Assembly: GCA_943788135.1 (NCBI GenBank)
Contig: CALSPC010000007.1
Location: 310,001-374,000 of the forward strand
Reading direction: 5' to 3'
Origin: an uncultured Paracoccaceae bacterium
GTDB taxonomy: Bacteria; Bacteroidota; Bacteroidia; Flavobacteriales; Flavobacteriaceae
DNA length: 64,000 bases
The notes below the pieces were generated by a model, which was given only the letters and a program-made list of their open reading frames with translations, was not told the origin of the DNA and ran no database searches. Positions 1 to 64,000 of this stretch are shown piece by piece. Positions within the stretch are counted from its first letter, which is position 1; each line of letters begins with the position of its first letter. The position numbers were made by a program, and so were the translations under genes.

Positions 1-867
1 CTCCTCAATTCGTGCGGGATGGATACGACCATCAGTTACTAATTTGTGTAACGATAAACGCGCTACTTCTCTTCGAACTGAATCAAAGCACGATAGGATA
101 ATCGCTTCTGGGGTATCATCAACAATTATTTCAACACCAGTAGCAGCTTCAATCGCTCTAATGTTACGCCCTTCACGTCCAATAATACGGCCTTTAACAT
201 CATCCGATTCTATATTAAACACAGAAACACAATTATCTACCGCTTCTTCAGTTCCAATACGTTGTATGGTGTTTATAATTATTTTCTTAGCCTCTTGTTC
301 TGCTGTTAATTTTGCTTCCTCTAAAGTGTCTTGAAGAAACACCAAAGCATCATTTTTAGCTTCAGACTTTAAAGATTCTACAAGTTGAGCCTTAGCGTCA
401 TCTGCAGAAAGTCCTGAAATGACTTCAAGCTGACGAATTTGACTTTTTTGCGCTTTATCGACTTCTTCCTTTCGTTTATTCAAAATCTCTAAACGGTGAT
501 TGTAATCCTTGATTTTGGATTCAAATTCTAGAGATAGTTTTTTGTTTTTTGAAAGTTCAGAAGAAATTTGTGATTCTTTATCTCGAGTGCGTTTTTCTGC
601 TTCACTCATTTTCTTTTCTCTGGAAGAAATGACTTGTTCATGCTCGGATTTTAGTTCTAAAAACCGTTCTTTGGCTTGTAATATTTTATCTTTTTTGACG
701 GATTCTCCATCCGATTTTGCTTTTGAAATAATTGAACTTGCTTCACGTTTGGCATTTTTAGTGAGCTGAGAAGCATTGTTTTTTTCACGGACTTTAGAAA
801 TTGCTAAGCCTAAGATAAGTCCTAGAACTGCAGCGCCTAAAGCTATGAGTATAATGTTGGATTCCAT
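1..867 (-). CDS. rny: Ribonuclease Y (3' part outside the window)
   Basis: Endoribonuclease of the RNase Y family, a membrane-anchored enzyme that starts mRNA decay. The 289 visible codons begin with [20 protein letters not shown], one transmembrane anchor. A long charged coiled coil follows (about residues 25-190), then the start of the KH RNA-binding domain, with the diagnostic [15 protein letters not shown] stretch near residues 245-260. The HD catalytic domain lies beyond base 1. The gene is downstream of zapA and a 6S RNA candidate on the same strand, an arrangement I recall as common in Flavobacteriia. The identification is firm because the anchor, coiled coil and KH order is distinctive. 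Confidence 0.95.
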
Positions 868-892
868 AATTGATAGTTTAATTTAAAAAAAA

Positions 893-1040
893 AGCCTACA
901 TCAATCTGGTTTTTGTATAAACTCCATAAATACAAGATTTAGAGTTGAAAAGCTGATCAAGGATCTGTGACAAGACAGCATGCTTTTACAACTTAAACGC
1001 ACTCCTTTTTAAAGAATTTCCGTTGAGTTTATCAAAAAAA
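893..1040 (-). ncRNA. ssrS: Candidate 6S RNA
   Basis: This gap between zapA and rny has no open reading frame but shows structure. Bases 917-924 (ATAAACTC) pair perfectly with 1025-1032 (GAGTTTAT), closing a domain of about 115 nt. The minus-strand transcript would end in a weak GC-poor hairpin followed by eight or more U residues (about 885-897). 6S RNA, the RNA polymerase mimic, is adjacent to zapA in many bacteria, and from memory it sits in this slot in flavobacteria. I could not confirm the central bulge, so both ends are approximate. Confidence 0.5.
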
Positions 1041-1070
1041 TGATCAATATAGGCAGTAACCTAATTTTAT

Positions 1071-1373
1071 TTAAAGAACGTCGGTGTTTAAATGGGTATC
1101 TAATAGATGGTCAATTGCTACTAGACGGGATTCTAAATCTTCATTTAAACTTGTATTATCTATAGTTTTTTGTTCGTTTTGATTTGCAAATTGTAGTGCA
1201 CACATGGCCAACACATCTTGTTTATCTTGAACAGAGTAACTTTTCTCAAATTGTTTTATGGTCTTCTCGATCTTTTGAGCTGCTAATCGAAGCCCTTCTT
1301 CTTGATCGGGAGTGATAGTCAATGGATAAACTCTATTGGCTATGGATAATTTTATTTTTAACCGCTCACTCAT
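1071..1373 (-). CDS. zapA: Cell division protein ZapA
   Basis: Small FtsZ-associated protein (100 aa) that bundles FtsZ protofilaments at the division ring. The N-terminal part (residues 3-45, SERLKIKLSIANRVYPLTI then an EEGLRLAAQKIEK helix) is the typical ZapA globular domain. The remainder forms the dimerising coiled-coil helix with the common ALQFANQNEQ-like segment. It starts 12 bases after the stop of a coiled-coil gene on the same strand, so the two are probably one transcript continuing into the 6S RNA candidate. Confidence 0.93.
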   Translation of the reverse strand: MSERLKIKLSIANRVYPLTITPDQEEGLRLAAQKIEKTIKQFEKSYSVQDKQDVLAMCALQFANQNEQKTIDNTSLNEDLESRLVAIDHLLDTHLNTDVL

Positions 1374-1385
1374 AGACTGTAAACT

Positions 1386-1676
1386 TTAATCAGATAGTCT
1401 TGATATACAATCATCAATATCTTTGATTAAAGTATTAATTTTAAGTTTTGTTTCTCTTTTACTTTCATTACTGCCAAGTATTGAATTTGCAAATTTTAGC
1501 GTGTTGTATTCTTCTTCTTTTTGTTGAAGCAATTCTAATTGCTTAGAATTTAAAGCAGTCGCTTTGAGTAATTCGTCTTTTAAAAACACATTGTCTTTTT
1601 TTAAAACAGTTAATTCATGCAAAACATCTTGCACCTTTTTCTCTAAAGAATTGACAATTAGTTCGACTTTACTCAT
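1386..1676 (-). CDS. Coiled-coil protein upstream of zapA (ZapB-like)
   Basis: A 96-residue protein that is almost entirely heptad-patterned helix, rich in Lys, Glu and Leu with no signal peptide. The length, coiled-coil nature and position directly upstream of zapA resemble E. coli ZapB, which links ZapA to the nucleoid. Sequence similarity is too weak for homology to be read by eye, so a ZapB-like role is inferred from context. Confidence 0.75.
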   Translation of the reverse strand: MSKVELIVNSLEKKVQDVLHELTVLKKDNVFLKDELLKATALNSKQLELLQQKEEEYNTLKFANSILGSNESKRETKLKINTLIKDIDDCISRLSD

Positions 1677-1835
1677 TTACAGTTTTCAATACCTATTTCA
1701 CAAATTTAACATTCCATATTAAAAAACGCAATTGTTTTTACTTTAATTTTATTTTATTTAGGACTGTACTGGTCTATGTATTATTTATTTTTCTATTTTC
1801 ATTCAATTTTATAATTTAGCATTCTATCCTTTTGT

Positions 1836-3527
1836 ATGAAAGTTATATTTTGTTTTCTTCTGTTTGGCATTTTATGTTGTAATGCGCAATCCCCCTATCC
1901 TAAAGATTATTTTACTAGCCCATTAGATATTACACTAACAGCTTCTGGAACTTTTGCAGAATTGCGTTCGAATCATTTTCATTCCGGCATAGATCTAAAA
2001 ACCAAAGGGACAGAAGGACTCAATGTTTATGCTGCTGCATCTGGCTATGTTAGTAGAATTAAAATCTCAAGATTTGGCTATGGGAAGGCATTATATATCA
2101 CCCATCCTAACGGCTATACTTCGGTATATGCGCACTTACAAAAATTTTCGCCAAGCCTAGAAGCGTACGTCAAAAAACAACAATACAAGAAAGAAACCTT
2201 TGAATTAGAAGTATTTCCACAACGTAATTCCTTAAAAATAGCAGCCAAAGAAATCATCGCCTATTCTGGAAATACTGGAGGGTCTAGTGGACCACATCTA
2301 CATTTTGAAATTAGAGACAAACAAGAACGTCCAATAAACCCGATGCTATTTGGTATAACAATCAAAGACACTACAAGACCACAAATTCATGAACTCTTTG
2401 GCTATCCTCTTTCTGAGGAAAGTCATGTTAACGGCGCAAGATCTAGAGTTAAAATAAGAATTAAAAAATTACCGAATGGACACTATATTTCAGAACAAAT
2501 CTCTGCTTTTGGAGCACTTGGTTTTGGAATTATAAGTACAGACCAACACGATTTGGCTTCCAATAAAAATGGATTAAGCTTAATAAACACATCTTTTAAT
2601 GGTTCAAAACGTTTAGAAGTTGATTTTAAGCGATTTTCATTTGATGAAACAAAGCACCTCAACCGCTACATTGATTACACCTATTTTGCGGAAACAAAAA
2701 AACGGATACAAAAGCTGTTTATACAACCAAATACCCCGCTGTCCCTTCTAAAAGATCATAATTCTAATGGCACAGTATCCGTAGCCGACACTACTAACTC
2801 TGTTTATAAAGTCGTTGTGAGTGATTTTGAAGGCAATCAAACCGAATTAACTATACCAATAAAAGGACTCAAAAAAGAATTACCTAATCCACCTGAGCCT
2901 GAACATCACATACTTCGTCAAATTAGTGCTTCGGAAAATATTACTTTAGAAAAAGATCGGGTAAGTGTTCAGATTTACAGCAACACTTTCTATGATGATA
3001 TTGCCCTTAATTTTGAGGTTATCAATGATACTTTGAAACTTGGTAAACCAATTATTCCTCTACAAAAACCAATAGCTATCAATTTTGATATTAGCCACTA
3101 CAAAAAAGCTGATAAAGAGCAATTGTTCATTGGAAATGTACCGGAATATGGAGATAAACTTTACTATATCCCTACAAAAAAACGTGGCGATACCTTGACC
3201 GCTCGAACAAAAAAACTAGGCCATTATACACTTGGTATAGATAATGAAAACCCAAAGATTAAAGCAATAAATTTTAAAAACGAAAGTTGGATAAGTAAGC
3301 TTCGCTATCTAAAACTTAAAATCTCTGATGACAGTTCTGGAATAAAAAATTACCGAGCTACTATCAATGACAAATGGATATTAATGGAATACGATGCAAA
3401 GACACAGCTACTTATTCATGATTTTAATGATGCCATAATTACAGATACCAAACATAATTTAAAAATTATTGTAACCGATAATGTTGGAAATAGTTCTACA
3501 TTTGAAACAACATTTTACAGAAAATAA
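1836..3527 (+). CDS. M23 family metallopeptidase, exported
   Basis: Predicted LytM/M23 zinc endopeptidase (563 aa) acting on peptidoglycan cross-links in the periplasm. Residues 1-18 form a Sec signal peptide. The peptidase domain spans about residues 40-165: H49 and D53 in HFHSGIDLK and H154/H156 in GPHLHFEIRD are the expected zinc-binding and catalytic residues. The remaining 390 residues look like beta-rich Ig-like modules, a common architecture in Bacteroidota M23 proteins. It ends 12 bases before the TonB-dependent receptor gene and is likely cotranscribed with it. Confidence 0.9.
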   Translation: MKVIFCFLLFGILCCNAQSPYPKDYFTSPLDITLTASGTFAELRSNHFHSGIDLKTKGTEGLNVYAAASGYVSRIKISRFGYGKALYITHPNGYTSVYAHLQKFSPSLEAYVKKQQYKKETFELEVFPQRNSLKIAAKEIIAYSGNTGGSSGPHLHFEIRDKQERPINPMLFGITIKDTTRPQIHELFGYPLSEESHVNGARSRVKIRIKKLPNGHYISEQISAFGALGFGIISTDQHDLASNKNGLSLINTSFNGSKRLEVDFKRFSFDETKHLNRYIDYTYFAETKKRIQKLFIQPNTPLSLLKDHNSNGTVSVADTTNSVYKVVVSDFEGNQTELTIPIKGLKKELPNPPEPEHHILRQISASENITLEKDRVSVQIYSNTFYDDIALNFEVINDTLKLGKPIIPLQKPIAINFDISHYKKADKEQLFIGNVPEYGDKLYYIPTKKRGDTLTARTKKLGHYTLGIDNENPKIKAINFKNESWISKLRYLKLKISDDSSGIKNYRATINDKWILMEYDAKTQLLIHDFNDAIITDTKHNLKIIVTDNVGNSSTFETTFYRK

Positions 3528-3539
3528 CTACTGATCAAT

Positions 3540-6005
3540 TTGAAATCAAATCACGCATACAAAATTTTATTCTTTTTTATAGTATTACCATTAGTTGCGA
3601 TGGGACAATCGGCTACCCTTCGAGGTATTGTTCTTAACGAACTAAATGAACCCTTAGAAGGCGTTAATATTGTTTCAGACACCAAAGGCACAACCACTAA
3701 TAGTAATGGGTTTTATATCATAAAAATCCCCGCAAATACTGATGTAAAAATTCGATTTTCTCATGTAAACTACAAAAATGTGGAAGTACCATTTAACTTA
3801 AAAAATGGTGAAGAATTTGAATTCAATCCTGTTCTAAAAAGCAACTATGAACAAATAGAAACCGTAATTATCACTGGTTCTAAACGAAAAGAATTAGAAG
3901 GAGTTACGACAATCTCACCTCAAATTATACGTACCATTAAGGGCGCACAACCTGGAGTTGAGAATTTATTAAAAACACTTCCTGGTGTAAATATTTCAAA
4001 TGAATTAAGTACCCAATACGCAGTGAGAGGTGGAAATTTTGATGAAAACCTTGTCTATGTGAATGAGATAGAAGTGTATCGTCCGTTTTTAGTGCGTTCA
4101 GGGCAACAAGAAGGTTTAAGTTTTGTCAATACAGCTATGGTACAAAATTTAGATTTCTCAGCCGGTGGATTTCAAGCAAAATATGGCGATAAGTTGTCTT
4201 CGGTTTTAGATATTACTTACAGAACTCCTATAAAATTTGGAGTGCAAGCTGATTTGAGTTTATTAGGCGGTAGTCTCACTGCTGAAAGTGTGAGTAAAGA
4301 TTCAAAATTTTCAACACTTATTGGACTGCGCTACAGAGACAATAGTTTGTTGGTTGAAGCTAAAGAGACACAAACTAATTTTAGACCGAGATTTGCAGAC
4401 ATACAAACCTATCTTACCTATAAATTCTCTGATAAGTTTCATTTAAGTTTTTTAGGGAATTTAGCACTTAACACTTATAATTATCAACCGCAAACTCGTC
4501 AAACAAATTTTGGAACTTTACAAGACCCTATAGCACTCTTAGTGTTTTATCAAGGTCAGGAAAATGACAGCTATAGAACCTATTTTGGAGCCTTCAAAGG
4601 GAGTTATTTTGCAACTGAAAATCTAAACTTAAAACTCTTTGCGTCAAGTTTTCATACCACAGAGCAAGAGTATTTTGATATTTTAGCACAGTACCGTTTA
4701 GGAGAAGTGAATAGTAATATTGGTGAGGAAGATTTAGGAGACGTTGAATTTTCTGAAGGAATTGGATCACAAATTAATCATGCTCGAAACGATTTAGATG
4801 CCTTAATTACAAATATCGAACATAAAGGACACTTAAAGTCTGGAGAACATAATTTTGAATGGTCTGTGAAATATACGCATGAAGATATCCGCGATCGTAT
4901 TGTAGAGTGGGAAGTGATTGATTCTGCTGGCTTTTCCATAAACCCGCCAAATTTAGACCGTTTTAATGACCAACCTTACACGGCGTACGAAGGCCCTTTA
5001 GCGCCTTTTAAAAACATTCGTGCTACCAATAAAACACAGATAAATCGCATACAAGCCTATGGACAATGGAATGTTAGATCCATGCTTGGAGATCATGAGG
5101 TCTATGCTAATGCAGGTGTACGCTATCATCAATGGTCTGTTCAAGGCGATGGTGTAGAACATAGTGCACAATCTGTTGTAAGTCCAAGAATACAATTGGC
5201 AATAAAACCCAATTGGAACAAAGATATGTTGTTCCGTTTAAGTGGTGGGCTGTATTATCAACCCCCATTTTACAGAGAGCTTAGAGATAGCAACGGCAGT
5301 GTCAATAGTAATGTCAAGGCTCAACAATCTTTTCATTTAGTGCTTTCCAACGACTATAGTTTTAAAATGTGGGACCGCCCATTCAAACTCATTTCGGAAG
5401 CGTATTATAAAAATCTAACAGATGTAAATACTTATACGGTTGAGAATGTAAGAATTCGTTATGCAGCTACTAATGACGCAAAAGCTTACGCCTATGGTTT
5501 AGATTTACGATTAAATGGCGAGTTTGTTCCTGGTACAGAGTCATGGTTTTCTTTTGGGTATTTAAAAACCGAAGAAAATAGTAATAACCAAGGTTATATT
5601 GCACGACCAACAGATCAACGTTTAAAGTTTGGAATTTTATTTCAAGATTATGTTCCTAAACTTCCTAAAATGAAAATGTATCTAAACTTGGTTTATAACA
5701 CCGGAGTTCCAGGAGGTTCTCCTAGCTATGCCAGTCCCTACGATTATCAAAACCGTTTACCAGATTATAAACGTGCCGATGTTGGAATGTCTTACGTAAT
5801 TATAGATGCGAAGGATAGTCGTAAAAAGGGATGGAAAAAACGTTTTGAAGAGTTATCTATTGGACTAGAAATCTTCAATATGTTTGATGTTCAAAATTCT
5901 ATTACCAATACATGGGTTAGGGATGTCTATTCTAAACGACAGTATTCAATCCCAAACTATTTGACGCCTCGCGTATTTAATCTAAGATTAGGAATGCGAT
6001 TTTAA
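3540..6005 (+). CDS. TonB-dependent outer-membrane receptor
   Basis: Outer-membrane beta-barrel (821 aa) for energised uptake; the substrate is unknown. It opens with a signal peptide ending near MGQS, then a carboxypeptidase-D regulatory-like domain (about residues 25-105), a plug domain (about 115-230, including ENLLKTLPGVN and YAVRGGNFDENLVYVN) and a long barrel ending in NLRLGMRF with a terminal Phe. The start is a TTG; the signal peptide begins right there and no better ATG precedes it. No SusD partner is adjacent, so it is not a classic SusCD pair. The stop overlaps the convergent cysteine desulfurase stop by four bases. Confidence 0.9.
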   Translation: MKSNHAYKILFFFIVLPLVAMGQSATLRGIVLNELNEPLEGVNIVSDTKGTTTNSNGFYIIKIPANTDVKIRFSHVNYKNVEVPFNLKNGEEFEFNPVLKSNYEQIETVIITGSKRKELEGVTTISPQIIRTIKGAQPGVENLLKTLPGVNISNELSTQYAVRGGNFDENLVYVNEIEVYRPFLVRSGQQEGLSFVNTAMVQNLDFSAGGFQAKYGDKLSSVLDITYRTPIKFGVQADLSLLGGSLTAESVSKDSKFSTLIGLRYRDNSLLVEAKETQTNFRPRFADIQTYLTYKFSDKFHLSFLGNLALNTYNYQPQTRQTNFGTLQDPIALLVFYQGQENDSYRTYFGAFKGSYFATENLNLKLFASSFHTTEQEYFDILAQYRLGEVNSNIGEEDLGDVEFSEGIGSQINHARNDLDALITNIEHKGHLKSGEHNFEWSVKYTHEDIRDRIVEWEVIDSAGFSINPPNLDRFNDQPYTAYEGPLAPFKNIRATNKTQINRIQAYGQWNVRSMLGDHEVYANAGVRYHQWSVQGDGVEHSAQSVVSPRIQLAIKPNWNKDMLFRLSGGLYYQPPFYRELRDSNGSVNSNVKAQQSFHLVLSNDYSFKMWDRPFKLISEAYYKNLTDVNTYTVENVRIRYAATNDAKAYAYGLDLRLNGEFVPGTESWFSFGYLKTEENSNNQGYIARPTDQRLKFGILFQDYVPKLPKMKMYLNLVYNTGVPGGSPSYASPYDYQNRLPDYKRADVGMSYVIIDAKDSRKKGWKKRFEELSIGLEIFNMFDVQNSITNTWVRDVYSKRQYSIPNYLTPRVFNLRLGMRF

Positions 6006-7156
6006 GAAGTCGCTGAATTAATTAATTCTTTAAGACTATCTACTACAGCATCAATTTCTTTTTTGGTGTTGTAAATACTAAATGAAAATCGGATCGATGG
6101 TTTTTTTAAGTCCTCATCAGTTAGAAGTTCTGCAAGTACATGAGAGCCTTTCCCGCTTCCACTCTGACAAGCGCTACCCTTGGAACATGCAATGCCTTTT
6201 AAATCTAGTTGGAACAAAAACATAGGCGCATTAGCTTCAGAAACAGGTAAGCATACATTCACTAGTGTATAGGTACTTAGCTCCGAGTCGCAACAGGATC
6301 CGTTGAATTTGATGTTAGGTATATGCGCCTTTAATTGTGCTATAAAATAGGTCTTCAAGCCCTTTATATGAGTTTTTTCAGATTCTAAATTTTGATATGA
6401 CAATGCTAAGGATTCATCTAGACCTACAATATCATGAATACTTTCAGTACCAGCTCGAATACCGCGTTCTTGCGTTCCTCCTGTAATTAGGGCTTTAAGT
6501 CCAGAATTTTTTCGGATAAATACAAAACCAATTCCTTTTGGACCATGAAATTTATGAGCACTAGCAGCTAAAAAATCAACAGGGGTGGTTTTTACATCTA
6601 AATGGTAATGTCCGATAGATTGTACGGAATCACTATGAAAGAGGGCATCATTAGACTTGCATAAATCTGCTACTTTTTGAATATCCAGAATTGTACCTAT
6701 TTCATTGTTGACATGCATTAGAGATACCAGCGTTTTTTTGGTGGATTTTAACAGGTTCTCAAGGTGCTGGTAGTCAATAGTACCATTTTGAAACACATCT
6801 ACATAGCTTACAGTAATTTTATGCTCAGCAGCCAATTGCTCTATGGTATGTAGTACTGCATGGTGTTCAATTTTGGAAGTGATAACATGAGTTACTTTTA
6901 GATCTCTAACTGCAGAATGTAACACCAGATTATCCGCTTCTGTCCCTCCTGCTGTAAATACAATTTCTGAAGACAATGCATTAAAATGCGAAGCTATTCG
7001 TTTACGACAGCTTTCGATAATTGATTTCGAAGAACGCCCAAAGCCATGCATGGACGAAGCATTTCCATAATTGGATTTTAATACAGTTGCCATCGCATCA
7101 ATAACCTCATCTCTAACCTGTGATGTTGCTGCATTGTCGAGATAAATTGATTTCAT
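6002..7156 (-). CDS. Cysteine desulfurase (IscS/NifS-type)
   Basis: Pyridoxal-phosphate enzyme (384 aa) removing sulfur from cysteine for Fe-S clusters and thio-modification. Visible signatures are the N-terminal YLDNAATSQV, the TAGGTEADN cofactor-binding segment, the lysine motif SAHKFHGPKG that forms the Schiff base, and the C-terminal active-site loop KGSACQSGSGKGSHVL with the sulfur-accepting Cys. No isc or suf scaffold gene is adjacent, so which sulfur pathway it serves cannot be told. It is a stand-alone minus-strand gene. Confidence 0.93.
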   Translation of the reverse strand: MKSIYLDNAATSQVRDEVIDAMATVLKSNYGNASSMHGFGRSSKSIIESCRKRIASHFNALSSEIVFTAGGTEADNLVLHSAVRDLKVTHVITSKIEHHAVLHTIEQLAAEHKITVSYVDVFQNGTIDYQHLENLLKSTKKTLVSLMHVNNEIGTILDIQKVADLCKSNDALFHSDSVQSIGHYHLDVKTTPVDFLAASAHKFHGPKGIGFVFIRKNSGLKALITGGTQERGIRAGTESIHDIVGLDESLALSYQNLESEKTHIKGLKTYFIAQLKAHIPNIKFNGSCCDSELSTYTLVNVCLPVSEANAPMFLFQLDLKGIACSKGSACQSGSGKGSHVLAELLTDEDLKKPSIRFSFSIYNTKKEIDAVVDSLKELINSATS

Positions 7157-7231
7157 GAAGCTTTAATTTTACACAAATCTAATCAAATAAAATTATTGAC
7201 AAAAAATATTCAATCTAATTAACAAATCGGT

Positions 7232-7239
7232 TACTTTTG
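7232..7239 (+). promoter_or_regulatory. Bacteroidota -7 promoter box
   Basis: TACTTTTG matches the TAnnTTTG consensus and lies 9 bases before the start codon at 7248, giving a very short leader or favouring the second ATG at 7257. A clear -33 TTG at the usual distance is not visible. Confidence 0.45.
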
Positions 7240-7247
7240 TATAAAAT

Positions 7248-8114
7248 ATGTTTGATATGCGATCTTTATTAGTCTTACTTTTAAGCTATAGTTTTTTTCT
7301 ATCCTGTGATGATGGAGATGTCCTCAACGTTCAGTTGGAGTTTGATCAGAATTTAAGCCGTTGTAACGGTACCACAGGGAGTTACATTTTATATGACACT
7401 CGCGAAGATCCATTTGAGTCGCTTACACTCTTATTTCCAAATAATGCACAGGCACAATCCATCTTTAATCCTGAAAATTCAGGAGCTACAGAGATGATGA
7501 GTATCAATGGGAATACTGTACGTTTTAACTACCGTACTTACAGTGGTGATCCTAATGACTATTTATGTAAAGACATTCCAGATGAGAATGTTTCTGTTAT
7601 TCAAAATTATGAACCCCAAAGTGGTACTGTTATTTTTACTTCAACATTTGAGGATGATGATAAGGATGGCGTTCCAAATGCGCTAGAGTTTGATGGTGAC
7701 ACAGATGGAGATGGAATAGAAGACTACAAAGACAATGACGATGACGGCGATAATGTACCAACACTAAACGAAAGACCAGATCCTAATGACGACGGCGATC
7801 TTTCAGATGCACAAGATACTGATGCCGATGGCACTCCTGATTATTTAGATACGGATGATGACGGTGATGGTACATTGACACGTTTAGAAGACGCAAACAA
7901 TAATGGCAACCTGTTTGATGATATTGCGACAGGAGCTTCAGTTGCACGGTTCTTAGATGATACGGTTAATAATTCTTATGCCGTAACAGTTACAAAACCT
8001 AATGCCTATACCCGTACGTTCAAGATTTTTGTCATCTTAGAAGACATTGATTTATCTGTTTTTGCAACTGATAATTTTATACTTGGAACCTACGAGTATT
8101 CTATTAACTTTTAA
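7248..8114 (+). CDS. Lipoprotein with thrombospondin type 3-like acidic repeats
   Basis: A 288-aa exported protein of unknown function. The signal sequence ends in a lipobox-like FFLSC, so it is probably lipid-anchored. Residues 135-220 contain repeated D-x-D-x-DG-x-x-D units (for example DTDGDGIEDYKDNDDDGD), which bind calcium in thrombospondin type 3 repeats. The flanking regions are beta-rich and unrecognised. An alternative start at 7257 would fit the promoter box better. The last four bases overlap the convergent Smr gene, both stops using the same TTAA. Confidence 0.75.
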   Translation: MFDMRSLLVLLLSYSFFLSCDDGDVLNVQLEFDQNLSRCNGTTGSYILYDTREDPFESLTLLFPNNAQAQSIFNPENSGATEMMSINGNTVRFNYRTYSGDPNDYLCKDIPDENVSVIQNYEPQSGTVIFTSTFEDDDKDGVPNALEFDGDTDGDGIEDYKDNDDDGDNVPTLNERPDPNDDGDLSDAQDTDADGTPDYLDTDDDGDGTLTRLEDANNNGNLFDDIATGASVARFLDDTVNNSYAVTVTKPNAYTRTFKIFVILEDIDLSVFATDNFILGTYEYSINF

Positions 8115-8671
8115 GGTTTTTTGGACTGAAAAATATATACTTCTGTAGCGCCTTGACCATATTTTTGGTAATTGGCATCATAGAACTTTAAACCCTCGTA
8201 ACGTTTAAAAAGATACGCTAACTCTAACTTTAGAACCCCCTCGCCTACACCATGTATAAACACAATGCGTTGAATGCGATTTTGGATCGCAAACTCTAAG
8301 CGGCGTTTAGCGGTATCGAGTTGTAAATTAAGCATCTCATGATTTTGCATGCCACGAGAATTTTTCACCAATTGGTTGATATGAAGGTCAACTTCCATAG
8401 CAGGTTGTGACCGTTCTTTTGAAGATGTTTTTGGTGGGTTTTGACGTTTTTTGGACGCCTTTTCAGTTAATACACGCTCAATCGAAGCATTTGAAAACAC
8501 GGCGTGATCCATTAGTTTATCTTGATTAATCTTCACCAATTCATGGGCGTCAAATATCAATTCAAATCCGTTGGTTGTAGCGACACTGATTTGTGAACCC
8601 TCGATTTTGGTTATTGTTCCTGAAAGATCGTCATCCAATACGGCTACGACATCGTTAATTTCAAATTTCAT
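8111..8671 (-). CDS. Smr-domain protein (MutS2 C-terminal-like)
   Basis: A 186-aa cytosolic protein. The C-terminal half (about residues 92-183) is an Smr domain, with EVDLHINQL and the FIHGVGEGVLK core that in the family carries nicking or RNA-cleaving activity. The N-terminal 60 residues look like a small beta-barrel (FEINDVVAVLDDDLSGTIT). There is no MutS ATPase part, so it is not MutS2 itself. It overlaps the next minus-strand gene by four bases (start within stop), indicating translational coupling. Confidence 0.85.
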   Translation of the reverse strand: MKFEINDVVAVLDDDLSGTITKIEGSQISVATTNGFELIFDAHELVKINQDKLMDHAVFSNASIERVLTEKASKKRQNPPKTSSKERSQPAMEVDLHINQLVKNSRGMQNHEMLNLQLDTAKRRLEFAIQNRIQRIVFIHGVGEGVLKLELAYLFKRYEGLKFYDANYQKYGQGATEVYIFQSKKP

Positions 8672-8871
8672 TCTTCTTCTTCATTTTCATACTTAATATA
8701 GGAATCTTTTTCAGGAAGATTTTCGATCCTTCTTGACAATTGATACAAGGCAAGCATTAATAAACCTAAACCACAAATTTGTAGTATCAAAAACGGTTTA
8801 TCTTGAAATTCAGAACCTATGATTAGGGAAATTCCTAACACTAAACACAGATAATACATTGATTTTGACAT
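8668..8871 (-). CDS. Small two-helix membrane protein
   Basis: A 67-aa protein with two hydrophobic helices (about residues 5-20 and 27-45) and an acidic tail rich in Glu. The family is not recognised beyond a small inner-membrane protein. Its stop overlaps the start of the Smr gene, so the two form one transcript; this coupling is the main support that it is real. Confidence 0.65.
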   Translation of the reverse strand: MSKSMYYLCLVLGISLIIGSEFQDKPFLILQICGLGLLMLALYQLSRRIENLPEKDSYIKYENEEEE

Positions 8872-8990
8872 TATAAAAAGCTATAACATCAAAATTACAG
8901 CTTTTGAATTAATGATAAATAGCAATAATCATTTTTTATTTTAATTTATTTTTATTTAATTTGAAGTAGCTACCATTATTAAGCTTGTAA

Positions 8991-9269
8991 ATGGCCCTAG
9001 AAAATTATATGCTTCCATGTTTTAGTAAAACCGTTTTGGGGTTTGAGTGCATGGGTTGTGGCTTTCAAAGAGCAATTTTGTTAATATTGAAAGGTCAATT
9101 CATTGAAGCATTTTATATGTATGCTGCAATTTATCCATTACTCATTCTTACGGCATATATTATTTTCACACGATTCTATAAATTTAATAATTATAAGAAA
9201 GGCATCAATTGGCTGTCTATTTTATCCGTTTTTACAATCATAACAAGCTACACCATTAAATTCCTTTAA
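8991..9269 (+). CDS. DUF2752 family membrane protein
   Basis: A 92-aa protein of the DUF2752 family, function unknown. The hallmark is a short Cys motif (FECMGCGFQRA, the family CxGCGxxR pattern) before a hydrophobic hairpin with two or three membrane segments. It ends 12 bases before a CCC-motif membrane protein; DUF2752 and CCC-motif genes are often paired in Flavobacteriia, so the two probably work together. Confidence 0.85.
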   Translation: MALENYMLPCFSKTVLGFECMGCGFQRAILLILKGQFIEAFYMYAAIYPLLILTAYIIFTRFYKFNNYKKGINWLSILSVFTIITSYTIKFL

Positions 9270-9281
9270 AATTATACACCT

Positions 9282-9605
9282 ATGAAAAAACAATTAAACA
9301 CCACGCTCATTTATATACTAAGTATCATTGGATTACTCTGTTGTTGTATATGGGGAATTGGATTATTTTTATCTGGACCAGCTTACCTTATAGCTCGCAA
9401 TAAAGTAAAAGATGCATCCGAAAATCCTGAGGATTATGAAGGTAATATTAATGCAATGAATACTGCAAAAACAGTAGCTTTGATTGTTTTAATCATTAAC
9501 GCTCTATATTTCATTTATACACTTTATGTTATATTTACTGTAGGCTATGACGAAATTCTAGAAAAATGGGATGAAATCATGTTAGAAATTAAAAATAACT
9601 CCTAA
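9282..9605 (+). CDS. CCC-motif membrane protein
   Basis: A 107-aa membrane protein with two helices. Three consecutive cysteines (GLLCCCIWGIG, near residue 22) give this flavobacterial family its name. After the first helix comes a cytosolic stretch with a Y-x-G-x-x-N-x-M-x-T-A-K signature shared with the gene at 11519. Function unknown. It is in one operon with the DUF2752 gene. Confidence 0.8.
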   Translation: MKKQLNTTLIYILSIIGLLCCCIWGIGLFLSGPAYLIARNKVKDASENPEDYEGNINAMNTAKTVALIVLIINALYFIYTLYVIFTVGYDEILEKWDEIMLEIKNNS

Positions 9606-9770
9606 AAACTAATACCCCTAACATTTACAGAGTAATAAATGGTTATTTTTATATTTAATTTACGAATACCCTACGCTGTTGATGACTGTTTTGGTTAAGA
9701 TTAACGTTTTCTTAGGACATAAACGCTTTGTATTTACTTAGTTTTATGGCTCAAACTAACAACCAACTAT

Positions 9771-11357
9771 ATGACTTTTAAACACATTCCAGAAGCTTAT
9801 AAAATTGATGCGCTTGTTCAACAAAAAACCTATCTAGTAAATGGGGAAATAAAAGAATGGACAGGTAAAATGACAGATGTCTATTCTACAATTTCGTCAA
9901 CAGAAGACTATAAACCAACGCTTTTGGGAAGCGTTCCTGAACTCACTAAAACCGAAGCATTTGAAGCTTTAGACGCCGCATCAAACGCCTACAATAATGG
10001 GCAAGGGCTTTGGCCTACAATGAAAGTTGGAGATCGAATTGCTTGTATGGAAACTTTTGCTGAGCAAATGAAAACCAAGAGAGAAACCGTTGTTAAATAT
10101 CTAATGTGGGAAATTGGAAAAAATCTTGCAGATTCTGAAAAAGAATTTGACCGAACAGTTGACTATATTTATGATACCATAGATGACTATAAGCAGCTGG
10201 ATAGAAATTCTGCGAAATTCGAAAAACATTCAGGCGTATATGCTCACGTAAGACGAGGTCCTATAGGTGTCGTGTTGTGTTTAGGACCATATAACTACCC
10301 CTTAAATGAAACATTCGCGTTGTTAATCCCTGCACTTATCATGGGAAATACAACCGTTTTTAAACCTGCAAAACTCGGCGTTTTGTTACTTTCTCCTTTG
10401 TTAGAAGCATTTCAAAACAGTTTCCCCAAAGGAGTTGTTAATATATTATATGGACGTGGGCGTGTGCTAGCAACCCCAATAATGGAAACTGGAAAAATAG
10501 ATGTGCTTGCCTTGATTGGTCACAGTAGTTCTGCCAATGCGCTGCAAAATAGCCATCCGAAATCAAATCGACTGCGTTCTGTATTAGGACTGGAAGCAAA
10601 AAATCCGGGAATTGTATTGCCTGATGCCGATTTAGAACTTGCAATTAATGAATGTATTGCAGGAACACTATCTTTTAATGGCCAACGCTGTACAGCACTT
10701 AAAATTTTATATGTTCACGAAAGTATTTCAGAAGAGTTTAACAAACGTTTTTGTGAAAAGGTAGATGCCATGAAATTTGGAAACCCTTGGGAAGACGGTG
10801 CAAAATTAACCCCACTTCCAGAGCCAAATAAACCCGCTTATATACAAGGATTAATTGATGATGCCTTGGAAAAAGGCGCAAAAATATTGAATTCAAAGGG
10901 AGGCCAACTTTCTGATAATTATATTTTTCCAGCAGTTTTATACCCTGTGACAAAAGATATGGATGTTTACACAGAAGAACAATTTGGGCCCGTTATTCCT
11001 ATAATAACATACACAGATGTTCAACAAGTATTGGATGACATGGCTGAATCTAATTATGGCCAACAGGTCAGTGTTTTTGGTCAAGATGCAGATACACTGG
11101 CTCCACTTTTTGATGTATTGGTCAACCTAGTATGTCGTGTAAATCTTAACAGTTCTTGTCAGCGTGGACCAGATGTATTTCCGTTTACTGGAAGGAAAGA
11201 TTCTGCATTTAGTACTCTAAGTGTACGTGATGCGTTGCGTTCTTTCTCCATTCGTACTTTTGTGGCCACTAAAGAAAATGAATCCAATAAAGCCATCTTG
11301 AAAGACCTATTGGAATCTAGCAAATCTAACTTTATCAGTACTGAATATTTATTATAA
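9771..11357 (+). CDS. gapN: NADP-dependent glyceraldehyde-3-phosphate dehydrogenase
   Basis: Non-phosphorylating enzyme (528 aa) of the aldehyde dehydrogenase superfamily, oxidising glyceraldehyde-3-phosphate to 3-phosphoglycerate with NADPH production. The cofactor site is [15 protein letters not shown] and the catalytic Cys sits in [11 protein letters not shown]. The C-terminal segment [22 protein letters not shown] is the GapN-type phosphate-binding region and separates it from ordinary aldehyde dehydrogenases. It bypasses ATP formation at this glycolytic step in favour of NADPH. A strong terminator follows. Confidence 0.88.
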
Positions 11358-11381
11358 GTTAAGTCAAAACTATAGTCTTAA

Positions 11382-11423
11382 AAAATCAATCCTTTCAAAA
11401 TTTTGAAGGGATTGATTTTTTTT
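11382..11423 (+). terminator. Rho-independent terminator of gapN
   Basis: A 17-bp hairpin: AATCAATCCTTTCAAAA pairs with TTTTGAAGGGATTGATT, with one G-U wobble and almost no loop, followed by a T run. It is 25 bases after the gapN stop. Confidence 0.85.
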
Positions 11424-11518
11424 AGTACATTTATTCCAATTAACTGCCCCAAACCTAACAACCTACACCTCCATAAATTATATGGTAATTGTTGAGAGCG
11501 GGGAAAAAACCCTAATCT

Positions 11519-11830
11519 ATGAAAACGTCCTTAGTTAGTACGCCTGTATTTATCCTCTGTTTTGTAAGTTTAATAAGTGCCTGTTTTGGTGGGATTGGCC
11601 TTATTTTTTCTGCAACTGGTTTATATATTGCTCATCAAAAAATTAAGCAAGCCCAACAAAATCCATTAGGATATACGGGGTCATTAAACACCATGAAACT
11701 TGCTAAAATAGCCGTTCTTGTATCATCAATTGTCAATTTAATATATTTTACGTTTTCAATAATTTGGATTTATGAAAATGGATTTCAAGCGTTTCAAGAC
11801 CGTTGGTTAAATATGTTATTTTTAAGATAA
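11519..11830 (+). CDS. Small membrane protein, diverged CCC-motif paralogue
   Basis: A 103-aa two-helix membrane protein with the same plan as the gene at 9282: a first helix, then GLYIAHQKIKQAQQNP and Y-x-G-x-x-N-x-M-x-x-A-K, then a second helix and an acidic-aromatic tail. The CCC motif is replaced by ACFGG. Function unknown; the similarity suggests an old duplication now separated by gapN. Confidence 0.7.
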   Translation: MKTSLVSTPVFILCFVSLISACFGGIGLIFSATGLYIAHQKIKQAQQNPLGYTGSLNTMKLAKIAVLVSSIVNLIYFTFSIIWIYENGFQAFQDRWLNMLFLR

Positions 11831-11857
11831 AAAATAGCCAAAATTTGTCTAGAATAA

Positions 11858-11885
11858 AAAAAATCACTCCAATTGGAGTGATTTT
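11858..11885. terminator. Bidirectional terminator
   Basis: Perfect hairpin AAAATCACTCC-AATT-GGAGTGATTTT with A and T runs on both flanks, between the convergent membrane protein gene and rocD, so it can serve both. Confidence 0.85.
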
Positions 11886-11907
11886 CACTAATTATAGTTT
11901 TGAACAT

Positions 11908-13191
11908 TTAGTTAGCCTCAAAATCACTTAGCGTTCTTATAATAATATTTACACAATCAATGAGCTGATCTTCTGTCATCACTAAAGGAGGTGCAAAACG
12001 AATAATGTTACCGTGAGTAGGTTTAGCTAGAAGCCCATTGTCTCTTAGTTTCAGACAAATATTCCAAGCAGTATCACTATCTTCATCATCATCAATAACA
12101 ATAGCGTTGAGTAAGCCTTTTCCACGCACTAGTTTAACGATTTTACTCGTAGAGATATAGTCATTTAAAAGTGCTCTGAATAAATTTCCAAGTTGATACG
12201 CATTTTCGGTGAGTTGTTCGTCTTTTACAACCTCTAAAGCTGCCATTGCCACAGCAGCTGCAATAGGGTTTCCTCCAAAAGTACTGCCGTGAGACCCCGG
12301 AGTGATCACATTCATAATAGCGTCATTTGCCAAGACCGCAGATACCGGATACACGCCACCACTTAATGCTTTACCAAGAATTAATATATCTGGTTTTGTT
12401 TCAGGGGTAGCTGAACAGTCTTTTTGAGCACAATCACAATTGCCACAAGTCGCCAACAAACGCCCTGTACGGGCAATTCCTGTTTGTACCTCATCCGCAA
12501 TAAACAATACATTATAAGCTTCACATAGGGCTTTGGCTTTTGCTAAATATCCCTCTGTTGGCACATAGACTCCGGCTTCGCCTTGAATGGGTTCTACTAA
12601 GAATCCAGCAACATTAGAGTTGTTTTTCAAGGTGTGTTCCAACGCCTCCGTATCATCGTAAGGAATTTTTATAAATCCGTCCGTAAATGGTCCAAAGTTT
12701 TCTCTTGCTACAGGATCATTTGAAAACGATATAATCGTTGTTGTTCGGCCATGAAAATTATTTTCACATACTATAATTTGTGCTTGACCTTCAGGAATAC
12801 CTTTAACTTCATAAGCCCATTTTCGCGAAATCTTAACAGCGGTTTCAACGGCTTCAGCCCCTGTATTCATCGGCAGTACTTTATCAAAACCAAAATAATT
12901 GGTCACATATTCTTCGTAAGGCCCCAATTTATCATTGTGAAAAGCTCTTGAAGTTAATGTTAACGTCTGCGCTTGTTCCGTCATAGCATTCACAATTTTT
13001 GGATGACAATGACCTTGATTTACAGAAGAATACGCAGATAAAAAATCGTAGTACTTTTTACCTTCAACGTCCCAAACATGAACGCCCTCTCCTCTAGCCA
13101 ATACGACTGGAAGTGGGTGATAGTTATGAGCGCCATAGCGGTCCTCTAAATTGATTGCTTCTTTTGGTGTAATCTGATTTAAAATAGCCAT
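11908..13191 (-). CDS. rocD: Ornithine aminotransferase
   Basis: Class III pyridoxal-phosphate transaminase (427 aa) converting ornithine and 2-oxoglutarate to glutamate semialdehyde and glutamate, linking arginine and proline metabolism. The start region [22 protein letters not shown] is typical of ornithine transaminases. The cofactor Asp is in FIADEVQTG and the Schiff-base Lys in [16 protein letters not shown]. Between them is a Cys-rich insert, C-x2-C-x-C-x4-C (in [11 protein letters not shown]), that could hold a metal. No arginine-catabolism genes are adjacent. Confidence 0.92.
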
Positions 13192-13312
13192 TTTAATGAG
13201 ATTTTAGTAATTATAAAATAACTATTCCTACTTAGTGGAGAGAAATCATCCATAATGCGTTGCAATTTAAGAATTCTAAATAGATTTCTTAGAATTATGC
13301 TATCATTTATTC

Positions 13313-13320
13313 TATTTTTG
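13313..13320 (+). promoter_or_regulatory. -7 promoter box of rlmD, suggesting a leaderless mRNA
   Basis: TATTTTTG fits TAnnTTTG and ends only four bases before the ATG at 13325, so transcription is predicted to start at or next to the start codon. No good -33 element is visible. Confidence 0.45.
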
Positions 13321-13324
13321 CGCC

Positions 13325-14746
13325 ATGGGTAGACGAAAGAAAAATAAAGTGTTTTCAAATTTAGAAGTGATTGATGCAGGCGCTAAAGGGAAAACCATAG
13401 CAAAGGCACCAGACGGAAAAGTAGTGTTTTTACCAAATGCTGTTCCAGGTGATATTGTGGACGTTCAAACATTCAAACAACGAAAAGGCTATTATGAAGG
13501 TAAAGCAATTGCATTTCACTCATATTCGGATAAACGTACAGAACCCGTTTGTGAGCATTTTGGAACTTGTGGAGGCTGCAAATGGCAACATATGGATTAT
13601 ACGCATCAATTGCATTATAAAGAAAAAGAAGTTATCAATAATTTAATTCGAATTGGACATCTTGAATTACCAGAAATCACTCCAATTTTAGGCTCAAAAG
13701 AACAGTACTTTTATCGTAATAAAATGGAGTTTTCATTTTCCGATAGCCGTTGGTTAACCGTTGAAGAAATTGCGTCAACCGAAGACCTTGGAGACCGCAA
13801 TGCATTAGGATTTCATATTCCTGGAATGTGGGATAAAATTCTCGATGTGAAAAAATGTTGGCTTCAGGGTGATCCTTCAAATGCGATTCGAAATACCGTT
13901 AAAGATTTTGCTCTAAAACACGAAATTCCTTTTTTTAATACACGTCAGCAAACCGGGGTTCTAAGAACACTGATGATTCGAAATACGAGTATTGGGGAAT
14001 TGATGGTTGTTGTTCAGTTTTTCAAAGAAGATATTGAAAAAAGAACTGCACTTTTAGAGCATTTAAAAGCAACATTTCCAGAACTCACCTCGCTTCAATA
14101 TATTATTAATGGCAAAGCCAATGATACCATCTATGACCAAGAAGTGATTTGCTACCATGGACGTGATCATATTTTTGAAGAAATGGAAGGGTTACAGTTC
14201 AAAATTAATGCAAAATCTTTCTATCAAACAAATTCCGAACAAGCCTATAATTTATACAAAATAACCCGTGATTTGGCGGGATTAACAGGGAAAGAATTGG
14301 TATATGATTTATATACAGGTACGGGAACCATAGCACAGTTTGTTGCCAAAAATGCCCTAAAGGTTATTGGTGTAGAGTCTGTTCCTGATGCTATTAGTGC
14401 TGCCAAAGAAAATGCTGTCTTAAATAAAATTGATAATGTAGAGTTTTTTGTAGGCGATATGAAAACAGTGTTCAACAGAAACTTCATTGACACTCATGGG
14501 CACCCTGATGTGATTATTACAGATCCTCCGAGAGATGGAATGCACAAAGATGTTGTGGCTCAAATATTGGAGATTGCGCCCAAAAAAATAGTATATGTTA
14601 GCTGTAATAGTGCAACACAAGCCAGAGATTTGGCACTACTGGACTCAGAATATATAATTCAAAAAACACAAGCTGTGGATATGTTTCCACAAACTCATCA
14701 TGTAGAAAATGTTGTACTTTTGGAAAAACGTAATTCTAAAAAATAA
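13325..14746 (+). CDS. rlmD: 23S rRNA (uracil-5-)-methyltransferase RlmD
   Basis: SAM-dependent enzyme (473 aa) of the TrmA/RlmD family, methylating a uracil of 23S rRNA. Order: an N-terminal TRAM-like beta domain (residues 8-65), Fe-S cysteines in CEHFGTCGGCKWQ and a further Cys in the central region (KKCW), then the methyltransferase fold with DLYTGTGTIAQF (SAM site), DPPRDGMHK and the catalytic Cys in VYVSCNSATQARD. Which uracil is modified is inferred from the family. The DUF6452 gene starts three bases after the stop. Confidence 0.9.
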   Translation: MGRRKKNKVFSNLEVIDAGAKGKTIAKAPDGKVVFLPNAVPGDIVDVQTFKQRKGYYEGKAIAFHSYSDKRTEPVCEHFGTCGGCKWQHMDYTHQLHYKEKEVINNLIRIGHLELPEITPILGSKEQYFYRNKMEFSFSDSRWLTVEEIASTEDLGDRNALGFHIPGMWDKILDVKKCWLQGDPSNAIRNTVKDFALKHEIPFFNTRQQTGVLRTLMIRNTSIGELMVVVQFFKEDIEKRTALLEHLKATFPELTSLQYIINGKANDTIYDQEVICYHGRDHIFEEMEGLQFKINAKSFYQTNSEQAYNLYKITRDLAGLTGKELVYDLYTGTGTIAQFVAKNALKVIGVESVPDAISAAKENAVLNKIDNVEFFVGDMKTVFNRNFIDTHGHPDVIITDPPRDGMHKDVVAQILEIAPKKIVYVSCNSATQARDLALLDSEYIIQKTQAVDMFPQTHHVENVVLLEKRNSKK

Positions 14747-14749
14747 GCC

Positions 14750-15250
14750 ATGAAACAGTTTATTTATTTATTTTTAATTATCCTTTTTAGCTGTGAAAAA
14801 GATGATATTTGTGCTGATACAACACAAACAACGCCTCGTCTTGTCATTGAATTTTACGATCTTACAGCCCCTGATAAGGAGTTAGCGGTTGCCGGACTAT
14901 ATGCGCTAGGGCTAGACACTGATGCCCTAGAGGTTCCTATAACTAATGAAATAGTGATGACCCGTACTTCTATTACACTGCCCTTAAAAACAGATGATTT
15001 TGAAACAGAATTTGTACTCTATAAAAGTTATGACATTGTTGATGGTGTGGTTCGCGGAAATCCAGATGTTATAAAAGTAACCTATAGTACTGAAAACCTG
15101 TATATCTCAAGAGCATGTGGTTACATCACAAATTTTGAAATACAAACGTTTAGTATTGCTGAGGACACCGATCAATGGATGCGCAACTCTGAAATATTAA
15201 ACTACGAAATAACAAATGAAAATGAGATCCATGTTAAAATATTTCATTAG
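14750..15250 (+). CDS. DUF6452 family lipoprotein
   Basis: A 166-aa exported protein, function unknown. The signal sequence ends in a lipobox-like ILFSC followed by EKDDIC. The early TPRLVIEFYD block and two conserved-looking cysteines match the flavobacterial DUF6452 family, which regularly lies between rlmD and a DUF6048 gene. Translation is probably coupled to the next gene, which starts inside this one. Confidence 0.8.
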   Translation: MKQFIYLFLIILFSCEKDDICADTTQTTPRLVIEFYDLTAPDKELAVAGLYALGLDTDALEVPITNEIVMTRTSITLPLKTDDFETEFVLYKSYDIVDGVVRGNPDVIKVTYSTENLYISRACGYITNFEIQTFSIAEDTDQWMRNSEILNYEITNENEIHVKIFH

Positions 15251-15938
15251 CCTGGTTGGCTGTACAATGATGTGCATGAACCTTCATGCGCAACAAGACA
15301 GCATTCCTACTATCGATAGCCTCGTTATTAAAAAAAAATATGGCATTCGTCTTGGAGTTGACTTAAGTAAAATTGCACGCACTTTTTTGGAATCAGACTA
15401 TAGTGGATTAGAACTTAATGGCGATTATCGCCTTACAAATAAACTTTATATTTCTGGTGAAATTGGCACAGAAGAACAGACATCAGTAACAGATTATTTA
15501 AACAGTACTGCAAAAGGGAGTTATCTTAAAATTGGTAGTGACTACAATATGCACAACAATTGGGGTGATTTAGAAAACCTGGTATATTTTGGATTTCGTT
15601 TTGGGGCCTCTAGTTTCGAACAAACCTTGAATAATTATACAATATATGACACCAATAATACTACTTGGGGGCAAACCATAATTGAAGATTCTGAAACATT
15701 TTCAGGGTTAAGTTCTAGTTGGGTAGAGCTTATGTTTGGATTTAAAGCAGAAATTCTGACGAATCTTTTTGTTGGCGTTAATTTACAACTTAAGAGACGC
15801 CTATCTGAATCCAAGCCTGAAAACTTTGAAAACATCTACATCCCTGGTTTTGGCCGCACTTTTGACAGTGGAAAATTTGGAATGGGTTTTGGCTACAACA
15901 TTTCGTATTTAGTGCCTTTTTACAAAAAAGCTAAGTAG
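15216..15938 (+). CDS. DUF6048 family outer-membrane protein
   Basis: A 240-aa exported protein: signal peptide, then alternating amphipathic strands (YGIRLGVDLSKIARTF, LYISGEIGTEEQT, GSYLKIGSDYNM) ending in a C-terminal strand, consistent with a small outer-membrane beta-barrel. DUF6048 membership is supported by its place after DUF6452. The annotated ATG overlaps the previous gene by 35 bases; ATGs at 15222 and 15231 would also leave a full signal peptide, so the start is uncertain. Confidence 0.78.
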   Translation: MKMRSMLKYFISLVGCTMMCMNLHAQQDSIPTIDSLVIKKKYGIRLGVDLSKIARTFLESDYSGLELNGDYRLTNKLYISGEIGTEEQTSVTDYLNSTAKGSYLKIGSDYNMHNNWGDLENLVYFGFRFGASSFEQTLNNYTIYDTNNTTWGQTIIEDSETFSGLSSSWVELMFGFKAEILTNLFVGVNLQLKRRLSESKPENFENIYIPGFGRTFDSGKFGMGFGYNISYLVPFYKKAK

Positions 15939-16113
15939 GTTTTTTTACTGGTCGCTTTTCAAAAGTTCCACCACAATTTGGACATTTATGATCCAGCGTG
16001 GTTTCAACACAGGTTCTACAAAACGTACATTCATAAGCACAAATCATTGCTTCACTACTATCAGCTGGTAAAGCTTTGTTACAGTGCTCACAAACGGAAC
16101 GCATTTCTAACAT
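15931..16113 (-). CDS. DUF1272 zinc-ribbon protein
   Basis: A 60-aa protein with eight cysteines arranged as two treble-clef-like pairs (CEHC, CAYECTFCRTC, CPNCGG), the pattern of DUF1272. It probably binds two zinc ions; the role is unknown. It starts two bases after the ettA stop on the same strand, so it is cotranscribed with ettA. Its end overlaps the convergent DUF6048 gene. Confidence 0.85.
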   Translation of the reverse strand: MLEMRSVCEHCNKALPADSSEAMICAYECTFCRTCVETTLDHKCPNCGGTFEKRPVKKPT

Positions 16114-16115
16114 AC

Positions 16116-17807
16116 CTATCGCACAAGTTTTTTGTATTTGATACGTTTTGGCATCAAATCGCCTCCTAAACGTTGCTTCTTGTTTTCTTCATATTCACTA
16201 AAACTTCCTTCATAGAAATAGACTTCAGAGTTTCCTTCAAAAGCAAGGATATGAGTACATACACGATCTAGAAACCAACGGTCGTGACTAATTACCACTG
16301 CACAGCCCGCAAAGTTTTCAAGACCTTCTTCTAAAGCTCTCAACGTATTGACATCGAGATCATTTGTCGGCTCATCCAAAAGCAAAACGTTTCCTTCTTC
16401 CTTGAGAGTCATGGCTAAGTGTAAACGGTTGCGTTCTCCACCCGAAAGCATATTCACTTTTTTGTTTTGTTCGCTCCCTGAAAAATTAAATCGACTTAGA
16501 TAGGCTCGTGAATTAACTTGGCGTCCTCCCATCATGATCAACTCTTGTTCATCACTAAAATTTTGCCAAATGGATTTTTCAGGATCAATATTAGAATGGC
16601 TTTGATCTACGTAAGCAATTTTGGCTGTTTCTCCGACTTTGAAATTTCCTTTGTCAGAATTTTCCTCACCCATAATCATTCGGAAAATTGTGGTTTTACC
16701 AGCACCATTAGGTCCTATTATCCCTACAATTCCTGCTTGCGGTAGGTTAAAGTTTAAATTGTCATACAATAGCTTATCATCATAAGCCTTACTGACGCCT
16801 TCGGCTTCAATAACATTTGTACCTAAGCGTGGCCCGTTAGGGATATATATTTCTAATTTTTCATCAAGTTGTTTTTGATCTTGATTCATCAATTTATCAT
16901 AATTCTTCAAACGTGCTTTTTGCTTTGTTTGCCGGCCTTTAGCGCCTTGCCTAACCCAGTCTAATTCGCGCTCTAATGTTTTTTGACGTTTAGATGCTGT
17001 TTTACTTTCTTGTGCCAAACGTTTAGATTTTTGATCTAACCACGACGAGTAATTCCCTTTCCAAGGAATACCTTCTCCTCTATCCAATTCCAAAATCCAA
17101 CCCGCAATATTATCTAAGAAATAACGGTCATGCGTAACGGCAATTACGGTGCCTTTGTACTGTGCCAAATGGTGTTCTAACCAATGTACTGATTCTGCAT
17201 CTAAATGGTTTGTTGGCTCATCCAAAAGCAATACATCTGGTTCTTGTAATAGCAAACGACATAGCGCTACACGACGGCGTTCTCCTCCAGAAAGGACACT
17301 TATTTTTTTAGAACCTTCTGGGGTTCTTAAAGCATCCATGGCTATTTCTAATTTTGTATCTAATTCCCACGCATTGGCCGCATCAATTTGGTCTTGAAGC
17401 TCTGCTTGTCGGTTCATTAGTTTTTCCATTCTGTCAGCATCGGAATACACTTCTTCCAAGCCAAACATGTCATTGATTTTATTGTATTCATCCAAAATAG
17501 CTACGGTTTCAGCTGCGCCTTCACGGACAATTTCCATCACAGTTTTGGATTCATCTAATTTGGGCTCTTGTTCTAAATAGCCTACTGAATAGTCTTGAGA
17601 AAATACCACATCTCCTTGGTAATTTTTATCGACGCCAGCTATTATTTTCAGTAAAGTAGATTTACCAGAACCATTAAGTCCTAAAATACCAATTTTGGCA
17701 CCGTAGAAGAAACTTAAGTAAATATTTTTTAAAACAGGAGTATTTGCACTTTGGTAAGACTTTGTAACCCCTGACATTGAAAAAATTATCTTTTTATCGT
17801 CACTCAT
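16116..17807 (-). CDS. ettA: Energy-dependent translational throttle protein EttA (ABC-F)
   Basis: Cytosolic ABC-F ATPase (563 aa) that binds the ribosomal E site and gates entry into elongation according to ATP/ADP. There are two ATPase domains: Walker A GLNGSGKSTL (about residue 42) and GPNGAGKTTI (about 370), each followed by an LSGGERRR or LSGGERNR signature and LLLDEPTNHLD or LLLDEPTNDLD. The linker contains the P-site interaction motif region (RELDWVRQGAKGRQTKQKAR). Length and full collinearity with EttA distinguish it from other ABC-F members. Its start overlaps the stop of the 60-aa membrane protein by one base. Confidence 0.95.
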   Translation of the reverse strand: MSDDKKIIFSMSGVTKSYQSANTPVLKNIYLSFFYGAKIGILGLNGSGKSTLLKIIAGVDKNYQGDVVFSQDYSVGYLEQEPKLDESKTVMEIVREGAAETVAILDEYNKINDMFGLEEVYSDADRMEKLMNRQAELQDQIDAANAWELDTKLEIAMDALRTPEGSKKISVLSGGERRRVALCRLLLQEPDVLLLDEPTNHLDAESVHWLEHHLAQYKGTVIAVTHDRYFLDNIAGWILELDRGEGIPWKGNYSSWLDQKSKRLAQESKTASKRQKTLERELDWVRQGAKGRQTKQKARLKNYDKLMNQDQKQLDEKLEIYIPNGPRLGTNVIEAEGVSKAYDDKLLYDNLNFNLPQAGIVGIIGPNGAGKTTIFRMIMGEENSDKGNFKVGETAKIAYVDQSHSNIDPEKSIWQNFSDEQELIMMGGRQVNSRAYLSRFNFSGSEQNKKVNMLSGGERNRLHLAMTLKEEGNVLLLDEPTNDLDVNTLRALEEGLENFAGCAVVISHDRWFLDRVCTHILAFEGNSEVYFYEGSFSEYEENKKQRLGGDLMPKRIKYKKLVR

Positions 17808-17989
17808 TATACACGTCCTTTTAAAGCATTAAACACCCAAGCATTTGCAAAAAATCCGACACCAACTGCAGCAAAACCCCATCCGGCTACCTCATTATAT
17901 CTAAACGCACCTAAAGCGATTAGAGATATACCTGTAAATATCATGATATATGTGGCCCAAGCCAGTACTGTATTTTTATTCATTGCCAT
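17807..17989 (-). CDS. CAL67264-like small membrane protein
   Basis: A 60-aa protein with two hydrophobic helices separated by a short FRYNEVAGWG turn, resembling the Bacteroidota family named after CAL67264. Function unknown. It precedes ettA with a one-base overlap (ATGA type), so it is coupled to it. Confidence 0.8.
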   Translation of the reverse strand: MAMNKNTVLAWATYIMIFTGISLIALGAFRYNEVAGWGFAAVGVGFFANAWVFNALKGRV

Positions 17990-18037
17990 AATTAAATTTT
18001 TTGATAGACAAATATCGTAAATTTGATTGAAACGCGT

Positions 18038-18769
18038 TTAGCTTTCAGAAAAAGTTAACGGTACTTCAATAAATAAGAGTTGAGATTCTTCTGTGGCCTC
18101 TATTTTGAAGTCATTAATTTCAGAAACCCCAACGGCATCTCTAGAATTTAGCGTCGTAGTTTCAATTTTTGAAGCTCCAAACACTTGCATAATATAAACA
18201 CCATGATTAGGAGATTTTAAAGTATAATCAAAGGCTGTATGGGCTGCTAAATTAAGTCGTGATATTTGAGCATCTTGATGAATTTTTAAACTCGAATTTG
18301 AACATACTTCATCGAAAGGACTGACTAAAATCTGTAGCTCACCATCTGACAATTGCTCAAAATAATGTTGATCATAACGCGGTGTGACATTTCGTTTATT
18401 GGGCACAATCCAAATTTGGAATAAACTTAGAGGTTCTGTTGTAGAGCCATTAATTTCTGAATGCTGAATTCCAGTTCCTGCAGACATCACTTGAACTTCA
18501 CCAGCATTTACCTTTTCCCATGTATTCCCCATAGAATCTTTGTGTTTCAATAGCCCAGAAAGTGGAATGGTAATAATCTCCATATTATCGTGAGGATGCG
18601 TTCCAAAACCCATGCTAGGTGCAATTAAATCATCATTTAAGACTCTTAAAGCACCGTAATTCATTTTTTCTGCATCATAAAAACCCGCAAAACTAAACGA
18701 ATGATTGGCTTGTAACCAGCCATGATTTGCAAATCCTCTTGAACTGGCTTCGTGAAAAACTAATTTCAT
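18038..18769 (-). CDS. Pirin family protein (YhhW-like)
   Basis: Bicupin of the pirin family (243 aa). The N-terminal cupin carries the metal-binding set FGTHPHDNMEII (two His), then QVMSAGTGIQHSEIN, matching quercetinase-type pirins such as E. coli YhhW. The C-terminal cupin is degenerate. Family members oxidise flavonoids or act as redox sensors, and the substrate here is unknown. Single gene with its own upstream gap. Confidence 0.9.
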   Translation of the reverse strand: MKLVFHEASSRGFANHGWLQANHSFSFAGFYDAEKMNYGALRVLNDDLIAPSMGFGTHPHDNMEIITIPLSGLLKHKDSMGNTWEKVNAGEVQVMSAGTGIQHSEINGSTTEPLSLFQIWIVPNKRNVTPRYDQHYFEQLSDGELQILVSPFDEVCSNSSLKIHQDAQISRLNLAAHTAFDYTLKSPNHGVYIMQVFGASKIETTTLNSRDAVGVSEINDFKIEATEESQLLFIEVPLTFSES

Positions 18770-18918
18770 ATGTTTTTAAATTTAGGTCGTACTAATTATC
18801 AATTATAAACTTCTTATAATTCGTTTTAAAAAGAGTCCTGATTTAGTGGGAAACGTTTCATAAAACTATTTAATTATAATTGTTCGTTAAACAAAAACTC
18901 AAAATCAAAGAATATTGT

Positions 18919-18926
18919 TATTTTTG
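18919..18926 (+). promoter_or_regulatory. -7 promoter box of the acyl-CoA carboxylase gene
   Basis: TATTTTTG matches TAnnTTTG, 20 bases before the ATG at 18947, giving a short leader. The -33 element is unclear. Confidence 0.45.
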
Positions 18927-18946
18927 TTTGCACAAAGATAAGTACC

Positions 18947-20575
18947 ATGGATTTAAACTTCAATAAAAACGAAGATTATAATAAGCTACTCGTAACTCAT
19001 TTAAACAAGCGCCTAGCTAAAGTTAAATTAGGTGGTGGAAAATTCAAAATTGAAAAAGAACATGCAAAAGGAAAACTTACGGCTCGAGAACGAATAGATT
19101 ATCTTTTAGATTCTAAATCAAAATCCATTGAAATTGGCGCTTTTGTAGGTGACGGTATGTATGCTGCTCATGGTGGATGTCCATCTGGAGGAGTGGTGGT
19201 AAAAATAGGCTACATTAAAGGCAAACAATGTATTGTCGTAGCTAATGATGCTACGGTAAAGGCTGGTGCATGGTTTCCAATTACTGCCAAAAAAAATCTT
19301 AGAGCACAAGAAATTGCAATAGAAAATAAATTACCAATCATTTACTTAGTTGATTCTGCTGGGGTGTATCTTCCAATGCAAGATGAGATTTTTCCAGATA
19401 AAGATCATTTTGGTCGTATTTTTAGAAATAATGCCCAAATGAGCAGCATGGGAATTACACAGATTTCTGCAATTATGGGCAGTTGTGTTGCAGGTGGAGC
19501 TTATCTCCCTGTTATGAGTGATGAAGCTATTATTGTAGATAAAACTGCAAGCATATTTTTGGCGGGAAGTTATTTGGTCAAAGCCGCAATTGGAGAGACT
19601 ATAGACAATGAAACTCTTGGAGGGGCAACAACCCATTGTGAGCTTAGTGGAGTAACTGACTACAAAGCAAAAAATGATACCGATGCCTTGGACAAAATAA
19701 AGTCTATAATGGACAAAATTGGAGATTTTGACCAAGCTGGATACAATAGAAGTCTAGCTAAAAAACCAAAAGCAAATCCAGAGGAATTATATGGTATTTT
19801 GCCACAATCAAGAGCAGATCAATATGATATGTATGAAATCATCAAACGCTTGGTTGATAACTCAGAATTTGAAGAATATAAAGCCGATTATGGCAAAACG
19901 ATAATTACAGCATATGCTCGAATCGATGGATGGGCTGTTGGAATTGTAACGAATCAGCGTAAACTCGTTAAAAACGCTAAAGGTGAAATGCAGTTTGGTG
20001 GGGTTATTTATAATGACAGTGCAGATAAAGCTACACGATTTATTGCAAATTGTAATCAGAAAAAAATACCCTTAGTATTTTTACAAGATGTTACCGGATT
20101 CATGGTGGGTAGTAAAAGTGAACACAGTGGAATTATTAAGGATGGCGCCAAGATGGTAAACGCCTTAAGTAACAGTGTGGTTCCAAAATTCACAGTAATC
20201 ATTGGAAATAGTTATGGCGCAGGAAATTATGCAATGTGTGGTAAGGCTTATGATCCACGCCTAATTGTAGCTTGGCCAAGCGCGGCTTTAGCCGTTATGA
20301 GTGGAAATAGTGCTGCTAAAGTATTGCTTCAAATTGAAACCGCAGCGCTTAAAAAGAAAGGCGAAACTATTACACCCGAAAAAGAGGCTGAATTATTTGA
20401 TGAAATTAAATCACGCTATGACGAGCAAGTCTCTCCTTACTATGCTGCAGCTCGCTTATGGACAGACGCTGTTATAGCGCCTACAGACACACGAAATTGG
20501 ATTAGTATGGGGATTGAAGCCGCCAACCATGCGCCTATAGAAAAAGCCTTTAATATGGGTGTTATTCAAGTTTAG
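18947..20575 (+). CDS. Acyl-CoA carboxylase, carboxyltransferase (beta) subunit
   Basis: Carboxyltransferase subunit (542 aa) of a biotin-dependent carboxylase of the propionyl/methylcrotonyl-CoA type. The N-terminal half has KGKLTARERIDYLLD and the oxyanion region GACVAGGAYLPVMSD-like (here GSCVAGGAYLP). The C-terminal half has FLQDVTGFMVGSKSE and GNSYGAGNYAMCGKAYDPR, typical of methylcrotonyl- or geranyl-CoA carboxylases. No biotin carboxylase or biotin carrier gene is nearby, so the partner is elsewhere. The substrate (methylcrotonyl-CoA favoured) is an inference. Its end overlaps convergent menE by 14 bases. Confidence 0.88.
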   Translation: MDLNFNKNEDYNKLLVTHLNKRLAKVKLGGGKFKIEKEHAKGKLTARERIDYLLDSKSKSIEIGAFVGDGMYAAHGGCPSGGVVVKIGYIKGKQCIVVANDATVKAGAWFPITAKKNLRAQEIAIENKLPIIYLVDSAGVYLPMQDEIFPDKDHFGRIFRNNAQMSSMGITQISAIMGSCVAGGAYLPVMSDEAIIVDKTASIFLAGSYLVKAAIGETIDNETLGGATTHCELSGVTDYKAKNDTDALDKIKSIMDKIGDFDQAGYNRSLAKKPKANPEELYGILPQSRADQYDMYEIIKRLVDNSEFEEYKADYGKTIITAYARIDGWAVGIVTNQRKLVKNAKGEMQFGGVIYNDSADKATRFIANCNQKKIPLVFLQDVTGFMVGSKSEHSGIIKDGAKMVNALSNSVVPKFTVIIGNSYGAGNYAMCGKAYDPRLIVAWPSAALAVMSGNSAAKVLLQIETAALKKKGETITPEKEAELFDEIKSRYDEQVSPYYAAARLWTDAVIAPTDTRNWISMGIEAANHAPIEKAFNMGVIQV

Positions 20576-21623
20576 CTGAAGCCAAAGTTGCTTGGCGTTT
20601 GATTTTCCCTGAAACAGTTTCCAAAAACTGATCTATATAATATATATGCTTTGGGCGTTTATGGGGGTCTAAAGTTTCAAAATTTAGGGTTTTGTAAGGC
20701 GTTGAACTTTCAATGACCAGTACGACTGCATGGCCTAGAACCTCATCTTTTTGAGACGTAATAAAAAAACGGTTTTTAATAAAACCTTCCATTTGTTGTT
20801 CAAGTTGTTCAGGAGCAATTTTTATGCCTCCAGAGTTAATAATTGTATCATAACGACCTACCCATTCAAAAGTTGACTTTGAAATGAGATTAACAACATC
20901 ATTTGTTTGGATTTGAGAAGACAACAATTGTGGGGCTTCAATCCATAAACAATCTCGACCATCGACGCCAATAGAAACTGATGGCAAAGCTTCAAATACA
21001 GTTGCAGATTTACTAATATTTTTAACCGCAATATGACTCACCGTTTCTGTCATCCCAAAAGTTTCATAAATTGCAGTAGAGGCGTTTTTAAGTTTTGTTT
21101 TCAAGCCTTCCGAAAGCGGCGCACCTCCAACAATAAGTGTTTTAATTCGATGCAGATGTTCAACAGAATTTTCGAGCTGCAATGGAACCAATGCACAAAA
21201 ATCATAAGCTCTAGTTATTGTTATTAAGGGGTTAGAGCTCGGCTTGACGCAGTCCAACTCTAAACCTAACACGTAGGCTCTTACAAACATCATTTTAGCA
21301 GCGATATATTCGAATGGCAAACAAGATAAGGCCGAGTCTCCAGCTTGTAAACCGAAGTAACTTCCAGTAGCCATTGCAGAATTAACCATCGCTTGTTTAG
21401 CCATTGCTACCGTTTTAGGCGCTCCAGTTGATCCAGAAGTTTGAAGCGTGACTTCTACATCAGAATTTAGCCATTGGTGTATAAAATGCCCTAATGCGTT
21501 TTGATAGGCCTCCCCTTTTCTAATCAACAGATCTGCAAGTTTTGACAGTCCTTTAGCATCATAACAAACTCCATCCAATTTGAAGGCAGAATGTGGGTGA
21601 TGATATGTAGTTTTAGGCTTCAA
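20562..21623 (-). CDS. menE: o-Succinylbenzoate--CoA ligase
   Basis: AMP-forming ligase (353 aa) activating o-succinylbenzoate in menaquinone synthesis. Motifs: the ATP/phosphate loop LQTSGSTGAPKTVAM (near residue 60), YETFGMTETVSH (adenine site), WVGRYDTIINSGGIKIAPEQLE (hinge) and the C-terminal catalytic Lys in SGKIKRQA. It is shorter than E. coli MenE but typical of Bacteroidota. It is last in the minus-strand men cluster and begins directly after the CPBP gene stop. Confidence 0.9.
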   Translation of the reverse strand: MKPKTTYHHPHSAFKLDGVCYDAKGLSKLADLLIRKGEAYQNALGHFIHQWLNSDVEVTLQTSGSTGAPKTVAMAKQAMVNSAMATGSYFGLQAGDSALSCLPFEYIAAKMMFVRAYVLGLELDCVKPSSNPLITITRAYDFCALVPLQLENSVEHLHRIKTLIVGGAPLSEGLKTKLKNASTAIYETFGMTETVSHIAVKNISKSATVFEALPSVSIGVDGRDCLWIEAPQLLSSQIQTNDVVNLISKSTFEWVGRYDTIINSGGIKIAPEQLEQQMEGFIKNRFFITSQKDEVLGHAVVLVIESSTPYKTLNFETLDPHKRPKHIYYIDQFLETVSGKIKRQATLASAKLE

Positions 21624-22576
21624 TTACTCAGCTATACTAGGCGTTGGAACCGGATCTTTTGTAACCGAACCTGCCAATTTATCTTTCCAATTGTTCCACT
21701 TATAGACCTTGGCAAAAATGAAAATCAAAATAGGATATATAATCAAAACTGAAGCAAATACTTCAAAATTACTTATGTCAGGATCAGAAACATCTCTAAG
21801 AATAGAATGCGTTTGAAAAGCGGTCCAATCGGCAGTGACTAAAAGCGCAGTGAATAAATTATTTGCGGCATGAAATCCTAGAGCTAGCTCCAAGCCCTCA
21901 TCCATGAGCGTGATAATTCCTAAAAAGAAGCCTGTACCAATATAATGCACCAATAAAATATAGCCTAATTTTTCAATCTCTGGGTTGGCAATATGAAGCA
22001 GTCCAAACAATGAAGATGTAACAATTAATGGCACCCATTTATTTTTACATAATACTCCTAATCCTTGCATCAAATAACCTCTGAAAAGATACTCTTCAAA
22101 ACTAGTTTGAAGCGGTACTAAAACGAGAGCAATAGCAGCTAAAATAAGAAAGGGTACTAATTTAAAGTTAAACTCATAATGTTCTGGATACATATAATGA
22201 TCTATAAGCACCATTGTACTCGAAATAATTCCCCAAAACAAAAAGGCAAACCCAAAACGTCTCCAATCAATTTTTGATCTTGAAGTGGTTAGACTTCGAA
22301 GAGATTGCTCATGTAAATATTTGACTACAAATAAGACGCCTAAAAGACCAGCTGCAAAGGACAAAAGCATAAGAAATAAATTCAAATTAGACTCTAATAA
22401 ATTCATGGCTTGGTTTAGGTCCAAATTTTGAAGATCTAACCTGATTCTACAGCTTTCGAAATTAAAATTACTGTATAAGGTATTTGACCTAAGAGTACTG
22501 CAATAAAAATAATCGCCAAACCTGCGATATAGAGCCACCAGTTGTGTTTGACATTAAATGCTTGTTTGATATACAT
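21624..22576 (-). pseudogene. CPBP family intramembrane protease, apparent -1 frameshift
   Basis: CPBP/Abi glutamic protease-like membrane protein, about 317 aa if repaired. The N-terminal 46 residues are read from ATG at 22576 (MYIKQAFNVKHNWWLYIAG, first membrane helix) and stop at TAG 22436-22438. The rest is in another frame, resuming with LDLQNLDLNQAM and including the motif FEEYLFRGYLMQG (EExxxR) and HIANPE/FHAANN-type His residues. The offset equals one missing base near 22440. The open frame extending upstream to 22538 in the second frame reads as nonsense (ALYRRFGDYFYC) and is not the true N-terminus. The start lies 4 bases after the menC stop. Whether this is a mutation or a sequencing error cannot be told here. 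Confidence 0.8.
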
Positions 22577-22579
22577 AAA

Positions 22580-23613
22580 TTAAAATTTTAAATTCCACTT
22601 TGTTTTTAAATCATAAACTAATTGTCCAGAGTCAACCACCAACGGCGATTGGATGTTATTGGTGAATAATCCACCAGTGCCTAACCCTTGAGGAAGCTGG
22701 CTCTCTAAGGTATAAGTCCACTGCGCAATGGCATTGAGTCCTATATTACTTTCCAAGGCACTCGTTACCCACCACCCTATTTGATTTGACTCTGCAAGAG
22801 CAATCCATTCTTGACTGCCTTTGAATCCACCAACAAGTGTAGGTTTGAGTATTATGTATTGAGGCTTTATTGTTTGTAGTAAAAATTGTTTTTCTGTTAC
22901 AGAAAATACGCCAATTAATTCTTCATCCAAAGCAATTGGAAGGGGCGTTTCTGAACATAATTGGGCCATATCATCAACCTGTCCTTGTCGTATGGGTTGT
23001 TCTATAGAATGTAAATTATAATCTGATAGACGTTTTAATTTCTCCAAAGCTTCATTAGGTTTAAAAGCCCCGTTTGCATCTACGCGAATTTCAATTGTAT
23101 CTGCATCAAATTCTTGACGGATGGAGCGCATAAGCTCTAATTCTTTGTCAAAGTCTATGGCACCGATTTTAAGTTTTATGCATGAAAATCCTGAAGTAAG
23201 CTTGTCTTTAATTTGCTGTTTCATAAACACTGGATCTCCCATCCAAATCAAACCATTAATAGGAATTGAGTCCTTACCTTTGGTGAAATCTGATGGAAAT
23301 AGCTCAAATTGATTTTGACGTGATACAGATAAAAATGCCATCTCTAATCCAAACTGAATTGAAGGAAATTCGATCAGCTCTGCTAACAGTACATCAAGCC
23401 CTAAATTAATATGTTCACAAGTCCAAGCCAGTTTAGCTTCAAAATCTTGACGGTCATCAATACTCAATCCTTTAAACATTCCGCACTCTCCAATGCCTTT
23501 CGCGTTGTATTCTCAAGTTGTATGAACCACGTTTCCTTATAAGTTAGAACGCCTCTAGAGGTGCCACTTGGGCGTTTAAATTGCAATTGATGTTTGAAAT
23601 AAGTAGCTTTCAT
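22580..23613 (-). pseudogene. menC: o-Succinylbenzoate synthase, apparent -1 frameshift near the N-terminus
   Basis: Enolase-superfamily enzyme converting SHCHC to o-succinylbenzoate. The true start appears to be ATG 23613, reading MKATYFKHQLQFKRPSGTSR and on to IQLENT. Near 23500 the frame changes by one missing base and continues with AKGIGECGMFKGLSIDD and the rest of the protein. Catalytic parts are present: KLKIGAIDF (the Lys pair region), RVDANGAF, IEQP, ALDEELIG and YIILKPTLVGG. Without repair, only the segment from about 23479 (299 aa) is read, lacking the capping-domain N-terminus. A one-base lesion in an essential pathway gene makes a sequence error likely, but this is not proven. 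Confidence 0.85.
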
Positions 23614-23635
23614 GGTAATTATATCTTTTCACTTC

Positions 23636-24541
23636 TTATATTAAACTGTGGCATACACTAAAAACAATTGCTAAAAAAAAGGTTGACAATGCTAAAATCT
23701 TAAGTTGAGGATCGTAATCTTTTGGCGCCTGTATTTTACGAACGTAGTTCAAGGTGAAAACACTAACGGTACGAAAGCGATTAATAGCACAGTACATTGA
23801 ATTGTTTGCCATTAAAGACGTATAAATCCCAATTAGTCCTAAAGCAAGCGTAATAATCACTATATGATAGGTTTTAGCATTTTTTGAACCAAAGTAGCCC
23901 GCTAAAGTATGTTTATTGGATAATTTATCAGATTCTATGTCCCGCATATTATTAAGGTTAAGCACTCCAGCACTTAACAGTCCTATAGAACTGGCAGGTA
24001 ACAACATCAAAACATCAATTTGTTTAGAATATAAAAAATAGGTTCCTAACACACTAAGCCATCCAAAAAATAGAAATACCATCACATCGCCTAAGGCTTT
24101 ATACCCATATGCAGAAGCACCAACTGTATATTTAATTGCTGCTACAATAGCTAATATCCCAAGAACTATAAACACTAATGCGGTTTTAGATTGCTCCGCA
24201 CCAAATGCGATATAAATTAAACCTATAACAAGAAAAAGAGAGATAATGACATTTAAAACAATAGCATTGCGCATCTGCTTTGGAGTTATGTCTCCACTTT
24301 GCAAGGCACGCTCTGGACCTATACGACTATCGTTGTCAGTGCCTTTGACGCCGTCTCCATAATCATTGGCTAGGTTGGATAAAATTTGAAAACTTAAAGT
24401 AGTTAGAATTGTAAACGCAAATATATATTCATCAAAAAAACCTCTAGAATACGCCATTCCAGATCCAACAATTGCACCTGAAATAGACAAAGGCAGTGTT
24501 CGCAATCGGCACGCTGAAATCCATATACCAAGTTTCTTCAT
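23636..24541 (-). CDS. menA: 1,4-Dihydroxy-2-naphthoate polyprenyltransferase
   Basis: Integral membrane UbiA-family prenyltransferase (about 301 aa) making demethylmenaquinone. Motifs: SNLANDYGDGVKGTDND (first Asp-rich site) and LNLNNMRDIESDKLSNK (second). I start it at ATG 24541 (MKKLGIWISACRLRTLPLS), just after the menB stop; an in-frame ATG at 24565 would lie inside menB. Residues read from about 23757-23812 (MANNSMYCAINRF...) do not look like a membrane helix. The +1 frame of the same bases reads WQTIQCTVLLIAFVPLVF, a proper helix, so a +1 and a -1 indel seem to cancel out. Confidence 0.88.
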   Translation of the reverse strand: MKKLGIWISACRLRTLPLSISGAIVGSGMAYSRGFFDEYIFAFTILTTLSFQILSNLANDYGDGVKGTDNDSRIGPERALQSGDITPKQMRNAIVLNVIISLFLVIGLIYIAFGAEQSKTALVFIVLGILAIVAAIKYTVGASAYGYKALGDVMVFLFFGWLSVLGTYFLYSKQIDVLMLLPASSIGLLSAGVLNLNNMRDIESDKLSNKHTLAGYFGSKNAKTYHIVIITLALGLIGIYTSLMANNSMYCAINRFRTVSVFTLNYVRKIQAPKDYDPQLKILALSTFFLAIVFSVCHSLI

Positions 24542-24542
24542 A

Positions 24543-25382
24543 TTATGGAATCCATTTTTTTTCAAAGTTGGGTTTCCGTTTTTCTAAAAAAGCGTCTCTC
24601 CCCTCTTTGGCTTCATCTGTCATATACGCCAGTCGAGTAGCTTCCCCTGCAAAAACTTGTTGCCCGACCATACCATCATCAGTAAGGTTCATGGCGAATT
24701 TGAGCATTTTAATTGATATCGGTGATTTTTCTAAAATTTCTTGGGCCCATTCATAAGCCGTCGTTTCTAATTCGTCGTGTGGAATCACTGCATTTACCAT
24801 CCCCATATCATAGGCCTCTTGAGCGTTATAATTTCTCCCTAAGAAAAAGATTTCACGTGCTTTTTTCTGACCGACCATTTTTGCAAGATAAGCAGACCCA
24901 TATCCGCCATCAAAACTAGTAACATCAGCATCTGTTTGTTTAAAAACAGCATGCTCTTTACTGGCTAAAGTTAAATCGCAAACAACATGTAAACTATGTC
25001 CTCCACCAACAGCCCAACCTGGTACAACGGCGATGACCGCTTTTGGCATAAATCGAATGAGACGTTGGACTTCTAAAATATTTAAACGGTGATAACCATC
25101 ATCACCAACATATCCTTCGTGACCTCTAGCCTTTTGATCGCCACCACTACAAAATGAATATACACCATCTTTGGACGATGGGCCTTCGGCGCTTAATAAA
25201 ACGACTCCAATACTTGTATCTTCATTGGCATCATAAAATGCTTGATATAACTCTAAGGTTGTTTTAGGTCTAAACGCATTTCTAACATCTGGTCGATTGA
25301 AAGCAATACGAGCTACACCATTACATTTTTTGTAGGTAATATCCTCATAGTCTTTGACCGTTTTCCATTGTATAGTTGACAT
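24543..25382 (-). CDS. menB: 1,4-Dihydroxy-2-naphthoyl-CoA synthase
   Basis: Crotonase-fold enzyme (279 aa) closing the second naphthoate ring. Signatures: IAFNRPDVRNAFRPKT, FCSGGDQKARG (oxyanion hole and the MenB-specific GGDQ), VVPGWAVGGGHSLHVVCDLT, DADVTSFDGGYGSAYLA and a C-terminal FLEKRKPNF. Full length for the family. The menA start follows the menB stop within a few bases. Confidence 0.95.
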   Translation of the reverse strand: MSTIQWKTVKDYEDITYKKCNGVARIAFNRPDVRNAFRPKTTLELYQAFYDANEDTSIGVVLLSAEGPSSKDGVYSFCSGGDQKARGHEGYVGDDGYHRLNILEVQRLIRFMPKAVIAVVPGWAVGGGHSLHVVCDLTLASKEHAVFKQTDADVTSFDGGYGSAYLAKMVGQKKAREIFFLGRNYNAQEAYDMGMVNAVIPHDELETTAYEWAQEILEKSPISIKMLKFAMNLTDDGMVGQQVFAGEATRLAYMTDEAKEGRDAFLEKRKPNFEKKWIP

Positions 25383-25394
25383 AGAATTACAATT

Positions 25395-26231
25395 TTAGGT
25401 GGTTAAATAAATACCGTCCGATTCGATGCGAATTCGACGTTGTTTGTATAATGTTCCGACGGCTTTCTTAAAACTTTTTTTGCTCATTTGAACTTTAGAT
25501 TTAATAGCTTCAGGAGACGATTTATCTGTGAGTTTCAAACAGCCTTGCGCATCGTTTTCTAAACATTCCAACAATACCTGTGCATTGGGCTCAATATTTC
25601 TATACCCAATTTTTTCAAGTGTAATATCGATTTTATTTCCTGGACGTATTTTCTTTACTAATCCTTTTAGCTTGTCACCAATGCTAAGGTCTTTAAAAAG
25701 ATCTTGATTAAAAATTAATCCCAAATGGGTTTTATTGATAATTACATTCATTCCCAAATCTGAAGGATGAGATACAATAAGATCAACCTCATCAAAAGCT
25801 TGAACGGTGAGCTCTTTATTGTCAAGAAATCGATTTGTTTTGCTCGAAGCAACCAAGCGGTCTGAAGTTTCGTCTAAATAACAATAAACCAAATACCAAC
25901 CCCCTGCTTTCATTGGAAATGCTTGTTCTCTGAAAGGACAAAATAATTCTTTTACCATGCCCCAGTCGAGAAAAGCACCAATAGCATTAACTGAATTACA
26001 GCGGAGTAATGCGAATTCCCCTTTTTTGATGTAGGGATGATCGGTAACCGCAACTAAACGTTCTTCGTTGTCTAAATATACAAAAACTTCAATGACATCA
26101 TCAATTTCAAATGTATCTGGAACATACCGATTTGGAAGTAACACTTCTTGGTCTTCATCATCGCCCAAAAACAATCCTGGTTCAGTATCTCTTAGAATTC
26201 TAAGCTTATTGTAGTCTCCTATGTGTATCAT
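25395..26231 (-). CDS. cvfB: S1-like RNA-binding protein, CvfB family
   Basis: A 278-aa cytosolic protein with tandem S1-like OB folds and a C-terminal winged helix (residues 225-275, ending IRIESDGIYL). The start (IHIGDYNKLRILRDTEPGLFLGD) matches the CvfB family, known in Staphylococcus as an RNA-binding virulence regulator. The role in flavobacteria is not known. It sits inside the menaquinone cluster, 12 bases upstream of menB. Confidence 0.88.
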   Translation of the reverse strand: MIHIGDYNKLRILRDTEPGLFLGDDEDQEVLLPNRYVPDTFEIDDVIEVFVYLDNEERLVAVTDHPYIKKGEFALLRCNSVNAIGAFLDWGMVKELFCPFREQAFPMKAGGWYLVYCYLDETSDRLVASSKTNRFLDNKELTVQAFDEVDLIVSHPSDLGMNVIINKTHLGLIFNQDLFKDLSIGDKLKGLVKKIRPGNKIDITLEKIGYRNIEPNAQVLLECLENDAQGCLKLTDKSSPEAIKSKVQMSKKSFKKAVGTLYKQRRIRIESDGIYLTT

Positions 26232-26317
26232 GCCACAAAGGTAAGAATAATCGAGAGAGTAATTAAAAAAAGTAACACAACAAATTGTGACGTTTTATAA
26301 TTGTATTTTAAGGGTTC

Positions 26318-26656
26318 CTAATACATGGATTCTTTTTTAAAATACTTCACTAACAAGTAATACATCACAACGCGATATTTAATAGGATTGGAAACGCCAT
26401 ATTGTTCAAGAACTGCAGCAATGCCTTCATCTAAATTGTCATTAAAACTGAGCCCTAAACGTCCAACGAGAAATTTGTTTCGAATGGTTTTCAATTGTGA
26501 AGAACTCGATGTTGAAAGAATACTCGAATCTATATTATATATTGAAGGACCACATCCGAGGGTAACTTTGGTCAGCAAATCCATATCTGGAGTTATCCTA
26601 CATTTTTCTTTTAAATCAATAGCATACTTTGCTATAAGCTTATCTCTTTCGTTCAT
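26318..26656 (-). CDS. DUF2853 family protein
   Basis: A 112-aa small helical cytosolic protein of DUF2853, function unknown. The typical start is ERDKLIAKYA with TPDMDLLTKVT and GPSIYNIDSS soon after, so I place the start at ATG 26656. The frame is open to 26713 but the extra 19 residues (SNYMDMCRLSSPPNL) are unlike the family. It lies between menD and cvfB in the cluster. Confidence 0.82.
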   Translation of the reverse strand: MNERDKLIAKYAIDLKEKCRITPDMDLLTKVTLGCGPSIYNIDSSILSTSSSSQLKTIRNKFLVGRLGLSFNDNLDEGIAAVLEQYGVSNPIKYRVVMYYLLVKYFKKESMY

Positions 26657-26739
26657 AATGGAGCTTAAATTAGGAGGAGATGATAGGCGACACATGTCCA
26701 TATAATTGGACACAATATATATTACAAAGTCACAAAATC

Positions 26740-28419
26740 TTATTTTATAAAATCAAAATAAGATAATAAAATTTGATCATTTTCAGATGAGGGAGTAAAG
26801 ATTTCAAGCAGTTTTGGACGGGAACTTTGGATATAAAAATTTTCTAGAGCCGTTTCTAATTCTTCGTTTGAACTTGCAGAAGTGTACTCAAAATTAAAAA
26901 GTTTTGAAATTGGCTCAGCTGTTAAGTCGTGATTTGTCTCAAAAAATGTACTAAAGTTTTTAGAATTTTTATTACCTGGCAAAATTCTAAAAATACCACC
27001 GCCTCTATTATTTATAATGATAATTCTAAAGTTTGATGGAGTATAATTATTCCAAAGTGCATTACTATCATAAAAAAAGCTTAAATCTCCAGTGATAAAA
27101 ACAGTGGGGTTTTCTGAAACGGTAGCTGCACCAATTGCAGTACTTGTAGAACCATCTATTCCGCTTGTCCCACGATTACAAAAGACAGTAAGTGTTTTAT
27201 TTAAGTTAAACAACTGCAAGTAACGTATCGTAGAGCTATTTCCTGATTGTAACATGTAATTATCAGGAATCTGTTTCAATATCTTGTCAAAAGCCATAAA
27301 ATCACTAAATGAGATCGATTTTAAATACTTTTTATGTTTCTGTTGTCGGCGAACTTTTACATGATTCCAAGTTTCAAAATAAGTACTAACTATGGGAGTA
27401 GCATCAAAACTACTGAGAGCGTCAAAAAACGTATTAACGTCGCATTTAAAGTGTTTTGTTAAACAAAAAAATGTGTCATTTGCAGAAACAGGATCAATAT
27501 GCCAGTGGGTCTTTGGAGGATTGGTTCGCAAAAACGTTTTAATTTTTTTAGACACAATCATCCCTCCAAATGTGAGTAGTAAATCCGGTTGTAACGTTTC
27601 GAAATCTGTTGAATCTAATGGAGAAATTAGCTGGTCAATACTAGGGAAAAAATCTGGGTGGTGTAGGTTTGAAGTGGTTTCTGTGAGTACAATAATTGAA
27701 GGATCTTCAGCTAATAATTTCAAGTATGTTTCTTGAACACTATGCGGTGGATTTACCCCTACTAAGATCATTTTACGTTTCGAGGAGTTCCACTTCTTAT
27801 GATCCGTTTTGGAAAGCGAAAAAGTATTACTTTTTAGTTTAATTTTATCTGGTTTTGACTCTTGTTCATCAATCTCAATGGTGTCATACAGAGGTTCCGG
27901 GAAAGGCACATTGATATGAACAGGTCCACTCTGAGTATTGGCAATATGAAGGGCTTTTTCAATTAATGAATTATTACTTTTAATCGCCTTTAAAAACGAT
28001 TTTTTAAATGCCATTTCTAGATTTGCTTCATACAAAACATGGGCGCCAAAAATATGCGGTTGTGTAATGGTCTGACCATCACCAATATTTACAAGATGTT
28101 CAGGTCTATCGGCAGAAATAACCACAAGTGGAATACGGCTATAAAATGCCTCGGTAACCGCTGGGAAGTAATTCACAAGTGCACTTCCTGATGTACACAC
28201 CAACGCTACTGGCTGTTGTAATTGTTGTGCAATTCCTAAGGCAAAAAATCCTGCTGAGCGTTCATCAACAATACTATAGCAATCAAAAAAATCATGGTTC
28301 GTAAAACCGATCGTTAAGGGAGCGTTTCGACTACCTGGTGATATCACAATATGTTGAATATTATGATTGTTACAGAGTTGAATAATCGATTGTGCTAAAG
28401 GCTGTTTTGGCTGTATCAT
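26740..28419 (-). CDS. menD: SEPHCHC synthase (MenD)
   Basis: Thiamine-diphosphate enzyme (559 aa) joining isochorismate and 2-oxoglutarate. Visible: IVISPGSRNAPLTIGF (N-terminal domain), DERSAGFFALGIAQQ with the catalytic Glu region, VCTSGSALVNYFPAV, NRGTSGIDGSTSTAIGAA, and the diphosphate/metal segment GDLSFFYDSNALWNN with INNRGGGIF. Full length. It is downstream of menF, which ends 68 bases before its start. Confidence 0.95.
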   Translation of the reverse strand: MIQPKQPLAQSIIQLCNNHNIQHIVISPGSRNAPLTIGFTNHDFFDCYSIVDERSAGFFALGIAQQLQQPVALVCTSGSALVNYFPAVTEAFYSRIPLVVISADRPEHLVNIGDGQTITQPHIFGAHVLYEANLEMAFKKSFLKAIKSNNSLIEKALHIANTQSGPVHINVPFPEPLYDTIEIDEQESKPDKIKLKSNTFSLSKTDHKKWNSSKRKMILVGVNPPHSVQETYLKLLAEDPSIIVLTETTSNLHHPDFFPSIDQLISPLDSTDFETLQPDLLLTFGGMIVSKKIKTFLRTNPPKTHWHIDPVSANDTFFCLTKHFKCDVNTFFDALSSFDATPIVSTYFETWNHVKVRRQQKHKKYLKSISFSDFMAFDKILKQIPDNYMLQSGNSSTIRYLQLFNLNKTLTVFCNRGTSGIDGSTSTAIGAATVSENPTVFITGDLSFFYDSNALWNNYTPSNFRIIIINNRGGGIFRILPGNKNSKNFSTFFETNHDLTAEPISKLFNFEYTSASSNEELETALENFYIQSSRPKLLEIFTPSSENDQILLSYFDFIK

Positions 28420-28486
28420 TGCCCCGCAAAGTTATTTAATTTTTAGGGTTTAAAATGAAATGAAATAATAAATATTTCCTAAAGAT

Positions 28487-29599
28487 TTAGAGTACTTTTT
28501 TGATCGTTGCAATCTTGTTTTGAATTTCTATACACTCCGTTAAGGGGTCAGAATCCTTTGTAATTCCACTACCGCTAAAGAGAGTCGCTAAAGAATTGTC
28601 TAGTTTCATACATCGTAAATTTACAGCGAGATGTGTTGATTTCCGATCTGTTTGGTAGGCACGATTTTCAATATTTTTTTTGGAATTTCTAAACGTTTGA
28701 TCTGTTGGCACATTTAATTCTCCAAAAAATCCAGCATAAAATTCGCGTTCATAGGCTTCATTTGAAAGAATATAGTCTAGAGCTAGTTGCCTTGGAGTCC
28801 CACAAACTGCTGGAGTTGGATGCATTGCTTTTAACAACGCTTTTAAACTGTAATTTGATGATTTCAAGCGTCCAGTTACGTGGGTTTTAAGGTGTAATAA
28901 TTCACCTGCTTTATGTGTTTGTGGGTCAGAAATTTTAATGGGCTCTAAATAGTTGGACAACACTTTAACTAAATAGTCCGTTACAAACGCATGTTCTTCT
29001 CTGTTTTTAACATCCCATTCTATGGCTTTACCCAAATTAACCGCTTGAGTACCAGCCAAAGCCATGGTTGAGAGTGATCGCCCTTCTAACTTTAATAGCT
29101 GTTCTGGCGAAGCTCCAAACCAAAATCCTGTTTGCGGGTGATACCAACAATAGGTAAACGCAGAAGGATAGGAATATACAAGAGTTTTAAAGGTCTCAAT
29201 AGGATTTGAACTTTCTAGGTTAAATTTGAACGCTCTCGACAATACTACTTTTTCTAAATCCGTTGTAGTTATTGCATCAAGTGCTGAAGACACCAATTTC
29301 AAGTGTTCTTTTGTTGGATCTTCATAATTTAAAGGATTTGATTGCAGCCTAACTTCAAAATCTAAATGTTCTAATTTTAGGACTCTTGAGGTTTCTAACG
29401 GAATGTAATAGCTGTTTTTATTAGCATCGAATGGTGCAAATACAAATCCACTCTCGGAATAATCCTCAATACAATACGTTTCAGAATTTGTTTGTATATA
29501 CGCTTTTATAGATTGAGACTCTGGAGTAGAAAAAAAAACAAAAGGGCATTTCGATTGAATCGCCTCATTAAATTGATCGAAAAAATCAGTTGAGGTCAT
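28487..29599 (-). CDS. menF: Isochorismate synthase
   Basis: Chorismate-utilising enzyme (370 aa) converting chorismate to isochorismate, the entry step to menaquinone. Conserved blocks: KVVLSRAFKFNL, FGASPEQLLKLEGRSLSTMALAGT, HLKTHVTGRL, HPTPAVCGTPRQLA and ENREEHAFVTDYL-like NREEHAFV with the catalytic Glu. It could instead feed a siderophore pathway, but the men context argues for menaquinone. The hotdog thioesterase ends four bases before its start. Confidence 0.92.
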   Translation of the reverse strand: MTSTDFFDQFNEAIQSKCPFVFFSTPESQSIKAYIQTNSETYCIEDYSESGFVFAPFDANKNSYYIPLETSRVLKLEHLDFEVRLQSNPLNYEDPTKEHLKLVSSALDAITTTDLEKVVLSRAFKFNLESSNPIETFKTLVYSYPSAFTYCWYHPQTGFWFGASPEQLLKLEGRSLSTMALAGTQAVNLGKAIEWDVKNREEHAFVTDYLVKVLSNYLEPIKISDPQTHKAGELLHLKTHVTGRLKSSNYSLKALLKAMHPTPAVCGTPRQLALDYILSNEAYEREFYAGFFGELNVPTDQTFRNSKKNIENRAYQTDRKSTHLAVNLRCMKLDNSLATLFSGSGITKDSDPLTECIEIQNKIATIKKVL

Positions 29600-29602
29600 G
29601 TT

Positions 29603-30028
29603 TTAGCGTTCTTTAGGGAGTGAAACCGTGGTAAGTTTACAAGAAGATACTAATTGATTTTGATCATCAGTAACTTCGATATTAAAAACCTGCATGGTTC
29701 GTCCTCTATGTATAAAGGTCGCTTTGGCATAAACAAAGCCATTTTTCACACTTTTAATGTGATTAGCCGATATATCAATACCTCTTACAAAATAGTTTTT
29801 AGTATCTAAAAAAATATGCGCCGCAAAACTTCCAACTGTCTCAGCAAGTGCTGCTGTAGCACCACCATGCAAAACACCATCAGGCTGATATACACGTTTA
29901 TTAACAGGCATTTTAGCAATTACAAAATCTTCTCCAGCATCTACAAATTCGATGTTTAGAGTTTCCATTAAAGTGTCTTTGCAAGCTGCGGTTGCAGCCT
30001 TAATGATTTGGTCTTTCGTTGGACTCAT
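29603..30028 (-). CDS. menI: Hotdog thioesterase, probable DHNA-CoA thioesterase
   Basis: PaaI-like hotdog protein (141 aa). The helix and active-site stretch QPDGVLHGGATAALAETVGS carries the Gly-Gly and catalytic Glu of the 4HBT family. As first gene of the menaquinone cluster, 3 bases from menF, it probably releases 1,4-dihydroxy-2-naphthoate from CoA, the step between MenB and MenA. The substrate is inferred from position, not from sequence. Confidence 0.8.
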   Translation of the reverse strand: MSPTKDQIIKAATAACKDTLMETLNIEFVDAGEDFVIAKMPVNKRVYQPDGVLHGGATAALAETVGSFAAHIFLDTKNYFVRGIDISANHIKSVKNGFVYAKATFIHRGRTMQVFNIEVTDDQNQLVSSCKLTTVSLPKER

Positions 30029-30105
30029 TTCAAAATTTATTTGAGTGTAAAGTTACAAAATCCAAAGCCGAAGTCAATGACTCTACTACGTTAAAAAAGT
30101 GCAAA

Positions 30106-30139
30106 AAATAAAGGCTGTCTTTTCAGACAGCCTTTATTT
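30106..30139 (-). terminator. Terminator of the proteorhodopsin gene
   Basis: Perfect 15-bp hairpin (AAATAAAGGCTGTCT, loop TTTC, AGACAGCCTTTATTT), 24 bases beyond the proteorhodopsin stop. It isolates proteorhodopsin from the menaquinone operon. Confidence 0.9.
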
Positions 30140-30163
30140 AATATCTACTTATTTAATCTATAC

Positions 30164-30889
30164 CTAAGCCGTTTTTTTAACCGCTAGACTATAAATCACT
30201 AAACCGAATCCGATTTTGTTAATTGCATCTGCAATATTATATAGTACATCCATATCAAGCCCTAAACCAGACATGAAAGAATACCACTGTCCATCAGCTG
30301 TACCAACTAAATACCCTAACGGATAAATAATCCAACCTACTAATACGAACCAACATAATATTTTGTGAGCTGCTAAAACATCACCACCAGCTTCTTTAGC
30401 TAATTGTGCTGCTCCACCAAGCCATATTTCGTAAACTATAGCAAAGTATGCTACAGCTGAGATAAAGCCCCAAAGTGCTGCACTTCCAGCGTAAACCGCT
30501 TCTCCTAAATATCCTGTCACTAACATAATAACTGAATAAACAATCATTTTAGTAAGTAAAGATTTTTTAGCGCCTGCAACTTTAAGTATTAAATAAAACT
30601 CAACACACATTAATGGCACTGTAAGAATCCAATCTACATAACGGAAAAATGTTGGAGACTCCATGTTAGAAGCCCAATAGTCTCTCATGTAGAAATAATG
30701 TACAGCTGCAATAAATGTAATTAAACCAGAAACTAAAACAGAAGTCCTCCATTTTTTGTCAAATTGATTTAATGATAAAAAGAAAAAGGCAGATGCTGCC
30801 ATCATTGCCATACATCCTACAAAGAATGTAAAGCCTACATAGTCAGTAGGATCCATTTTCGCTACTAAAGGTAAAATTAAATTTGTCAT
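30164..30889 (-). CDS. Proteorhodopsin, green-absorbing proton pump
   Basis: Seven-helix retinal protein (241 aa) pumping protons outward in light. In helix C, RYVDWILTVPLMCVE gives the D86-T90-E97 set (DTE), the proton-pump signature: D86 acceptor, E97 donor. M94 is at the tuning position (105 in the reference protein), where Met or Leu gives green absorption. H64 pairs with D86, and K225 in helix G (DAINKIGFG) binds retinal. It is monocistronic with its own terminator and is divergent from blh, which makes retinal. Its promoter overlaps a GTTTAA-N16-TTAAAC inverted repeat shared with the photolyase block. Confidence 0.97.
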   Translation of the reverse strand: MTNLILPLVAKMDPTDYVGFTFFVGCMAMMAASAFFFLSLNQFDKKWRTSVLVSGLITFIAAVHYFYMRDYWASNMESPTFFRYVDWILTVPLMCVEFYLILKVAGAKKSLLTKMIVYSVIMLVTGYLGEAVYAGSAALWGFISAVAYFAIVYEIWLGGAAQLAKEAGGDVLAAHKILCWFVLVGWIIYPLGYLVGTADGQWYSFMSGLGLDMDVLYNIADAINKIGFGLVIYSLAVKKTA

Positions 30890-30912
30890 TTTTTAAAAAT
30901 TTAGTTAGTTTA

Positions 30913-30942
30913 TTGTTTAAACAAATATATAAAAAATTAAAC
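30913..30942. promoter_or_regulatory. Proteorhodopsin promoter with GTTTAA-N16-TTAAAC inverted repeat (site A)
   Basis: Half-sites lie at 30915-30920 and 30937-30942, with 16 bases between. On the minus strand the spacer holds TATATTTG (30922-30929), a perfect TAnnTTTG -7 box, giving a leader of about 25 nt for proteorhodopsin. The left half-site is also part of a 12-bp palindrome TTGTTTAAACAA (30913-30924). A bound regulator would cover the promoter. Spacing and half-sites match sites B (58315) and C (62780). Confidence 0.65.
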
Positions 30943-30999
30943 TAATTGTTGAGTATTTAGTAAATTTATAGCCTCAAATAATGTATTTAACACTTTTTT

Positions 31000-31896
31000 A
31001 TGAATAATATTTTTAATTTCTCAATCGTATCTAGCTTCTTAGGATTATGGATTTCTACTCATGTTCCAGAGAGTTTTGAGTTAATTTTAGGGTTTATATT
31101 AATTTTTACATTTGGCATGATTCACGGCTCTAACGATTTGCTAATTGTTAAAAAACTTTTAAAAAACAAAAAACATTATTCAAAATTCATATTACTAATT
31201 GCCTACCTATTTATAGTATCTATTGCGATTTTAGTCTTTTATTTAATACCTTCACTAGCAATGATCCTATTTGTTTTATTTAGTGCCTACCATTTTGGAG
31301 AACAGCATTGGGATCACCGTTTTTCCAAATTAAACGCCTTTCGTAAATCTATTTTTTATTTTTTTTACGGCATGTTTATACTCTATATGCTGTTTGCTTA
31401 CAACACAAACGAAGTCAAATTAATTATTTTTGAAATTACTGGCTTCGAAATCACTAATTTATATACTAAAATTATGCTCTTTATTTTAGCTGGGTTTATA
31501 AGTTGTGTGTTGATTATAGAATTTTTAAGCAAACGCCTCGCCATCGGAGTGATTTTAAAAGAACTATTCACCTTAGCAGTTTTAGCTATAATTTTTTCAT
31601 CCTCTTCCTTAATATGGGGGTTTTCAATTTATTTTATCCTCTGGCATAGCATTCCTTCTTTAATAGAACAAATAAGCTATATATATGGAGATGTAAAAAC
31701 TACCTCTGCTCTAAGTTATGGTAAGGCAGCTCTGCCCTACTGGATTATTTCTTTGATTGGTATGGTGATTTTATATGTAATTTTTAGTGGCGAAAAACAG
31801 TTCTATTCCTTGTTCTTTGCATTTATCGCTGCAGTAACATTTCCACATGCCTTTGTGATGTTAAAAATGTTTTCCAAAAAAAAAGCACAACCCTAA
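31000..31896 (+). CDS. blh: Brp/Blh family beta-carotene 15,15'-dioxygenase
   Basis: Membrane iron enzyme (298 aa) cleaving beta-carotene into two retinals. About eight hydrophobic segments, with the four conserved His positions: GMIHGSNDLL, SAYHFGEQHW, LWHSIPSLIEQ and FPHAFVMLKM. It is divergent from proteorhodopsin across a 110-bp gap containing site A, so both may answer to the same signal. Carotenoid genes (crt) are not in the window. Confidence 0.93.
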   Translation: MNNIFNFSIVSSFLGLWISTHVPESFELILGFILIFTFGMIHGSNDLLIVKKLLKNKKHYSKFILLIAYLFIVSIAILVFYLIPSLAMILFVLFSAYHFGEQHWDHRFSKLNAFRKSIFYFFYGMFILYMLFAYNTNEVKLIIFEITGFEITNLYTKIMLFILAGFISCVLIIEFLSKRLAIGVILKELFTLAVLAIIFSSSSLIWGFSIYFILWHSIPSLIEQISYIYGDVKTTSALSYGKAALPYWIISLIGMVILYVIFSGEKQFYSLFFAFIAAVTFPHAFVMLKMFSKKKAQP

Positions 31897-31911
31897 AATG
31901 ATTGTGCTTTT
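31881..31911. terminator. Bidirectional terminator between blh and dnaK
   Basis: Perfect 10-bp stem AAAAGCACAA / TTGTGCTTTT with an 11-base loop that contains the blh stop codon; A and T runs lie on both flanks. It can terminate both convergent genes. Confidence 0.85.
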
Positions 31912-31932
31912 CAGTATAAAAAAATATAATTT

Positions 31933-33828
31933 TTATTTCACTTCTTCGAAATCTACATCTTCAACGTTGTCTTCTTGAGATGCTTCAGCATCTGGAGCAG
32001 CATCTGAAGGCGCACCTTGAGCACTTTCTTGTGCTTTGTACATTTCTTCGCTAGCAGCTTTCCATGCTTCATTGATTTTTTCTAAAGCAGGATCGATAAT
32101 TGCGATATCTTTAGATTCATACGCAGCTTTCAATTCTTGTAATGCAGCTTCGATTGGTTGTTTTTTATCATCTGATAATTTATCCCCAAATTCTTTTAAC
32201 TGATTCTCTGTTTGAAAGATCATACCGTCAGCAGCATTTAACTTGTCTGCAGTTTCTTTAGCTTTCGCATCTGACTCCGCATTAGCTTCTGCGTCTTGCT
32301 TCATTTTTTCGATTTCTTCTTCCGTTAAACCAGAAGACGCCTCAATTCGAATATCTTGTGATTTATTGGTTGCTTTATCTGTTGCCGAAACTTTAATAAT
32401 TCCATTGGCATCAATATCAAAAGTCACTTCAATTTGTGGCGTTCCACGCTGTGCAGGTGGTAGTCCATCTAAATGAAAGCGGCCAATAGTTTTATTGTCT
32501 GCTGCCATAGCACGCTCTCCTTGAAGAACGTGAATTTCAACTGAAGGCTGGTTATCTGCCGCCGTTGAGAATACTTGAGATTTTTTAGTTGGAATGGTCG
32601 TGTTAGACTCAATTAATTTAGTCATGACATTCCCCATAGTCTCAATACCTAATGACAATGGCGTGACATCTAATAACAATACATCTTTAACATCTCCTGT
32701 TAATACACCACCTTGGATTGCAGCTCCTACAGCTACAACCTCATCAGGATTAACACCTTTATTAGGTTTCTTACTAAAGAATTTCTCAACAGCTTCTTGC
32801 ACTGCAGGAATTCGTGTAGACCCACCGACTAAAATAATTTCATCGATATCACTTGTAGATAAGCCTGCAGCTTTTAATGCCGCTTGACACGGTGCAATTG
32901 TTCGTTTAACTAAATCCGCTATTAATTGCTCAAACTTCGCTTTTGACAATGAACGTACTAAGTGTTTTGGACCACTAGCGGTCGCCGTCACATACGGTAA
33001 GTTAATTTCCGTTTGTGCAGAAGAGGACAATTCAATCTTCGCTTTTTCAGCAGCTTCTTTTAAACGCTGAAGTGCCATAGGGTCTTTACGCAAGTCTATA
33101 TTTTCATCTGCTATAAATTCTTCTGCTAACCAATTGATGATTTTTTCATCAACGTCATCACCTCCAAGGTGAGTGTCACCATCAGTAGCAAGTACTTCAA
33201 ATACACCATCGCCTAATTCTAGTACCGAAACATCATGTGTTCCACCACCAAAATCAAAAACAACAATCGTTTGATCTTTTCCTTTTTTATCCAAACCGTA
33301 CGCCAATGCAGCCGCTGTAGGCTCATTGATGATACGTCTTACTTTTAGACCAGCAATCTCTCCAGCTTCTTTTGTAGCTTGACGTTGAGCGTCATTAAAA
33401 TAAGCAGGAACTGTAATTACAGCTTCAGAAACTTCTTGATCCAAAAACTCTTCAGCTGTTTTTTTCATTTTTTGAAGTACCATTGCTGATAATTCTTGTG
33501 GTGTATATAAACGACCATCAATATCAACACGAGGGGTGTCGTTGTCGCCTTTAACTACTTTATAAGGCACACGACCTACTTCTTGTTTAGATTCCGAGAA
33601 TTTATTTCCCATAAAACGTTTAATAGAATATACCGTCTTTGTTGGGTTCGTAACTGCTTGCCGTTTCGCAGGGTCACCTACTTTGATTTCACCGCCTTCA
33701 ACAAAAGCAATAACGGATGGCGTTGTACGCTGTCCTTCTGCATTCGTGATTACACCGGGTTCATTTCCCTCCATTACAGAAACACAAGAGTTTGTTGTTC
33801 CTAAATCGATTCCAATAATCTTACTCAT
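31933..33828 (-). CDS. dnaK: Chaperone DnaK (Hsp70)
   Basis: ATP-dependent chaperone (631 aa). Signatures: [46 protein letters not shown] and the interdomain linker [15 protein letters not shown], with a low-complexity acidic tail ending in DVDFEEVK, the common C-terminal motif. No grpE or dnaJ is adjacent, as is usual in this group. Upstream there is a TTGGCAT-N5-TTGA element that may drive heat induction. Confidence 0.98.
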
Positions 33829-33875
33829 AATGTATATAATTTAATTTTTATTGTAAATGTTACGTCAGCAATAAG

Positions 33876-33891
33876 TCAATCTTTATGCCAA
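33876..33891 (-). promoter_or_regulatory. Possible -24/-12-like element upstream of dnaK
   Basis: The minus strand reads TTGGCATAAAGATTGA, close to the sigma-54 form TGGCAC-N5-TTGC, about 50 bases before the dnaK start. A further TGTCAG / TGCCAT-like segment lies at 33901-33915. A regulatory role is a guess from pattern only. Confidence 0.3.
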
Positions 33892-34006
33892 TACAATAAA
33901 ACTGACATGATGGCAGATTCAAAAAAATAAAATATTGTGGTTTTAAATAAGACTTTGGTATAGGCTTTGTAATAAGTAGTAATAATATATAAATAAATAC
34001 AAGCTT

Positions 34007-34501
34007 ATGAGACGTACATTATCAATTATTACCCTATTCGCTATTCTATTAACGGCATGTGTTGGCGATCCAGGACCTCCAGGTTTTGATGGTCAAGATG
34101 GTGGGTTAATTGTCGCAGATGCATTTCAAATTACTAATGTTAATTTTACATCCGGAAACGACTTCCAAGAAACCTTTGAAGGGTTTGATTTCATAGAATC
34201 CGATGTGGCATTGGTGTATATAAAATGGGTTCTAGATGATGGTACGGAAACTTGGCGACAATTACCACAAACTGTGTATTTTAATACTGGAGTGCTTATT
34301 TATAATTTTGATTTCACAAGAGACACCGTTACTTTATTTTTAGATGGCACTGTAGATTTCAACACTTTAAATAGTACATGGACACAAAATCAAGAGTTTA
34401 GAGTCGTGATTGTTCCTGCTAGCCAACTTAACAGTATTGATACTTCGGATCTTAACACTATTATTAATTTGGGTAATATTGAAACTTTCGACCTAAGATA
34501 A
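34007..34501 (+). CDS. Lipoprotein with a short collagen-like N-terminus
   Basis: A 164-aa exported protein. The lipobox is LLTAC, with Cys at residue 18. Directly after it comes GDPGPPGFDGQDGG, four to five Gly-x-y triplets as in collagen-like surface proteins. The remainder is beta-rich, with no recognised domain. Single gene followed by a terminator. Similar short lipoproteins occur widely in Flavobacteriia; function unknown. Confidence 0.7.
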   Translation: MRRTLSIITLFAILLTACVGDPGPPGFDGQDGGLIVADAFQITNVNFTSGNDFQETFEGFDFIESDVALVYIKWVLDDGTETWRQLPQTVYFNTGVLIYNFDFTRDTVTLFLDGTVDFNTLNSTWTQNQEFRVVIVPASQLNSIDTSDLNTIINLGNIETFDLR

Positions 34502-34520
34502 ACCTTGCTATTAAAAACCT

Positions 34521-34556
34521 AAAGCTCGAGAAATGATGATTTTTCGAGCTTTTTTA
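34521..34556 (+). terminator. Terminator of the collagen-like lipoprotein gene
   Basis: AAAGCTCGA pairs with TCGAGCTTT across a 15-base loop, followed by a T run; it lies 20 bases after the stop. Confidence 0.8.
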
Positions 34557-34678
34557 TGTTTAAAAATTTATTTCAAAACAGCTTACACCTCTTTATCTTC
34601 ATTATTTACTTCTAATATAAAAAACCAAAATTACCTACTAATTTAGTACTTTTACAGTCTATTATAAACCAAAGTATA

Positions 34679-35497
34679 ATGTCTGTAGCTAAAAAAGAGT
34701 ACAAAAGAGTAACCGTCAAATCACTTGTGGAAATGAAAGCATTGGGTGAAAAAATATCCATGTTAACGGCTTACGATTACACCATGGCCAAAATTGTAGA
34801 TGGCGCGGGTGTCGATGTAATTTTAGTAGGTGACTCTGCCAGTAATGTCATGGCAGGTCACGAAACCACTCTTCCTATTACTTTGGATCAAATGATTTAT
34901 CATTCCTCTTCAGTGGTGCGCGCCATAGATCGTGCGTTAGTGGTCGTTGATTTACCATTTGGAACCTATCAAAGTGATCCCAAAGAAGCTTTACGTTCAG
35001 CGATTCGAATTATGAAAGAAAGTGGTGGACATGCCGTAAAACTAGAAGGTGGCAAAGAAATTAAAGACTCTATCAAAAAAATATTAAATGCAGGAGTTCC
35101 GGTTATGGGACACTTAGGCTTAACGCCTCAATCGATATATAAATTTGGAACCTACACCGTAAGAGCTAAAGAAGAAGAAGAGGCATCACGCCTAATTGAA
35201 GATGCGAAGCTTTTAGAGCGTTTAGGCTGCTTTGCATTGGTTCTTGAAAAAATCCCAGCTGCCTTAGCGCAACAAGTTGCAGAAAGTATCAGTATTCCAG
35301 TAATTGGGATTGGAGCAGGTGGCGGCGTTGATGGTCAGGTTCTTGTTTTACATGATATGATTGGTATGACACAAGAATTTCATCCTCGATTTTTACGCCG
35401 CTACATGAACTTACACGAAGAAATGACTACGGCTATTTCTCAATATGTGGGCGATGTAAAGGCCTCAGAATTTCCAAGTGAAAACGAACAGTATTAA
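34679..35497 (+). CDS. panB: 3-Methyl-2-oxobutanoate hydroxymethyltransferase
   Basis: First enzyme of pantothenate (coenzyme A) synthesis, 272 aa. Conserved blocks: [35 protein letters not shown] (metal-binding Asp), [20 protein letters not shown] and [12 protein letters not shown] (catalytic Glu). Full length. The RluA-type gene starts three bases after the stop and the aldehyde dehydrogenase three bases after that, so these are probably one operon; panC and panD are not here. Confidence 0.95.
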
Positions 35498-35500
35498 AAA

Positions 35501-36211
35501 ATGAAAAAGAGTGTTTCAACGACTGAAAACCTTCAAATTCTTCATGAAGACAATCATTTAATACTCGTTAATAAGCGCTCTGGAGATCTTGTTCAAGGCG
35601 ATAAAACTGGTGACACACCTCTTAGTGACATTGTAAAAGGCTATATAAAAAAGAAGTATAACAAACCAGGTGCCGTATATTTGGGTGTCACTCATCGGCT
35701 AGACCGCCCAACAACGGGAATTGTAGTCTTTGCAAAAACATCTAAAGCGCTCACAAGAATGAATGCGTTGTTCTTAAATAAAAATATAGCTAAAACCTAT
35801 TGGGCGGTAGTTAAAAATAAACCTGTAAAACAAAAAAATACGCTTGTTAATTGGCTTAAAAAAAATCCAAAAAACAACAAATCGAGTGCTTATACTAAAG
35901 AAGTTGAACAAAGTAAAAAAGCAATTCTTCATTATGAATTGATTCATAGTCTTGACCGCTATCACCTTTTAGAAGTCAATCTTGAAACTGGACGTCACCA
36001 TCAAATTAGAAGTCAACTCTCAGCAATTGGTAGTCCCATAAAAGGCGATTTAAAATATGGATTTGACAGAAGCAATTCAGATGGTAGTATTCATTTACAT
36101 TCACGAAAAATAGAATTTACACACCCTGTAAATAAACAATTAATATCCATTTCTGCAGACCCACCAAATGAGGTTATATGGAATGCGTGTACTCACCATA
36201 TTAAAACCTAG
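35501..36211 (+). CDS. RluA family pseudouridine synthase
   Basis: RNA pseudouridine synthase (236 aa) without an S4 domain. The catalytic Asp is in THRLDRPTTGIVVFAKT (motif HRLDxxTSG). Motif III is LETGRHHQIRSQLSAIGSPIKGD. Whether the target is 23S rRNA or tRNA cannot be told from sequence. It is cotranscribed with panB. Confidence 0.92.
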   Translation: MKKSVSTTENLQILHEDNHLILVNKRSGDLVQGDKTGDTPLSDIVKGYIKKKYNKPGAVYLGVTHRLDRPTTGIVVFAKTSKALTRMNALFLNKNIAKTYWAVVKNKPVKQKNTLVNWLKKNPKNNKSSAYTKEVEQSKKAILHYELIHSLDRYHLLEVNLETGRHHQIRSQLSAIGSPIKGDLKYGFDRSNSDGSIHLHSRKIEFTHPVNKQLISISADPPNEVIWNACTHHIKT

Positions 36212-36214
36212 ACT

Positions 36215-37591
36215 ATGGAAGCAAAAGTGATTTTAGAACAGCAAAAGCAGTATTTTCAAAGCGGTGCAACACGAAATGTTGGGCTGTTAAAAAAATTACT
36301 CGTTAAACTTCGCGAAGAAATTCTTGTAAGAGAGCATGACATTTATGAAGCGTTACACAAAGATTTTAAAAAATCTAAGTTTGAAGCCTATTTAGGCGAA
36401 ATCGGAATTGTAATCACTGAAATTAATGCCACTATTAAGCATATTGATGCCTGGTCAAAACCAAAAAAAGTTAGTGCATCAGGGCTCAACTTTCCCTCGA
36501 GAGATTACATCTATAGCGAACCCTATGGAGCAGTATTGGTAATTGCCCCTTGGAATTATCCGTTTCAGTTGGCAATTGCGCCTGTAATTTCAGCTATTGC
36601 TGCGGGAAATACAGTGGTTTTAAAACCAAGTGAGCACACTTCTCACACCTCACAATTATTGGAATCTCTTTTGTCATCTGTTTTTAAACCAGAGCATCTC
36701 ACCGTCATTCAAGGGGGTGTTCCAGAAACCACATTACTATTAAAAGAACGCTGGGATTATATCTTTTTTACTGGAAGTGTTAGTGTGGGTAAAATCGTAG
36801 CTCAAGCGGCTGCCCCCTATCTGACTCCGTTAACTCTAGAGCTAGGCGGTAAAAATCCATGTATAATAGATGACAGCATGTCAACGCAATTAATTGCTAA
36901 GCGCTTAGTTTGGGGAAAATTTGTAAATGCAGGTCAAACCTGTATTGCCCCTGATTATTTAGTAGTACACAGCGCAGTAAAAACACAGTTGATTTCTGAT
37001 TTAAAAACTGAAATCACAAAGGCATATGGTGAAAATCCACAGGAATCGACAGACTATCCTCGAATTATCAACTCCAAAAATCTGTCTCGACTTACAGCAA
37101 TGCTAAAAGACAGCAATGTAGTATTTGGAGGCACATATGACAACGAAGACTGTTATCTCGCTCCTACACTGATTGACGAACCTTCTATAGATTCAGAAGT
37201 TATGAAAGATGAAATTTTTGGTCCTATATTACCTATTTTAAGTTATGATACTGAAAGTGATATCAAAGCCATTTTGAGTCGATATGAGAAACCACTCGGC
37301 TTTTATGTTTTTTCATCTAGGGCTTCATTTTATAAAAAAATGATAAAAACCTATAGTTTTGGAGGGGGGACTATTAACGATACAATGATTCATTTTGGAA
37401 ACTCTAGATTGCCTTTTGGTGGGGTCGGTGAAAGTGGCATGGGCGCGTATCATGGGCGACTTAGTTTTGATACGTTTTCGCACAAAAAAGGGATTGTAAT
37501 TAAAAGTAATTGGCTAGACATTCCGCTACGTTATGCTCCTTATAAAAATAAACTTCAAATGCTTAAAAAGCTTTTTAAATTTCTGGGGTAA
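36215..37591 (+). CDS. Aldehyde dehydrogenase (class 3-like)
   Basis: NAD(P)-dependent aldehyde dehydrogenase (458 aa). Motifs: GAVLVIAPWNYPFQLAIAP, FFTGSVSVGKIVAQAA, LELGGKNPC (general-base Glu) and NAGQTCIAPDYLV (catalytic Cys). The short length and the lack of the long N-terminal arm place it with class 3 / fatty-aldehyde or coniferyl-aldehyde types. The basic, aromatic C-terminus may associate with the membrane. The substrate is unknown. Confidence 0.9.
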   Translation: MEAKVILEQQKQYFQSGATRNVGLLKKLLVKLREEILVREHDIYEALHKDFKKSKFEAYLGEIGIVITEINATIKHIDAWSKPKKVSASGLNFPSRDYIYSEPYGAVLVIAPWNYPFQLAIAPVISAIAAGNTVVLKPSEHTSHTSQLLESLLSSVFKPEHLTVIQGGVPETTLLLKERWDYIFFTGSVSVGKIVAQAAAPYLTPLTLELGGKNPCIIDDSMSTQLIAKRLVWGKFVNAGQTCIAPDYLVVHSAVKTQLISDLKTEITKAYGENPQESTDYPRIINSKNLSRLTAMLKDSNVVFGGTYDNEDCYLAPTLIDEPSIDSEVMKDEIFGPILPILSYDTESDIKAILSRYEKPLGFYVFSSRASFYKKMIKTYSFGGGTINDTMIHFGNSRLPFGGVGESGMGAYHGRLSFDTFSHKKGIVIKSNWLDIPLRYAPYKNKLQMLKKLFKFLG

Positions 37592-37705
37592 TTCAAATAA
37601 AACAGCTTAAAAACCATTATAGTTTTTTCTTATAGTATATATTTAACTAATTTATTTTCAATTATTTATGTAGTTTATATAAATCATTAGTTTAATATAT
37701 ACGAA

Positions 37706-39244
37706 TTATCCTAACCACCCTTCTCGATCCAAGCTACGATACTGAATAGCTTCGCTAATATGGGAACTTTCGATAGCTGACTCTCCTTCCAAATCAGCAA
37801 TAGTTCTGGCCACTTTTAGGATGCGATCATATGCACGAGCGGATAAATTTAAACGCTCCATAGCGGTCTTCAAAAGCTGTATTGAGCCGGTATCTAATTT
37901 GCAATATTTACGAATTTGTTTGGTGTTCATTTGCGCGTTGTAATGCACAGAATTAGAGTATTTAAAGCGTTCGATTTGTAATTCTCGAGCTTTGGTCACA
38001 CGTTTTCTAATAGCTATGGACGACTCCCCTTTACGCTCATCAGAGAGTTTTTCAAATGGTACAGGAGTTACTTCAATATGAATGTCAATACGATCTAACA
38101 AAGGGCCCGAAATTTTACCAAGATAGCGCTGCATTTCTGTAGCTGAGGACCTCATTGGCGCATTTGGGTCATTGAAATACCCGCTTGGACTAGGGTTCAT
38201 ACTGGCAACCAACATAAAGCTGCAGGGATAAGTTACCGTAAACTTAGCCCTTGAGATTGTAACTTCCCTATCTTCTAAAGGTTGCCGCATAACCTCTAAA
38301 ACTTCGCGCTTAAACTCAGGCAGTTCATCTAAAAATAATACACCGTTGTGAGACAAAGAAATCTCTCCAGGTTGTGGATAACTCCCGCCACCAACAAGAG
38401 CAACGTTTGAAATGGTATGATGAGGTGATCGAAATGGGCGTTGCGCAATTAATCCGTTTTGTGCTCCAATACGTCCCACTACCGAGTGAATTTTAGTAGT
38501 TTCTAGCGCTTCATGCAAAGTCATTGGTGGTAAAATAGAGGGCAAGCGCTTGGCGAGCATCGTTTTTCCAGCGCCTGGTGGTCCAATTAAGATAATATTA
38601 TGTCCTCCAGCTGCTGCTATTTCCATACAACGTTTGATACTCTCCTGCCCTTTCACATCTGAAAAATCAAATTCGGGATGCTCTAAGTTTTTTTGAAACT
38701 CGGCACGGGTATCTACAATTGTTTGTTCTAATTTTTTTTGGTTATGAAAACAATCGATCACTTCAGAGATGTGCTCAACACCATAAACTTTCAGCCCACT
38801 TACAATGGCAGCTTCTTTGGCATTTTCTTTGGGCAGGATAAATCCTTCAAAACCTTCCTCTAAAGCCTTAATTGCAATGGGAAGCGCACCTTTTATGGGT
38901 TGTACCGTACCGTCTAAGGAAAGTTCTCCCATAATAATGAAACGTTCAATATGATCCTCTTGTATTTGATTGGAAGCGGTTAGGATTCCTATCGCCAATG
39001 GCAAATCATAGGCAGCGCCTTCTTTGCGCATATCGGCAGGAGACATGTTGATAATGAGTTTTTTACCGGGAATTTTATAGCCATTATTTTGAAGGGCGGC
39101 CGCAATACGGAAATTACTTTCTTTAATCGCATTATCAGGCAACCCTACCAGATGATACCCAATACCTTTATCGACATTCACTTCTATTGTAATGGTGTGC
39201 GCTTCCACGCCAAAGACGGCGCTGCCATAGACTTTTTTAAGCAT
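37706..39244 (-). CDS. comM: YifB/ComM family Mg-chelatase-like AAA ATPase
   Basis: AAA+ helicase-like protein (512 aa), ComM in naturally competent bacteria, where it promotes branch migration during uptake of donor DNA. It has an N-terminal ChlI-like Lon-type domain (residues 5-125, [14 protein letters not shown]), Walker [16 protein letters not shown] (about 217), Walker [11 protein letters not shown] and the C-terminal Mg-chelatase domain [22 protein letters not shown]. Single gene. Confidence 0.93.
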
Positions 39245-39331
39245 TTTAGTAAATTTGAGTACTTAAATCTACTAAATAATTCGGAATACTGAACTTTTAA
39301 AAGAGATTTTATTAAAATAGTGACGCTAAAA

Positions 39332-39382
39332 AAAAGGTTTTAAGTGTGCTAGAACATTACTCTAAGACACTTAAAACCTTTT
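39332..39382 (-). terminator. Terminator at the end of the glucan locus
   Basis: Perfect 16-bp stem AAAAGGTTTTAAGTGT / ACACTTAAAACCTTTT, loop of 19 bases, 22 bases after the last GH17 stop. It could also end transcription from the other strand. Confidence 0.85.
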
Positions 39383-39404
39383 AATTTTAAAAATACGTTA
39401 GAAG

Positions 39405-40322
39405 TTAAAACTTCAAATTTTCGTTTTTGTCCCAAAGCCCCCAATAGGCACCTACTTTTCCTTCTGGACCTACTTTCCATGACTCATCAAAAGATGAGAA
39501 ATAGAAATTAGGAATGTCATTTTCTTTAGTCCAACGCATGGTGTCAATGAAATACTTCATTGCAGCTCTTTCGCTCGCAATTGCACCTCTTAGACCACCA
39601 CCCTGACTTGGCCAACCTGTTTCTGTAATAATAATTGGTTTGCCTTGTGCTGCGTCTACAACTTGACCATACATAGCTTGCATATGTCCTAAAGAATAAT
39701 CTATTGGACAGCCTTCCCAGTAAGGGTATAAGTTTGCTAATATAACATCCGAGTGTTCTACAATAATTGGATGACGAGAAAACTCATAATACGCATCTAC
39801 ATAACCAATTGGAATATCTAATCCAGCTAAGGCTTCTTTTACACGTTTCATGTACCCTACTAACTCTTCTAAAGTTAAGTCGTTACGATACAAAACCTCG
39901 TTACCAACTGCAGCCACATCTACGTGTCCAGCTTTTGCTAGTGCAATTAGACCTTCAATTTCTTTTTCGTTATCTTCTTTATCATCACCAAGCCATGCGC
40001 CAACTAATGTTCTTAAACCATGTTTTTTGGCTGCAACAGGGACAAATTCATTGCCTTCTGTACAGGAAAATGAACGTATAGCCCCTACATAAGGTTTCAA
40101 AATTTTAACACGGCGCTCAACTTGAGCCATACTAATTTCATCACCTGGTTTTTGGCCATCTTCATACATACTAAAGCAAATACCATGCATGCCATCTTGG
40201 ATGGTTTTACGCCATTGGTTTTTTAAATCTTCTAATGAATCTTTAGAGACTTCTATACCCTTTGTGGCAATCTGACTGTAATCATTTTTTGGTTTGTAAT
40301 AAGATTCTTCTCTGTACGACAT
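39405..40322 (-). CDS. GH17 glycoside hydrolase, cytosolic
   Basis: Family 17 (beta/alpha)8 enzyme (305 aa), expected to act on beta-1,3-glucans. Acid/base E142 in AVGNEVL and nucleophile E234 in ITETGWPS are both present. There is no signal peptide, so it should work in the cytosol on imported laminari-oligosaccharides. It is closely similar along its length to the GH17 domain of the next gene (shared SFSCTEGNE, VGAWLGDD/VGAWIGDD, YPYWEGC/YPFWEGC), which points to a tandem duplication. It starts 17 bases after the fusion gene and ends the operon. Endo, exo or transglycosylating mode cannot be told. Confidence 0.9.
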   Translation of the reverse strand: MSYREESYYKPKNDYSQIATKGIEVSKDSLEDLKNQWRKTIQDGMHGICFSMYEDGQKPGDEISMAQVERRVKILKPYVGAIRSFSCTEGNEFVPVAAKKHGLRTLVGAWLGDDKEDNEKEIEGLIALAKAGHVDVAAVGNEVLYRNDLTLEELVGYMKRVKEALAGLDIPIGYVDAYYEFSRHPIIVEHSDVILANLYPYWEGCPIDYSLGHMQAMYGQVVDAAQGKPIIITETGWPSQGGGLRGAIASERAAMKYFIDTMRWTKENDIPNFYFSSFDESWKVGPEGKVGAYWGLWDKNENLKF

Positions 40323-40339
40323 TTCTAATATGTAATTTA

Positions 40340-42682
40340 CTATTGTTTAAATTTTAATTTTTCGTTTTTATCCCAAATTCCCCATCGAGCGCCAACATCA
40401 CCCTCGTGGTGTACTTTCCAAGATTCATCAAATGATGAAAAATAGAATAATGGTATTTCATTTTTTTGTGCCCAATTGGACGCATCAATAAAATACTTCA
40501 TTGCATTATTTTCTGTTGGTTGTGCTGACTCTAAACGCGCACCTTTATTAGGCCAACCTGTTTCACTAATTATTACAGGTTTCCCTTTTGCAAACTGCTG
40601 TGTCACAGCATACATTTGCTTTAAATAGAGCGCAGATTCTTCAATATTACAGCCTTCCCAAAACGGGTAGCAATTTACTAAAATTACATCACATGCGTCT
40701 ATAATTTTTGGTCTTTCTACAAACTGATAATACGCATCAACATAACCAACTGGAATCTCAGGTAATGCTTTTTTTACTCTGTTGATGTAAGCAAGTAACT
40801 CTTCTTCACTTAGCTCTCCGCGCATTAAAGTTTCATTACCAACAACTGCAATATCTACAAAACCGGATTTTGCAAGCTTTATTAGTGCTTTAATCTCTTT
40901 TTCGTTTTGAATTTTATCATCACCAATCCAAGCACCAACCATAGTTTGTAATTGTTTTTCTTTGGCAATTTTTGGAGTATGTTCATTACCTTCTGTACAT
41001 GAGAATGAACGCACCCATTGTGAATACGGCGCTATCACATCCATTCGTTTAGAAATCTGAGATTTTGACAATTGATCGCCTATATTTTGACCTTCTAAGT
41101 ACGGACTAAAACACAAGCCGTGTAATCCATTATTTAATGTTTTTAGAAACAAGGCCTTAAGCTCTGCATCTGTTTTTGATGAAAAATCAGTATCCGTTGA
41201 CCCGTCAATTTTTAAATCTGAACGTAGCAAGGATGCGAGTTTGTCAGTTTGATAATAGGAACTGTTTTTTGATTTTTCCTTATGCTTTTCTAATTCTGCT
41301 CTTATTTCATTAGCCCGGTCTTCATCAATATTATAATCTCGCATGATATACATTGCTGCAAAAGTCCCTAATGTTGGGAAAAAACAAAAGAATGCATGCA
41401 AGCCATCAACTGCTCCTTGTTGATCTAGTGTTGATAAATCTGAATTAAAACCAACTAACCATATAATTAAACCGCTTAATGCTCCAGCTATTGCATAACC
41501 AACCTTGACCATCCACCAATAAATAGCGCCAAAGATTCCTTCTCTTCGTTTACCAGAATTTAATTCATCAACATCTATAACATCTGCTGTCATTGACATC
41601 ATCACTGTAAATAAACTACCAATACCAAAAGAGAAAAATGGTAAAGCAAAAATATACATCCAAGGTTTTCCTGGAATGAATAAGAAATACAGCATAATGT
41701 AACCAAAAATTGAAATGCTTTGGCAAATCATAAATGCTTTTTTCTTTCCGAATTTTTTTGAAAGCCTCGTTACTATAGGAATTACAATAAAGGTAGTACC
41801 CAATGCTCCAAATGCTCCAAATAATGAGACCCAAATTCCTGATGCTCCTGCGTCTCCATTAAAAAGTTTATATACAATTACAAAAAATGTAAGTGAAGAA
41901 ACTGCCATAAAAGCATTGTAAATAAAGAATGTTGCTCCACACAATTGTCTAAATTCTTTGATTTTGAATGCTTCTTTTGCACTAATTAATATTTTTTTAA
42001 GGCTTTCACCTATAGTTGAAAAACTTAGGGGCTCATAGTCATTATCAAGAGTTGATTCACTTTTAATGAACAGCGCCGGCACAATTGCACATAATGCACA
42101 AGGAATAGCAACCCATATAGCGAGTTCTCTTGCGGCCACATCTGCAGATGGAAACCATTCTGGATCGTACATAATAATCCAAAATATTGGTGCTATCACC
42201 CATGCCCATTGACCAATCCATTGAGCTGTTGCCATAATATTGGTACGTTCGTGAAAATCATCACTCATCTCATAGCCCATGGCTACGTAAGGTACACTAA
42301 AAAAAGTAAGTCCTAAATAGAAAATTACAGACCAGAAAAAGAAATACCAAAAATTATATTGTACGGTGTTTTCCTTGAAAAGTTGCCACATAAAAACATA
42401 GGAAACACCCATAATAATTCCGCCTATTAAAACATACTGTCTACGTCTTCCCCATTTAGATTTCGTATTATCAGAAATAAATCCCATCAAAGGATCTGTT
42501 ATAGCATCAAATAACCTTGGAAACAGATATATCATTCCCCACATTAAGCCAGTAAATTTTAAATCTTCTACCAAAACCACCATAAATATGCCTAAAATGG
42601 CAGGAAACATTTGGTTGGCAAACATACCGATGCCAAAGGCTACCTTTTGGCTGAATGGTACTTTTTCTGAACTTATAGACAT
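40340..42682 (-). CDS. GPH/MFS sugar permease fused to a C-terminal GH17 domain
   Basis: A 780-aa fusion. Residues 10-450 are a 12-helix glycoside-pentoside-hexuronide symporter, with the family motif FDAITDPLMGFISD then KWGRRRQY (58-83) and the second-half VDELNSGKRREGIFGA (371-386). After a charged linker (450-500), residues 505-780 are a complete GH17 domain with acid/base E617 (VVGNETL) and nucleophile E707 (ISETGWPN). With twelve helices the C-terminus faces the cytosol, so glucan oligomers could be cut as they leave the carrier. The frame is continuous, with no stop or indel at the junction. Neighbours are a GH30 gene upstream and its GH17 paralogue downstream. Confidence 0.92.
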   Translation of the reverse strand: MSISSEKVPFSQKVAFGIGMFANQMFPAILGIFMVVLVEDLKFTGLMWGMIYLFPRLFDAITDPLMGFISDNTKSKWGRRRQYVLIGGIIMGVSYVFMWQLFKENTVQYNFWYFFFWSVIFYLGLTFFSVPYVAMGYEMSDDFHERTNIMATAQWIGQWAWVIAPIFWIIMYDPEWFPSADVAARELAIWVAIPCALCAIVPALFIKSESTLDNDYEPLSFSTIGESLKKILISAKEAFKIKEFRQLCGATFFIYNAFMAVSSLTFFVIVYKLFNGDAGASGIWVSLFGAFGALGTTFIVIPIVTRLSKKFGKKKAFMICQSISIFGYIMLYFLFIPGKPWMYIFALPFFSFGIGSLFTVMMSMTADVIDVDELNSGKRREGIFGAIYWWMVKVGYAIAGALSGLIIWLVGFNSDLSTLDQQGAVDGLHAFFCFFPTLGTFAAMYIMRDYNIDEDRANEIRAELEKHKEKSKNSSYYQTDKLASLLRSDLKIDGSTDTDFSSKTDAELKALFLKTLNNGLHGLCFSPYLEGQNIGDQLSKSQISKRMDVIAPYSQWVRSFSCTEGNEHTPKIAKEKQLQTMVGAWIGDDKIQNEKEIKALIKLAKSGFVDIAVVGNETLMRGELSEEELLAYINRVKKALPEIPVGYVDAYYQFVERPKIIDACDVILVNCYPFWEGCNIEESALYLKQMYAVTQQFAKGKPVIISETGWPNKGARLESAQPTENNAMKYFIDASNWAQKNEIPLFYFSSFDESWKVHHEGDVGARWGIWDKNEKLKFKQ

Positions 42683-42726
42683 AATGAATTGATTTTAGTT
42701 TGTGTGTTGGTTAGTAAGTGTGTGTG

Positions 42727-44205
42727 TTATTTTTGTACTACTATAGTTTGAATTGCTTGGGGTTGTATGGTTATTAATTTTGATGTTTTTCCTAGAGAAA
42801 GCTCAAAAGTTTTTAATTCTTTTCCTTCATTAAAAACGATTACAGCAATAGATCCATCTGGATTTTGTGCAGCAGTTACTTGTAAGTCTGCATCCGATTT
42901 ATCTAAACCAATGACTTTTGCACCTGGGCGGATGTATTTACTAAAATGTGCCATGGTATAGTACAACGGTGTAAAGTAAACTTCATCATTATCTGGATCG
43001 ACAATTACTGGGGCTACACACCAGTTTTTAAACCAGTTTGGCCCGCCTTGTCTATCTAAGACCATATTCCAATCTACCCAACCATCTACCCAATTGTTTA
43101 GGCAGCCAATAATGTCTCTGGCGTATCTATTAACAGGAGCGTATTTTGGATGTAAATATTTTTTTGCAGGTTCTCTCCAATCGTAACCCCAATCTGTAGA
43201 TTCTTTTGACCAATACCATTTGTCATCTTGCCATTTTGGAATTTCTGAATCTACACACCCTTCAGTTTCAATTAAATATTTGTTTGGTGCTTTTTCATGT
43301 GCATATTGTAATGCTTTAGGGAAAAAATCATAGGTGCTTTCATACCAATGAATAGCGGTTCCTGAGAAATATTTAGAAGACGCTTCATTTTTATACATGT
43401 CATCTACCCACTCTTTTAAACCATCTCTGTTTTGATCATACCCTAAAATTTTAACATCTGACTTTCCTACTTCTTCTAATTTTGGACCTAAATAGTTTTG
43501 AACAAAATCCGTTTCTTCTTTAGGGGAAAAATGCATACTCTCCCAATTATTTCCATTTCCGTGAGGCTCATTTACTGGAGTTAACCCCCAAATATCAATC
43601 CCTTCGTTTTTATAAGCTTCTAAATATTTTGAAAAATATAACGCAAACGCACTATAATACTCTGGCAATAATTTACCGCCCACATAGTTTTTATTGTCTT
43701 TCATCCATGGCGGAGCTGTCCAAGGCGATGCTATGATATTAAAACCCTCTTTAGAGATTGCCATAGCATCTTTTATCATGGGAATTAAATCGTCTCTATC
43801 TTCTTCAATACTAAAATGATTTAGCTCCATATCGTCGGCGATTGGCGCATAAGTGTAATTATTTAATGAAAAATCACAGGAACTTATATGCGTTCGTGTC
43901 AGCGTATAGTTGGCGCCATCTTCACTAAAATAAGCCTTAAGTATGGTGTCTCTATTTTTTTTACTCAAACGATTTAGTAAATGCGCAGAAGATTCTGTGA
44001 ATGATCCACCAAAACCAGTAATAGTTTGAAATATAGCTTCTGGATTCAAATGAATTTTAGAAGGGTTTTCAGAGGTTTCGAATTCTGAAATTTCAGCTAG
44101 TTTATTTCCATTTGCAGAAGTTTCATACACTTTAACTTCTAATGATTGTTTGGAGGTACACGCTGTGAGCATTAGTGATAAAATTAAAAAATGATACGTT
44201 TTCAA
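42727..44205 (-). CDS. GH30 glycosidase lipoprotein (probable beta-1,6-glucanase)
   Basis: Clan GH-A enzyme (492 aa) with a lipobox LMLTAC (Cys16), so it is anchored to a membrane, probably in the periplasm or on the cell surface. Acid/base E213 in TPVNEPHGN and nucleophile E315 in LIETEGCVD. The C-terminal beta-sandwich (about 430-492) is typical of GH30. Subfamily placement by eye favours the glucosylceramidase/beta-1,6-glucanase branch. In this setting it would remove the beta-1,6 branches of laminarin so that GH17 and the phosphorylase can proceed. Confidence 0.9.
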   Translation of the reverse strand: MKTYHFLILSLMLTACTSKQSLEVKVYETSANGNKLAEISEFETSENPSKIHLNPEAIFQTITGFGGSFTESSAHLLNRLSKKNRDTILKAYFSEDGANYTLTRTHISSCDFSLNNYTYAPIADDMELNHFSIEEDRDDLIPMIKDAMAISKEGFNIIASPWTAPPWMKDNKNYVGGKLLPEYYSAFALYFSKYLEAYKNEGIDIWGLTPVNEPHGNGNNWESMHFSPKEETDFVQNYLGPKLEEVGKSDVKILGYDQNRDGLKEWVDDMYKNEASSKYFSGTAIHWYESTYDFFPKALQYAHEKAPNKYLIETEGCVDSEIPKWQDDKWYWSKESTDWGYDWREPAKKYLHPKYAPVNRYARDIIGCLNNWVDGWVDWNMVLDRQGGPNWFKNWCVAPVIVDPDNDEVYFTPLYYTMAHFSKYIRPGAKVIGLDKSDADLQVTAAQNPDGSIAVIVFNEGKELKTFELSLGKTSKLITIQPQAIQTIVVQK

Positions 44206-44234
44206 AATTGTTTTTTTTTGTGATTAATTATAAT

Positions 44235-45509
44235 TCATTGTTTTTTTGGGGGTAATTCAACTTCAAGTAACAGCGCTTCCTTATTGCCATTATAGGTTTT
44301 CGTAATTGGTTCTCCGTTACGAGTCAGTCCATCAAAAACACCTTGATCCACCAAGTCCCAGAGTGGATATTTAGCTTTCCCATCAACCGTGAATAATCCA
44401 AAATAGTTCTCAGACCCTCCCTTGTTGTGAGCATCTTTCCAGGGTTCATCAAAGGCTTCAAAATAGAAACATGACATCTTACTTTGAGCGGACCATTGAC
44501 GCATCTTATTATAAAACAGGGCTTCCTTGTACTCATCTGTTGCTTTTGACCCCTTAGAACCATAAAGTCCGTTTGAGGCACTTGCCCAACCCGTTTCTCC
44601 AATATGAATTGGTTTTTTAATGCCTAAACTTTTAATATAACTGGCTACACTATCAATCTGAGAGATCGCATAATTTTTTGCGCGATTCATAGCAACATCA
44701 ATCCGCTTTAGGCTTGAGAGTTGTGTTTCTTCTCCAAAAACACCCCAAAAAACAGGGTTATAATGGGTATCGTGCATTGGATATGTATGTACGGATAAGT
44801 AATCAACAGCTTTTATTAATTTGGTAAGATCCTCAGTATGGTATTGTGAATCTCCACCACCCCATGATGCAAAATTATCTGAACTTGTAATCCAAATATC
44901 TTTTGATAATTTCCCTGTTTGTTTTAACCCTTGTAAATGTGAAACCCATTTCAAAATGACATTGGGTTGCACAAAATATGTAGTGGCCCATTTTACCATA
45001 GCCTCGTTACCAACAGCAATAATTTTCACAATGTCTGGATAGGCATTAGCCAAGGCTACCGCACGATCAATTTCTGCGGCATTATGTTCACTTTCAACAT
45101 TATGGTTAACGGGTTTATCTGTCCAAGCATTTAAACAATCTATCCAAGCCCCGAGCATCAAGTACATTTCAAAATTAGGATCTTCATTTTTTAATTCTCG
45201 TATCGCTTTGAGAATATTTGAAGCGTGTGCTAATTGAACATTATATGTTCTTAATACTCGGATATTCATAGCATGAAGAATTTTCATATCTTCTTTAAGC
45301 TCTTGGATAGTAGGCTGAAAATCTCTAGATGATTTCCGATATCCTCCATAAGAGATGGCCAAGTAGTCTGAATTTCCTAATATATCTTTAGCAGTCACTG
45401 TTTTTTGTGTTTGATCGATTGGTATTGGTTTTTTTGTTTGATTTTCTTTACAGGACATTACAAGAAAAACAAGCGCTATTAAACCTAAAATAAATGTTGC
45501 TTTTCTCAT
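44235..45509 (-). CDS. GH17 lipoprotein
   Basis: Family 17 beta-1,3-glucanase-like enzyme (424 aa) with a lipobox LVMSC (Cys20). Acid/base E169 in AVGNEAM and nucleophile E305 in IGETGWAS. It is longer and more distant from the two cytosolic GH17 copies, with an insert around residues 205-265 (SWGGGDSQYHTEDL) near the substrate cleft. A role in periplasmic or surface trimming of laminarin oligomers is inferred. It lies 15 bases from the phosphorylase and 29 from GH30. Confidence 0.9.
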   Translation of the reverse strand: MRKATFILGLIALVFLVMSCKENQTKKPIPIDQTQKTVTAKDILGNSDYLAISYGGYRKSSRDFQPTIQELKEDMKILHAMNIRVLRTYNVQLAHASNILKAIRELKNEDPNFEMYLMLGAWIDCLNAWTDKPVNHNVESEHNAAEIDRAVALANAYPDIVKIIAVGNEAMVKWATTYFVQPNVILKWVSHLQGLKQTGKLSKDIWITSSDNFASWGGGDSQYHTEDLTKLIKAVDYLSVHTYPMHDTHYNPVFWGVFGEETQLSSLKRIDVAMNRAKNYAISQIDSVASYIKSLGIKKPIHIGETGWASASNGLYGSKGSKATDEYKEALFYNKMRQWSAQSKMSCFYFEAFDEPWKDAHNKGGSENYFGLFTVDGKAKYPLWDLVDQGVFDGLTRNGEPITKTYNGNKEALLLEVELPPKKQ

Positions 45510-45524
45510 AATATCATATAAATA

Positions 45525-48500
45525 CTATTTTAAACGACTACTTTTAATATGTACGTTTATTTGAATGATTTCTCCGTTACGACTAAATACTTGTTCGCTT
45601 ATTTCTTTATCTAAGCTTAGAGATTTAAACGTTTTAGTATCTCCATTACTAAAGTTTACTGATAACCCTTCTTCTTCTGCTATTGTGTAAATGACAGGCA
45701 CTTGACAATAAGTGAAACATAATGAATCTTTAGAAATCAAAATACTCTCTTGTTTTTTAGGCAATGCGATGTAATGAAATAGTTTGCTTTCTTGTAAAAA
45801 TTCATTTTTACGTAACAAACAAGGGTTAAATCCAAGTTTTCCTTCGGAAACATTAACACCTAATTCTCCAAAACGTGATAAGACATCTTCTTTTACCTGA
45901 CCAGTCATCCCTGGTTGTTGAGCACCTTTTCCTGCTGGAGTATGCGAATACGGATCCGTTGGAAAAGCGCCGTATAATTGTGGGGATTTATGAACTCCAA
46001 TTCCAGCATTTATTTCGTAATAATGATCTAATAAATTTCCAACATCAACTGCATCTTGATCAGAATCAATTGCTGCGGTACACGTTTCTAAAACGGCTAA
46101 TTGCAGCTTTGAAACCATATGCCAGTATATAGACCCTAAACCTTCATAGCCATAAAATGTTCCTGAACGTCCTGTGAAAGCTTTATGGTTAAATACGTCT
46201 TCAAAAATCTGAAGAACTTTTGAAGTATCCTGATCTATTAATGATGAGTAAGCAGTTTCAGATAGCTCTACTAGAGCTGCCTTTAAATCATTGGCATTTT
46301 TAAAATTCCCGTTAAAATGGTACACACCATTAACATCTTTTTCTATGATTTGCACATTTTTATCCGCAACTAGTTGTTGTAATAATTTGGAAGTTGAAAT
46401 GGCTGCTTCAGAAATTGTATTACGTTCAATAAATCCTTTTAGATCTTTGTAAGGATATAATAAATAACTGTACTGATCTGGACGGAAAAGTTTACTACTT
46501 TTCATGGCGTTCAGAACAGACAATGACTCTTCACTAGATAAATATTTTGAACTTAATACTGCAACTTGCCCTTCTAACATTTCATCTAAATACGAAATCG
46601 AAACGCTGTTATCAGAATTAACTGTCATTAAATTATACGCATGGTATAAGTTATCTTCTCGTTTATTGACACTAATTGAGTGTTCTAAATAGCTTAAACT
46701 AACGTTTATAAAATCTTTTAAATCACGAATTGAAATACCCTCTTTTCTTCCAGAAAATGCATGCGCATACACTTGATCTCTGTACGTGCTACCTGCAGTT
46801 CCTAATGCATCTAAAATTAGTTTTCGATCTGTGTCATTGATACGGTCTGAAAGTAAACTTTCATGCTCTTTAAACGTCGATAAAATCGAGTTAAAGAACG
46901 CTACAAGTTCTTTAGAAACTTCAACTGATTCCAAATCTGATTGCTCAATAATGGTGTCAAAGAATTTCATAAAACGACGAAGGTAATATAAGGTTACCAT
47001 GGAAACACCACTACCTACTAAAGCATTATTGGCATCGTTCCATTCGGGGCGTTGCGTATTCATCCATATTCCGCCTTCAGGGATAAAATTTGAAAATTTC
47101 GCTAGTGTTGTAGCTAGAATTTTTTCAATGAAATTAACTTTCACAATAAAGCGATTTTCATCACGAAGTAAAGCACCATCGGCACCAAGCTCAACACGTT
47201 GTTCTCTAATTTTGAGATCTAAGGCTTCATCAAATTCAATAGTATCCTTTGGGTTTTCAAGTAATGCGTCATAGCTTTTGATTTTATAAGGTACATTGGC
47301 GTACACAAATAAGTCTTTATTAAAAAGTGTAGCTAGTTTTTCTGGTTGGTGTTTTTCAATAAACTCTAAAAACTTAAGTAAATAAATTATTTGATGATCA
47401 CCCCAATAGCCAATATATGACCAAGGATCATCAGGCTCTATAGTTTCCCAATCAAAACCTCCTTTTGTCACTCTGTAAGGATTGTAGCCATCAAAAGTTG
47501 TTGCATTTAAGAACTTGTGAATCATACTCTCAATAAATGCAGGATAGGAATGTGCTAAAGCCTCCCAGTTTTGGAAGATATCGCGCCAGTTTCCTTCGTA
47601 ATCTAATATTTTAGAACCATCAATTTCGCTCTTAGTGTTGATTGAAAATTTGTTCCAAGGACGACTAGGATCACCATGACGACGGCTAAATTTTAAGGGC
47701 ATATACTCGAAGCATAAACGTCTAAAGTTAGTGTCATCAACTTCATATGCTAAGGCTTGTAACACAGAAAGTGAAAAAACTTCAGGCAGTTTTGCTACAC
47801 TATCTTCAGTTGTTCTGAATACTTTTTTGTTAGCTTTTGATAAGTAATTTTTAAAATCCCACTTTTCAATTTGATAGTTATCATCAAAAATACCACCTCT
47901 CATAATATTGAATAAGGTATTTGCAAAATGACGAGTATCTCTAAATTTATCAGCTGAAAGCTGTAAACCATCAGAAGCAGCATTTAAAGCGATTAAACGC
48001 GTTGTTCCTTTTTCAATTTTTTCATTGATCAATTCAGCTAATCCATCATTGGTTTTAATTTGATTGATCAGCTTTGCAATCGCTGAATGATTTTTATTGA
48101 CTTCTGCAACAAGCATCCATTCTTTAGTTTGCTGTGGTGTTAGTACAATTTTTGAATTGACAAAGTAGGCGCCTTTTTCAGCTTTCACATCGGTTTCTTC
48201 AACAAGCTCCTGTTGCTTTCTAAAACTATTCAATTGTAAAGAAGACAATAAGTGCTTAGCATTATCCAGTCCCAGAGACCAAACCACATTTGCTTTCAAA
48301 GCTTCACTAGGTTCCGCTTTATCAACAATTATTGCGCTTAATGCATAAATTCCTAGGCCTGAACTTTTATCTAACTCACTTCGTTTATAGGCATCTACTA
48401 AATTACTACTTGCATTTTGCAAATCGCTACCAACGCCATACGGCAAAATGTTTTGAATTCCATCCAATACATTGACTTCAATTTTTGAAGTTGAATCATT

Positions 48501-48998
48501 GATAAGCTTTGATTTTTTTATAAACCCAAAAGTGTTTGTAGAATTCCACTGGTATTGAAAAGTAAGCTCTAGGTCGTGATTAATTTCTTCAAATAACACT
48601 TTATTCCCAAACTCATTTTTATATAAATTTTGGGTAGTTTGATACTTCCCTGCAAAACGATCCGAAAAAGGCTCCCACAAATGTATGTCATTATTTTTAT
48701 GGACTTGAAACATTGATTTGCTTCCTGTTATCTCAGCTGCTTCTGTAATTTTATCATCCGTGTAATATGGAAATAAGGCAAATTCAGAATTTTTTCTTCC
48801 CGCTGTTAGACCTCCATTACTAGAGATAAACATCCAATGGTTAGAATCGCTAACAATGCTCATGAAAAAAGGACGCATTTTATCACTGTTAGAAATTTTG
48901 TAATAGACTTCATTGTCAATACTAACTAGTGAACCGTCTATATCATTTGTTTGTTTAACTTCTTGATCTTTATCTAAAAAAATAGTTTTTTTTGTCAT
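45525..48998 (-). CDS. GH149-type beta-1,3-glucan phosphorylase
   Basis: A very large (1157 aa) cytosolic enzyme of clan GH-Q with no signal peptide. An N-terminal beta-sandwich (to about 310) and a helical linker precede an (alpha/alpha)6 barrel; the motif PEWNDANNALVG (E652-W-N-D655) corresponds to the WND region with the catalytic Asp in GH94 relatives. Length and the glucan neighbourhood fit GH149, which phosphorolyses beta-1,3-oligoglucans to glucose-1-phosphate; GH161 is the alternative. This saves ATP compared with hydrolysis. First gene of the inner operon, with an inverted repeat just upstream. Confidence 0.85.
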   Translation of the reverse strand: MTKKTIFLDKDQEVKQTNDIDGSLVSIDNEVYYKISNSDKMRPFFMSIVSDSNHWMFISSNGGLTAGRKNSEFALFPYYTDDKITEAAEITGSKSMFQVHKNNDIHLWEPFSDRFAGKYQTTQNLYKNEFGNKVLFEEINHDLELTFQYQWNSTNTFGFIKKSKLINDSTSKIEVNVLDGIQNILPYGVGSDLQNASSNLVDAYKRSELDKSSGLGIYALSAIIVDKAEPSEALKANVVWSLGLDNAKHLLSSLQLNSFRKQQELVEETDVKAEKGAYFVNSKIVLTPQQTKEWMLVAEVNKNHSAIAKLINQIKTNDGLAELINEKIEKGTTRLIALNAASDGLQLSADKFRDTRHFANTLFNIMRGGIFDDNYQIEKWDFKNYLSKANKKVFRTTEDSVAKLPEVFSLSVLQALAYEVDDTNFRRLCFEYMPLKFSRRHGDPSRPWNKFSINTKSEIDGSKILDYEGNWRDIFQNWEALAHSYPAFIESMIHKFLNATTFDGYNPYRVTKGGFDWETIEPDDPWSYIGYWGDHQIIYLLKFLEFIEKHQPEKLATLFNKDLFVYANVPYKIKSYDALLENPKDTIEFDEALDLKIREQRVELGADGALLRDENRFIVKVNFIEKILATTLAKFSNFIPEGGIWMNTQRPEWNDANNALVGSGVSMVTLYYLRRFMKFFDTIIEQSDLESVEVSKELVAFFNSILSTFKEHESLLSDRINDTDRKLILDALGTAGSTYRDQVYAHAFSGRKEGISIRDLKDFINVSLSYLEHSISVNKREDNLYHAYNLMTVNSDNSVSISYLDEMLEGQVAVLSSKYLSSEESLSVLNAMKSSKLFRPDQYSYLLYPYKDLKGFIERNTISEAAISTSKLLQQLVADKNVQIIEKDVNGVYHFNGNFKNANDLKAALVELSETAYSSLIDQDTSKVLQIFEDVFNHKAFTGRSGTFYGYEGLGSIYWHMVSKLQLAVLETCTAAIDSDQDAVDVGNLLDHYYEINAGIGVHKSPQLYGAFPTDPYSHTPAGKGAQQPGMTGQVKEDVLSRFGELGVNVSEGKLGFNPCLLRKNEFLQESKLFHYIALPKKQESILISKDSLCFTYCQVPVIYTIAEEEGLSVNFSNGDTKTFKSLSLDKEISEQVFSRNGEIIQINVHIKSSRLK

Positions 48999-49016
48999 TT
49001 ATGTTTCTTTCAATAC

Positions 49017-49044
49017 AAACCTTAACAATGAAAATGTAAGGTTT
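49017..49044. promoter_or_regulatory. Inverted repeat upstream of the phosphorylase operon
   Basis: AAACCTTA (49017-49024) and TAAGGTTT (49037-49044) are perfect inverted 8-mers separated by 12 bases, 19 bases before the phosphorylase start codon. It could be an operator or a leader hairpin. Confidence 0.45.
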
Positions 49045-49116
49045 TATAGTTTTTAATTTCTTTAACTACTAAAAGTTAATAGGTCTCTATAAAAATTAAT
49101 TTATAAGATCAAAAAT

Positions 49117-49156
49117 AAAAAAGGCTAGTTAAAAACTAGTTTATTCTAGCCTTTTT
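49117..49156 (-). terminator. Terminator between the outer and inner glucan units
   Basis: AAAAAGGCTAG pairs with CTAGCCTTTTT (11 bp) with an inner AAACTAGTTT palindrome in the loop. It lies 38 bases after the stop of the 767-aa lipoprotein and before the phosphorylase leader. Confidence 0.82.
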
Positions 49157-49193
49157 GTAAGTGATCTAATTCAATTATATTAATAAGTGATAA

Positions 49194-51497
49194 TTAAGGT
49201 GTTTTTCTTACAGAAATGTTATCCACATTCAATCTAGCTGCACTATTGACGATTTCAATGAGGAAAGATAAACCTCCTTCAACCTGATTTGCATTAGGAG
49301 CAGATGTAAACGTGAATTCTTTGGTTTCCCAAGATGTCGTTGACACAGACGATGTATTGTCCGTAAGGATGTGTTGCGTTGCCGCTACTGTTCCACCATC
49401 AGCACCTTCAGAAAATGTAAAAGCTTTTACCAGTCCACCATCTCCTAATACATCAGAAGCGATGATATCAAACTTCACAGTATAAGATGTATTTGGAGTT
49501 ACTAAACCTGTTCCAAAACGTTCCATTTTTAGACCAACAGCTACACCCGTTGAACCTTGAATTTCTGCAGATTGATTACCACCATTGTTTATAGTAGTAG
49601 AGATCGTTGTGCCGTCGAAAAATTGCCAGCAACCAACATCTCCAGCTTCAAAATCTCCGTTGGCTAACAACTCTCCTGCTGGAGGCTCTGGACAAGTATC
49701 CGTACCGCCGCCGCCGCCGCCGCCTGAACCATACAATTTCAAATCATCAAAATAGTAGGTATCTGCATTGTTAGCATTCAGGTCAAAGAAAATTACAATC
49801 TTATTAAACTTATCACTGTCCGCAGCTGTAAAAGGGAACGTCAGTTCTTCCCATCCACTAGTAACTGAAGTCGTCAAAAACTTTTCAACATTATTTCCTG
49901 CATTTCCAATTTCTTCTAATTTTAATCGAACTTCTGTATTAGCTCTTGCTGACCATACTTTGATTTTTAGTCCAGAATTAGAGTTGAAATCTAATTTTGC
50001 ATCTAAATCATATTGGTTATTATCCCAAGGGTTATTATTTGCTTTTACTACTTGCCCTACTTTACATGAGCTGTTAACGTCGTTGTCAAAATCTGGATTA
50101 TCTATCCAAGAAAACCCTGCGCCATCAGAAATAAAATCTGCGCTTGGATCTGTTTGAAATGTCATATTTAGATCTGTAGCACTATATGATTCTGCAGTTT
50201 CAGGATCACAAACTACAGGAGCTGTCCCTGTTCCGTATAATGTCAAATCATCAAAATAGTAGGTATCAGTATTGTTTGCATTCAAGTCAAAGAAAATTAC
50301 AATCTTGTCAAACTTGTTACTATCTGCGCCTGTAAAAGCAAAGCTCAATTCTTCCCAGCCACTAGTAACTGAAGTCGTTAAAAACTTTTCTACATTATTA
50401 CCTGCATTTCCAATTTCTTCTAATTTAATTCGAACTTCAGTATTCGCTTTTCCAGACCACACTTTAAGTTTTAGGCCTTCATTAGCATTAAAATCTAATT
50501 TTGCATCTAAGTTAATTTGTGTGTTATCCCATGGATTATTTCCAAGTTTAGTAATTTTACCAACTTTACAAGAGGTATTTACTGTGTTTTCAATATCTGG
50601 ATTGGAAATCCATTCAAAAGTAGTACCATCATCAGTAATACTAGCTGATGGATCAGCCATAAATGTGACGTTTAAATCAGCTGCAGCAAGCGATTCTGCG
50701 GCTTCAGCAACACATGGTGTTGGAGGAGATGCAACTTGTGTAACATCATCAAAATAGAATGTACCAGCTGTTGTTCCTGCTCCGTCAACAAACAATGTCA
50801 ACTTAGGATAGCTAGCTGAAGAATTAAATGTAAACATAAGCTCTTCCCATCCAGTCCCTGTATGACTCGCAGTGTCTTCCGTATCTGCTGCTGTACCGTC
50901 TTCAAGTTTCAATAAAACATCTATTGGAGCATCTGCCCAAAAACTCATTTTTATAGATTGATCTGATGATAAATTTACTGCAGCTCCTAATTCAAAGAAT
51001 AAACCTTCATAAGTGGCTCCACTATTAGTAATCGCCCCTACTTTAGATTCGACAGCGTTTGTTCCTGAAAGATCTGGATTAGTCACAATTTCAAAAGAAG
51101 TGCCATCAAAAACAGTTGGGTCGTAGGTGGTGTTTTCACCATCAAACGTAATTGGAAGCGTTGCAATTTCAGGGATTGAAATTGTAATTTCATCCGTAAA
51201 AGTATCAATAGCTCCAGCAACATTTGAAGCTACTAAAACAATAGTGTACGTGCCTTCAGCATATACATTTACAGGATTGATCAGAGTAGAAGTACTTTCA
51301 TCTCCAAAATCCCATGCATATGAAGATGCATTAACAGAAGTGTTTATAAAGGTTACTGTACCAGTATCTGCATCAATTGTATGCGTAAATCCAGCTGTAA
51401 GTTTTGGCAAGACTGCATCATCATCTTCACAACCAATAAAACTGATTGCCAAGATTAAAATTGAAACTTGTTTAATTTTTTTAAATAAATTTTTCAT
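49194..51497 (-). CDS. Multidomain glycan-binding lipoprotein with a PKD domain
   Basis: A 767-aa surface lipoprotein (Cys23 in SFIGC), probably a glycan-capturing protein. Order: PKD domain (35-108, YAWDFGDESTS), a jelly-roll module (115-255), two near-identical jelly-roll modules (262-421 and 430-589, both with WEEL and IVIFFDLNAN...YYFDDL), a seven-Gly linker (592-598) and a CBM4/9-like C-terminal module (602-767, LANGDFEAGDVGCWQF). No catalytic motif is seen. It follows GH16 by 22 bases and ends the outer unit. The binding target, beta-glucan, is inferred from neighbours. Confidence 0.85.
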   Translation of the reverse strand: MKNLFKKIKQVSILILAISFIGCEDDDAVLPKLTAGFTHTIDADTGTVTFINTSVNASSYAWDFGDESTSTLINPVNVYAEGTYTIVLVASNVAGAIDTFTDEITISIPEIATLPITFDGENTTYDPTVFDGTSFEIVTNPDLSGTNAVESKVGAITNSGATYEGLFFELGAAVNLSSDQSIKMSFWADAPIDVLLKLEDGTAADTEDTASHTGTGWEELMFTFNSSASYPKLTLFVDGAGTTAGTFYFDDVTQVASPPTPCVAEAAESLAAADLNVTFMADPSASITDDGTTFEWISNPDIENTVNTSCKVGKITKLGNNPWDNTQINLDAKLDFNANEGLKLKVWSGKANTEVRIKLEEIGNAGNNVEKFLTTSVTSGWEELSFAFTGADSNKFDKIVIFFDLNANNTDTYYFDDLTLYGTGTAPVVCDPETAESYSATDLNMTFQTDPSADFISDGAGFSWIDNPDFDNDVNSSCKVGQVVKANNNPWDNNQYDLDAKLDFNSNSGLKIKVWSARANTEVRLKLEEIGNAGNNVEKFLTTSVTSGWEELTFPFTAADSDKFNKIVIFFDLNANNADTYYFDDLKLYGSGGGGGGGTDTCPEPPAGELLANGDFEAGDVGCWQFFDGTTISTTINNGGNQSAEIQGSTGVAVGLKMERFGTGLVTPNTSYTVKFDIIASDVLGDGGLVKAFTFSEGADGGTVAATQHILTDNTSSVSTTSWETKEFTFTSAPNANQVEGGLSFLIEIVNSAARLNVDNISVRKTP
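49731..50714 (-). repeat. Tandem duplicated binding-module coding repeats
   Basis: Two in-frame copies of about 480 bp (50235-50714 and 49731-50210; period 504 bp) encode residues 262-421 and 430-589 of the lipoprotein. Long stretches such as EVR-KLEEIGNAGNNVEKF are identical in both copies, indicating a recent internal duplication or ongoing gene conversion. Confidence 0.88.
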
Positions 51498-51519
51498 TTT
51501 TTTTTATTATTAGTTGTTA

Positions 51520-52473
51520 CTATTGGTTATAAACTCGTACGTAATCTACAAGCATGTTTTGTGGAAATGTTTCGCCGTCGTCAGGATTTCCTGGGAAATT
51601 ACCTCCAACTGCTAGATTGATAATGATATAGAATGGTTTATTAAATACCCAATCTCCTGTTACATCAGTAGCCTCAACAGCTTCTACTGCTGGAGACTCT
51701 TCAGTAGCTTCAACAGCTTCTACAGCATCATTAAGGGTGTAGACAACATCTGCCGGAGTGACTTCAATATCAGAAGGTGTAATTTGGTTATACAACACAT
51801 CGTCTATATAATAATTGATGTATTCTGGTCCCCACTCAATTCCAAACACATGAAATCCAGCATCATAACGGTTATTGCCTAAGTCGTAACTTTTTGTGAC
51901 TTGGCCTTGAGGGTCTGTTTCACCTGAATACCCAGGTCCATGTATAGAACCACTTACTTTTGTAGGTTCTTGTCTTCTATATTCCATGATGTCGATTTCA
52001 CCACATTGTGGCCATCCATCAACATCGAAATTTTCTCCTAAAAGCCAAAATGCTGGCCAAAGTCCTGATCCTCCAGGAACTTTTATACGCGCTTCAAAAC
52101 GACCATAAGCCTGTTTAAATTTGCCCTTAGTGATTAATCTAGCTGAGGTGTAAGAGGCGCCATTGTATTCCTCTTTCAAAGCAGTAATTACTAATAAGCC
52201 GTTCTGTACGGTTACATTTTCTGGACGGTCTGTATAGTATTGTAACTCTTTGTTACCCCAGCCATCAGTCCCTGTTCCGGTCTCAAAGCTCCATATATCT
52301 GAATTGGGAGCACCTTCAACATCAAACTCATCAGACATCGTTAAATTTGAAAAGGTCGCAACGGTTTGGGTTTCATCAGTATCACAACTCGTGAAACTTA
52401 TCATTGATGCCAAAGCAAAAGTGGTAAACAAAAGTGTTGTTATACGCATTGTCTTTTTATTATTTTTGTTCAT
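51520..52473 (-). CDS. GH16 laminarinase lipoprotein
   Basis: Endo-beta-1,3-glucanase-like enzyme (317 aa) of family 16. The lipobox is SFTSC (Cys30). The active site CGEIDIMEYRR supplies nucleophile E159, D161 and acid/base E164, with the beta-bulge Met of the laminarinase/lichenase branch. GRFEARIKVPGGSGLWPAFW and NLAVGGNFPGNP are standard blocks. An acidic 12-residue repeat (VEAVEAT) is inserted before WVFNKPF. It is probably on the cell surface and makes the first cuts in laminarin. An alternative start is ATG 52449. Confidence 0.93.
   Translation of the reverse strand: MNKNNKKTMRITTLLFTTFALASMISFTSCDTDETQTVATFSNLTMSDEFDVEGAPNSDIWSFETGTGTDGWGNKELQYYTDRPENVTVQNGLLVITALKEEYNGASYTSARLITKGKFKQAYGRFEARIKVPGGSGLWPAFWLLGENFDVDGWPQCGEIDIMEYRRQEPTKVSGSIHGPGYSGETDPQGQVTKSYDLGNNRYDAGFHVFGIEWGPEYINYYIDDVLYNQITPSDIEVTPADVVYTLNDAVEAVEATEESPAVEAVEATDVTGDWVFNKPFYIIINLAVGGNFPGNPDDGETFPQNMLVDYVRVYNQ
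51666..51727 (-). repeat. 36-bp tandem repeat inside the GH16 gene
   Basis: Two copies, starting at 51666 and 51702, encode AVEAVEATEESP and AVEAVEATDVTG. The repeat sits in a loop that is short in standard GH16 enzymes. Confidence 0.8.
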
Positions 52474-52503
52474 TTTTTTCTTGTTTTGATATTTTCTTTA
52501 TTA

Positions 52504-53955
52504 TTATTCTTTGAAGAAATACATATTATCGACGTGTAAATCCGTCACATTAGAAGATTTTATTCTTTCGATAATAATGATATTAACTGCTGTTTTATCC
52601 AAACCAGTTTCTGATGTTGGTCTGATTGGAATTTTAAAGGTTTTCCATACGCCACCTTCTTCAAAGGTTCCATTGGCTTCAGTATTATTGATATCTCCTG
52701 TTTGATCAGACCATTGATAGGTTTGACCACCAATACGCTGCTGCTGTAAAGTTGATTCAGTCTTCAAAACGACAAGCATATCTATATCTGTAGGCAAAAC
52801 TACAGGCATTAATATATCAACACTAAAATGAGTCATTTCAGAAATATCTAAAGGACTTGAAAGTTGAGTACCCACGAAATTAAAGTCCGTGTACTTAAGA
52901 ACATTTTCTCCATTTATAACAATTTCGCCGCCGAGAGTTGTTTGATACGGTTGCCAGTAGCCATTAAAAAAGTCCACAGGTACATTTGAATAACTATCGC
53001 TAAAAACAGAAATTACATCACTAGGGTCTTTAGTTGGAGCCGGTGCAAGTGCAAACTCACCAACAGCATTTATAGTTAAAGATCCTTCAGCTTCTACGCC
53101 GCCTAAAGTCGCTGTAATTACTGCTGTTCCACTGCTAACGCTAACTTCTCCAAATTCATCTACAAAAGAGATGTGTGGAGCGGAAGATGTAAAATCAAAA
53201 TAACTTGGCGCTACATTTAGGGTCTTGTTTCGACCAGAGCCTAAATTAAATGTTTGTGTTAAGCCCGTTAATTCTAAACTAATGCCTGCAAAAACATCAG
53301 ATACAACATCTTCACCATTTTGAATAGCTGGTCTTGGTTGACCAATAGTGCCCAGTTTCTCGAATTTTAATTCATCAATCCAAAAGGTGTAAGCATTACC
53401 ACCTGTGTTTTGAGTCCCCGCAGAATACCAAAACATCCCTCTTTCGTCAAATAATTTTGACGGATCAGGAATTGGAATTACATATTTTTGCCAGTTAGTA
53501 CTAAGTTTTAAATCCTTTTCACTGACTTGGTATTTATTGAGTCCAAAGTCTTGTCCGAAACCTATTTCTCCGATTGCTACTCCTTGAGAAGCTTTTGCCC
53601 AAAAGGTAAGGGCGTCAAATTCGGTAAGGTCACGTCCAGAACCTTCTACTCTAAAAATAGCGCCTGCATAATTTCCTTCTGGATCATCTGCATTAGGCAC
53701 ATCAAATCGCATGGAAGCTGCACTTTCATAACCTTCGTTTTCATCTACTGTCCAAGCATCTGCTTTAGAGCCTAAATATGGAAAGTAGAAATCGCTACCA
53801 AGTCCAATTGGACTATCTGTGAAAATCTCACCTGACTTTGACAAATGTGCAAATTCAATCTGATCAGAAAAATCTCTTTCACAACTCATCATGACTACAA
53901 AAAACAATCCTGAGAGCAATATAATTTTCGAATACATAAATTTTATATTTTTCAT
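52504..53955 (-). CDS. Glycan-binding lipoprotein with Ig-like domain
   Basis: A 483-aa lipoprotein (lipobox VMMSC). Residues 45-205 form a jelly-roll module (MRFDVPN, YAGAIFRVEGSGRDLTEFDALTFWAK, FWIDELKFEK), residues about 225-300 an Ig/BIG2-like module (YFDFTSSAPHISFVDEFGEVSVSSGTA), and residues 310-483 a second jelly-roll module ending HVDNMYFFKE. No catalytic pair is seen. It occupies the place next to the outer-membrane barrel that SusD or a surface glycan-binding protein takes in ordinary glucan loci. It is 11 bases from the barrel gene and 30 from GH16. Confidence 0.82.
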   Translation of the reverse strand: MKNIKFMYSKIILLSGLFFVVMMSCERDFSDQIEFAHLSKSGEIFTDSPIGLGSDFYFPYLGSKADAWTVDENEGYESAASMRFDVPNADDPEGNYAGAIFRVEGSGRDLTEFDALTFWAKASQGVAIGEIGFGQDFGLNKYQVSEKDLKLSTNWQKYVIPIPDPSKLFDERGMFWYSAGTQNTGGNAYTFWIDELKFEKLGTIGQPRPAIQNGEDVVSDVFAGISLELTGLTQTFNLGSGRNKTLNVAPSYFDFTSSAPHISFVDEFGEVSVSSGTAVITATLGGVEAEGSLTINAVGEFALAPAPTKDPSDVISVFSDSYSNVPVDFFNGYWQPYQTTLGGEIVINGENVLKYTDFNFVGTQLSSPLDISEMTHFSVDILMPVVLPTDIDMLVVLKTESTLQQQRIGGQTYQWSDQTGDINNTEANGTFEEGGVWKTFKIPIRPTSETGLDKTAVNIIIIERIKSSNVTDLHVDNMYFFKE

Positions 53956-53966
53956 TTTATTTATTT

Positions 53967-56900
53967 TTATTTTCCTATGTTAATGTGAATGTATGTTCTT
54001 ATTTCCCACTCATTTCCATTCGGAAACCCTATTGGGCTAATAGGTGGTACTGCTGGATAGGTATTCGGTGGAATAAACGTTGGAGAGTAACGTGGCGAGT
54101 TTTCATTTAATGAACGCCATGTACCTCGTATTCCAACTTGTGTATTTGGCAGTATAAACCAATCTGGCTTACCCAGTGTTGTTGAAACATCTAACATTAA
54201 TTGAACAGGAAATGTTAGGTTAAAATCACGGTGATAATCAAAAGGTCCCCAATCGTTAAATTTAGCCGAATGGGTTATTTTTAATTTGTTGTAAATTAAA
54301 CGAACATCACCACCAAAACGTTCTATCAAACGCTCGTCGCTACCATTCGCTTGTGCGTTACCTGCATACAGGTTGGCAATAAATCCAAAGTCTGGACTTA
54401 TTTTAGATACAATACGTGAATGTGCTTCCCACAAATCTTGTGCAGGTGCTGCATTTGGAAATGCAAAAGCAGTACGATTGGCTAAAAATCCTACATTGCA
54501 GCATCTTGAGCTGTTGGGTGGTGACGATATACAAACCCAAGGTTCATTGCTAATTTTGCATCTTCAGCACGGTCATTATCCCATTCATACATCCAGGTTC
54601 CTGGCGTAGGATCAAATGATAACAATAATTCTCCAGCGGTTGTTTCTCTGTTTGCTCTTACAGCAAACGGATCATCTTGTACGTTTCTTAAACGTCCTGC
54701 TCCACCATTTAAATCATTTGGCATGGCAGCAACAATTGGTTTTTGCCATAAGAAGTTAGGAGCAATTTGAAAGTCTCCAAAAGTGTAGGCAAAACCAGTT
54801 AGAAAATTATTTTGATTTCCACTTCCAGAATCTTTAAGTTTCCAACCTGTAAATGTTTGTGTTTGATCCGATCCACCGTTTGCAACGAGACCCATACTAG
54901 CTCCTTGAGCATACCATTTAAAAGCACCCTTTTGGTAGGTTAGCTTTGCTTTTGCACCCCAGTTATCGTTTTCATTAATTTCATCAGTATAAATAATGTA
55001 GTTATCCGTTGTGCCTTCAGCAATTTGAAATTCACGTCCATTAAGCGGTTGTCCACCCCAAATACCTCCAATATCAAAAATAAAATCTCCAAATGTTCTT
55101 GTGGCATGAAGTGTAACTCTTCTTGTTTTTGGTAGTGGTACAGCAATAGAAGTTACTGCTTCGCCAACGTCATCAATATCTTCATGGTAAACACCAGTCA
55201 CATCCCATTTTCCTAAACGTTTGCCATACTTTAATAAGATTGCTGGGTTAGCTCCCCACCAAAGTTGAGATCCAAAAGCGGCTTTTAATCCACTTAAAGC
55301 GCCTTTACCATCCGCTTCAACACCAAGTATTTCGCCGTTATATAAATCTAAATTAGGACCATAATTTGCTTCACGATACAAGCCGAAAAAATCACCTTCA
55401 TAAGCCCAGTGGTAATGACCGGTTCTGTAAAACCCTCTAAGATTAAAATCTTTAGCATTCCAGTCAAATTCAGCGTTATACACTCTTATGCGGTTAGGAT
55501 CTGTAATTTCTACATTTCCATCATCTGTATTTACTGAAAAAGGACGTCCCGTATTCTCATAAAATATTTCATCTATAGGGTTCTCAGCGACATTCCCAAG
55601 AATATTAAAATTCACATTGGCACGCATGCTTGAGTTTGGATTTGCCTCGACACCAACATAATAAGATTCCATGTGATCAAAGCCGAGCTCATTCGGGTAG
55701 TTATTTGCATTTGGAATAGCATTGTCAGGAGTTGTAATCAAAGTACCACCAGTATTAAAAGTTGTAAATTCAGCACGCATATTGCTAAGCTTGATTTTCT
55801 CATTACCACCCAAAGCCGCTTTATCGCCTCGTGCTCGAAGAACAGCATCCATCAACTCTATGCCATCAAAATGAGTCGTCAAAAACTCAGTATCAACACC
55901 CTCGTCATAAGGATTCAATTGATGAACTTCCTTTAACGCATAGTAAGATGCTCTAGGATATAGTGTATAAAGTCCTCTAGAATTTGTTGGGCCTTTAGCA
56001 CAAATCCCAAACCACTCTTCATTCATGTTATTTTGACCAGGAATATAATCGAGTTGATACCCGCCATTTGACCATGAGGCATTATTGTCGTGAATATCTA
56101 AATTTTTTGTTTGTCCAAATTTCCACCACCCGTCACTAAACTGAAATGTAAATCCTCCAATGGCATTTTCTGACTTTCCTAAGCCGGCTGCATTTTGGAT
56201 AATATCTTTCCAATTTGATACCATATAATAGGCTTGCATTTTTTGATCCTCTGCGTTTTCAATCGCATTAAATGAATCTGAACCAAATTCAGTTAACATG
56301 ATTGGCATGTCTAACTTATCTTTAACCGTTGTAAAAGCATCTGTAAAAGAGGAGCCTCTGTACATGTTAGTTCCAAAAATGTCAATGTCTTTACATTCTT
56401 CAGCAATGATGTCAATAAATAAGACATCACCATTACAAATGGCTACAGGGTGAGATGAATCTATCGACTTCATCTTTATGGCAGCATCATTCATAAGTTT
56501 ATACATTGGTCTTCCACGTTCTTCTCCAATGAAATCTCTTTTTTCTTCTTCGTCAGGAAAATCTTCTGTTTCTGCACCTGCCCAAAACAATCCGTAGTTG
56601 TTTTCATTTCCTAATAAGAACATTAATAAACCCGGAGTATCTTTATAAGCTTCAGCCATTGTAGTTACTTCTGAAAGTAACAACGCCTGCGCTGCAGGAT
56701 CTCTATAATCTGTGACTGCTTCCCATGCACCATTAATAGTCAAGCCATAACGTCCAAAGGAATGATTGAGTAAAGTATAAATTCCATAATTCTCGTATAT
56801 ATACTGAATCCATTTTGGCTGAACTCCTGTATATTGTCTTATGACATTTACACCCATATTTTTTAATAACCCCATTTCTGCATCCAAAGCTGCTTTAATG

Positions 56901-57106
56901 ACATCATCAGATTGATTCCACAAGCTGTAAGAATAATTTGTCCCAATTGGAAAATAATCCCAATTCATACCGTTGATAAAAAAGTCTTCGCCATTAACTT
57001 CTAATTTCATCCCTTCTTCGTTGTTAATCACAGTAACTTTATCTGCCTGAGCAAAAGTAGTGGCGGTAACTAGAAAAAGAAAAAAATTTAAAAAAGTGTT
57101 TTTCAT
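53967..57106 (-). pseudogene. Predicted TIM-barrel glycosidase fused to an outer-membrane beta-barrel, one-base frameshift
   Basis: If one base is restored this is a single protein of about 1046 aa. Residues 1-21 are a Sec signal peptide. Residues 25-390 form a clan GH-A-like barrel with acid/base E168 (LLGNENNYG) and nucleophile E273 (LTEFGSD), GH2/GH5-like but of no family I can name. From about 440 to the end come many paired amphipathic strands with tight turns (NLRGFYRTGHYHW, WDVTGVYHED, FTFGDFQIAPNFLW, TQVGIRGTWRSL, EIRTYIHINIG), as in porins. The first frame stops at TAG 54491-54493. One extra A in GCAATG (54495-54499) restores NVGFLANRTAFAFPN and joins the second frame (53967-54434). 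First gene of the outer glucan unit. Confidence 0.8.
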
Positions 57107-57649
57107 AATTTATTTTTTTTGATTTTAAATTGTTTAATTATAATTTTCTTAAATATAAAACTAAGATTGGATAATACAGAAATGAAAGACACTACAAAAA
57201 ACATACACTTTTGAAATGTTTATATTTTAAATTGATTTTTAAAAGTGACTTATTAAAATATAGTAAATCAATGATTTACAGAAAATGAAAAATACATATA
57301 GTACAGTTAAAAACCATAATGTATAGGTAATGTATTGGTTTCTAACTTGACTTTACAGATTTTAAACACATAGTTTCTAGTAAATTATATAGCTATGACA
57401 TTAAAAATCTAATTTTGCTTGTATTGGAGGTGTGATAAACAACACTTTTTAGTTTATATTAAATTAAGTACAAAAAAGCTCACAAAAAATAGTAAAATTA
57501 ATTTTTATCCAACTCTTAACTTGTCAATTACTCAGTTTAAGTCAACTTTCATTTCATTTTAAAAACGCAACATATATAACTTTACAACTGAAAAGAATAG
57601 GAAGGGTTAAATGAGAAAAAAAATGATTGTATCTTTGAAAAAAAATAGA
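57107..57649. other. Long AT-rich intergenic region between the glucan locus and the aquaporin gene
   Basis: No open frame of note and no tRNA-like structure on either strand. It must hold the promoter of the outer glucan unit (minus strand) and of the aquaporin (plus strand). TATCTTTG at 57630-57637 is a good -7 box 12 bases before the aquaporin ATG at 57650. For the minus strand only a near match, TATATTTT (about 57253-57260), is seen. Confidence 0.6.
57263..57279. promoter_or_regulatory. 17-bp palindrome upstream of the outer glucan unit
   Basis: GTAAATCA-A-TGATTTAC, perfect 8-bp arms around one base, 157 bases before the first glucan gene. It is a candidate operator; base composition makes chance possible. 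Confidence 0.4.
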
Positions 57650-58309
57650 ATGAAAAAATACATTGCTGAAATTATAGGAACATTTAGCATGATCTTTTGT
57701 GGATGTGGTGCCATGGTAATTAATGATTTTACAGGAGGTATAATCACCCATCCAGGAGTAGCCATCACTTGGGGACTTATTGTAATGTCTATGATTTATG
57801 CCTTTGGAGATATTTCGGGAGCCCATTTTAACCCTGCTGTAACGGTTGGTTTTGCAGTGGCTAAAAAATTCAGCTGGAACGAGGTTCCTAAATATATAGG
57901 TGCTCAATTTAGTGGTGCTATGCTAGCATCACTTGTATTGCTTTTTCTATTTCCTGAAAGTGATTTAGGAGCTACCCTCCCGACTATTGAACCCTCAAAA
58001 GTTTTTATTATAGAACTGCTGCTTAGCTTTTTTTTAATGGTAGTCATTATTAATGTATCTACTGGAAGTAAAGAGATTGGTCCCATTGCAGGAATTGCAA
58101 TTGGAAGCGTTATTCTTTTGGAAGCAATGTTTGCTGGTCCTTTAACAAAAGCTTCGATGAATCCTATACGCTCTTTGGCACCAGCCATAGCATCTGGTAA
58201 TTTCAACGATTTATGGGTGTATTTAACTGCTCCATTTATAGGTATGTTTTTGGCGGTCTTCAGTTGCAGACTCGTTAAAAGTGATAATTGTTGTGATGAT
58301 AAATGTTAA
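57650..58309 (+). CDS. MIP family aquaporin
   Basis: Six-helix water or small-solute channel (219 aa from ATG 57650). The first pore motif is HFNPAVTVG. The second, normally NPAR, reads SMNPIRSLAPA (NPI then Arg), an uncommon change at the pore constriction. A -7 box ends 12 bases before ATG 57650, so the in-frame ATG at 57611 is not used. The C-terminus has a CCDDKC tail. The stop lies within a 24-bp block also found before the folE operon. The short selectivity residues suggest water or glycerol; not resolvable here. Confidence 0.9.
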   Translation: MKKYIAEIIGTFSMIFCGCGAMVINDFTGGIITHPGVAITWGLIVMSMIYAFGDISGAHFNPAVTVGFAVAKKFSWNEVPKYIGAQFSGAMLASLVLLFLFPESDLGATLPTIEPSKVFIIELLLSFFLMVVIINVSTGSKEIGPIAGIAIGSVILLEAMFAGPLTKASMNPIRSLAPAIASGNFNDLWVYLTAPFIGMFLAVFSCRLVKSDNCCDDKC

Positions 58310-58312
58310 TAT

Positions 58313-58344
58313 TTGTTTAATTATATATTTGATTAGTTAAACAA
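58313..58344 (+). promoter_or_regulatory. GTTTAA-N16-TTAAAC inverted repeat with -7 box (site B)
   Basis: Perfect 8-bp arms TTGTTTAA (58313-58320) and TTAAACAA (58337-58344). The 16-bp spacer contains TATATTTG (58324-58331), a -7 box oriented to the TetR-photolyase operon starting at 58377. Bases 58299-58322 are identical to 62764-62787 ahead of site C. Confidence 0.65.
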
Positions 58345-58376
58345 AATGTATTTTTACACCATATTTACTTTACGAT

Positions 58377-59030
58377 ATGGCAAAAAAGAATACACTCACA
58401 CAAAACAAGATTATCGAGCTTTACATGGGGTATGTTTTAGAACATAATCACCCTCCTAAATCGGTTTATTCATTTTCGACATCTAATGGCTTTGATGAAG
58501 CTGAATTCTACACTTTCTTTGCTAATTTTGACGTCTTAGAACGTACCATTTTCAGCGTATTTTTTACAAATACTATTGAAACTTTGGAAAATAGCAAAGA
58601 TTATCCCACTTACGATTCCAGAAATCAATTGCTCAGTTTTTATTTCACATTTTTTGAAAATCTAACAGCCAACAGAAGTTATGTTGTACATGCGCTAGAT
58701 GGAAACAAACAGCTTGAGGGCCTCAAAAAACTCAAAGGATTACGAGCTCAGTTTTTAAATTATATCGATCAATTGGACATAGAAGTTCTACAAATCAAAA
58801 ACAAACAACTAGAGCAAATTAAAGACAGTGTTGTTCAAGAAACCTATTGGGTTCAGCTAATGCTTACGTTAAAGTTTTGGTTAGACGACACTTCCAAATC
58901 GTTTGAAAAAACAGATATTTTTATTGAAAAATCTATCAATGCAAGCTTTGACTTAATTAACATCTCTCCTTTAAAGAGTTTTGTTGATTTTGGTAAATTT
59001 TTAATCAAGGAAAAAATTAGTATGAACTAA
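58377..59030 (+). CDS. TetR-type transcriptional regulator
   Basis: An all-helical 217-aa protein. Residues 8-60 fit a TetR DNA-binding domain (KIIELYMGYVLEHN, then NGFDEAEFYTFFANFDVLER in place of the usual FYxHFxSKxxL), though degenerate. The rest is a ligand/dimer domain of no assigned type. It is first in an operon with ABC1 kinase, flavin reductase, DUF2256 and photolyase. Site B, 33 bases upstream, makes autoregulation plausible. The ABC1 gene starts two bases after its stop. Confidence 0.75.
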   Translation: MAKKNTLTQNKIIELYMGYVLEHNHPPKSVYSFSTSNGFDEAEFYTFFANFDVLERTIFSVFFTNTIETLENSKDYPTYDSRNQLLSFYFTFFENLTANRSYVVHALDGNKQLEGLKKLKGLRAQFLNYIDQLDIEVLQIKNKQLEQIKDSVVQETYWVQLMLTLKFWLDDTSKSFEKTDIFIEKSINASFDLINISPLKSFVDFGKFLIKEKISMN

Positions 59031-59031
59031 T

Positions 59032-60342
59032 ATGAAGTCAATCGACAGTATTCCAACTTCAAAAATTCAACGCGCTGGAAAAATAGTTTCAACAGGGGCA
59101 AAAGTCGGCGTAAATTACCTTAAATATTATGGTGAAAAAATCACCAAAACAGAGGTTGAAGCCAAAGAAAATCTCAATAAAAACAATGCCGAAGATATTT
59201 ATTCGGGGCTAAAACAGCTCAAAGGCAGTGCTTTGAAAGTCGCTCAAATGCTTAGTATGGAAAAAAGTGTTTTACCGCAAGCTTATGTTGATAAATTTTC
59301 CTTAGCACAATTCTCTGTTCCTCCTTTGTCTCCGCCTTTAGTGATTAAGACGTTTAAAACCTATTTTGGACAGCATCCAAACAAAATTTTTGATGAATTT
59401 GATTCGGAATCTGTAAATGCTGCTAGTATTGGACAAGTTCACAAGGCCGAAAAAAATGGCAAACAACTGGCAGTCAAAATACAATATCCTGGGGTGGCTG
59501 ACAGCATCAAATCCGATTTAGCTTTGGTGAAGCCAATTGCAATAAAGATGTTAAATATTAAGGGAAAAGATTCCGATAAATACTTTCGAGAAGTTGAAGA
59601 TAAATTGGAGGAAGAAACTAATTATAAGCTTGAAATTTCACAAAGTAAAGAGATCGCTAAAGCCTGTGTTCATATTCCTAATTTATTATTCCCTGAATAT
59701 TATGAGGATTATTCTTCTGATCGCATCATTACCATGGATTTTATGCAGGGTGAACATTTGTCAGAATTCACAAAATACAATACAGATCAAAACAAAGCAA
59801 ACCAATTAGGACAAGCACTTTGGGATTTTTATATGTTTCAAATACACACCCTGAGAAAGGTGCATGCAGATCCGCACCCTGGGAATTTCCTTATAAATGA
59901 AGATGCACAATTAATCGCCTTAGATTTTGGGTGTATGAAATCTATACCAGATGAATTTTACATTCCTTACTTTGAATTGGCTGACAAAAAAATAATTGAC
60001 AATCCCGTTTTGTTCACTGAAAAATTATATGAATTAGAAATTTTAAAAGCCACTGATTCGCCTGAAGAGTTGGAGTTTTTCACAGCGATGTTTCATGAAC
60101 TTTTAAGTGTATTTACGCTTCCTTTTCATGACACTATTTTCGATTTTTCTAATCCAGAGTTTTTTGATAAAATTGGAGACCTCGCAGAACGGTATAGCAA
60201 AAGCACTGAGCTTCGAAAGTTTAATGGTAACAGAGGGTCAAAACATTTTATCTATATCAACCGTACCTTTTTTGGGCTTTACAATTTAATGTTTGATTTA
60301 AAAGCATCCTCAGTAAAAATTAACCAATTCAACAACTACTAA
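59032..60342 (+). CDS. ABC1/UbiB family atypical kinase
   Basis: A 436-aa ABC1 (UbiB/AarF) protein. Motifs: LKGSALKVAQMLS (the KxGQ-type helix, here KVAQ), VNAASIGQVHKA (Ala-rich loop), VKIQYPG (Lys), HADPHPGNFL (catalytic Asp) and IALDFGCMK (metal Asp). The family handles quinone lipids; no C-terminal membrane hairpin is evident. In this operon it may serve stress or light responses rather than ubiquinone synthesis, which this menaquinone organism lacks. Confidence 0.9.
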   Translation: MKSIDSIPTSKIQRAGKIVSTGAKVGVNYLKYYGEKITKTEVEAKENLNKNNAEDIYSGLKQLKGSALKVAQMLSMEKSVLPQAYVDKFSLAQFSVPPLSPPLVIKTFKTYFGQHPNKIFDEFDSESVNAASIGQVHKAEKNGKQLAVKIQYPGVADSIKSDLALVKPIAIKMLNIKGKDSDKYFREVEDKLEEETNYKLEISQSKEIAKACVHIPNLLFPEYYEDYSSDRIITMDFMQGEHLSEFTKYNTDQNKANQLGQALWDFYMFQIHTLRKVHADPHPGNFLINEDAQLIALDFGCMKSIPDEFYIPYFELADKKIIDNPVLFTEKLYELEILKATDSPEELEFFTAMFHELLSVFTLPFHDTIFDFSNPEFFDKIGDLAERYSKSTELRKFNGNRGSKHFIYINRTFFGLYNLMFDLKASSVKINQFNNY

Positions 60343-60963
60343 ATGTTACACTTAAAACGGCAAGATTTTGATGATTTAGACCATGTTTACCGAATAAACA
60401 TGATGAACAGTTGTTCGGGGTTTAAATCGGCAAACCTCATTGGGACAAAATCAAACGATGGTGTCGCTAATGTGGCTGTTTTCAGTTCGGTTACCCACTT
60501 AGGATCTAACCCACCTCTTTTGGGTATTGTATTTAGACCTGTATCTGATGTCCCAAGAAATACTTACGAGAATATCAAAGAAACTGGACAATTTACCGTA
60601 AATCACATTCACTTAGACATCATTGAGCAAGCACACCACACCTCTGCTAAATACGATAAAGGGATCTCTGAGTTTGATATTACAAAACTTAAGGAAGAAT
60701 ATAAAAACGATTGGCATGCACCTTTTGTAAAAGGGGCACCAATTCAGATGGCGCTCACCTACTGCGAAGAATATCTAATTAAATCTAATAATACTATTCA
60801 GCTGATTGCAGAAATCAAAGACTTATACATTAAAGATGATATTGTGGAAGAGGATGGTTTTGTCAATTTAGCAAAAGCAAATGTGGTGGCTATTAATGGT
60901 TTAGATGGCTATGCACTTCCATCACTCAAACAACGTATTGAGTACCAAAGACCTAAGAAATAA
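60343..60963 (+). CDS. Flavin reductase family protein
   Basis: FMN-binding split-barrel protein (206 aa). The segments GTKSNDGVANVAVFSSVTHLGSNPP and PVSDVPRNTYENIKETGQFTVNH match flavin-reductase-like FMN-binding domains. It could reduce or bind flavin for the neighbouring photolyase, but this is inference. It starts directly after the ABC1 stop. Confidence 0.88.
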   Translation: MLHLKRQDFDDLDHVYRINMMNSCSGFKSANLIGTKSNDGVANVAVFSSVTHLGSNPPLLGIVFRPVSDVPRNTYENIKETGQFTVNHIHLDIIEQAHHTSAKYDKGISEFDITKLKEEYKNDWHAPFVKGAPIQMALTYCEEYLIKSNNTIQLIAEIKDLYIKDDIVEEDGFVNLAKANVVAINGLDGYALPSLKQRIEYQRPKK

Positions 60964-60977
60964 CATTCTTTTAAGAC

Positions 60978-61106
60978 GTGAAAAAAAAATTTCTTCCCAT
61001 CAAAATTTGTGTCCAATGTGATCGTCCGTTTACATGGCGTAAAAAATGGGAAAAGAACTGGGAATTTGTAAAATATTGTAGCAAAAAATGCAGTAGCAAA
61101 CGCTAA
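60978..61106 (+). CDS. DUF2256 small zinc-binding protein
   Basis: A 42-aa protein starting with GTG. The pattern C-x2-C-[DR][13 protein letters not shown] then VKYCSKKC is the DUF2256 signature, with four Cys likely binding zinc. It starts 15 bases after the flavin reductase and lies before the photolyase, the usual association for this family. It is too short to be found by length-limited gene finding. Function unknown. Confidence 0.9.
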
Positions 61107-61221
61107 AAAATTTCACAGTTAGAAGTTTCTATTCTCTATATGTGAATTTTAAAATACAGCTATCAATAAGCGCTTACCCCAGCGTAGAATACTAAATAGT
61201 ATCAAAATTAAATTAGTTTAA

Positions 61222-62754
61222 ATGAAAACACTTCGCCTTATTCTTGGAGATCAATTAAATATACAACATTCGTGGTACAACACTGTTTCTGACTCAACAG
61301 TGTATTGTATGTTCGAAATGCGTCAGGAAACTGATTATGTTAAACACCATATTCAAAAAGTAGTTGGTTTTTTTGCGGCTATGCGTGCCTTTTCAAAACA
61401 GCTAGAATCTCAAGGTCATAATGTTATTTATTTAAACTTAGATGATGCCTCTAATCTTCAAAACTTAGAAGATAACCTGAATGATATTATTTTAACGCAC
61501 AACATTGAATATTTCCAGTACCAATCGCCGGATGAATTTCGGTTAGACGCACAGCTTAAAGCCTTTTGCACATCTCTTTCTATCAAGTCAAGTGAAATAG
61601 ACACAGAACATTTCTACACAACACGCGATGAACTTTCTGTGTTTTTTGAAGGAAAAAAACAATTTTTGATGGAACGTTTTTACCGATACATGCGTAAAAA
61701 ACATCATATATTAATGGAAGGTGAAAACCCCGAAGGTGGTGAATGGAATTATGACAAAAGCAACCGAAACAAATGGAAAGGATCTCCAGGCATCCCCTCT
61801 TTTTTACACTTAAAAAACCCTGTCGAAACTATTTTAAAAACAATTGTGGCTAGTAACATTGAAACCATTGGCCGTTTTGATGAAACTACATTTTCATATC
61901 CAATAAATAAAGACCAATCGCTAGAACAGCTGGCGTATTTTAATCAAAATTTATTAGTTCATTTTGGAGACTACCAAGACGCATTGCACACCGAAGAAGT
62001 GTATTTGTTCCATTCGCGACTTTCATTTGCTATGAATTTAAAGCTAATTAGCCCAAAAGAAATTATAGATGCTGTTTTAGATCACTACCGCTCAAATAGT
62101 GATGCGATTTCTATTTCTCAAGTAGAAGGGTTTATAAGGCAAGTTATTGGATGGCGAGAATATATGCGAGGGATGTACTGGGCACAAATGCCTCAATACA
62201 AAGCATTAAATACTCTTGCTAACCACAATCCTATCCCAGAATTCTTTTGGACGGGAGATACAAAGATGAATTGCTTGAATAAAACCATCAATAATTCGTT
62301 AGATAATGCCTATGCACATCACATTCAACGCCTGATGATTACGGGAAATTATTTGTTATTAACACAAACGCATCCCGATGCCGTTGACGAATGGTATTTA
62401 GGTATATATATTGATGCTTTAGAATGGGTACAGCTTCCCAACACTCGAGGAATGAGCCAATTTGCAGATGGTGGATTGATTGCCACTAAACCCTATGTAT
62501 CATCAGGGAGTTACATCAACAAAATGAGTAATTATTGTAATGGATGCGCTTATAAAGTAAAGGAACGTTTAGGAGAAAATGCTTGCCCATTTAATAGTCT
62601 ATATTGGAATTTTCTTGATGACAAACGCCCACAACTGGCTGCAAATTTTAGAATGAAAATGATGTATTCGGTTCTAAATAAGTTTTCTAAAGAGGAATTA
62701 ATAGCTATGAAACTAAGAGCTTCACAAATAATTGAGTCTCCAGAAAAATTCTAA
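61222..62754 (+). CDS. Iron-sulfur photolyase (FeS-BCP, PhrB-like)
   Basis: Cryptochrome/photolyase family protein (510 aa) of the prokaryotic (6-4) type. The start is TLRLILGDQLN. The four cluster-binding Cys are at 351, 439, 442 and 455 (MNCLNK, NYCNGC, NACPFN), the same spacing as in Agrobacterium PhrB as I recall it. The FAD-binding domain is seen in REYMRGMYW and HHIQRLMITGNYLLL. It repairs UV (6-4) lesions in light with FAD and usually a ribityllumazine antenna. Site C lies just downstream. Confidence 0.93.
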   Translation: MKTLRLILGDQLNIQHSWYNTVSDSTVYCMFEMRQETDYVKHHIQKVVGFFAAMRAFSKQLESQGHNVIYLNLDDASNLQNLEDNLNDIILTHNIEYFQYQSPDEFRLDAQLKAFCTSLSIKSSEIDTEHFYTTRDELSVFFEGKKQFLMERFYRYMRKKHHILMEGENPEGGEWNYDKSNRNKWKGSPGIPSFLHLKNPVETILKTIVASNIETIGRFDETTFSYPINKDQSLEQLAYFNQNLLVHFGDYQDALHTEEVYLFHSRLSFAMNLKLISPKEIIDAVLDHYRSNSDAISISQVEGFIRQVIGWREYMRGMYWAQMPQYKALNTLANHNPIPEFFWTGDTKMNCLNKTINNSLDNAYAHHIQRLMITGNYLLLTQTHPDAVDEWYLGIYIDALEWVQLPNTRGMSQFADGGLIATKPYVSSGSYINKMSNYCNGCAYKVKERLGENACPFNSLYWNFLDDKRPQLAANFRMKMMYSVLNKFSKEELIAMKLRASQIIESPEKF

Positions 62755-62779
62755 AGCGCCATAATAAATGTTAATATTT

Positions 62780-62807
62780 GTTTAATTGTTATTTTAAATA
62801 GTTGAAC
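62780..62807 (+). promoter_or_regulatory. GTTTAA-N16-TTGAAC inverted repeat (site C)
   Basis: Half-sites at 62780-62785 and 62802-62807 with the same 16-base spacing as sites A and B; one arm base differs. The upstream 24 bases (62764-62787) are identical to those at site B. TATGTTTG at 62814-62821 is the best -7 box, just after the repeat. Confidence 0.55.
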
Positions 62808-62838
62808 ATTGTGTATGTTTGGAAGATATACATCACCA

Positions 62839-63267
62839 ATGGTTCTAGATACAACATACTACAACAAGGAACACAAACAATTATTTGACAATTTTGTAGG
62901 CAAACCTTACACCTTTTTTGAAGCTTTTAAACGCCGTGGTGTAGGTTCAAAACGAATGATCGTTGATAAAGTCAGTCCTAACCTTAATTCCATTTTAAAT
63001 ACAGTTTCTGATCTCAACTATGCTAATATCGAAATGCGAAAAGAAGGCATTTTGATACACATTACTAAGGGACAACGTAATTTCACATGGGCAATTCCAT
63101 TTTATCATCTTGTATTTTATAAAATAGATGGTATGAGTATACATGCACAAGGTAGATTCATTCATTTTAAAAAATCAAAGAGTTTTGATGAAAATAAAAA
63201 ATTCTTAAAAGCATTGATTGATGAAAAAATACAATTCGACGAACGCTATAAACTACCAATATCATGA
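62839..63267 (+). CDS. Conserved hypothetical protein of the photolyase block
   Basis: A 142-aa soluble protein with mixed charge and no signal peptide; family not recognised. Its middle (YANIEMRKEGILIHITKGQRNFTWAIPFYHL) suggests a small beta-rich fold. The -7 box TATGTTTG at 62814-62821 puts transcription start near 62827, so I use ATG 62839 (MVLDTTYYN). ATG 62815 and TTG 62809 are in frame upstream but would lie before the message starts. It overlaps the TIGR03643 gene by four bases. Confidence 0.72.
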   Translation: MVLDTTYYNKEHKQLFDNFVGKPYTFFEAFKRRGVGSKRMIVDKVSPNLNSILNTVSDLNYANIEMRKEGILIHITKGQRNFTWAIPFYHLVFYKIDGMSIHAQGRFIHFKKSKSFDENKKFLKALIDEKIQFDERYKLPIS

Positions 63268-63536
63268 GTTTTAATACAGTAGAGTTAGATCGAATAATAG
63301 AAATGGCATGGGAAGATCGTACCACTTTTGAAGCCATTGAACACCAGTTTAATTTAAAAGAACAAGAGGTGATAAAAATCATGCGTACGCACATGAAACC
63401 TAAAAGTTTTCGTTTATGGCGTGCACGTGTTCAAGGCAGAAAAACAAAACATCAAAAACTAAGGTCTTTTGAATCTGGAAGATTTAAATGTACGAGACAA
63501 CGTCAAATTACACATAATAAAATATCTAAGCGTTAA
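63264..63536 (+). CDS. TIGR03643 family protein
   Basis: A 90-aa basic protein. The core IIEMAWEDRTTFEAIEHQF followed by MKPKSFRLWRARVQGRKTKH is the signature of TIGR03643, function unknown. The helix-turn-helix-like N-terminus and Arg/Lys-rich C-terminus suggest nucleic-acid binding. It starts inside the stop of the previous gene (ATGA overlap). Confidence 0.88.
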   Translation: MSFNTVELDRIIEMAWEDRTTFEAIEHQFNLKEQEVIKIMRTHMKPKSFRLWRARVQGRKTKHQKLRSFESGRFKCTRQRQITHNKISKR

Positions 63537-63544
63537 AATAAAAT

Positions 63545-64000
63545 ATGAATACTAAAGTTATAACAAATAAAGAAGAGATGTTAAATGGTTTTTCCATTCA
63601 TGAAATTGGAGATGATCATCTTTTTACGGGACTTGAAACTCCTATGAAAAAAGACGCTTTTAAGCTCTCAGACCAAGAAAAGAAAACTAAGATTGCATTA
63701 TTATTTGAGGAAATCATGGATGTTATGGGCTTAGACCTTACTGATGATTCTTTGAAAGGAACACCTGAACGTGTTGCTAAAATGTATATTGATGAAATTT
63801 TTTCAGGCTTAAACCCTGAAAATAAACCTAAAATTGCGTTATTTGATAATAAGTACCAATATAATCAGATGTTGGTAGAAAAAGATATTACATTTTATTC
63901 AAATTGTGAGCATCATTTTGTACCTATCATTGGAAAAGCACATGTTTCCTATATTTCATCTGGTAAAGTGATCGGTTTATCCAAATTAAATCGAATAGTA
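63545..64000 (+). CDS. folE: GTP cyclohydrolase I (3' end outside the window)
   Basis: First enzyme of tetrahydrofolate/pterin synthesis. 152 codons are visible, including [17 protein letters not shown] and the zinc site [19 protein letters not shown] (Cys, His). It starts 8 bases after the TIGR03643 gene and so shares its promoter. Its place among light-repair genes suggests supply of pterin chromophore or folate for repair; that link is inferred. Confidence 0.95.

Follow-up and report, generated by a model that had tools for sequence, protein, structure and literature searches.

The window, by which we mean the whole stretch of 64,000 nucleotides that was analysed, contains a minus-strand gene that codes for a signal peptide, a glycosidase domain of clan GH-A, and about 645 residues of predicted barrel strands. 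This fusion gene opens a locus of nine genes, in which it is followed by genes for a lipoprotein, a GH16 protein, a PKD/CBM4_9 protein, GH149, GH17, GH30, an MFS-GH17 fusion, and a further GH17. The genes and the features of the fusion are as follows:

53967..57106, minus strand: glycosidase-barrel fusion gene with one frameshift near 54,490; intact relatives of about 1045 aa
57050..57106, minus strand: predicted signal peptide, residues 1-19
55907..57049, minus strand: clan GH-A glycosidase domain, residues 20-400, nearest fold GH158 (Pfam, profile, and Foldseek matches)
56603..56605, minus strand: E168, predicted acid/base, in GNE, invariant in alignments
56288..56290, minus strand: E273, predicted nucleophile, invariant in alignments
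53967..55906, minus strand: linker helices and predicted outer-membrane barrel of 24-26 strands, residues 401 to the end, modelled on a relative (L031)
52504..53955, minus strand: partner lipoprotein with an acidic surface-type tag after the lipid cysteine, a Big_2-like middle, and flanks that are CBM-like by pattern
51520..52473, minus strand: GH16 lipoprotein
49194..51497, minus strand: PKD/CBM4_9 lipoprotein
45525..48998, minus strand: GH149 beta-1,3-glucan phosphorylase (1812.6 bits, cut-off 1150)
44235..45509, minus strand: GH17 lipoprotein without surface tag
42727..44205, minus strand: GH30
40340..42682, minus strand: MFS sugar transporter fused to GH17 (780 aa)
39405..40322, minus strand: GH17, no signal peptide by eye

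The presence of GH16, GH149, GH17, GH30, and MFS-GH17 bears out the placement of the fusion at the head of a glucan locus, as proposed in the first-pass annotation. As scored by a simple motif after the presumed lipid cysteine, at least two acidic residues at positions +2 to +7 occur in 86% of 63 lipoprotein, 94% of 36 CBM, and 75% of 57 GH16 rows, and in 12% of 33 GH17 and 25% of 28 GH30 rows. By this motif, the GH16, the CBM protein, and the partner lipoprotein appear to be mostly surface-tagged, and GH17 and GH30 mostly not. The MFS-GH17 gene is the second transporter-enzyme fusion of the locus, of a type in print for Formosa (described in PMC6246565 and PMC10108472). Elsewhere in the window (30164-31896), a rhodopsin gene lies beside a divergent beta-carotene cleavage (BCD) gene.

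The open reading frame 54491-57106 on the minus strand comprises 871 aa, and the rest of the fusion gene lies in another frame down to 53967. Both pieces are matched by one barrel profile with almost no overlap (profile positions 1-472 and then 470-644). In comparisons with three relatives, at dS of 0.7-1.2, which is near saturation, the enzyme has dN/dS values of 0.04-0.05, and the barrel has values of 0.06-0.08 up to the break and 0.04-0.07 beyond it. Thus, the frameshifted tail is under strong purifying selection and has not decayed, which, on the strength of these substitution rates, marks the frameshift near 54,490 as a recent event or an assembly error. The repair into a single protein, assumed in the first-pass annotation, agrees with the relatives, which are open in one frame in 29 of 29 extracted genome loci (L008 being cut by the end of its own contig), and the signal peptide assigned there is present by sequence pattern and as a helix (residues 2-17) in the L031 model. 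A Gag_MA match on the fusion tail is below the cut-off and was attributed to chance. In another genome (G061), the fusion is split within the enzyme half into two overlapping frames of one contig (L179, 4683-7840).

Relatives of the fusion are common. A search of 397 Flavobacteriaceae genomes gave matches in 127, the window's own included, at E <= 0.001. Besides the latter, a hand count gave 76 genomes that encode the full-length fusion in a single open frame of 988-1109 aa, at 64-87% identity. In two more (G096 and G207) the match is in two pieces of a single frame, and the rest of the matches consist of fragments, frames that are split or contain the enzyme only, and distantly related glycosidases. 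Flavobacterium aquatile LMG 4008 (L059) and Polaribacter filamentus (L049) are among the carriers of the gene. In a public genome collection, at least 565 of 589 candidate stretches code for a relative; the best 80 of them, whose matches start no later than residue 29 and run to at least residue 1040, belong to Flavobacteriaceae and to MAGs named Saprospiraceae and Lewinellaceae. The alignment of proteins of at least 1000 aa includes 74 of these 80 named loci, the other six having been missed by the extraction motif and not by the search. With the barrel profile, 16 genomes besides the window's own were found among 395 genomes of the class, all with frames of 1041-1093 aa, and 34 among 395 genomes of the phylum, 32 with frames no shorter than 1028 aa and two with broken remnants (G870 and G966); the two samples overlap, with five matching genomes in both lists. 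In neither sample of 395 genomes was a barrel found without the enzyme: the non-fused matches are the remnants behind the enzyme in G870 and G966 or a contig piece (the second match of G939), which rules out the barrel as a separate gene in these samples. Two halves that are always separate genes, the picture that the first-pass annotation had set against its own reading, were therefore not encountered, and intact homologues are present in the 76 Flavobacteriaceae genomes and, beyond this family, elsewhere in the class and phylum.

The enzyme half looks like GH158 in its modelled structure, and its membership in this family is putative. In a Foldseek search with the full-length model, GH158 enzymes occupy ranks 1-6 (best 9p26, E 3.7e-13; BuGH158, 6pal, 3.3e-11), with a TM-score of 0.54 by target length. 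In a sequence-profile search of the PDB, by contrast, GH158(Pro) (6.2e-4) and BuGH158 (1.2e-3) come after a GH2 beta-galactosidase (8e-5) and a beta-glucuronidase (6.1e-4). The GH2 TIM-barrel family PF02836 was matched in 24 of 25 enzyme halves at E <= 1, and it is the sole Pfam match in the first half of the window copy (6.5e-5; 22.7 bits, cut-off 21). Since Pfam matched neither the N-terminal sugar-binding nor the Ig-like domains that precede the TIM barrel in GH2, the enzyme starting straight after the signal peptide, we do not file it under GH2. The residues E168 and E273, named from the outset as the plausible catalytic pair of a GH-A barrel, are invariant in 28 of 28 rows of one alignment and in 74 of 74 rows of another, and N167 is likewise invariant in the aligned rows. 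They fit N136/E137/E220 of BuGH158, the Asn-Glu acid/base and the Glu nucleophile given in PMC7157763. The endo-beta-1,3-glucanases BuGH158 and GH158(Pro) are thus the best structural match of the enzyme half; however, the identity is just 13-15%, and after the TIM barrel no Ig-like domain was matched, its place being taken by the predicted membrane barrel.

The barrel, which had been proposed from the sequence pattern only, is now supported by two AlphaFold models and by Foldseek. The models of full-length L031 (74 rows; pLDDT 71.9, pTM 0.50) and of its barrel half alone (54 rows; pLDDT 66.5, pTM 0.64), both of moderate confidence, contain the identical 26 strands, or 24 if the hairpin 692-709 is counted as a loop. 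Connections after odd strands comprise 6-36 residues, with at least 18 in 8 of 13, and those after even strands comprise 2-9 residues in 11 of 12 and 21 in the remaining one. As modelled, this pattern is of the outer-membrane type, with both barrel ends periplasmic. The strand alternation is above that of shuffled sequences (19 of 2000 shuffles equal it), the C-terminus is a strand with alternation of outer-membrane type by eye, and a conserved helix (residues 418-431) stands just before strand 1. The out-facing loops are conserved like the strands, with 73 of 258 loop and 60 of 294 strand positions invariant; conserved outer-loop segments of L031 include GHYHWAYEGDFF, LWWGAN, and GPFDYHRDFN.

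A Foldseek search of the PDB with the barrel half gave 154 matches at E <= 0.001, the best 50 of which are all outer-membrane barrels, among them BtuB, ZnuD, LptD, OprC, and FepA. The TM-scores to the barrels listed are 0.24-0.41 and, being low, indicate that the exact barrel fold is new or poorly modelled. The highest among the matches listed, 0.41, concerns 6r2q_B, chain B of the Mtr complex, which we take to be MtrB with its 26 strands; MtrB and the fusion barrel gave no sequence match. The MtrB barrel wraps a separate cytochrome. Pfam searches with the second half of 22 relatives gave no family above the cut-off and chance-level matches in at most three; they also gave no Plug domain match in the fusion and no autotransporter domain in the barrel half. 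Altogether, the C-terminal half is predicted, with moderate confidence, to be a closed outer-membrane barrel whose strands are amphipathic and whose periplasmic turns are short.

The enzyme domain is also found without the barrel. On a tree of 51 enzyme domains (40 fused and 11 free), the barrel state changes eight times, at least seven of these changes being forced by the starred branches; this is a quick tree with two long branches, from which L222, L231, and L232 were left out. In G870 (L224) and G966 (L232), barrel remnants with stops lie directly behind the enzyme, so that at least these two cases are losses of the barrel. Wherever the start of a barrel-less enzyme could be read by eye, it has a lipobox or a signal peptide, with an apparent lipid anchor in four of the eleven forms on the tree, and a model of the T9SS tail matched none of the 10 barrel-less relatives scanned, which fits a periplasmic enzyme. 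The end branches of six of the eleven barrel-less enzymes (L228-L230 and L233-L235) are 0.84-1.65 long versus a median of 0.26 for all rows, as if constraint dropped once the barrel was lost. In one genome, within a SusC/SusD locus, the enzyme domain is fused not to a barrel but to a GH16 domain (L235:5882-7957, minus strand; 692 aa).

The linkage between the barrel and the partner lipoprotein is close. Among the 80 named loci, all 77 with at least 1 kb of room have the lipoprotein gene directly after the fusion. In the class and phylum set, for which 40 of 43 full-length barrel loci were fetched (all except those of G157, G349, and G1029), it is the next gene in 38 of 40; in L222 the contig ends, and L219 is without it. 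It is present in none of the 13 fetched loci without an intact barrel, of which L231 is truncated where its contig stops, L232 is broken, and L224 and L225 are short upstream. On the enzyme-domain tree, most pairings show the lipoprotein changing together with the barrel in all seven independent pairs (mean 6.9; median p 0.016). The one intact exception, the L219 fusion, has no lipoprotein within 20 kb; it stands at the end of a GH149-GH30-MFS cluster and adjoins a protein with a T9SS tail. Behind the presumed signal, 58 of 74 lipoprotein rows have the motif C-[DE]-R-[DE], which is close to the surface signal C-X-K-(D/E)2-X reported for Capnocytophaga in PMC5080379. A Big_2-type middle was recognized in 16 of 26 members and CBM30 in two, and the partner lipoprotein gave no SusD match.

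The first-pass annotation described the locus as one with no SusC/SusD. This is correct for the locus, but not for the genome, which has a single SusC/SusD pair elsewhere, beside genes that are GH3-like and GH16-like by eye; a genome wholly without such a pair is thereby ruled out. Among the 57 named loci with 9 kb upstream, SusC was found in 10 and SusD in 10, and in the wider set SusC/SusD was found in 3 of 40 barrel loci versus 5 of 13 loci without an intact barrel (the L236 pair being on the other strand); the local profiles were grown from the window genome's own pair, and divergent pairs could escape them. In one genome group (g294), the order SusC-SusD-GH16-enzyme-GH149 (L233) corresponds to SusC-SusD-GH16-fusion-lipoprotein-GH149 in another species (L196), and in a second group (g444), SusC-SusD-GH16-enzyme (L227) corresponds to fusion-lipoprotein-GH16, where SusC/SusD was not found (L211). 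These arrangements indicate that barrel and lipoprotein are gained or lost as a unit, beside or in place of SusC/SusD. On the tree, the association between barrel and SusC/SusD is not significant (opposite changes in 1-3 of 7 pairs, same direction in none), and simple replacement of SusC/SusD by the barrel module was rejected, also because SusC/SusD occurs in some barrel loci (the above 10 of 57). At the genome level, PF07980 (SusD) had no match in 7 of 39 barrel-bearing genomes; PF14322, run on these seven and one control, gave one weak match (G761), which leaves 6 of 39 without a SusD match by both families, five of them with the lipoprotein. A SusC query found receptor-like genes in all eight genomes tested, SusD-free ones included.

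Loci of this kind have been partly described before. Clusters with GH149 and without susCD are recorded in PMC5827456 and PMC10108472, and the 'GH0' of laminarin loci in the latter may be the fusion gene. According to PMC13188888, laminarin loci of Muricauda contain a 'GH2 beta-glycosidase', which is probably the fusion gene. One of our loci (L108) is from strain 176CP4-71 of that report (SGIU01000001.1); its fusion is the only GH2-model match among nine scanned proteins, and its neighbours GH16, PKD, GH3, GH17, and GH30 are those given there. For strain 2012CJ35-5, the report names contig 1, whereas our locus (L095) is on contig 2 and the accession match is weak, so the equation of the two genes is by inference. 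The passages of PMC13188888 on the Muricauda enzyme mention neither a barrel nor a pore. In searches of the open-licence PMC literature, none of the titles and abstract openings listed dealt with a glucan locus in which a glycosidase is joined to an outer-membrane barrel.

The fusion, its conservation, the fold class of the barrel, the catalytic pair, and the linkage of lipoprotein and barrel, all established by computation, can be combined into a candidate mechanism of glucan entry. Its substrate is very probably a beta-1,3-glucan such as laminarin, and it is quite probable that fusion and lipoprotein form a complex. Both barrel ends being periplasmic by the strand pattern, the N-terminal enzyme would lie on the periplasmic side; this topology, the starts of the barrel-less enzymes, and their lack of a T9SS tail match make a tethered periplasmic enzyme beneath the barrel likely. 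An enzyme so placed would probably cut oligosaccharides on arrival, and passage of glucan through the predicted barrel is favoured, although less firmly than the location of the enzyme. The coupling of cutting and uptake suggested in the first-pass annotation thus keeps its basis in the enzyme-barrel fusion, with its order reversed by the topology: not cutting followed by uptake, but uptake followed by cutting at the inner mouth. Laminarin fragments made by the surface GH16 would be received and passed to the barrel by the surface lipoprotein, which would join the barrel on the outside as SusD and BtuG do with their own transporters. The GH158-like beta-1,3-glucanase domain, tethered to the periplasmic mouth of the 24-26-strand barrel, would cut the entering fragments and in this way keep up an inward gradient, and the process would be finished by the periplasmic GH17 and GH30, the MFS-GH17 permease, and the cytosolic GH17 and GH149. 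We give about even chances to the tethered glucanase and the surface lipoprotein being a glucan entry module parallel to SusC/SusD.

In common with SusC/SusD importers, a barrel occurs here in regular linkage with a surface lipoprotein and heads a glucan locus, and in L108 the fusion stands directly after a regulator, as in SusC/SusD loci. The fusion differs from SusC in that no plug domain was matched and the enzyme takes the N-terminal place, in the predicted number of strands (24-26 versus 22), and in that the barrel has no Pfam match above the cut-off and the lipoprotein no SusD match. A likeness of another kind concerns Cyc2 (PMC8406198), a single protein that joins a cytochrome domain to an outer-membrane porin; there, however, electrons and not glycans are transferred, and the domains are unrelated.

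Other explanations bear mainly on where the enzyme works and what the barrel does. The enzyme might be displayed at the surface, moved through or around the barrel to cut laminarin outside, with the barrel as anchor and perhaps pore. A classical autotransporter, such as EstA, has a 12-strand barrel and an N-terminal passenger that is passed through or around it; the order of enzyme, helix 418-431, and C-terminal barrel is the same, and the locus deals with an extracellular polymer. The 24-26 strands are, however, double those of a classical autotransporter, a surface-tagged GH16 is already in the locus, and the barrel-less homologues resemble lipoproteins or signal-peptide proteins by eye and gave no T9SS tail match, so that we consider surface display unlikely. 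A comparably low probability is assigned to a non-conducting barrel that serves only to fix the enzyme at the outer membrane, with uptake via SusC/SusD or another TonB-dependent receptor elsewhere. The separate SusC/SusD locus of the window genome beside GH3-/GH16-like genes and the receptor-like genes of SusD-free genomes are in line with it, but a mere anchor needs no out-facing loops as conserved as strands and no linked lipoprotein of its own, and a lipid anchor, apparently used by four of the eleven barrel-less forms, would be cheaper.

That the C-terminal half consists of successive soluble beta domains and not of a membrane barrel, the outcome against which the first-pass annotation had weighed its barrel, is very improbable: although the confidence of the models is moderate and no Pfam family exceeds the cut-off, the same 26 strands recur in two models, the best 50 of 154 structural neighbours are outer-membrane barrels, and the final strand has the corresponding alternation by eye. 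Hardly more probable is the export or remodelling of a glucan made by the cell itself, in the manner of PgaA/PgaB or BcsC/BcsZ. Exopolysaccharide exporters combine a periplasmic hydrolase with a porin (PMC9384988), a layout that the fusion is predicted to share, but the genes around it serve degradation (GH16, GH17, GH30, a phosphorylase, and a sugar permease), and a related locus is laminarin-induced according to a passage of PMC13188888 that cites work on Formosa. Entry of glucan through the barrel, with cutting at its inner mouth, remains our preferred reading.

More than 10% of the annually fixed carbon dioxide is held in laminarin (PMC11345257), and the uptake of this glucan by Bacteroidota is usually inferred from SusC/SusD. 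Should fusion and lipoprotein together be a second entry route, loci scored as CAZyme clusters without SusCD would be complete uptake systems, a gene regarded as that of a soluble GH2 enzyme would code for an outer-membrane protein, and the coupling of hydrolysis and passage would become testable in a single polypeptide, for which the natural enzyme-only relatives are ready-made controls. More tentatively, and with a probability that we put somewhat below one half, a self-processing channel free of a TonB plug, from a barrel family as yet unnamed and with a dedicated surface lipoprotein and an inner-mouth glucanase, may be an independent route for beta-1,3-glucan across the phylum and the main route in some SusD-free genomes. 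The fusion and its matching surface protein are present in many marine and freshwater bacteria and may be an overlooked way to cut and import laminarin.
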